A DNA stretch of 22,752 bases from a virus, in the IMG/VR virus record IMGVR_UViG_3300027714_000134, positions 1 to 22,752 of that record; one strand, given 5' to 3'. The notes beneath the pieces are model-generated. The model saw only the letters and a list, made by a program, of their open reading frames with translations, searched no databases and had not been told where the DNA came from. The position numbers and the translations under genes were made by a program. Of the stretch, positions 1-22,752 are shown piece after piece. The stretch's first letter is position 1. Each line of letters starts with the position of its first letter.

Positions 1-289
1 TTGAAATATATCTACGTGAAACTTCACTCCAGGAGAATCCAACTTGGTGTTTTCCTAGTTGCCTCAGTACAAAGATAGGAACATGAACTCTAAGTGAGAT
101 TTGAGGATGCCTAAACGGGAGCATATGTTTATGCTTTGCTAAGTACTTGATTAACTTTGTATCCTTCTCGTCAAACTCTTCTTTAATCTTATCGAAGGAA
201 CATCTGGCTGCATTAACTACCGACAAGTCGCTTCCCATATGTTCAATCAGTTGGACATAGCCTCTGTCTAAACATTCAAACATTACCAT
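1..289 (-). CDS. thyX: ThyX, flavin-dependent thymidylate synthase (3' part outside window)
   Basis: ThyX makes dTMP from dUMP using FAD, NADPH and methylene-tetrahydrofolate, supplying thymidine for phage replication. Only the first 96 codons are inside the window; the rest lies beyond the left edge. Visible are an early segment reading SVVNAARCSF and, at about residues 77-95, RQLGKHQVGFSWSEVSRRY. The latter is the ThyX signature (RHR-x7-S followed by S-x-RY), with KHQ in place of the usual RHR. I chose the ATG at 289; a second in-frame ATG at 283 is equally possible. Either start overlaps the end of the upstream 61-aa gene by 14 or 8 bases, so translation is probably coupled. No strong Shine-Dalgarno is visible. 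The family assignment is strong; activity cannot be judged from the fragment. Confidence 0.9.
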   Translation of the reverse strand, partial: MVMFECLDRGYVQLIEHMGSDLSVVNAARCSFDKIKEEFDEKDTKLIKYLAKHKHMLPFRHPQISLRVHVPIFVLRQLGKHQVGFSWSEVSRRYIS

Positions 290-461
290 GAAAATTATAC
301 CACACTTTTTTAAGTATTACTTGGTCGCCACTAATCAAAATTTTCTTAAACTCTCCTTCTGTAAGGTTTAAGAAATCATGTATTTCAATATCTTCTGTTG
401 AACTGTGCCACTCATCTACTTTATCGTCAAAAAACTCATTTAAAATATTATACTTTTTCAT
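276..461 (-). CDS. Small acidic hypothetical protein (61 aa)
   Basis: A 61-aa protein of unknown function. It is acidic in its first half and contains WHSSTEDIEIHDFLNLTEGEF. This loosely recalls a short helical pattern (Trp-His, then a 'heyLgmt-eey'-like stretch) common in small phage proteins, but I would not assign a family. Its ATG overlaps the polymerase stop codon in an ATGA arrangement, and its 3' end overlaps the thyX start. It therefore sits in a tightly coupled polymerase-to-thyX operon on the minus strand. There is no signal peptide or membrane segment. The tight overlaps on both sides support it being a real gene. Confidence 0.7.
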   Translation of the reverse strand: MKKYNILNEFFDDKVDEWHSSTEDIEIHDFLNLTEGEFKKILISGDQVILKKVWYNFHGNV

Positions 462-1633
462 AGTTCTAACAACTCCTCTTTGTTTAAGACTCTGCCATCT
501 TCTGTGTATTCTACTTCTTTTCCCGTCCCGAAACTTTTACCGACCTCAGCGTCAATACTCATAGGAACCGAGAGTTCTATTCCAAACTGAGATTTCATGT
601 AAGGGTTAACTACCATGTGGTAATGAATTATCTCTAGTACTTCTACCATTTCATTCTTAGGGCATACAAGCTCAATACTATCATGTACCGAGTTATCAAT
701 CCTAGCTAACATTCCTCTCTTTCCAAACTCTTCATCAATAGAAATAATACAACAGATAATCATGTCTGATGCTGAACTCTGGACAGGGGCGTTAACCGCT
801 TGTCTCAAGGCTCTCTCTACGATATACTTCCTTCCAGACCTTACATTACCTAAGTTCCTTCTGCGTCCGAAGATAGATTCTACAAAGCCATTTTCCATAG
901 CCTCTTGTTTTCTAGCTTCGATATAGCCTTTAACTCCAGGGAATACTTCTAGATACTTATCAATGATCTCCTTAGCTTTGTACAATGATACCGCATGTTT
1001 CTCAGATAAAGTATGTTCATCGCCACCAAATACAATAAGGAAAGAAACAGCTTTAGCAATCTGCCTCTCATCTTTATCAACTAGCTCAATGTCCTTGTCA
1101 TACAGGAGAGAAGCAGCATATGAGTGAAGGTCTAATCCCTCTACAAATGCTTTTCTCATTGCAGCTTCATCAGCGATATGAGTTAGGATTCTTAGTTCAG
1201 CAGCAGAGAAGTCAGCAGTAATATAAACCCATCCCTCAGGAGCTACGAATGCATCACGAATATTTACATCTGTTTCTCTTGGGAGCGTATGGAAAGAAAC
1301 CCCCATTGGGAAGATCTTTTTTTCTTTCTCTGCTTTTGTGGTTCCAAAAAGAGGGTTGTCTCTTTTACCTGCGCTGTAAGATGAGCAGGTAAGCCTACCC
1401 GTTCTAGCCATATCGAACTTATACGAGCAATAAATCTTACCATTGTCATTATAATCATAGGCCTTACGGATTCCTTTTGTGTAAGTGTTCTTTAATCGGA
1501 AGTTAGTCTTATAAGCTTGTAGTGCTTCTAGGAATTCTACAGCAGTTTCTAGCTTTGCAGTACTTACTTCTTTTATAACAGAAGCACTAATTAACTTCTC
1601 TAGTTCTTTATTTACTTTTACTTTAGTTGCCAC
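458..1633 (-). CDS. Family-A DNA polymerase, palm/fingers core
   Basis: This 391-aa protein carries the polymerase core of a PolA enzyme and copies phage DNA. Motif A is DFSAAELRI (Asp141 and Glu146). The fingers helix reads ERQIAKAVSFLIVFGG: Arg190, Lys194 and Phe198 match E. coli Pol I Arg754, Lys758 and Phe762, and Phe202 replaces Tyr766. The block QAVNAPVQSSASD and the FGRRR turn are typical. Motif C is SVHDSI: Asp318 is kept but the following Glu is Ser319. Before motif A there is TGRLTCS and the block GVSFHTLPRETDVNIRD. There is no exonuclease domain and almost no thumb; these sit in the two upstream genes. The start is GTG because a TAA stop lies immediately before it, with GAGGCAAGAG upstream as ribosome site. 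The family is certain; how the pieces assemble is inference. Confidence 0.95.
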   Translation of the reverse strand: MATKVKVNKELEKLISASVIKEVSTAKLETAVEFLEALQAYKTNFRLKNTYTKGIRKAYDYNDNGKIYCSYKFDMARTGRLTCSSYSAGKRDNPLFGTTKAEKEKKIFPMGVSFHTLPRETDVNIRDAFVAPEGWVYITADFSAAELRILTHIADEAAMRKAFVEGLDLHSYAASLLYDKDIELVDKDERQIAKAVSFLIVFGGDEHTLSEKHAVSLYKAKEIIDKYLEVFPGVKGYIEARKQEAMENGFVESIFGRRRNLGNVRSGRKYIVERALRQAVNAPVQSSASDMIICCIISIDEEFGKRGMLARIDNSVHDSIELVCPKNEMVEVLEIIHYHMVVNPYMKSQFGIELSVPMSIDAEVGKSFGTGKEVEYTEDGRVLNKEELLEL

Positions 1634-1772
1634 TTATATCTCTTGCCTCAGAGGCCAAAATTAGTTGTTTTAGAAATATTAAAGCATCTTTATAAGAAAT
1701 TTCCATATTATACAGATCCTCTGATACTAAATCTAATTGTTTAGCTAACAGTTCTGCTTTACGCTTTGCCAT
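1623..1772 (-). CDS. 49-aa ORF lying between two polymerase pieces
   Basis: A short frame beginning MAKRKAELLAKQLDL and ending EARDISGN, predicted mostly helical with a basic N-terminus. Its ATG overlaps the end of the exonuclease/thumb gene by 14 bases, and its stop lies 11 bases inside the polymerase-core gene. It fills the gap between those genes exactly, so it may be translated by coupling. It has no HNH, GIY-YIG or LAGLIDADG signature and is too small to be a homing endonuclease. It could supply part of the thumb in trans, be a separate small factor, or be a remnant of whatever split the polymerase gene. Function unknown. Confidence 0.5.
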   Translation of the reverse strand: MAKRKAELLAKQLDLVSEDLYNMEISYKDALIFLKQLILASEARDISGN

Positions 1773-2247
1773 TTCGGCTATCTAGTTCCATTTTAATTTG
1801 GTTTAGTAACAAGACCCTTGAGTCTATATTTATTGCGGGTTCTCCACCATCGGTTCTCATAGGAGGATATAATCCAAAACCATCCTCGTTAGTGAATAAT
1901 ACTTCAGCCATCTGCATATCTGATCCAATATTGGTATCTTCTCTAATCTCTTTGAATTCATACAAGTCAGCAGCTAAAGTTACGAGTAGTTCTGATAATT
2001 CTTCATCAATACGATCCACTTCGCTAATATCTACATCAACACCTTGATACTCAATCTTGGTGAATACTTCTTGGCCTTTAGATACTAAGTTCTCTAGCAG
2101 GTTTAGCTGACCGTTTGATTCAATGATTTCCTTGAAAATATAATATAAGTCTAAAGTACAAATAGTATCTAGAGCATTACCTTCTACACAATCTGTTAGG
2201 GAAATGTTAGCCCAATCAAATGTTTCCGGGTTTACAATTGTTAGCAT
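1759..2247 (-). CDS. PolA middle piece: end of 3'-5' exonuclease domain plus thumb
   Basis: This 162-aa protein continues, with no visible loss of sequence, from the C-terminus of the UDG-like/exonuclease gene. Residues 23-32 (GNALDTICTL) fit the Exo III motif (YxAxDxxxT): Asp27 and Thr31 are kept, but the usual Tyr is Gly23. Residues about 55-150 fit the PolA thumb: EYQGVDVDISEVDRID is the 'GV-x-vD' start, and GGEPAINIDSRVLL matches the 'G-pStd---L' segment before the polymerase core. It therefore cannot act alone and presumably pairs with its neighbours. It overlaps the upstream gene by 7 bases (ATGCTAA) and has its own GGAG ribosome site. An unnoticed sequencing error is the alternative, but the dedicated ribosome site argues against it. 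Confidence 0.8.
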   Translation of the reverse strand: MLTIVNPETFDWANISLTDCVEGNALDTICTLDLYYIFKEIIESNGQLNLLENLVSKGQEVFTKIEYQGVDVDISEVDRIDEELSELLVTLAADLYEFKEIREDTNIGSDMQMAEVLFTNEDGFGLYPPMRTDGGEPAINIDSRVLLLNQIKMELDSRNGKA

Positions 2248-3257
2248 CTTAAGTTCTCCAACCTTTCAGGAATATAAATCTTTACAAGGCTAATAAGCTT
2301 CTTAACCATATCTTCATTTACTAGGTGAGCCATTGCAGCAGTACACCTAACGTTCTCTACCTTAATACCCTCAGCCATCAGGAATTTCACATCAAATGAG
2401 GAGTTATGGAAGATCTTGACGTTATTAGGATTAGTCAACACTCGACTTACAAAATCATGGACTCCAGTAAGATCCTCTATGAATGGAGAATCCTTATGTT
2501 TCCAAGGAATAACAAATGTCCCCTTCTTGGTAGTAAAGGAAATAGTCTGAATGTAGTCGTTGTTGAAATCAAATCCTGTTGTCTCAATATCTACAGCTAC
2601 TTCTAAGTTAGTATAGCATAGCCAATCGTAATCTTCAAGCATTTCAATCTCTCCGATATAAGTATATTCTGAAACAAGTGCCTTTGCTCCTCCCAGATAT
2701 TTAGCTAAGATATTTCTTATATCAGCATCGAAGTAAAACTTTAGGCTAGGTTCAGCGACAACATGACCAGCATCAAGAGTAGGTATAACAGTGTACGTTT
2801 TTTCATCTAATTCAATTTGGAATTCAGTTCCACGTTTGGAGAAGATTCCACTCTTCTTGGTTACCATTTTCATAGCTAGGTTACCTAAGGTAATAATAAC
2901 TTTAGGGTTAGCGTCTTTAATAGTTTGTTCTATATACTTCCTACAAATATGAAAGTCAGCAGTTTCCATTGCCCTCTCGGTAATAGAGGGGCATTTTACA
3001 GCAGCAGCATATTCTATTTTAAGGTTAGGGTTATTATTATATCTACATAGAATTTCTTCAATATACTGCTTATCAATAAATCCAACTGGACTAATCTTAC
3101 CGAACTTAGACTTATTATAACTGCCTGTTACAAAGAGGATATCACATTCTCTTACATCTTGTGTTATACACTTCTCTCCCGGAGTTTTTAATATAGAGCA
3201 TCCATTACAAGGATTTTCTTCTTTGGGTTCGTTTTTAAATAGATCTTCTATATTCAT
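2241..3257 (-). CDS. UDG-like domain fused to first half of a DnaQ-like 3'-5' exonuclease (PolA N-terminal piece)
   Basis: A 338-aa protein. Residues 15-190 resemble a family-4 uracil-DNA glycosylase: Cys17, Cys20, Cys89 and Cys105 match the Fe-S ligand pattern, and TLGNLAMKMV is typical. The glycosylase active sites look changed: the GExPG motif is replaced by GSYNKSKFGKISPVGF, and the HPS loop by LDAGHV. Residues about 218-338 start a proofreading exonuclease: Exo I DIETTGFD (Asp223, Glu225) and Exo II HNSSFD (Asn285, Asp289). The protein stops before Exo III, which is in the next gene. The frame extends to 3323, but I chose the ATG at 3257: the longer version would overlap the divergent sigma gene. 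Its start has no Shine-Dalgarno. UDG-PolA fusions are known in some large phages; here the chain is broken. Confidence 0.85.
   Translation of the reverse strand: MNIEDLFKNEPKEENPCNGCSILKTPGEKCITQDVRECDILFVTGSYNKSKFGKISPVGFIDKQYIEEILCRYNNNPNLKIEYAAAVKCPSITERAMETADFHICRKYIEQTIKDANPKVIITLGNLAMKMVTKKSGIFSKRGTEFQIELDEKTYTVIPTLDAGHVVAEPSLKFYFDADIRNILAKYLGGAKALVSEYTYIGEIEMLEDYDWLCYTNLEVAVDIETTGFDFNNDYIQTISFTTKKGTFVIPWKHKDSPFIEDLTGVHDFVSRVLTNPNNVKIFHNSSFDVKFLMAEGIKVENVRCTAAMAHLVNEDMVKKLISLVKIYIPERLENLRC
2256..2259 (-). promoter_or_regulatory. Shine-Dalgarno (GGAG) for the PolA middle piece
   Basis: GGAG lies 8 bases before the ATG at 2247, inside the end of the UDG-like/exonuclease gene. This is good spacing for independent initiation. 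It decides the reading of this junction as a real gene boundary rather than a frameshift, because no slippery heptamer is seen at the overlap. Confidence 0.6.
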
Positions 3258-3259
3258 AG

Positions 3260-3265
3260 TATAAT
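3260..3265 (+). promoter_or_regulatory. TATAAT box 5 bases before the sigma-factor ATG
   Basis: TATAAT, then AGTAT, then ATG. If it acts as a -10 element, transcription would begin at or next to the start codon, giving a leaderless message; no Shine-Dalgarno is present. The 13-base gap to the divergent UDG-like gene also reads TATTATACTATG on the other strand, so the site may fire both ways. Confidence 0.5.
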
Positions 3266-3270
3266 AGTAT

Positions 3271-3612
3271 ATGGCGAAATATATCGACAACCACCGTTTC
3301 GAGGCTCTAATCTTAGAATACACTCAGGGGAATAAAAAAAACGAGGATGAGCTAATGGGCATGTTTTATATCCTAATCAGCAAGATCATAAGTGGGTTCA
3401 CCTTCAATGTAGATACTGAGGATGCGAAGCAAGACTGTATGCTACTGATTGTAAGGACTCTCAATACCTTCGATCCTGAAAGAGGAAGTGCCTTCAACTT
3501 CTTCACGACCTTAATTATTAATAGCCTAAAAAGATTATATACGAAAACAAAGCGGTATAATCAAAAAATAGATGATTATACCGCCCATGTTGTCTATAAA
3601 TCAGATACCTAA
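3271..3612 (+). CDS. gp55: gp55-like late sigma factor (short)
   Basis: A 113-aa protein resembling sigma-70 region 2 and, more specifically, T4 gp55, which directs host RNA polymerase to late promoters having only a TATAAATA box. The stretch around residues 35-92 (DTEDAKQDCMLLIVRTLNTF, then FNFFTTLIINSLKRL) follows the region 2 layout: an acidic helix, a short linker with 'FDP', then the helix that reads the -10 box. It is shorter than T4 gp55 (185 aa). It lacks the hydrophobic/acidic C-terminal tail that binds the sliding clamp in T4, so clamp dependence may differ. It is one of only two plus-strand genes, and its end overlaps the thioredoxin-like gene by 12 bases, tail to tail. An ECF-type sigma remnant is the alternative. 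Confidence 0.7.
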   Translation: MAKYIDNHRFEALILEYTQGNKKNEDELMGMFYILISKIISGFTFNVDTEDAKQDCMLLIVRTLNTFDPERGSAFNFFTTLIINSLKRLYTKTKRYNQKIDDYTAHVVYKSDT

Positions 3613-3912
3613 TAATCTATAGACATTAGGAAGGTGATCTTCTACTCTGGATCTATCCTTAATAGTAATTAAGGCAGGTAGTTTATTTACTCTGAAGATA
3701 GCAGTTCCGTGAGGGGTGTCAAAAGTATCCACTATATAAAGCTTATTAATGGCTTCTTCGTTAGATTCTAGTTTAGATTCTAATTTAATAGAAGGTTTGT
3801 CCCAAGGAGAGAGATATAAAATACTAATCTTTTCATGAGTATTTTTCTGTTCTTTAAGTACTCTGTTTAAAGCAGAACTTCCTTTTAAAGTTTGTATATT
3901 AAACTTCTTCAA
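3601..3912 (-). CDS. Thioredoxin-fold protein lacking the CxxC cysteines
   Basis: About 103 aa. The segment SILYLSPWDKPS lines up with the beta strand and active site of thioredoxin (APWCGPC), with Asp and Ser in place of the two cysteines. The later NKLPALITI fits the strand holding the conserved cis-proline, and VEDHLPNVYRLLGI fits the last helix. Redox activity is therefore unlikely; a binding or processivity role, like host thioredoxin with T7 polymerase, is possible but only a guess. The frame is open to a TTG at 3954. I chose the TTG at 3912 because it reduces the overlap with the upstream gene from 56 to 14 bases, an overlap seen twice elsewhere here. The start is uncertain. Confidence 0.6.
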   Translation of the reverse strand: MKKFNIQTLKGSSALNRVLKEQKNTHEKISILYLSPWDKPSIKLESKLESNEEAINKLYIVDTFDTPHGTAIFRVNKLPALITIKDRSRVEDHLPNVYRLLGI

Positions 3913-4198
3913 TTGTTCCGTCTTGTAAGTCTGAAAGGGGAACAGCCTCTCCAACTGTGCGTACTTCTACACTTTCTGGCTCGTCACCTTCAATTACAGG
4001 AGCATCACCTTCAATTACAGGAGCATCACCTGTGTAATTCTTTACCGCTTCAGCTAGTCGCTCTTGGAACGTTTCACATCCCATGAAGAAGATATTCCTT
4101 GCGTAATTCTCTTCTGTTTCCTCGGTAGGCTTAGTAGCATTCATAAACTGGGTGAATCCTTCAGTTTCTTGTTTATTAAGTTTGATTATAATTTTCAT
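3899..4198 (-). CDS. Small acidic hypothetical protein (99 aa)
   Basis: Begins MKIIIKLNKQE, then KPTEETEENYARNIFFMGCE, a helical block, and ends in an acidic tail with a duplicated GDAPVIE unit. I do not recognise the family. I chose the ATG at 4198 because AGGAAGAG lies about 8 bases upstream. The frame is open to an ATG at 4285, which has TATTAT 5 bases before it, so a 128-aa leaderless version is possible. The end overlaps the thioredoxin-like gene, and the two are probably co-translated. The 5' side faces the divergent nuclease gene. Confidence 0.65.
   Translation of the reverse strand: MKIIIKLNKQETEGFTQFMNATKPTEETEENYARNIFFMGCETFQERLAEAVKNYTGDAPVIEGDAPVIEGDEPESVEVRTVGEAVPLSDLQDGTIEEV
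3985..4026 (+). repeat. 21-base tandem repeat, two copies
   Basis: Two identical 21-base units (start caccttcaatt) followed by the first 5 bases of a third. The length is a multiple of three, so it adds GDAPVIE units to the acidic tail of the minus-strand protein without breaking the frame. Likely produced by replication slippage. Confidence 0.85.
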
Positions 4199-4289
4199 TC
4201 TGTTTCTCTTCCTATATTCGATTTTGATTTTAGCGTCAGTAAAATCTAACTGTTTAGATAAATCTATATTGTGATCTTTTATCATGCTC

Positions 4290-4295
4290 TATAAT
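4290..4295 (+). promoter_or_regulatory. TATAAT box 5 bases before the nuclease ATG
   Basis: TATAATAGTCTATG, identical in layout to the box before the sigma gene (TATAATAGTATATG) and differing by one base. No Shine-Dalgarno is present, so a leaderless transcript is suggested. Confidence 0.5.
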
Positions 4296-4300
4296 AGTCT

Positions 4301-4846
4301 ATGAAAGATAACTACGACCTCAAAAATCTAAAGAAACCAAAAAAAATCAATGGTAAGCGTAAAGGAAACAAATACGAGAATGATTTATCCAAGTTACTCA
4401 ATAAACGCTTTAATACTACTGACTTTGCTAGAACACCGGGATCAGGAGCATTTGCTACTACCCACAAGCTCCCATCTCATTTAATGATATATGGTGATTT
4501 AATTACTCCATTAACCTTTAGGTTTGTTATAGAGGCTAAAAGAGGTTATTCAAGTTTAAATATATTAGATCTAATTAATAATACTAGCGTCCTACACGGA
4601 TTTATCAGCCAAAACCTAAAAGATTGTGCGAAATGTGACAAAGACTCTCTAGTGATCTTCAAGCAGGATAGGCGTAAAGCTATGGCTATCGTTACTCTAA
4701 GCGAGCCTATGAATATAGAACTCAAGTTAATACTTAAACAAAAAGACATCCCCTTCTTATCTTTTGGAGATGAAAGGAATGTCCTACTTTTATTAGATGA
4801 TATTCTTACTTTAGACGATTCATTCTTTTTTAGCCAAGCTCTCTAG
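4301..4846 (+). CDS. Putative PD-(D/E)XK nuclease, Holliday-junction-resolvase-like
   Basis: A 181-aa protein with a very basic start (residues 8-24). It then has NKYENDLSKLLNKRF, ARTPGSGAF, a YGDLI stretch and FVIEAKRGYSSL. The order Glu (helix), Arg-x-PGSG, Asp (GDLI), then Glu-x-Lys (EAK) fits the PD-(D/E)XK nuclease fold of the resolvase and VRR-type endonucleases. Such an enzyme could resolve branched DNA before packaging, the job of gp49 in T4, or act in recombination. It is on the plus strand among minus-strand genes, and its end overlaps the long virion gene by 27 bases, tail to tail. The fold is fairly likely; the exact substrate is inference. Confidence 0.65.
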   Translation: MKDNYDLKNLKKPKKINGKRKGNKYENDLSKLLNKRFNTTDFARTPGSGAFATTHKLPSHLMIYGDLITPLTFRFVIEAKRGYSSLNILDLINNTSVLHGFISQNLKDCAKCDKDSLVIFKQDRRKAMAIVTLSEPMNIELKLILKQKDIPFLSFGDERNVLLLLDDILTLDDSFFFSQAL

Positions 4847-7600
4847 TAACTTACTAATAACTTCGTTCTGTTTCTCAAATAGCTCTTTGATGCTCTCGCC
4901 CATCATGGAGCTTTCTTGTTGTTGAGCTTGGTTATAATAACTTTGGTCAGCTACATAGAGCCTATTAGCTTCTACCTGCATAGTTAGAGATTGAGTAGTA
5001 TCCGTAAGATTTTTAAAGTTTTTATTCTTGTAATAGAGTGACATGTAGTTAAGAGGCCTATTGGTGGCAGTAGGTCCTAGTCCAGGTCCTTTAAGATTAA
5101 TCTTATTATCCTTAGTAAACTCAAGAGAATAACCTCCAATAGTCGTACTTCCGGGTTTATATTGAATGCCCTCTCCAGAATCAATCATCTGACTAAGCTG
5201 ATTAATAGCATTATGTATGAGATCATTCTGACTTACTAAATAAACGTCATTGTTAGGTAAATCAGTTACTTGCATTAAAGTCTCTTCAGAACACCCACCA
5301 TTCATATGCATCATAAGACCTACTGAGTGTAACATCTTCTTTTGATGATCTCTCATGTCCTGATCAGTTTGAATTTCAAACTTGCCTTTGTTAGGCTGAA
5401 ACATATCATATTTCATCCTTTGTACAAGTAACGCTCCTGCAATCTCCACCATTTCTTTAGGCTTAAGTTCTTTAGAAGGATCGGTCTTGATTTGTCTTAA
5501 CTTATAACTAACAGAACTTTCAAAAATATCTCTATCAATGAAATCATCAATAAGATCCATAATGTAAGTTTTCTGTTCTTTCTCTAAGTTGATGCCGTCT
5601 TTATCAATAAACTTACCAAGACCTACTGAGAAGAGCTTTTCTACATCTGACATTCTCGTATAAACGTCCTGAGCTACTGATTTTATACTAGACTCATTTA
5701 ATGACGTTCCTGTGGCGTAGGACTGCGTGATACCTTCTATAGCCATCGCTTGTCGTTGATCCCTTCCTGCGCCAGTTCTGTGACCTAGGTAAGTAGATAA
5801 TCCATTTAGGGAGGTGTCGTATTTGAACCCGCCTAGGCTAATATTCTTCTCCTTAGGAGAGAATAGCATTTTAAGGCTAAAGTTCACAGAATCATAAGAA
5901 GAATCCATAAGTCCAAACATTTCAGAGGAATCCGATGCTGTGCCTGCTTTCTCATTGCCTACTCTACCTGTAGTTTGATTCAACTTAACGAATCTTTGTA
6001 TTTTATCAGGAGGAACACCTTGATTCATTAAAATAGTTTCTGCGAAGTTAGTAGGGTAATATTCTATCACATCAGCTTTAGAGCCAAGAAAAATGTCAGT
6101 TCCTACCTCAGATACCCCGATAGGTCTACGCATCATATTACTTTTGGAGTTAATTGTGGTAATAGCATGAAGCATTTTCTTAATCCATTCTTTAGCTTGA
6201 TCTGCTGACCATTGAATAGCAACTTGTCTATCAGCACTTAGAATGAATTCTTTTAATGATTCATCATCCATACCATCAACGTATCCGAATGCATCTCTAA
6301 GAGAATAGGCATGGTCTACGTTAGACATTTTATCTACGTCAGTAAGAGAATAGCGTACAATGTTATTAAGCCCCTCAATAATCTCCCCTCCTGAACTATT
6401 CATGATTTCAAGAAGAGTATTAGTTATACCCTCTCCTGCTGCCATATTAGTTTTAGAGTGAGACATTAGACTCATAAGACGAGTAATCTTTTCCATATCA
6501 GTTCCAAGTGTTTTAAACCTGTAGTTGATTTTGTCGGGTGAAAGTCTAGGAATTCCTTTAATTATATTATCATCTTTATACTTATCTGCGATCTCACCAT
6601 GAATCATGTCTACGATATCATAAAGCATAGGACTAGATGCTTGGGACATTACTGCTCCAGATATACCATCTTCACCTTTAAATACTATAAAAGAATTTTC
6701 TGGGGAGTCGCCTTCAATTACAGAAAAGTTCTCAGAAATAGTAAACACTGACTCTTCACTATCTAAATAACCAGAAGTTTTAGTTCTCTCAATAAGGTCC
6801 AAGTAGTTGGTGGCATAGAATAAGGCATCATCAGCAGGAATTGCAAAGTCTTCTTTTAGAGACTTAAAAGACCCCTGTACAACCATTCCTCTAATCTCTC
6901 TGAATCTAGTAGAAAGAGCCTCTGGAGTATCGTCACATATTTGAGAAGACATGTGCTTAAAGTCATATTCCTGTCCTCTACCTCTATCTTCTATCTTATC
7001 TTTGGATGACCACTGTTTATCAGAATAGTTCTTATGTTTATTCTTTAACCTGTGAAAGAAGCTTTCAAGGTACTCTACTGACTGACATATTATATTCTTA
7101 ACTTCGCCAATAGCCTTTTCTGATGCTTCAATCTCTTGCTCTTCCGGAGTTAACATCTCCTCCGGGATTCCTTCATCTACTTGAGGCTCATCTCCAGATA
7201 CCTCTTTATTATTCATCTCAGCATCAATCTCAGGAACAAGTTTAGCTACAAATCTTCCCCAAGGAGATCTTAAATCATCAATACTTCCTACAGGTTGACC
7301 ATTCTCGTCAACTACTTTAATACCGTGTGACCATGCGTGACCTAAACCTTTAACCACTACGGACTTGTTTATAGCCACTTTAGCAGATGATCTCTTCATC
7401 TCAAGGCCTTGCACATTTCCTACAGGCATCCACTCATCAGTTACGGTATTAATAAAGCCCAATGCAGTAGCTTCAGCAGCTTGTAATGCAGCATACTTCT
7501 CAGCATCAGCTACAATAGCTTCTTCATTATCCTCAAGCACTAATTGTCTCTTTTTAAGTTTACTATAACTATCTAAGAGATCTGTGTAAAAATTGTTCAT
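4820..7600 (-). CDS. Large hypothetical protein downstream of the tail tube, probably virion or tail associated (926 aa)
   Basis: I do not recognise a family. From the ATG at 7600 (MNNFYTDLLDSYSKLKKRQL) it runs 926 aa. The frame is open to 7630, but the extra residues would be coded inside the terminator hairpin, and the 7600 ATG follows a TATAAT box. Visible parts are a Glu-rich stretch at about residues 125-165, a long mixed helical middle, and a Gln-rich end closing in a helical tail. There is no signal peptide, transmembrane segment, zinc site or nuclease motif. It is separated from the tail tube gene by a terminator and has its own promoter-like box, so it is likely a late gene made independently of the tail operon. 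Candidates are a tail or baseplate component or an internal ejected protein; the sequence does not decide. Confidence 0.85.
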   Translation of the reverse strand: MNNFYTDLLDSYSKLKKRQLVLEDNEEAIVADAEKYAALQAAEATALGFINTVTDEWMPVGNVQGLEMKRSSAKVAINKSVVVKGLGHAWSHGIKVVDENGQPVGSIDDLRSPWGRFVAKLVPEIDAEMNNKEVSGDEPQVDEGIPEEMLTPEEQEIEASEKAIGEVKNIICQSVEYLESFFHRLKNKHKNYSDKQWSSKDKIEDRGRGQEYDFKHMSSQICDDTPEALSTRFREIRGMVVQGSFKSLKEDFAIPADDALFYATNYLDLIERTKTSGYLDSEESVFTISENFSVIEGDSPENSFIVFKGEDGISGAVMSQASSPMLYDIVDMIHGEIADKYKDDNIIKGIPRLSPDKINYRFKTLGTDMEKITRLMSLMSHSKTNMAAGEGITNTLLEIMNSSGGEIIEGLNNIVRYSLTDVDKMSNVDHAYSLRDAFGYVDGMDDESLKEFILSADRQVAIQWSADQAKEWIKKMLHAITTINSKSNMMRRPIGVSEVGTDIFLGSKADVIEYYPTNFAETILMNQGVPPDKIQRFVKLNQTTGRVGNEKAGTASDSSEMFGLMDSSYDSVNFSLKMLFSPKEKNISLGGFKYDTSLNGLSTYLGHRTGAGRDQRQAMAIEGITQSYATGTSLNESSIKSVAQDVYTRMSDVEKLFSVGLGKFIDKDGINLEKEQKTYIMDLIDDFIDRDIFESSVSYKLRQIKTDPSKELKPKEMVEIAGALLVQRMKYDMFQPNKGKFEIQTDQDMRDHQKKMLHSVGLMMHMNGGCSEETLMQVTDLPNNDVYLVSQNDLIHNAINQLSQMIDSGEGIQYKPGSTTIGGYSLEFTKDNKINLKGPGLGPTATNRPLNYMSLYYKNKNFKNLTDTTQSLTMQVEANRLYVADQSYYNQAQQQESSMMGESIKELFEKQNEVISKLLESLAKKE

Positions 7601-7606
7601 TATATT

Positions 7607-7612
7607 ATTATA
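7607..7612 (-). promoter_or_regulatory. TATAAT box 6 bases before the 926-aa gene
   Basis: Minus strand reads CTATAATAATATAATG, with the T-run of the terminator directly before it. No Shine-Dalgarno is present. The layout matches the boxes before the sigma and nuclease genes. Confidence 0.55.
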
Positions 7613-7613
7613 G

Positions 7614-7655
7614 AAAAAAACCCAACCCAACAGTTTATTGGATTGGGTTTTTTTT
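7614..7655. terminator. Bidirectional rho-independent terminator after the tail tube gene
   Basis: Arms at 7619-7630 and 7638-7649 pair over 12 positions with one mismatch, around a 7-base loop. An A-run lies on one side and a T-run on the other, so it can end transcripts in both directions. In practice it would stop the minus-strand sheath-tube message. Confidence 0.85.
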
Positions 7656-7674
7656 AGATTTTATTTGTTTATTA

Positions 7675-8229
7675 CTAAACTATAGATTTTTGTACAACAA
7701 AATCATAGGAGAATGTACAGGTAATAGTATGGAACTCATTTTGAGCATAGTCAAAATCAGAGGGTTTCCATGAGGTCATAAAAGCTCCCACATAACGAGA
7801 CTCCCCTACAGGATCTCTAATTTCGTTCAATTGAATGACATTAAGCAATCCTTTATACTCGTCTACCCCTGAAAATACTCCTGTATTAGGATCGTATGAA
7901 CTTTTCATAGTTTCATAAAGCTTTGCTAAAACATCATCATTTTTAAGGTTATCAAATACAACAGTAAGTTCATCAGGAGTAGCTTTACCTGCATAAAATG
8001 TTTTATCATTTACACGATCAACTTGGATTTTATCCACTTTGAATCCTGAACCAGATACTTTCTTAGCAGCAAGATTAAAGGTATCTAATGCCGCGCTTTG
8101 AAGTGCAGGTAACTTAAATTCGACTTCCCACTCATAAGATCTCCTTGCATCAGCCTTTGTGGAGACAAGGGGCATTGCTGTCCCTTGGGACGTATCTCTA
8201 GTATAATCAGACTTGTAAAAATTTGCCAT
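7675..8229 (-). CDS. gp19: Tail tube protein, T4 gp19-like
   Basis: A 184-aa protein forming the inner tube of the contractile tail through which DNA passes. It has the tube-protein features: RRSYEWEVEFKLPAL near the start, FYAGKATPDELTVVFDNLK in the middle, and a C-terminal pair of strands around ITCTFSYDFVV. T4 gp19 is 163 aa, so the size is normal. It follows the sheath gene directly: the AGGAG ribosome site and the upstream stop lie within 16 bases of its ATG. A strong terminator follows. Call rests on family pattern plus position after the sheath. Confidence 0.85.
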   Translation of the reverse strand: MANFYKSDYTRDTSQGTAMPLVSTKADARRSYEWEVEFKLPALQSAALDTFNLAAKKVSGSGFKVDKIQVDRVNDKTFYAGKATPDELTVVFDNLKNDDVLAKLYETMKSSYDPNTGVFSGVDEYKGLLNVIQLNEIRDPVGESRYVGAFMTSWKPSDFDYAQNEFHTITCTFSYDFVVQKSIV

Positions 8230-8234
8230 AGTTT

Positions 8235-8240
8235 ATTATG
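8235..8240 (-). promoter_or_regulatory. Possible -10-like box (CATAAT) before the tail tube gene
   Basis: CATAATAAACTATG has the same 5-base spacing as the stronger boxes in this window, with one mismatch to TATAAT. A normal Shine-Dalgarno (AGGAG) also lies upstream, so coupling to the sheath gene explains expression without it. Confidence 0.25.
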
Positions 8241-10299
8241 CTCCTAAATCAGCACCTTGCGCTGTTAAGTTTAATTCAAAGACCAACATTTCAGCAGCCT
8301 TTGTGGGTTTAACTTCAACTCTACACCAGAGTTCGTTTCTGTCTTGTCTTACAGGGGTGTTTGTAGTTTCATCACAAACAACTCTGAATTCTCTAATTCC
8401 CCTACGCATTTTAATATCTTGTAGAGCAGGGTTTAGAACATCTTGAATTTGACCCCAAAGAATAGGATCGTTAGGTTCAAATACATAAGCAAGCGTGGAT
8501 GCTTTAACTAGTTTCTGTAAGTGAATCATTAATCTACGAACGTTAATTCTGTCCGTAGCAGAAGGTAATCTTTGAGCAGTTCTTTGTCCGAAGATAGTAA
8601 TACCGTTCTGGATGAAGTTTACTACAGGGTTAATAACGTTTCCACCACTGTAAAGGGCATCTCGGTCACCTAAGTTAAGTCTAACTTCAGTAGCAGTAGG
8701 CTTAGTAAGTCTACCTCTACGGAAACCAGCAGGAGCAAACCATTGCTCTGCAACACTATCGGTATAAACCATTTGGCGTAAACCATAAATGCTTGGATCA
8801 TACCATCTATCTACCCCGTCGAAAGTGCTAAACACTTTTACCCAAGGCCAGAAAATAGCAGCATAAGAACTTGTAATAGAAGCTGTTCTAGAAGTCTTTT
8901 GACCGTTTGACCAGTCAATAGCATCTTGAGCATTACCTACGCCATAAGGAGGCGCGACAACAGCTAAGAAATCTTGTGTAGCTTCAGATAAAGTAATAAG
9001 AGCATTTTGTACAGACTGATCAGTTACACCCGGAACCACTACTAATGATACATCCACAACAGGATCATCTAGGGCTTGCATCCCAGTTTTAGGTTCTGAA
9101 GCAGCATTACCTATAAGGGCAGCAGCTTTATCAGCTTGTAGGGCAGGAACACCGTCCGTTCCAGCAGCTAAGTTATAAGTTCCTTCGATAAACTTAACGA
9201 ACCTTAGTCCATCAGCATCGGCAACAGCAGCACCTCCTAGCGAACCAAGAAGAGATGTAGTACCTATAGAGCCTAGAGTTGTAGTGAACCCTAGTAGTTT
9301 AGTAGCAGAAATATCGCTAAGGTTCTTAGCAAGGTTTCCTTTAATGATTTGGGAGACAAGATTAGTCGCTCCAGTATTAATAACATCTTCTACGAAGATC
9401 CCTGAACCGACCAGAGAAACTTTAAAGGATTCAGTTACGAAACCATTATCGTTTACCTGTAATAGAACATTTTGTCCACCGAGAGCTACTACTTCTACAG
9501 AGTTACCTTTAGTAGAACCATCAGACTTAATACCAGCATTATAACCAGTTCCAGGGTAGATTGATTCAGATAAGTAACCTAAACCACTTGCTCCAGTTGA
9601 GTTTACTTCTGTTCCTGATGCAACTCCAGCAGTTATTAAAGATCCAGCAGCACCAGTAATATCAACTAACTTCAATGCACTTAAATCTGAAGAGTAACCA
9701 GAGTCACTAAAAGCTGATACATCAAGAGTTGCACCTGATCCAGCGTAAGTTCCTACAATATAACCGTTAGTCGTAGTTCCATCGGGATAAAATACACCAA
9801 CTTGATCGGAATCTAAAGCTCCTCCAACAACTGATCTAATAGCTTGTGCTTGAGTATCTGCTGTGCCAGAAGGGCACGCATAAGATCTAGGTGAAGCAAA
9901 TTGGGATACACCCGCATTATCATAGACTTGTACTTTAAGGTAAAGGTCTGTGGTAACTCCGAATCCACTAGCATCAAACTGCATAGCAGGACAACCACCA
10001 ACCTTAACGATTGCAGAAGCATCTACAGCAGCAGTTTCACCAACCGCTCTAATGAAATAGATTTGGTTAGTAACTTCTAGTAATTCTAGAGCAGCTTCTA
10101 TACCTTGACCATAGATAGCTTCATCTGGCTCGCCAAAGTTAAGAATAAGGTTTTCGGCACTTGTAATAAGGGTAATCTCATTAGTAGGACCTTTTTTGGC
10201 GAAACCAACAATACCTACAATAGACCCATTGAGCGTAGGTGAATAATTAGAGTTATCAGTCTCAAATGAGTAAACTCCGGGACTTAGGAAGGATGGCAT
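8236..10299 (-). CDS. gp18: Contractile tail sheath protein, T4 gp18-like
   Basis: A 687-aa protein (T4 gp18 is 659) that forms the contracting sheath. The start SFLSPGVYSFETDNS with VGIVGFAKKGP, and the end with PAGFRRGRL, FIQNGITIFGQRT, NVRRLMIHLQKLV and ELWCRVEVKPTKAAEMLVF, are the conserved inner sheath domains. The middle (residues about 110-370) is the variable outer region. It is Gly/Ser/Ala rich, as in other sheaths whose surface domains differ between phages. It begins 2 bases after the 58-aa gene with no Shine-Dalgarno, so translation is probably coupled. It ends just before the tail tube gene. Confidence 0.95.
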   Translation of the reverse strand: MPSFLSPGVYSFETDNSNYSPTLNGSIVGIVGFAKKGPTNEITLITSAENLILNFGEPDEAIYGQGIEAALELLEVTNQIYFIRAVGETAAVDASAIVKVGGCPAMQFDASGFGVTTDLYLKVQVYDNAGVSQFASPRSYACPSGTADTQAQAIRSVVGGALDSDQVGVFYPDGTTTNGYIVGTYAGSGATLDVSAFSDSGYSSDLSALKLVDITGAAGSLITAGVASGTEVNSTGASGLGYLSESIYPGTGYNAGIKSDGSTKGNSVEVVALGGQNVLLQVNDNGFVTESFKVSLVGSGIFVEDVINTGATNLVSQIIKGNLAKNLSDISATKLLGFTTTLGSIGTTSLLGSLGGAAVADADGLRFVKFIEGTYNLAAGTDGVPALQADKAAALIGNAASEPKTGMQALDDPVVDVSLVVVPGVTDQSVQNALITLSEATQDFLAVVAPPYGVGNAQDAIDWSNGQKTSRTASITSSYAAIFWPWVKVFSTFDGVDRWYDPSIYGLRQMVYTDSVAEQWFAPAGFRRGRLTKPTATEVRLNLGDRDALYSGGNVINPVVNFIQNGITIFGQRTAQRLPSATDRINVRRLMIHLQKLVKASTLAYVFEPNDPILWGQIQDVLNPALQDIKMRRGIREFRVVCDETTNTPVRQDRNELWCRVEVKPTKAAEMLVFELNLTAQGADLGA

Positions 10300-10301
10300 A
10301 A

Positions 10302-10478
10302 TTAGGCGTTAGTAATGTTAAGTTGTCTCCTCTTTTGGAGAGTAGAAATTTGATCAGAGATATAGCTCGCAGGAACTATAATGACCTCTTTTGGTGTAAG
10401 ATATTTGATCTCCACACCTTTAGGCGTATTTAGATACAGTTCAAAAGACTGTACACTATCATTTTTTATCTTCTTCAT
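10302..10478 (-). CDS. Small hypothetical protein upstream of the sheath (58 aa)
   Basis: Starts MKKIKNDSVQSFELYL and ends in a basic helix LQKRRQLNITNA. The middle (GVEIKYLTPKEVIIVPASYI) looks like a small beta fold of the kind seen in short phage proteins encoded near head and tail genes. It shares a loose pattern with the small protein at 17817-18005. TATATATAG lies directly before the ATG and no Shine-Dalgarno is seen. The stop is 2 bases before the sheath start, supporting a real gene in the sheath operon. Function unknown. Confidence 0.65.
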   Translation of the reverse strand: MKKIKNDSVQSFELYLNTPKGVEIKYLTPKEVIIVPASYISDQISTLQKRRQLNITNA

Positions 10479-10530
10479 CTATATATATTTACTTGGCTAA
10501 AAGTATCTCTAACACTTATTTATTCATAAA

Positions 10531-13500
10531 TTATGTTTGATTAGTTAAAGATCCTGCGTAATATGACGTAGGAACATTAGGTACAGGTAGTGTAATGCTT
10601 CCCTTGTGCTTTAATAGAGCTACAAATGGAGCCATATAAGATGCCCATGTACGCGATAATTCTAAGGAAGATGAAGCTTCTGCTCCTGCTATTTGATTAA
10701 ATAACTTTAAAGCACTAATATAATTCACAGGTCTTTCCCATCCATCGGTTATAGGTGTTTGCCCTACTCCAATGAGACTAGAATTTCCAACAATACCATC
10801 CTCTAAGAAATCTTCTGTCATAAGCTTGTAATACCATTCTACGAATTTAATATCTCCGGTCATTATATAACCAGCATATAAGAAAGGTCCACACCTCATA
10901 TCTGCTGCCCACCAACCGTCAACAAAACCTGATCTGAAATCCCATCCTACAGGCATAAGAGGGGGAGGATTCTTATAACCATCTAAATTATCACTTTGAC
11001 CAATAAAAGCTTGAGCATACTCATTACCTATATCATCAGCATACTTCCAGATAAAGTATGGATATAAAACCATACTTCTATAGAAGATACCTTTAGCTTC
11101 AGGACTTCCAAAACCATAGAAAGAGTTTACTACAGCAGTTAAACCGTTCATGAATAAGGATATAGTTCCCATATTCGCAGGTTCAAATCCAGTTTGTCCC
11201 TCATGCTCTAAAGGATCATCATTTGAAGACAGAGTAAAATCTGGCATATCCCCAGATGCATTTACTATACTAGTTTGACCAAAATTACCAGAATTCATAT
11301 TTTGATCCCTGCCGCCACCACTACCGAAGTTACTTACATAAGCATCGAAAAAATCTTTAAATACGTCTGCCCATTCAAATAAATCTGCTCTTCTATCTGT
11401 AGAAGGATCAGTTATTCTATAACCTTCACTAATAGACCATATAGGGTGTCCTATTTGTCTATTAAATGAAGGGAATTTATCTCCTTTCTGTCTACCCCAT
11501 TGATATGTAGTAGAGTGATTATCATCAATATATTGCTTCATTCTCTTAAAGCTAAAGTTATATGACATATAATCATCAGGTCCATTTAGTACTTTACCCG
11601 GCTTAATAATATCAGTGTAGTGAGTATTTTTTACAATATATTTACTATGAACATGTTCTGAGTGAGCAGCTTCTTGGCGTATTATATGTTTAGCAATTCC
11701 TAAGTTACAAGAGTATATTAAAGGCTTAAATGTTTGTAAAAATCTTACGGTATGCATTCCTTCATAAGGGTTAAATGTAATATCTCCTGATTTCCAAAAG
11801 TTTCTTACTAAATCTATATCTCTCTCATGATCTCCTGCTTGTGAGTAAACCGGACCATACCCGTACATACTAGCTGAAGCGTCTGTAGGTAAATTCCATA
11901 CTCTGTCTTCAGGACTCATTTCTCTTCCACTAATACCCGATTTCTGTGCCCCTGGAGCATTTTGAATACACCACCAAGGGAACCAGTAATTCATTTGAGC
12001 TACACCAATAACTAATGACCAAGGTGAGAATAATTCAGTCCCTGTACTATCAGCATTAGCGTAAGCCAAAGCACTAGCATTTACAATATCCCCCTGTAGA
12101 CTTGTTATAGAACTATCATGACGTTGGGTTATGTATGTCATTTGAAGTTGATGTGTTCTCCATAACCATCTATTATTCTGCCATCCCTGAGCGCACTGAA
12201 TTAGTTTACCTCCAGACGCTCCGGGTTTAATATGATCATAAGGATGGTAATATCCCTGAGCCATATTTAAGTTACCTCTAGAATCTGTATCATTATTCCA
12301 CTCTCTGTGCCATCCGTAACCAGTATCTATTGTACCGCTCACAGCATTATCTAATACGTGGGTATATGTGGTGGAACATCTATAATCATTAGTTTCAAGA
12401 CCTTCATAAGCCTCCCCTACAGGATGACTTTTCTTTAGTTTGAAGTCACTCGTAATTTCAGGGTGATATTCTGCTTGTGCGCCATAACCCGGAAGCTCGT
12501 AATAAGTATTAACACCACTTATAGTTTGACCATAAGTATCCATTTCTAGTAGACTAGTAGCTTCAGCTAAACCAGCAGCATTATTAGGACCGATTACATA
12601 GTGCCTAATAATTCTTTGTCTGTTAGCTAGTAATTGCTCGAAAGTATCTCCACTATTATTTACAGGACGGATAATATAACCATTATCGGAATCCATACTA
12701 GGGTCTTCAAACTCAGCATATAACTTATAACCAGCAGGTAATCCGGTAAGTTGCATACTCTTAAACCATACTTCACCAGAGATCTCTGTATGATAGTCTA
12801 CACTACCATCTTTAACGCCCTTACTTGAATCTTTATTTATATCAAAGTTATCATTCGCAATAAGCATCCAAAGCTCAATACCAGAGGTATCAGATCTTCT
12901 AGTAATGAAGGATTGAACATTACCTATAGAATAATCAATACTTGTAGATGCTTTAGTACTGTCAGTAATAAGGGAGTGGAAATGCTCTTCATTAATAAAT
13001 ACACCATTTCTAATAACTTCCTTAGAAGTGTTAGTTAATTGGGAAGTCATATTAGATGCTTTACCCACCACATCAACTTCTAAAGTTACTCCACTAAGCT
13101 CTAAAGTACTAAATTGACCTGCACTAGGGGCAACAACAGAACCAATATTACTAAGAGTAGCAGTACCTCCCCCGCTAACAGGCCCAACTACTTGAACTAC
13201 GTCAATCTTATTATCAGCGGTCCATGCTACGGGGAATACATCACAGGCTGAACCGTCCATATAAAAGGTAGGCTCAGTACTAGAATGTTCAATAGGTACA
13301 GTTACGGATACAAGAGGATTGGCAATACTAGAAGGATCAATATACCCTACCTCTGTAGTATTAGATGCAATTGATTCAAATGTAATTCCGCTGGATGATG
13401 TGGTTGCACCATTAAGACTTGAAAGTGTAACATCGTAAGTATTGCCTTGTAAGGTTGTTGTAATAGGTATGCTACAAGATACTTGTGTGTCTGAAAGAAT

Positions 13501-15375
13501 ATCAGTATCGTAATGAACTCCATTAATTACAATTCTAGTCCTATTAGTTAACGTCCCGTAACCTACCATATAACCACTAAGGTCTGCACCAGATACAGTT
13601 ACAGCAGCTACTTCATTTGTAGTAACTACATTTACAGAGGATACGGTAGGTTCTGGTGATATCGTATAGCCTCCGGATAATGTGTCAGTTTGATTACCGT
13701 TATCGGTAGAACTCACTACGATATCAATAGTTAAACCTGCTAAATTTTCTGATACAATAGGAGTTTTAATAGTCATCCCTGATGCAACGGGTGATATAGA
13801 AACATTGGTCATTAAAGCACCTCCAATTAAAGCAGACGTTTGACTAATATTATTATAACCAGCACCAGTAATTTCGATTGTATTCCCATAACCGTAAGGG
13901 CCATAAGCAGGAGTTACTGAATCAATGACTAATGTTTGAGGTGTAACAGAATCCAATCCAGGAAGTGTAATAGCACCAAACTCCCCTGATGATCCGTTAA
14001 GACCAGAAAGGATTACATCCACCTCAACATTACTAAAAACATTACTCATTTCTAAATAACCTGATACTGAGTTATTAGTTACAATATCAGTAACCATAGG
14101 AAGTCCATTAGCATATAAAACGACTTTACCTGAATCATAACTATAATAAGGTTGTAAGTAATTATTAAAGTTATTTCCTACAGAATGAAATTCTAATCCG
14201 CTATTAGATAGACTATTTCCCTCAACTATAATAGCAGATGTGGAAACCATATCAGGCACAGGAGAAATTCTATAAACCTTACTTAAATTAATAGTAGCAT
14301 CACTTAAGGCATATCCTGGCTTTACTAATTGAATACTAATAAGATTACCGTTATCTGATTCATCAAAAGCAGCAAAAGTAGCTACTATCTTAGTACCTTC
14401 ATAGCCAGTAAATACACTAGTAGCAGATTTACCATCTAAAGTAATTAAGGTATCGTTAAATAAACCTTCACCTAAAATCTCAATCGAAACCTCTTGACTA
14501 TAAGGACCATAATCAGGAGTAATAGAATTAGCTTCAAATACTAATTCAGGTTCTGCTACAGCAACAACAGTATCACTAGGAAACTCACCAGCAGCAGGGT
14601 TAGTTGTAGCTGTAGTAAAGTCAGAAGGTTTATCTATAGGACCATTAATAATATTATATAACTGAGTCGTAAATAGTTGTATCTTACTGTTAGCAGTTAA
14701 AAGGTACTCTGGGTAAGGTACATAAGTCTCTACTGTAATATTAAACGTTCTTCTAATAACTCTATCCTCACCATCACCTGTAGATAGTTCTGAAGTATTA
14801 GTTTGTCCCTCTAAGAATGCCTTATTATTCTTACTTAGAGAAGTACTTATATTAATATGAGGATTAAACTCTCTACGAATTTGTTCCGTAAGTTGATCCA
14901 AATCAGAAATGTATTTAGCCCAGATATTAACTTCATAGGATATATTAATAGGTCTAGGTGCTAGGCTAACAATTCTATAAGCTATACCCGTAATAGGATT
15001 TCTATATTTAGTATGAATAAGCACACCCTTATAACGAACTCTGTTTTCATCCGTGTCTGAGCCAGTATTACTAATTGTAGCTATAGGTAAAACAATATTA
15101 TCATCTTGATTAAGTTTAGCTATAGCTCTCTCAGGATTAGCGTGAAAAGTTTTTACTTCAATTATTTCTTGCTCAGATGAAATGTAGTTCAAGCGACCAA
15201 ACCTTAATATAAGACTTTCGAGAACTTTACGGTAAATCATACTTACATGATTAGCCTTTTTAGAAGACTCGTCAATAAAGTTAGTCAGGATAGTTTTAGT
15301 ATCCCTTCCGTAATCACTTAAAGATGAAAGGTAAATCTCCCCTTCATCAATTGTTGTGTAGTTCTCGATTCCCAT
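10531..15375 (-). CDS. Giant fusion: gp15-like tail sheath stabiliser, TIG domains and large unknown C-terminal region (1614 aa)
   Basis: Residues about 25-245 resemble T4 gp15, which joins the tail to the head and caps the sheath; the best block is ISYEVNIWAKYISDLDQLTE then FNP at 145-172. T4 gp15 ends at about 270 residues, but this protein continues. Ig-like IPT/TIG domains follow: one at about 284-370 (NSITPDYGPYSQ), one at about 485-573 (DSVTPAYGPYGYG), and a weaker one to about 668. Residues 760-1614 form a large Trp/Tyr/His-rich region (GYGWHREWNND, WFPWWCIQNAPG, GDHERDIDLVRNFW). It recalls helical-toroid glycan-active enzymes such as the YetA/rhamnogalacturonan-lyase type, but I cannot confirm that. 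The gene follows the Lys-rich gene by 2 bases, with AAAGG as ribosome site. Likely a neck protein carrying a long surface appendage. Confidence 0.75.
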   Translation of the reverse strand: MGIENYTTIDEGEIYLSSLSDYGRDTKTILTNFIDESSKKANHVSMIYRKVLESLILRFGRLNYISSEQEIIEVKTFHANPERAIAKLNQDDNIVLPIATISNTGSDTDENRVRYKGVLIHTKYRNPITGIAYRIVSLAPRPINISYEVNIWAKYISDLDQLTEQIRREFNPHINISTSLSKNNKAFLEGQTNTSELSTGDGEDRVIRRTFNITVETYVPYPEYLLTANSKIQLFTTQLYNIINGPIDKPSDFTTATTNPAAGEFPSDTVVAVAEPELVFEANSITPDYGPYSQEVSIEILGEGLFNDTLITLDGKSATSVFTGYEGTKIVATFAAFDESDNGNLISIQLVKPGYALSDATINLSKVYRISPVPDMVSTSAIIVEGNSLSNSGLEFHSVGNNFNNYLQPYYSYDSGKVVLYANGLPMVTDIVTNNSVSGYLEMSNVFSNVEVDVILSGLNGSSGEFGAITLPGLDSVTPQTLVIDSVTPAYGPYGYGNTIEITGAGYNNISQTSALIGGALMTNVSISPVASGMTIKTPIVSENLAGLTIDIVVSSTDNGNQTDTLSGGYTISPEPTVSSVNVVTTNEVAAVTVSGADLSGYMVGYGTLTNRTRIVINGVHYDTDILSDTQVSCSIPITTTLQGNTYDVTLSSLNGATTSSSGITFESIASNTTEVGYIDPSSIANPLVSVTVPIEHSSTEPTFYMDGSACDVFPVAWTADNKIDVVQVVGPVSGGGTATLSNIGSVVAPSAGQFSTLELSGVTLEVDVVGKASNMTSQLTNTSKEVIRNGVFINEEHFHSLITDSTKASTSIDYSIGNVQSFITRRSDTSGIELWMLIANDNFDINKDSSKGVKDGSVDYHTEISGEVWFKSMQLTGLPAGYKLYAEFEDPSMDSDNGYIIRPVNNSGDTFEQLLANRQRIIRHYVIGPNNAAGLAEATSLLEMDTYGQTISGVNTYYELPGYGAQAEYHPEITSDFKLKKSHPVGEAYEGLETNDYRCSTTYTHVLDNAVSGTIDTGYGWHREWNNDTDSRGNLNMAQGYYHPYDHIKPGASGGKLIQCAQGWQNNRWLWRTHQLQMTYITQRHDSSITSLQGDIVNASALAYANADSTGTELFSPWSLVIGVAQMNYWFPWWCIQNAPGAQKSGISGREMSPEDRVWNLPTDASASMYGYGPVYSQAGDHERDIDLVRNFWKSGDITFNPYEGMHTVRFLQTFKPLIYSCNLGIAKHIIRQEAAHSEHVHSKYIVKNTHYTDIIKPGKVLNGPDDYMSYNFSFKRMKQYIDDNHSTTYQWGRQKGDKFPSFNRQIGHPIWSISEGYRITDPSTDRRADLFEWADVFKDFFDAYVSNFGSGGGRDQNMNSGNFGQTSIVNASGDMPDFTLSSNDDPLEHEGQTGFEPANMGTISLFMNGLTAVVNSFYGFGSPEAKGIFYRSMVLYPYFIWKYADDIGNEYAQAFIGQSDNLDGYKNPPPLMPVGWDFRSGFVDGWWAADMRCGPFLYAGYIMTGDIKFVEWYYKLMTEDFLEDGIVGNSSLIGVGQTPITDGWERPVNYISALKLFNQIAGAEASSSLELSRTWASYMAPFVALLKHKGSITLPVPNVPTSYYAGSLTNQT
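14592..14623 (-). repeat. 32-base exact repeat, copy 1 (giant gp15-like gene)
   Basis: Identical to 18662-18693 over 32 bases, same strand and same reading frame. Both encode DFTTATTNPA; here it is residues 252-261, exactly where the gp15-like part ends and the added domains begin. Confidence 0.95.
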
Positions 15376-15377
15376 GC

Positions 15378-15878
15378 TTATGCCTTTTTAACTCTAGGTC
15401 TTTTTACTACTTTCTTTTTACCTGCTTTCTTTTTACCTGCTTTCTTTTTAACTACTGGTTTCACTTCAGGCGTGGATAGAAGTGGGTTTGGTTCTCCTGC
15501 TTCTCTTCTTTTGGCAGCAGCATCTTTAATTGCCTTAATATCAAGTTCATCATCATCTGTCCTCTTAATGAGATTACTTGGGTGAGATGTGTCATCATCA
15601 TTACTTCTATCAATGTGACCTATTTCACCAGTTTTATTACTATGAGATCTCATCTTAGCCACTAAATCTTTAATATGGTCTGGAATAAGTGCTTGTGATT
15701 CCTGTCCCCTTAGTCCAGGGTTTTGAGCAAGTCTTCTTTCTTTGGCTCTTTCTTCTTCAGAAGCAGAACCAGCTTTTGCTGAAGAGCCTCTTCTAGCAAA
15801 AGGAGATTTTAACTCGTTTCCAGTGATAGGGCTATTAGCTTCTAGAATTTGTTGGCAAATTTCAATTTCGTCTTTCAT
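15378..15878 (-). CDS. Hypothetical protein with Lys-rich, histone-like tail (166 aa)
   Basis: An unrecognised protein between the gp14-like and gp15-like neck genes. The first 30 residues are acidic and probably folded (DEIEICQQILEAN). The rest is charged and probably disordered. The last 30 residues include KKKAGKKKAGKKKVV, a repeat like the tails of histone H1-type or other DNA-binding proteins. The start overlaps the gp14-like stop by one base (TAATG) with AAGGAAG upstream. A protein that touches DNA near the neck, or one packaged with the genome, is possible; this is inference from composition and place only. Confidence 0.75.
   Translation of the reverse strand: MKDEIEICQQILEANSPITGNELKSPFARRGSSAKAGSASEEERAKERRLAQNPGLRGQESQALIPDHIKDLVAKMRSHSNKTGEIGHIDRSNDDDTSHPSNLIKRTDDDELDIKAIKDAAAKRREAGEPNPLLSTPEVKPVVKKKAGKKKAGKKKVVKRPRVKKA
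15411..15455 (+). repeat. Three 15-base tandem units coding for KKAGK repeats
   Basis: Two identical 15-base units (tttctttttacctgc) and a third that differs in its last bases. They code for the repeated Lys/Gly tail of the minus-strand protein, and the unit length keeps the frame. Confidence 0.8.
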
Positions 15879-16444
15879 TAGTATCTTCCTTCAAAGTCAG
15901 TTAATTCGTCTGACTGGTTTAGTAATGGGGTATCAACAGTACTCTCAGAATCTCTAAGGAGTTTGGCTGTTGCGATTAGGTGATAAACACCATAGGACTC
16001 GAATGAATCCTCTTGTACTTCAATAATTTCATACTTTTGGTTTTGAAAGTATGGTTTAATAATATCTCCGGGAATAAGAGTTCTACCGACGATTGATTCA
16101 ATATAACTCTTATTAAAAGTAAACAGTTGATCGTTAGTAAGCTCAATACCGAACTGTGATAGATGCTCTTCCAATACTGATGGCTCGTAATGGCCCATAA
16201 CAGTTATAGGTTCTCTGGAGATAGTTTTCTGTCTATCCTCCATGTAAACTTCATCGTAGTTACCTTCACTTTGATAGTACTTATAAAGGTACATCTTAGA
16301 TCCAGATAGCCTAATAGCCTCAGCATCAATGCTATTAAATAGATTGATATCAGGGTTAGATGGGTCAAATAGATTAAGACCACTCTCCTCAACTTCTTCA
16401 GGGAGCGGTATAATCTGGTGACTAACTTTGAAGTTCTTTTTCAT
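15878..16444 (-). CDS. gp14: Neck protein, T4 gp14-like
   Basis: A 188-aa protein. In T4, gp13 and gp14 close the filled head before the tail is attached. Features matching the gp14 family are DAEAIRLSGSKMYLYKYY, VYMEDRQ, a segment HLSQFGIELTNDQLFTFNK, then RTLIPGDIIKPYFQNQKYEI and the following SYGVYHLIATAKLL. It is shorter than T4 gp14 (256 aa), mainly at the C-terminus. Its position between a gp13-like and a gp15-like gene matches the T4 order. No Shine-Dalgarno is seen; a TATAGA box lies 6 bases before the ATG. Confidence 0.8.
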   Translation of the reverse strand: MKKNFKVSHQIIPLPEEVEESGLNLFDPSNPDINLFNSIDAEAIRLSGSKMYLYKYYQSEGNYDEVYMEDRQKTISREPITVMGHYEPSVLEEHLSQFGIELTNDQLFTFNKSYIESIVGRTLIPGDIIKPYFQNQKYEIIEVQEDSFESYGVYHLIATAKLLRDSESTVDTPLLNQSDELTDFEGRY

Positions 16445-16450
16445 TATTTA

Positions 16451-16456
16451 TCTATA
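16451..16456 (-). promoter_or_regulatory. TATAGA box 6 bases before the gp14-like gene
   Basis: Minus strand reads TATAGATAAATAATG, with no Shine-Dalgarno. Spacing is the same as at the 926-aa gene, but the match to TATAAT is weaker. The element also resembles the T4 late box TATAAATA. Confidence 0.35.
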
Positions 16457-16485
16457 AAGGTTTAGCTTTAAAATCAAGATCTCCG

Positions 16486-16527
16486 TCAATCCTTTACTAG
16501 TAGTAAGTTATAAATTCTGTCGTACAT
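16486..16527 (-). pseudogene. 13-codon mini-ORF resembling the start of the next upstream gene
   Basis: Reads MYDRIYNLLLVKD then stop. The upstream gene begins MYNRIKALVEM, and the DNA around both starts is alike (ATTATGTAC-ACAGAATT). It looks like a duplicated and truncated copy of that gene's start, or a very small peptide gene of the same type. It fills most of the 90-base gap before the gp14-like gene. Confidence 0.35.
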
Positions 16528-16534
16528 AATAATA

Positions 16535-16951
16535 TTACCTTGGGTTATACCAATCGTCATCTGCTGGTCTATCTGGTTCATCATCTATAACTGTACTTCC
16601 TGGGCCTCTACCACCACTTGCTGCTTGCCTAGCTCTACTGTCCCTCCTCCTTCTAATACGCATTTCCCGCTCTTCACCCGCAGCCAAGGCTTTTTTTTGC
16701 GTGTCAGATCCAGGCTTTCCTTTTTTAAGGGCAGCAACAGTAGTTTTCACTTCTTGTGCATCTTCTTCCTTATCTCCTCCACCATGCTGTCCAATCCGCT
16801 GTGCGTCTCTTCTCGCCCTCATCCTACTTCTTTTTACTGGAATTTCTCCATACTTTTCATCAGCATCATTCCAGTCTCCCCTCGTTACCGCTTTCCTATA
16901 GGCTCTTGCGGCTGGACCCATTTCTACCAATGCTTTAATTCTGTTGTACAT
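16535..16951 (-). CDS. Basic, probably disordered hypothetical protein (138 aa)
   Basis: Starts MYNRIKALVEMGPAARAYRK, a short helix, followed by RGDWNDADEKYGEIPVKRSR. The rest is dominated by Arg, Lys, Gly and Asp (for example RIRRRRDSRARQAASGG) and ends in an acidic DDEPDRPADDDWYNPR. No domain is recognised. It lies between the gp13-like and gp14-like neck genes, where T4 has no gene. AAGGG lies 12 bases before the ATG. It is probably a virion or assembly protein; nucleic-acid binding is suggested only by charge. The local base composition is richer in G and C than the neighbours, following the Arg/Gly-rich content. Confidence 0.75.
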   Translation of the reverse strand: MYNRIKALVEMGPAARAYRKAVTRGDWNDADEKYGEIPVKRSRMRARRDAQRIGQHGGGDKEEDAQEVKTTVAALKKGKPGSDTQKKALAAGEEREMRIRRRRDSRARQAASGGRGPGSTVIDDEPDRPADDDWYNPR

Positions 16952-16966
16952 AATATTGTGTTGCCC

Positions 16967-17827
16967 TTAGAATGTTGAAAACGGAACGGGCTCTTCCAAA
17001 TCTTCAATTAGTTCTCTCTTAAGTTCATCCATTGCCATCTTACCTTCCTCTCGGAGTTCCTTACCGTCTAGTGAAGCTCCTCCACCGGGACTAGGTAAAC
17101 TAGCATACTTGCCTCTTACAAGGCCAAGGGTAATCATTGCTTTAGCTGTAGCGTATCTCTGAATCCAGTTCCTATAAGCAGGATGGATTGTATCAGATGA
17201 TATACCTCTATATATAACAATCACGGGGTCTGGGGTAGCGGAAGGGAACGGACTTAATTGTAAATATTTGTTATCAATTACATCCCAAGTACCTTCTTGG
17301 CTTAGAATCTTTCGAATCTGTTCAATGTGAGTTTGCAACATATAAAACTCCCCTACGCTGAAATCAGAGAATAGGAAGTTGTCTTGGAAGTATTTAATAA
17401 AGAAGTCGAACTCAAGCGTATTAGACTGAGCTTGAATGGTTAAAAGACTCTTCTTATAAACAACGTATTCCAAGTTGTTCATTACGTACTGTGGAAGTTC
17501 GTAAGTGTTTTGTCCAGCAGATGCATCAAATACTAGGAATTGATTTGTCCACATTGGAGCGTGGTAAGACATGAAGGTAACAGCTTCATCAATCGCTAAC
17601 TTAATTTGAAAGTTAGTAAGCTCTACTCTAACTGTAGGATATCCTAATGTACCTAAGATGTATGATCTAATAGTCTCTTCGAACTTACTAAAATCTACTT
17701 CATCAGTAAGGTAGTTTTCACCAACACCATCAGCAATATTTCTACTTGGATTTCCATCAGTAGCTAACTTTCCTCCGTATTCGCTACCGGAATCACCGTA
17801 GCTCGTCATATTAGGTTTACTTGGCAT
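16967..17827 (-). CDS. gp13: Neck protein, T4 gp13-like head completion protein
   Basis: A 286-aa protein (T4 gp13 is 309). It binds the portal after packaging to seal the head. The first 40 residues are Gly/Ser rich. Then come FEETIRSYILGTLGYPTVRV and LTNFQIKLAIDEAVTFMSYH, which form the conserved N-terminal helices. Near the end are WIQRYATAKAMITLG and GKYASLPSPGGGASLDGKEL, both typical of this family in T4-related phages. The start overlaps the upstream small gene by 11 bases, with AAAGAAGAA as a weak ribosome site. The following genes are also neck components. Confidence 0.85.
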   Translation of the reverse strand: MPSKPNMTSYGDSGSEYGGKLATDGNPSRNIADGVGENYLTDEVDFSKFEETIRSYILGTLGYPTVRVELTNFQIKLAIDEAVTFMSYHAPMWTNQFLVFDASAGQNTYELPQYVMNNLEYVVYKKSLLTIQAQSNTLEFDFFIKYFQDNFLFSDFSVGEFYMLQTHIEQIRKILSQEGTWDVIDNKYLQLSPFPSATPDPVIVIYRGISSDTIHPAYRNWIQRYATAKAMITLGLVRGKYASLPSPGGGASLDGKELREEGKMAMDELKRELIEDLEEPVPFSTF

Positions 17828-18005
17828 TAGTATTCTTCTTTGTTCCCGTTCTCTTTACAGTCTTTTTTATTTCTACTATAGGCTTCATATACTTATAATC
17901 AACCTCTCCCTTTGTCTCAATAATTTGATTAGGTCTTACTTCTACTATAACATCATCAATAAAAAGAAGCATAGTAAACTTTGAGGTGCATTTATATTTA
18001 TACAT
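17817..18005 (-). CDS. Small hypothetical protein between capsid and neck genes (62 aa)
   Basis: Starts MYKYKCTSKFTMLLFIDD, with beta-type segments VIVEVRPNQIIETKG and a basic end KKTVKRTGTKKNTNAK. The frame is open to a TTG at 18014, but that lies against the terminator hairpin, so I chose the ATG at 18005. An ATG at 17972 (MLLFID) is also possible, especially if transcription starts at the TATAAATA box. It overlaps the gp13-like gene by 11 bases. Function unknown; it loosely resembles the 58-aa protein before the sheath. Confidence 0.6.
   Translation of the reverse strand: MYKYKCTSKFTMLLFIDDVIVEVRPNQIIETKGEVDYKYMKPIVEIKKTVKRTGTKKNTNAK
17995..18002 (-). promoter_or_regulatory. TATAAATA, exact T4-type late promoter box
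   Basis: The minus strand carries TATAAATA just after the capsid gene's terminator, a sensible place for a promoter restarting transcription of the neck genes. It lies inside the first codons of the 62-aa frame, so it could also be chance. Confidence 0.4.
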
Positions 18006-18009
18006 AATA

Positions 18010-18044
18010 AACAAGGAGGTTGAGGTTTAAATTCCTCAACCTCC
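18010..18044 (-). terminator. Hairpin terminator after the major capsid gene
   Basis: An 11-base perfect stem (arms 18015-18025 and 18034-18044) with an 8-base loop is followed on the minus strand by TTGTTTATT. The tail is not a pure T-run, so termination may be partial and lower neck gene expression relative to capsid. Confidence 0.75.
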
Positions 18045-18074
18045 CGTAAGATATGTCTAACTTTTGATTAGGTA

Positions 18075-19562
18075 TTAACTAATAACACTGTTAGATGATG
18101 ATTTACCGAATGGTGTATCGAGATACGTGGCAGTCGGACCTACAACACGGATGATTCTATAGAATCTAGAAGCAGGAGTAATCTCTGCTTTTCCGTAACG
18201 TGTAAGTAATCCTTTACGAGGCTGGAAAGACTCAGGATCGTGGATAGTCGGTAGCTCTTGGAGAGGGATATACGGGGCATATACAAAACCAGCATCCATC
18301 GGACTTGCGCCTTTATAACCAACAAGAATCTCGTCAGTAGGATAAAGAGGGTCGATGAATAAGTCGTACTTACCAGCGAATTTACCTTTATGCTCAATAG
18401 AAGTGTTACCCATGTTAGTTGGGCCGTCACTATCTTTAATACCACCTTCAAGTTTAGCAGCAGACTCAAGCATTGATCCAATAAGAGGAGACGTTAGAAT
18501 CCAAGTACCAGGACCACGAAGAGTAGTACGATAAATATCTTGACTTGCCTTGTTGATTAGGGCAAGAAGGTTAGCGTACATGTGACCAACGTGTTGAGGA
18601 GCAGAAGGGAAAGTACTTGATGTAAAGTCAATTACAAAAAGGTTACTGTCAACGGCATCTCCAGCAGGGTTAGTTGTAGCTGTAGTAAAGTCATATAGGT
18701 ACTGAGCAGGAACGAATCCCGTACCATCATCTGCAAAGTTATTAGAGTTAGTTTGATCAAGCGCAGAACGGTTGAATCCACCAACACTAGTTGATGCAAG
18801 GTTATAAGCTAGACCACGAAGGTCTTCAATAAGCTCACGGTCAATTTCGAGACGAAGTTCTTTTCCAAGAAGATCAGTAAGTTCAGCCTCAAGGTTCATA
18901 TCGTGATATGCCTTAAGATCTTGAGCAGCTTCGATTGTCCAAAGGGCTCTCATCTTACGTGTACGAGAAGCAACAGGTTGACTCTCAATGTGGAAGTTAA
19001 TCTCAGGGATTCCCGTTCCAGTCATTGCTTCACCCGCAGACACGTTAACGCCTAGGATAGAAGTAGCATCAGGCCAAGCGGCGATTTGTCCACCCATAGT
19101 ACCAGAAGCAGCACCAGCACCGTCATGCTGTAATACATCAGATGTATCAAAAGCACCAGAATCTAGTTCGATGTTCTCACCAGCAACAGAACCGATTGGT
19201 TGTGCTGTTAGACCTTTATAGGTTAGTTGGTACTTGTTGTAGATAGCTTCCTTAGCTGCACCATACTCTCTATCGTGACCGATATAGAAGATTTGTGAAA
19301 CAGGTCCGGGCATAGGTTGTACACCACAGATTTTGTTAGCTAGAAGCTCGGGATAGACTCTCTTGATAATAGGGAATGCGAACTTTTGAAAAGTGCCTAG
19401 CTTACCAACCGTTGTCGCCGTTTCGTCAATCCTAGAACTGAGAATAGCAGCAGCTTGGTTTTCGAAAAGCTGGGCAGTTGTTTTTCTGGTCCATGAATCC
19501 CCAATACCTTCAAGGGCTTTATCCCATTTTTCTAGTAGTGAGTTAATATGTTTATTTTCCAT
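18075..19562 (-). CDS. gp23: Major capsid protein, T4 gp23-like
   Basis: A 495-aa HK97-fold capsid protein that builds the head shell. It follows T4 gp23 along its length: LLEKWDKALEG and AQLFENQAA near the start, NKICGVQPMPGPVSQIFYI, GAAKEAIYNKYQ, ALWTIEAAQDLKAYHDMNLE, LTDLLGKELRLEIDRELIED, and the end MDAGFVYAPYIPL with FQPRKGLLTRYGK. In T4 the N-terminal 65 residues are removed by gp21; a possible site here is IDE47-Thr48. It begins 18 bases after the scaffold stop without a Shine-Dalgarno, which is odd for the most abundant protein. Residues 291-300 (DFTTATTNPA) are coded by the 32-base repeat shared with the giant gene. Confidence 0.97.
   Translation of the reverse strand: MENKHINSLLEKWDKALEGIGDSWTRKTTAQLFENQAAAILSSRIDETATTVGKLGTFQKFAFPIIKRVYPELLANKICGVQPMPGPVSQIFYIGHDREYGAAKEAIYNKYQLTYKGLTAQPIGSVAGENIELDSGAFDTSDVLQHDGAGAASGTMGGQIAAWPDATSILGVNVSAGEAMTGTGIPEINFHIESQPVASRTRKMRALWTIEAAQDLKAYHDMNLEAELTDLLGKELRLEIDRELIEDLRGLAYNLASTSVGGFNRSALDQTNSNNFADDGTGFVPAQYLYDFTTATTNPAGDAVDSNLFVIDFTSSTFPSAPQHVGHMYANLLALINKASQDIYRTTLRGPGTWILTSPLIGSMLESAAKLEGGIKDSDGPTNMGNTSIEHKGKFAGKYDLFIDPLYPTDEILVGYKGASPMDAGFVYAPYIPLQELPTIHDPESFQPRKGLLTRYGKAEITPASRFYRIIRVVGPTATYLDTPFGKSSSNSVIS
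18662..18693 (-). repeat. 32-base exact repeat, copy 2 (major capsid gene)
   Basis: Identical to 14592-14623 over 32 bases in the same frame, coding for DFTTATTNPA at residues 291-300 of the capsid protein. The flanks do not match. Confidence 0.95.
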
Positions 19563-19580
19563 TTGATTAATTACTGCGAA

Positions 19581-20201
19581 TTAGTCGGTAATGTCCATTA
19601 ATGACATTACACCTTCAGTGAGGAATTCATTATTAATGACAGGAGCAACCTCAGTACCTCTGTCTACGTTTTCAGTAATAACCTTAGCTTGTTCAGAAGA
19701 GTGGAAGGGTTCGGGTGAACTCTCTTGTGCTTCTGTAAGTAATTCGTCATTACGTGATTTGGCTTCTTCTAGCTTATCTTCCCCATTGGAAAGTCTTTCT
19801 AGTAAAGCATCTTCATTATTATGAAGTGTTTCGTTTTCCGTAAGTAGCTTAGAGAACTCTTCGGATAGAACTTCAAGCTCTTCCATTAGTTCTCTATTCT
19901 CTGATACAATTTCTGAAGTACTGGTTTCTGAATCTTTAGTATTAATCTCTAAAGACATCATGCCTCGTACTTCTTCAAAAAGAGTAGCGTTACGGAAAGT
20001 ATCATTCTCAAGTGAAAGCTCAGTTAGGGCATGTTCCTTGATTTGATCAATTTTAAGTCTTAGGAAAGAGGAAATCTTAGCTTCATCAGTACGTCTCATT
20101 TTATCCACTTGCTTGTTGATAGTCTCATCGACAAGAGCAGCAATAGCGTCTAATGTAGCTTCAGTTAGTCCTTCCGGTAATAGTTCTGCGATATTTTTCA
20201 A
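19581..20201 (-). CDS. gp22: Prohead scaffold (core) protein, T4 gp22-like
   Basis: A 206-aa acidic, mostly helical protein with a coiled coil at about residues 95-160. It lies between the prohead protease and the major capsid gene, exactly where T4 has gp22. Scaffolds of this type fill the prohead and are then cut up by the protease. Several (L/I)-x-E sites fit the T4 gp21 cleavage rule: LPE10-Gly, LTE14-Ala, LTE157-Ala, ITE177-Asn and LTE196-Gly. The start is TTG (MKNIAELLPE) with AAGGAA about 10 bases upstream. T4 gp22 is about 270 aa, so this one is short. Sequence similarity in scaffolds is low, so position and composition carry the call. Confidence 0.8.
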   Translation of the reverse strand: MKNIAELLPEGLTEATLDAIAALVDETINKQVDKMRRTDEAKISSFLRLKIDQIKEHALTELSLENDTFRNATLFEEVRGMMSLEINTKDSETSTSEIVSENRELMEELEVLSEEFSKLLTENETLHNNEDALLERLSNGEDKLEEAKSRNDELLTEAQESSPEPFHSSEQAKVITENVDRGTEVAPVINNEFLTEGVMSLMDITD

Positions 20202-20220
20202 TTGTGGTTTTTCCTTTTCA

Positions 20221-20226
20221 ATTATA
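20221..20226 (-). promoter_or_regulatory. TATAAT promoter before the scaffold-capsid genes
   Basis: TATAAT lies 19 bases before the TTG start of the scaffold gene, with an A-run upstream (20261-20270) and no convincing -35 box. It sits in the 131-base gap after the protease gene and would drive the scaffold and capsid genes. Confidence 0.5.
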
Positions 20227-20332
20227 TCTACTTATTTAGTAGAGTGTTATAGGGTTTTATTTTTTTTTTATTTACTTATTAGGTTATCTGTTACGCCTAT
20301 CTTTTATATTTTGCTGCTTCCGTGCCTCTATC

Positions 20333-21277
20333 TCAGCCTCCCATGTCTCGAAGGCGCGCCATTAGCCTTGCCGCTGCAAGGGGATTGGCTCGCGCCCATC
20401 GTTTCCTGTGAGCATTTTGCTTTAAAGGGTTATTTCTATTAGAGGTACTATCTTGAGCAGCATTGAAATTGGCCTCTGCTCTACCCGTAGTAGCTAATTT
20501 TTCACCACCACGGGATCTATCGTGTCTGTTGGGTTTACTTCTGGTTCTAATTTGAACATTTTGATCTGTATCATTCCCATCAACATATCCTTTGTTATCA
20601 GGGTTCCAATCACCAGACTTTAATTTTCTGTTCTTACCTTGTACACGTAGCTTTTCAAAATTAAACACCTCTTGATCTTCAAAAATATTATCAAACTTCT
20701 TTTTAAGTAAGTTAAGAAGTAATGCTTCTTCTTCAATCTTCTTAGAAGTATCAACTACGATCTTCTGGATAACAGTAGACTCAGTAAGAGAAGGATAAGC
20801 ACCTTTAGTTGAAGGGTCAGCTACAAGGTCAAACGTAACTAAATTAAAGTCTTCGTTTACTTGCTTCCTTCCTTCATCAATCTCAGATAGTGTTCCCATT
20901 CCTCTTGAAGAGATACCGACTGCTACTCCACCTTTAATAAGTTGTTGGGCTACTTGACCAGCAGGAGTATTAAGTAGAACAGCCTCACCAATAACCTCGT
21001 TACCTTTCATTTTAAGTCCAGTTATCTTATGTGAAACATTACTTAATTTTACTGAATCATACTCGGGATGATCAAGCTCGCCTAGTAAACGTTGCCCGTT
21101 AATAGACTCTTGTAGTTTAGCAACCTCGCGCTCAAGTAAAGATTTAGGATAAATACGCTTGTTGTTATTTTCCTCGTCAGCATGTTGAAACTTGCCGCTA
21201 ATCTTCATAAGACCATCTGATTTTGATTCAGATAGAATTTTAAGGTTTTGAATAATGAATGTGTCTGTTAGTCTCAT
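20333..21277 (-). CDS. gp21: Prohead protease, T4 gp21-like, with C-terminal extension
   Basis: A 314-aa serine protease that matures the prohead by cutting scaffold and capsid protein. The catalytic domain is residues 20-170: NNNKRIYPKSLLERE, GELDHPEYDSVKLSNVSH with His70, GGVAVGISSRGMGTL with Ser124, and FDLVADPST with the likely acidic residue. T4 gp21 is 212 aa. Here about 100 extra residues follow (after 205), basic and Asn/Arg rich, ending KRWARANPLAAARLMARLRD. The tail could be a core-binding or self-removed segment. The start is ATG; the upstream gene stops 12 bases before and no clear Shine-Dalgarno is seen. Confidence 0.92.
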   Translation of the reverse strand: MRLTDTFIIQNLKILSESKSDGLMKISGKFQHADEENNNKRIYPKSLLEREVAKLQESINGQRLLGELDHPEYDSVKLSNVSHKITGLKMKGNEVIGEAVLLNTPAGQVAQQLIKGGVAVGISSRGMGTLSEIDEGRKQVNEDFNLVTFDLVADPSTKGAYPSLTESTVIQKIVVDTSKKIEEEALLLNLLKKKFDNIFEDQEVFNFEKLRVQGKNRKLKSGDWNPDNKGYVDGNDTDQNVQIRTRSKPNRHDRSRGGEKLATTGRAEANFNAAQDSTSNRNNPLKQNAHRKRWARANPLAAARLMARLRDMGG

Positions 21278-21289
21278 GATTTTTTACTT

Positions 21290-22752
21290 TTAGTATAATG
21301 GCCCATCGTTAGATGTATTATTACTTCTTTTAGTTGTTTTAGGTACTACTTGTCCCCTTTTGGTTCTTAAGGCATCTATAGTTTTATTAATAGGTGCTTT
21401 TTTCCTTTGTTTGGTGAATTCTTTTGATAGACGTTTGTTAAGATTCTTCCTCTTTATTTTATTAGCATTCTTCGTATCCCACTTCTCTACGTCAGATATG
21501 AATTTCTTATTAGTCTTAGCGAACTCCATTTTATCACCTCTCATTTGATTAATGAGAGCTTGCCCATGTAGGTCTTCTAAATCGTCTATAGTATCCCCAT
21601 TGGCAGATGGTAACCTAGTACCTTTACGTCTACGTCTAACTTCCTTAGGTAACTTTTGTCTGTCTTTTTCAGCTTTTTCTCTTTTAGCTCTATTTTTTTG
21701 TTCCTTAGAACCTTCATCTCCTCCGCGCTCAGGGCTATCCTTGGGTTTGCCTACGCCTCGCTGGTATTCGTCTCCAGCTTTTAGCCTAGGGTCATTAGGG
21801 TTACTATTTGATCTCGCAGGATTACCAGTATCGAGCGCAGCGAAATTTTTATCCTCAACATCCTTAGGATCAATCTTAGGTAAAGCTTTAACTTTAGGAT
21901 CGTGTTTAGCTACTTGTGTTCCTAGACCCCCCTTCGAACTTGAAGGATCTTCTGATGCATCAGGTTTTTCGTGACGAGTCTTAACACTTTTACGTTTTTG
22001 ACCAAGCGTTGAAGGGGCTGCACCTTTAGGATTTCTTAAGGTATTTAGCTCGTCAGCAGATCTTTTTCTAACAACTCTCTTACCACGCTCTACTTTTTTA
22101 GGATTTACCTTATCTTCTTCGTCATCCGAACCGAATTTGGTATTTATCTCTTTTTTGCCAATTTTTACTGTGCCTTGTGCATCCTTAGGTAAATCCTTCA
22201 ATGTTGTATCGGATGGAACTTCGTGACCCTTACGAGCCTTAACATTTACTGTACTTTTGCGCCTAGTATTTTTGGCTAGTGTTTTTTGCTGTTTATCCGA
22301 TAGTTTATCCGCAGCAGTTATAGCCTTATTCGCCGCAGTCTCAAGTTCATCCTCAGCAGTATTGGTTCCTTGAAGGTCAGTAAGTCTCTTCTTTAAAATA
22401 TCTACTTTAGTTAGAGTTCTACCAGTATTAGAAGTTCCATGTTTAAGTTGTCGTGTAGGTTTTTGTTCACGCTCTCTTTCTCCCGGTCTTTTAGGCAGTT
22501 TTGATGTTAATCCAAGCGGACCTTCACCTTTTTCATAAGATCTACCTTCTGAAACATCAGGTAAATCAGGAAGCTCTGAAGACATAGTTAGTCTACGCTT
22601 TGCCATTCTACGTTTCATTTGTTGCATGAACACATCTCTTTTTGATCTCACAGTTTTTTTATTTCCTATTTCGCCCGAGACAGCATCAGCTTGACCGGGA
22701 AGTTTTGCGGCGAATGCGCCCTTAGATTGTAGATCAGATCCACCACCAAGAG
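21290..22752 (-). CDS. Lys/Arg-rich, probably disordered protein (5' end outside window)
   Basis: The frame is open to the right edge, so the start lies outside the window. An internal GTG at 22651 gives 453 aa, but the frame continues upstream of it without a stop (ADAVSGEIGNKKTVRSKRD). The visible 487 residues are extremely polar. They start with KRRMAKRRL and contain many Lys, Arg, Asp, Glu, Pro and Gly residues, with almost no hydrophobic core until a helical basic end near DALRTKRGQVVPK. In T4 the genes before the protease are the portal (gp20) and core proteins gp67 and gp68. This protein could be a core protein or an extended tail of the portal, but I see no motif to prove either. Strong charge suggests a head-interior role. 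Confidence 0.7.
   Translation of the reverse strand, partial: LGGGSDLQSKGAFAAKLPGQADAVSGEIGNKKTVRSKRDVFMQQMKRRMAKRRLTMSSELPDLPDVSEGRSYEKGEGPLGLTSKLPKRPGEREREQKPTRQLKHGTSNTGRTLTKVDILKKRLTDLQGTNTAEDELETAANKAITAADKLSDKQQKTLAKNTRRKSTVNVKARKGHEVPSDTTLKDLPKDAQGTVKIGKKEINTKFGSDDEEDKVNPKKVERGKRVVRKRSADELNTLRNPKGAAPSTLGQKRKSVKTRHEKPDASEDPSSSKGGLGTQVAKHDPKVKALPKIDPKDVEDKNFAALDTGNPARSNSNPNDPRLKAGDEYQRGVGKPKDSPERGGDEGSKEQKNRAKREKAEKDRQKLPKEVRRRRKGTRLPSANGDTIDDLEDLHGQALINQMRGDKMEFAKTNKKFISDVEKWDTKNANKIKRKNLNKRLSKEFTKQRKKAPINKTIDALRTKRGQVVPKTTKRSNNTSNDGPLY

Follow-up and report, generated by a model that had tools for sequence, protein, structure and literature searches.

Studies of how contractile phages recognize their hosts and cut capsules have dealt almost entirely with the baseplate and the tail fibers. 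Appendages at the neck or collar are already known as well. In T4, the tail terminator gp15 is a hexamer at the head-tail joint that binds the last sheath ring, and fibritin contacts gp15 (PMC3004832); in XM1, the collar spike gp40 binds the tail terminator (PMC10457771). Neck-passage proteins of the 936 lactococcal siphophages carry carbohydrate-binding or beta-helix modules, and one of these modules bound host cells (PMC6669499). Here we describe a gene in which the tail terminator itself is continuous with an Ig-like stalk and a C-terminal module of no recognized family. The gene lies in a stretch of 22,752 nt (referred to as the window), a 22.7 kb fragment of an uncultured T4-like virus of bacteria (IMG/VR record IMGVR_UViG_3300027714_000134).

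The arm that this gene would encode resembles the T4 fibritin (wac) collar and whiskers and XM1 gp40 in being an appendage docked on the terminator ring, but it differs from them in that they are separate, non-covalently bound proteins with structural or fiber-retaining roles. Similarly, the 936 neck passage structure shares with our reading of this locus neck-mounted arms whose end modules vary between close relatives, but it is a separate collar protein at the tail-capsid connector of siphophages, has a coiled-coil stalk, and is not fused to the terminator. (A BppU-like, collar-forming N-terminal domain of the 936 neck passage type is absent from the window protein, whose N-terminal domain is gp15.) The preliminary description of this DNA had called neck-mounted polysaccharide recognition unusual; unusual it is, but not unprecedented, because lactococcal siphophages already have neck-mounted carbohydrate-binding modules (PMC6669499). 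What is new is the covalent anchor on the tail terminator, its recurrence, its use of both termini, and the very large size of the modules; in the literature that we searched, we found no description of large tail-terminator fusions.

The fused gene occupies positions 10531..15375 on the minus strand, with its ATG at 15375 and its stop codon ending at 10531, and specifies a protein of 1614 amino acids (177 kDa) in a single frame of 1614 codons without an internal stop. A Shine-Dalgarno-like AAAAGG lies upstream of the ATG. The other two minus-strand frames of the same DNA contain 126 and 250 stops, the antisense frames contain 101-181, and the probability that a frame this long would be open by chance at this composition is ~10^-51, which rules out a chance open reading frame. 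A contig from another metagenome (L002) matches the window over ~9.5 kb, the only differences being a single mismatch and one short difference in length, and the two fusion proteins are identical across the shared part of the gene. Because this independent contig matches it, the fusion in the window is neither an assembly slip nor the product of a missed stop. The same architecture in a related phage, represented by two contigs from two further metagenomes (L013 and L014) that are identical to each other over the fusion gene, also rules out these explanations. The fusion protein of that phage has 1591 amino acids, and its gene order is as in the window: capsid, gp13, gp14, a small basic ORF, the fusion, sheath, and tube. 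Thus, the fusion that the preliminary description reported at 10531-15375 is real and its positions are correct, with the strand being minus, and the same fusion exists in a related phage, as that description had proposed to check.

Residues 1-245 (14641..15375, minus strand) are a complete T4 gp15-type tail terminator. In particular, Pfam T4-gp15_tss (PF16724) matches residues 79-239 with an E-value of 1.4e-10 and 41.2 bits, against a curated cut-off of 25 (the L013 protein scores 42.3 bits), PHROG 227 (tail sheath stabilizer) matches the N-terminal part with an E-value of 9e-9, and a profile search of the PDB with this part gave T4 gp15 as the best sequence match (E 3e-6). In a model predicted from a 50-sequence alignment, residues 30-235 mostly have pLDDT values of 70-90, and the top PDB match of this model in Foldseek is T4 gp15 (4huh; E 4e-8, probability 1.0), with a moderate target-normalized TM-score of 0.52-0.58. 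T4 gp15 therefore resembles residues 1-245 in domain, predicted fold, gene order, and length, but it ends there, at 272 amino acids, whereas the window protein has about 1370 further residues. Plain gp15 relatives likewise end a few residues past a conserved YxPxPxF...TSTGKIEEF strand, and it is from this point that the window and L013 chains run on; the arm is therefore an addition to a complete terminator, and the end of the gp15-like part, previously put at residue ~250, moves to residue ~245.

The location of the gene is that of gp15, between neck genes and the genes for tail sheath and tail tube. On one side are a head-tail adaptor at the gp13 position (16967..17827, minus strand; PHROG 211, E 9.5e-19) and a neck or virion structural protein at the gp14 position (15878..16444, minus strand; PHROG 11591, E 1e-4), which is 75% identical in L013 and occupies this position in fused and plain relatives alike. 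On the other side, the next gene after the fusion encodes the tail sheath protein gp18 (8236..10299, minus strand; PHROG 23, E 5e-74), followed by that for the tail tube protein gp19 (7675..8229, minus strand; PHROG 4542, E 7e-15). The order gp13-gp14-gp15-gp18-gp19 is common to fused and plain relatives. Judging from the gp15 family and this gene order, the gp15 part of the window protein would also form a hexamer at the neck. (Between the gp14-like gene and the fusion lies a small ORF, 15378..15878 on the minus strand, with the Lys/Arg-rich end KKKAGKKKAGKKK; a small ORF is found at the same place in L013, and the window ORF has no Pfam match.)

A linker predicted to be disordered (residues 246-278; 14542..14640, minus strand) starts where plain gp15 relatives stop. 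In the 50-sequence model, pLDDT is below 50 at residues 237-293 and disorder is predicted at 237-278, such that the natural end of gp15 is followed by ~35 disordered residues before the first Ig-like domain. The stalk that follows (13381..14541, minus strand) consists of four Ig-like domains at about residues 279-365, 370-470, 480-570, and 578-665. Consistent with the earlier report of Ig-like TIG domains after gp15, Pfam TIG (PF01833) matches up to three stretches above its cut-off of 20.9 bits (24.4-34.7 bits, best E 1.8e-8), and the model has four beta-sandwich domains with pLDDT values of about 50-73. Self-comparison of the stalk revealed that domain 3 repeats domain 1 and domain 4 repeats domain 2 (z 8.4 and 6.8), and the stalk is therefore a duplicated TIG-plus-Ig pair. 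Foldseek searches with the predicted stalk returned plexin IPT domains and the Bacteroides Ig-like surface glycan-binding protein SGBP-B (6e57; E 2e-7), matches that point to a stalk and not to a ligand. SGBP-B is like the window protein in having a tandem Ig-like stalk, which in SGBP-B presents a distal glycan-binding end; unlike it, SGBP-B is a bacterial surface protein, and the likeness is limited to a generic Ig-like stalk that is uninformative on the phage module.

The remainder of the protein is a module of ~920 residues (the 850 residues first estimated was too small a figure). Its first part (residues ~666-999; 12379..13380, minus strand) is well conserved with L013 and probably beta-rich, the latter judged from secondary structure of very low confidence. 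Its second part (residues ~1000-1614; 10534..12378, minus strand) appears helix-rich from secondary structure of the same very low confidence, and is Trp-rich, with a composition of 3.4% W, 5.9% Y, and 2.8% H that bears out the Trp/Tyr/His enrichment noted earlier. The preliminary description called this region unknown, and we found no relatives of the module in Pfam, PHROGs, NCBIfam, the PDB, phage records (tblastn), or genome contigs, and among viral contigs the only matches, by protein, alignment, and DNA-motif scans, were in L002 and the L013/L014 phage. Whatever threshold we applied, no profile of a carbohydrate-active or lectin family matched the C-terminal module. The one alpha/alpha-toroid family that we examined by name, the PcRGLX lyases, gave no match, and PcRGLX_3rd was not found.

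Identity between the window and L013 proteins is ~56% in the gp15 part, ~26-43% per 50-residue bin in the stalk, and 46-49% in the C-terminal module, with 60-70% in several 50-residue bins of the first part of the module and up to 69% at residues 700-950. Within the module, R, P, W, G, and C are the most highly conserved residues, there are conserved patches of W, R, D, and H, and the frame is kept across indels. By these comparisons, the module is a sizeable, conserved orphan. AlphaFold2, run on residues 690-1614 with a two-sequence alignment, gave a mean pLDDT of 27 and, at this very low confidence, strands at ~880-930 followed by about a dozen helices. This predicted order, beta and then helix, resembles that of carbohydrate enzymes composed of a beta-sandwich and an (alpha/alpha) toroid, a resemblance we treat as a lead only.

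Extended gp15 proteins are also present among viral structure models searched with Foldseek, and a six-frame search placed gp15 in frames of 459 amino acids in Campylobacter phage CPt10 and 453 amino acids in Vibrio phage V09 (KVP40 type). Cultured phages thus do have gp15 proteins that are modestly extended, whereas additions of about 350-1700 residues were found only in uncultured phages. Like the window protein, the CPt10 and V09 proteins carry a C-terminal addition to gp15, there of about 200-230 amino acids; unlike it, their additions are much smaller, have other sequences, and are without a large terminal module. (Note that the V09 gp15 ends in short repeats. In addition, CPt10 has a 538-aa ORF at L117:47986-49602, annotated as 'possible tail sheath protein', between its capsid and sheath genes; the deposited annotation gives this ORF three weak Big_2 Ig-like matches.)

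A wider scan with a gp15 profile, comprising the best 80 of 269 confirmed candidates together with loci found earlier, yielded 66 distinct gp15 domains. Most of these (49) are plain; 6 have short N-terminal additions (about 135-160 aa), 7 have long N-terminal additions (from 346 to more than 1700 aa, in some cases cut off by the contig end), and 4 have C-terminal additions. One domain counted as plain, that of L011, is cut short by the contig end and may have an extension, as does that of its near twin L012. Long N-terminal additions are found in L048, L058, L060, L072/L073, L081, L085/L089, and L116, and C-terminal ones in the window and L013, in L091 (688 aa), and in L012 (about 300 aa). Several of the long N-terminal additions (L058:2425-6609, L116:664-6609, L072:1-6609, L081:4462-6609, and L048:675-2666) contain arrays of ~300-residue units, with as many as four or more in one protein, together with fn3-like domains; the units have weak right-handed beta-helix matches (best E 1.5e-4), and their profile found no match in the PDB. 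The C-terminal addition in L091 (L091:6610-8694) is an orphan, and its homology to the window module is unsupported, with a BLAST E-value of 0.2 at best and an hhalign probability of 0.3%.

A gp15 tree groups the window with L013 in a single clade. To explain the C-terminal additions, it takes 3 changes, each of them forced by well-supported branches; for the long N-terminal additions, it takes 4, of which 2 are forced. Overall, the tree requires several independent gains or losses of gp15 additions; some branches are long, which leaves exact placements unsure. Wherever the contig shows them, the neighbors of gp15 are the same neck and tail genes. (The repetitive beta-like tail on gp15 at L012:5060-5966 resembles a separate repetitive ORF after gp15 at L006:9719-10576, and the two are possibly fused and unfused forms of one accessory.)

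We read the gp15 tail terminator as a repeatedly used chassis for six neck-mounted arms. For the window protein, we put the chances at about even that it is a working gp15 terminator with an added arm at the neck whose terminal module contacts the host surface or matrix. As in T4, six copies of gp15 would cap the contractile tail immediately beneath the head. Each copy would bear a flexible linker, a four-Ig rod, and the ~920-residue module, extending sideways from the neck; the added mass would be about 145 kDa per copy and nearly 0.9 MDa for the whole virion. By analogy with fibritin, the XM1 collar spike, and the 936 neck-passage modules, the module would most likely make early contact with the host surface or the surrounding matrix, probably with polysaccharide, and such contact might keep the particle in place or orient it ahead of baseplate engagement. 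Contact with the host surface or a glycan is the likeliest function that we infer; the module may also cleave polysaccharide. A broader proposal, which we advance tentatively, is that in a large group of uncultured T4-like phages the terminator ring is a modular mount, with either end of gp15 repeatedly acquiring and losing large modules for binding or catalysis, such that six arms differ between close relatives, and that the arm in the window ends in a new surface-active, perhaps polysaccharide-cleaving, family.

The main rival to host contact is a structural role, in which the arm would be an integral collar or whisker of the neck, serving to stiffen the head-tail joint or to retain the long tail fibers without touching the host; we consider this explanation somewhat unlikely. 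Loops of T4 fibritin contact gp15 and bind tail fibers (PMC3004832), large collars wrap the necks of Milano and 7-7-1, Ig-like rods are common as structural parts, and the module contains no recognized binding or enzyme family, all of which fit a collar. Nevertheless, a fixed scaffold would be expected in all close relatives, most of which have a plain gp15, and the additions that do occur differ in sequence and terminus; a Trp-rich module of 920 residues is also far larger than a collar needs. A collar thus accounts for the Ig rod, but not for close relatives that lack any addition or have an unrelated one, and different large modules at either end of gp15 are what would be expected of a swappable host-range device, less so of a fixed scaffold part. 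One point that counts against our reading of a projecting, host-contacting arm concerns the site of attachment. The C-terminus of the pyocin terminator inserts into the sheath. That of the XM1 terminator also reaches into the sheath (PMC10457771), so an arm leaving gp15 there could disturb sheath contacts, or be structural.

The module could instead be a divergent glycoside hydrolase or polysaccharide lyase, with a beta-sandwich and an (alpha/alpha)6 toroid, that degrades the capsule or matrix of the host. Such an enzyme would be the catalytic version of host contact, the confidences that we assign to the two overlap, and we regard it in its own right as unlikely. The predicted order of strands and helices and the conserved W, R, D, and H patches favor it, as does, as a lead only, a YxxTGDxKFxEWxYKLM-like helix-pair stretch in the window that we take to resemble stretches of alpha/alpha-toroid enzymes. 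Against it, the module matches no CAZyme profile, PcRGLX_3rd included, and the AlphaFold2 model, at a mean pLDDT of 27, is too poor to give a fold. Enzymatic activity should not be claimed before a fold or an assay is available for the module. Alternatively, the protein might be cleaved after gp15 or within the linker, and the C-terminal module either set free or incorporated at another site, such as the baseplate. The disordered stretch at ~237-278 could be a cleavage site, and an ORF occupies the prohead-protease position (20333-21277; L013 homologue 73%). Cleavage is nonetheless very improbable, given that the fusion persists in a phage whose gp15 is only 56% identical and that other gp15 additions sit at the N-terminus.

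The arm in the window, together with the other large modules attached to gp15 in relatives, suggests that tools to touch or cut the host surface can be borne by the neck as well as by the tail tip. If large, variable modules are recurrently mounted on the terminator, then annotation of host range misses a site, and gp15, usually regarded as an unvarying structural component, would be a marker of host adaptation. The C-terminal orphan module is amenable to expression and testing.

PAAR proteins are normally found at the tip of the tail spike. In six of the contigs, a PAAR-like ORF lies directly downstream of gp15 (L048:2666-2932, L091:8700-8966, L071:6609-6953, L081:6612-7427, L043:6609-7514, and L086:6603-7415); most of these ORFs match Pfam PF05488 (up to E 1.7e-7), and three have a CARDB-like C-terminal part. 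No such ORF is present next to gp15 in the window or in L013.

The window lineage is far from cultured phages; the first-listed match of its capsid protein, that of Rhodothermus phage RM378, is 31% identical. After the tail tube gene, the window contains a 936-aa ORF (4820-7630, minus strand) that has no convincing family match, is 49% identical in L013, and is probably a virion or portal-region protein. A fragment at positions 2-289 (minus strand) resembles the flavin-dependent thymidylate synthase ThyX, as judged from a motif read by eye. Motifs also read by eye indicate that a family A DNA polymerase is seemingly split over three adjacent ORFs (458-3323, minus strand), namely a polymerase part, a middle piece, and an exonuclease part with a uracil-DNA-glycosylase-like N-terminus; in L014, the exonuclease part and the middle piece are likewise in separate ORFs.

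Follow-up and report, generated by a model that had tools for sequence, protein, structure and literature searches.

A 32-base stretch of the major capsid gene recurs at the gp15 fusion junction of a phage: a probable recombination footprint

That phages can recombine through very short homology has been established (PMC2327257, PMC3945230); some phage recombination joints between diverged genes are reported to lie in homology of no more than two bp (PMC2327257). Templated insertions, arising by template switching or microhomology-mediated repair, are described for yeast and human cells (for example PMC11724301, PMC8421209). It is rare for a domain fusion in a phage to retain, at its joint, a readable trace of how that joint was formed. 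In the viral record analysed here (22,752 bases, called the window throughout), the junction region of a giant gp15 gene holds 32 bases that are also found in the major capsid gene.

The sequence TGACTTTACTACAGCTACAACTAACCCTGCTG occurs at 14592-14623 (copy A) and 18662-18693 (copy B), 4070 bases apart and both on the minus strand. Direct comparison confirmed what a first-pass annotation of this DNA had stated: the copies are identical (32/32 nt) and are read in the same frame, giving DFTTATTNPA. They are the only two copies in the window and form its longest dispersed exact repeat. The annotation had also judged a chance match not to be credible, which was borne out, as a 29-base pattern representing the repeat had no match in dinucleotide shuffles of the window, even with 3 mismatches allowed. 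The match grows to 39 nt with one gap and one mismatch (ACCT-TC versus ACCTATA on the 5' side). The edges of the 32-nt match are sharp, the bases shared there being ACCT at one edge and a GCT run at the other; these are too short to rise above chance. Outside the 32 nt, no significant homology was detected, the flanks being no more alike than random stretch pairs (fractions 0.47 and 0.34). Identical codons for the ten residues would arise by chance in two genes with these codon habits with a probability of about 1e-4. Judged from the sequence, the repeat is a case of DNA copying and not of protein convergence.

We searched 2.9 million viral contigs for the peptide in any codon choice (degenerate search) and retrieved it only from one other contig, L003, which was also the only other source of the exact 32-nt stretch. 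L003 carries both copies at the identical 4070-base spacing, and is identical to the window along about 9.5 kb apart from a 42-bp deletion and two bases at the extreme end of the contig; the third listed difference falls at the deletion joint. The two being nearly clonal, they were counted as one lineage. At window 19605-19707, the 42 bp are missing in frame from a scaffold-like gene, with the joint at the microhomology ATTA(C/A)T. Judged by this deletion, microhomology rearrangements seem to occur in the phage population.

Other dispersed exact repeats of at least 20 nt, sought in 82 partly redundant sequences (0.92 Mb), were either low-complexity runs (L060, L037, L041, L042) or leader-peptide sequence. 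The latter belongs to L021 (3484-5396), where four nearby small genes share near-identical first 20-odd residues (M-NENFI-RVIQ-LVEMRLDEG) with an LxE-like motif at the end; these paralogous leaders explain the 66-nt and 41-nt repeats of that locus and, we presume, resemble the capsid-targeting leaders of T4 internal head proteins. Comparing each capsid gene with its own surroundings (0.79 Mb) gave short imperfect hits only, and no related locus held a comparable copy of capsid-gene sequence. Elsewhere in the window, a short imperfect tandem repeat with 21-base spacing and DAPVIEG-like units lies at 3973-4020, within a small ORF (3899-4285). One ORF (2241-3323) matches both uracil-DNA-glycosylase and 3'-5' exonuclease profiles, and a family A DNA polymerase ORF (458-1633) lies in the same block. 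Two candidate signals were rejected: promoter-like sites were not above shuffles, and the pattern TAGTAAATA, suggested by the gaps after gp15 in relatives, was not above chance in the window.

Copy A lies in a fusion gene of 1614 aa (10531-15375, minus strand) read as a single open frame. The N-terminal part, residues 1-245 (14641-15375, minus strand), is a T4-type gp15 tail sheath stabiliser/neck protein: it matches phrog_227 and, over residues 79-239, PF16724 (41.2 bits against a cut-off of 25). A structure model built from 26 aligned sequences was confident for residues 12-237 and poor from residue 238 (pLDDT <50). A low-confidence linker follows (residues 246-282, 14530-14640, minus strand) and contains the peptide as residues 252-261. 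The annotation had placed the repeat precisely between the gp15 part and the added domains. This was nearly right: the confident gp15 fold ends near residue 237 and, in the nearest unfused relatives, the protein stops at about residue 238-246. Beyond the linker, the extension (10531-14529, minus strand) begins with TIG domains (PF01833), one probable at residues 283-338 (14362-14529) and one clear at residues 483-556 (13708-13929), and continues into an orphan C-terminal part.

Apart from L003, no relative of the extension was found in phage records, PDB sequences or viral contigs. Its C-terminal part (window 10531-12900), related only to that of L003, had no relative in bacterial and archaeal genomes either, and its single-sequence fold was uninformative (mean pLDDT 29.9). 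At the DNA level, phage records contained no relatives. We saw no foreign composition in the extension, the codon usage of which fits the phage; this suggests that the extension has been in the phage for long or came from a donor with similar codon habits. A 58-aa ORF (10302-10478, minus strand) separates the fusion gene from the sheath gene, and a small ORF occupies the matching place directly after unfused gp15 in relatives. Because a small ORF follows both gp15 in relatives and the fusion gene in the window, the place where the extension was added is the one between gp15 and the gene after it.

Conservation of the peptide in unfused gp15 homologues would have spoken against the annotation's reading of the repeat. 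We looked for such conservation and found none, an outcome in favour of that reading: DFTTATTNPA was absent from gp15 in every one of 78 loci that encode a gp15 relative (0/78, L003 excluded). Nearly all of these relatives are unfused, and the complete ones measure 203-312 aa, except for the fused protein of L044. Here (L044:3867-6578) and in L054 (9919-12462), gp15 is joined to an alpha/beta-hydrolase-like part, recognised by Pfam matches below cut-off, which constitutes a second, independent large extension. As in the window, a large domain was added after the gp15 body; the added part, however, is unrelated, and neither locus has an exact dispersed repeat of at least 20 nt.

Copy B lies in the gene of a Gp23-type major capsid protein (495 aa; 18075-19562, minus strand), which matches PF07068 with 256.9 bits (cut-off 24.4), phrog_138 and T4-type capsid chains in the PDB. 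When capsid relatives were aligned, the site of copy B fell in a loop that is very variable in both length and sequence. The frame of this loop is nevertheless recognisable in relatives, as YLYDF..NPSG in L008-L014 and as YNF-NATTNPAG in L080. The L080 loop scored 38 against the ten residues, a score reached by 0/71 control windows of the same protein, and it shares NATTNPAG at the DNA level too. In L007 and L011-L014, the loops also beat all of their controls for likeness to the peptide; L008-L010 and several other capsid loops did not, and at the capsid site relatives do not conserve the repeat stretch as such. Because capsid relatives have an alignable loop and gp15 relatives lack the peptide, the capsid gene is the native home of the stretch and the gp15 copy is derived, the direction being from the capsid gene to the gp15 gene.

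We consider it probable (roughly 0.6) that copy A was templated by capsid DNA; illegitimate recombination or template switching would have left it at the gp15 junction, where it would now act as a passive linker. The 32 bases, native to the capsid gene, would have been copied about 4 kb downstream within the same late gene block and would have landed in the junction between gp15 and the acquired extension. A few bases of microhomology would have been the site of illegitimate (ectopic) recombination or of template switching by a polymerase, the latter being the mechanism that we infer. The copied stretch would have happened to read in frame and would serve now as an ordinary linker, presumably a passive one.

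When this happened relative to the fusion is a separate question. The copy is probably recent. In codon usage the extension is already in keeping with the phage, whereas the two 32-nt copies have not diverged at all; the patch may therefore postdate the fusion, although the bound on its age, drawn from only 32 sites, would be a weak one. On this view, it would have entered a tolerant linker that was there before. A more tentative possibility is that the fusion was itself joined at the capsid fragment, the giant neck protein having been built via a template switch through the phage's own capsid gene. Besides L003, no relative shares the fusion, and no relative is known that has the fusion but lacks the patch, so that neither the order of events nor the insertion itself is directly visible. 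Of the options raised in the annotation, a recombination scar is thus the best supported, the peptide being absent from gp15 relatives, native to the capsid gene and located at the junction; less probably, this recombination may also have built the fusion.

Alternatively, the extension may have come to gp15 with part of a capsid gene already attached to it in an ancestor or donor; a deletion or exchange would then have joined it to gp15 and left the 32 bases as the last trace of the capsid part. The patch does touch the extension side of the junction and is read in the same frame in both genes, but no aligned capsid relative has a large domain in the loop, no further capsid similarity surrounds the patch and more steps are needed, which makes this history unlikely.

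We also doubt that selection keeps the ten residues because they work as a peptide in each of the two proteins, perhaps as a binding site common to head and neck. The same frame and the same peptide in both proteins would be expected of such a site, and its position in the capsid loop could be surface-exposed; against this, the identity includes every synonymous position, for which the chance probability is about 1e-4, and the peptide is neither conserved in capsid relatives nor encoded in any of the 2.9 million contigs beyond the window and L003.

The exactness of the repeat at the DNA level might rather point to a DNA or RNA signal placed in late genes, be it a mobile element or a packaging, transcription or recombination site, and the isolated 32 nt indeed fold somewhat better than shuffles (6/200 as good), with a four-pair stem. 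In both native contexts, however, the stretch folds no better than shuffles, and it has no Rfam match; only two copies exist in the window, the exact stretch is found elsewhere only in L003, and relatives do not conserve it at the capsid site. We therefore regard a signal as very improbable, and the annotation's suggestion of a conserved mobile sequence or RNA/DNA signal is unsupported for a stretch that is unique to one lineage. Least credible is an assembly artefact: the source is a metagenome contig, and the nearly clonal L003 may stem from a related sample, but a simple assembly error is unlikely because this second contig has both copies at the same spacing, and the 1614-codon frame remains open through copy A.

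The repeat is most likely a modest recombination footprint and not a new system. Since we can say here where the patch came from, the order of events becomes testable given another phage with the same fusion; if the capsid fragment did form the joint, a templated insertion would in this phage have created a domain fusion. As in the templated insertions described for eukaryotes (PMC11724301, PMC8421209), a short piece from elsewhere in the genome sits at the junction, but the enzymes there are others, and the mechanism in the window is only inferred. In common with illegitimate or relaxed recombination in phages (PMC2327257, PMC3945230), non-homologous parts are joined at or near a very short shared sequence; the window differs in that its joint contains a short segment that can be assigned to a third gene from the same genome.
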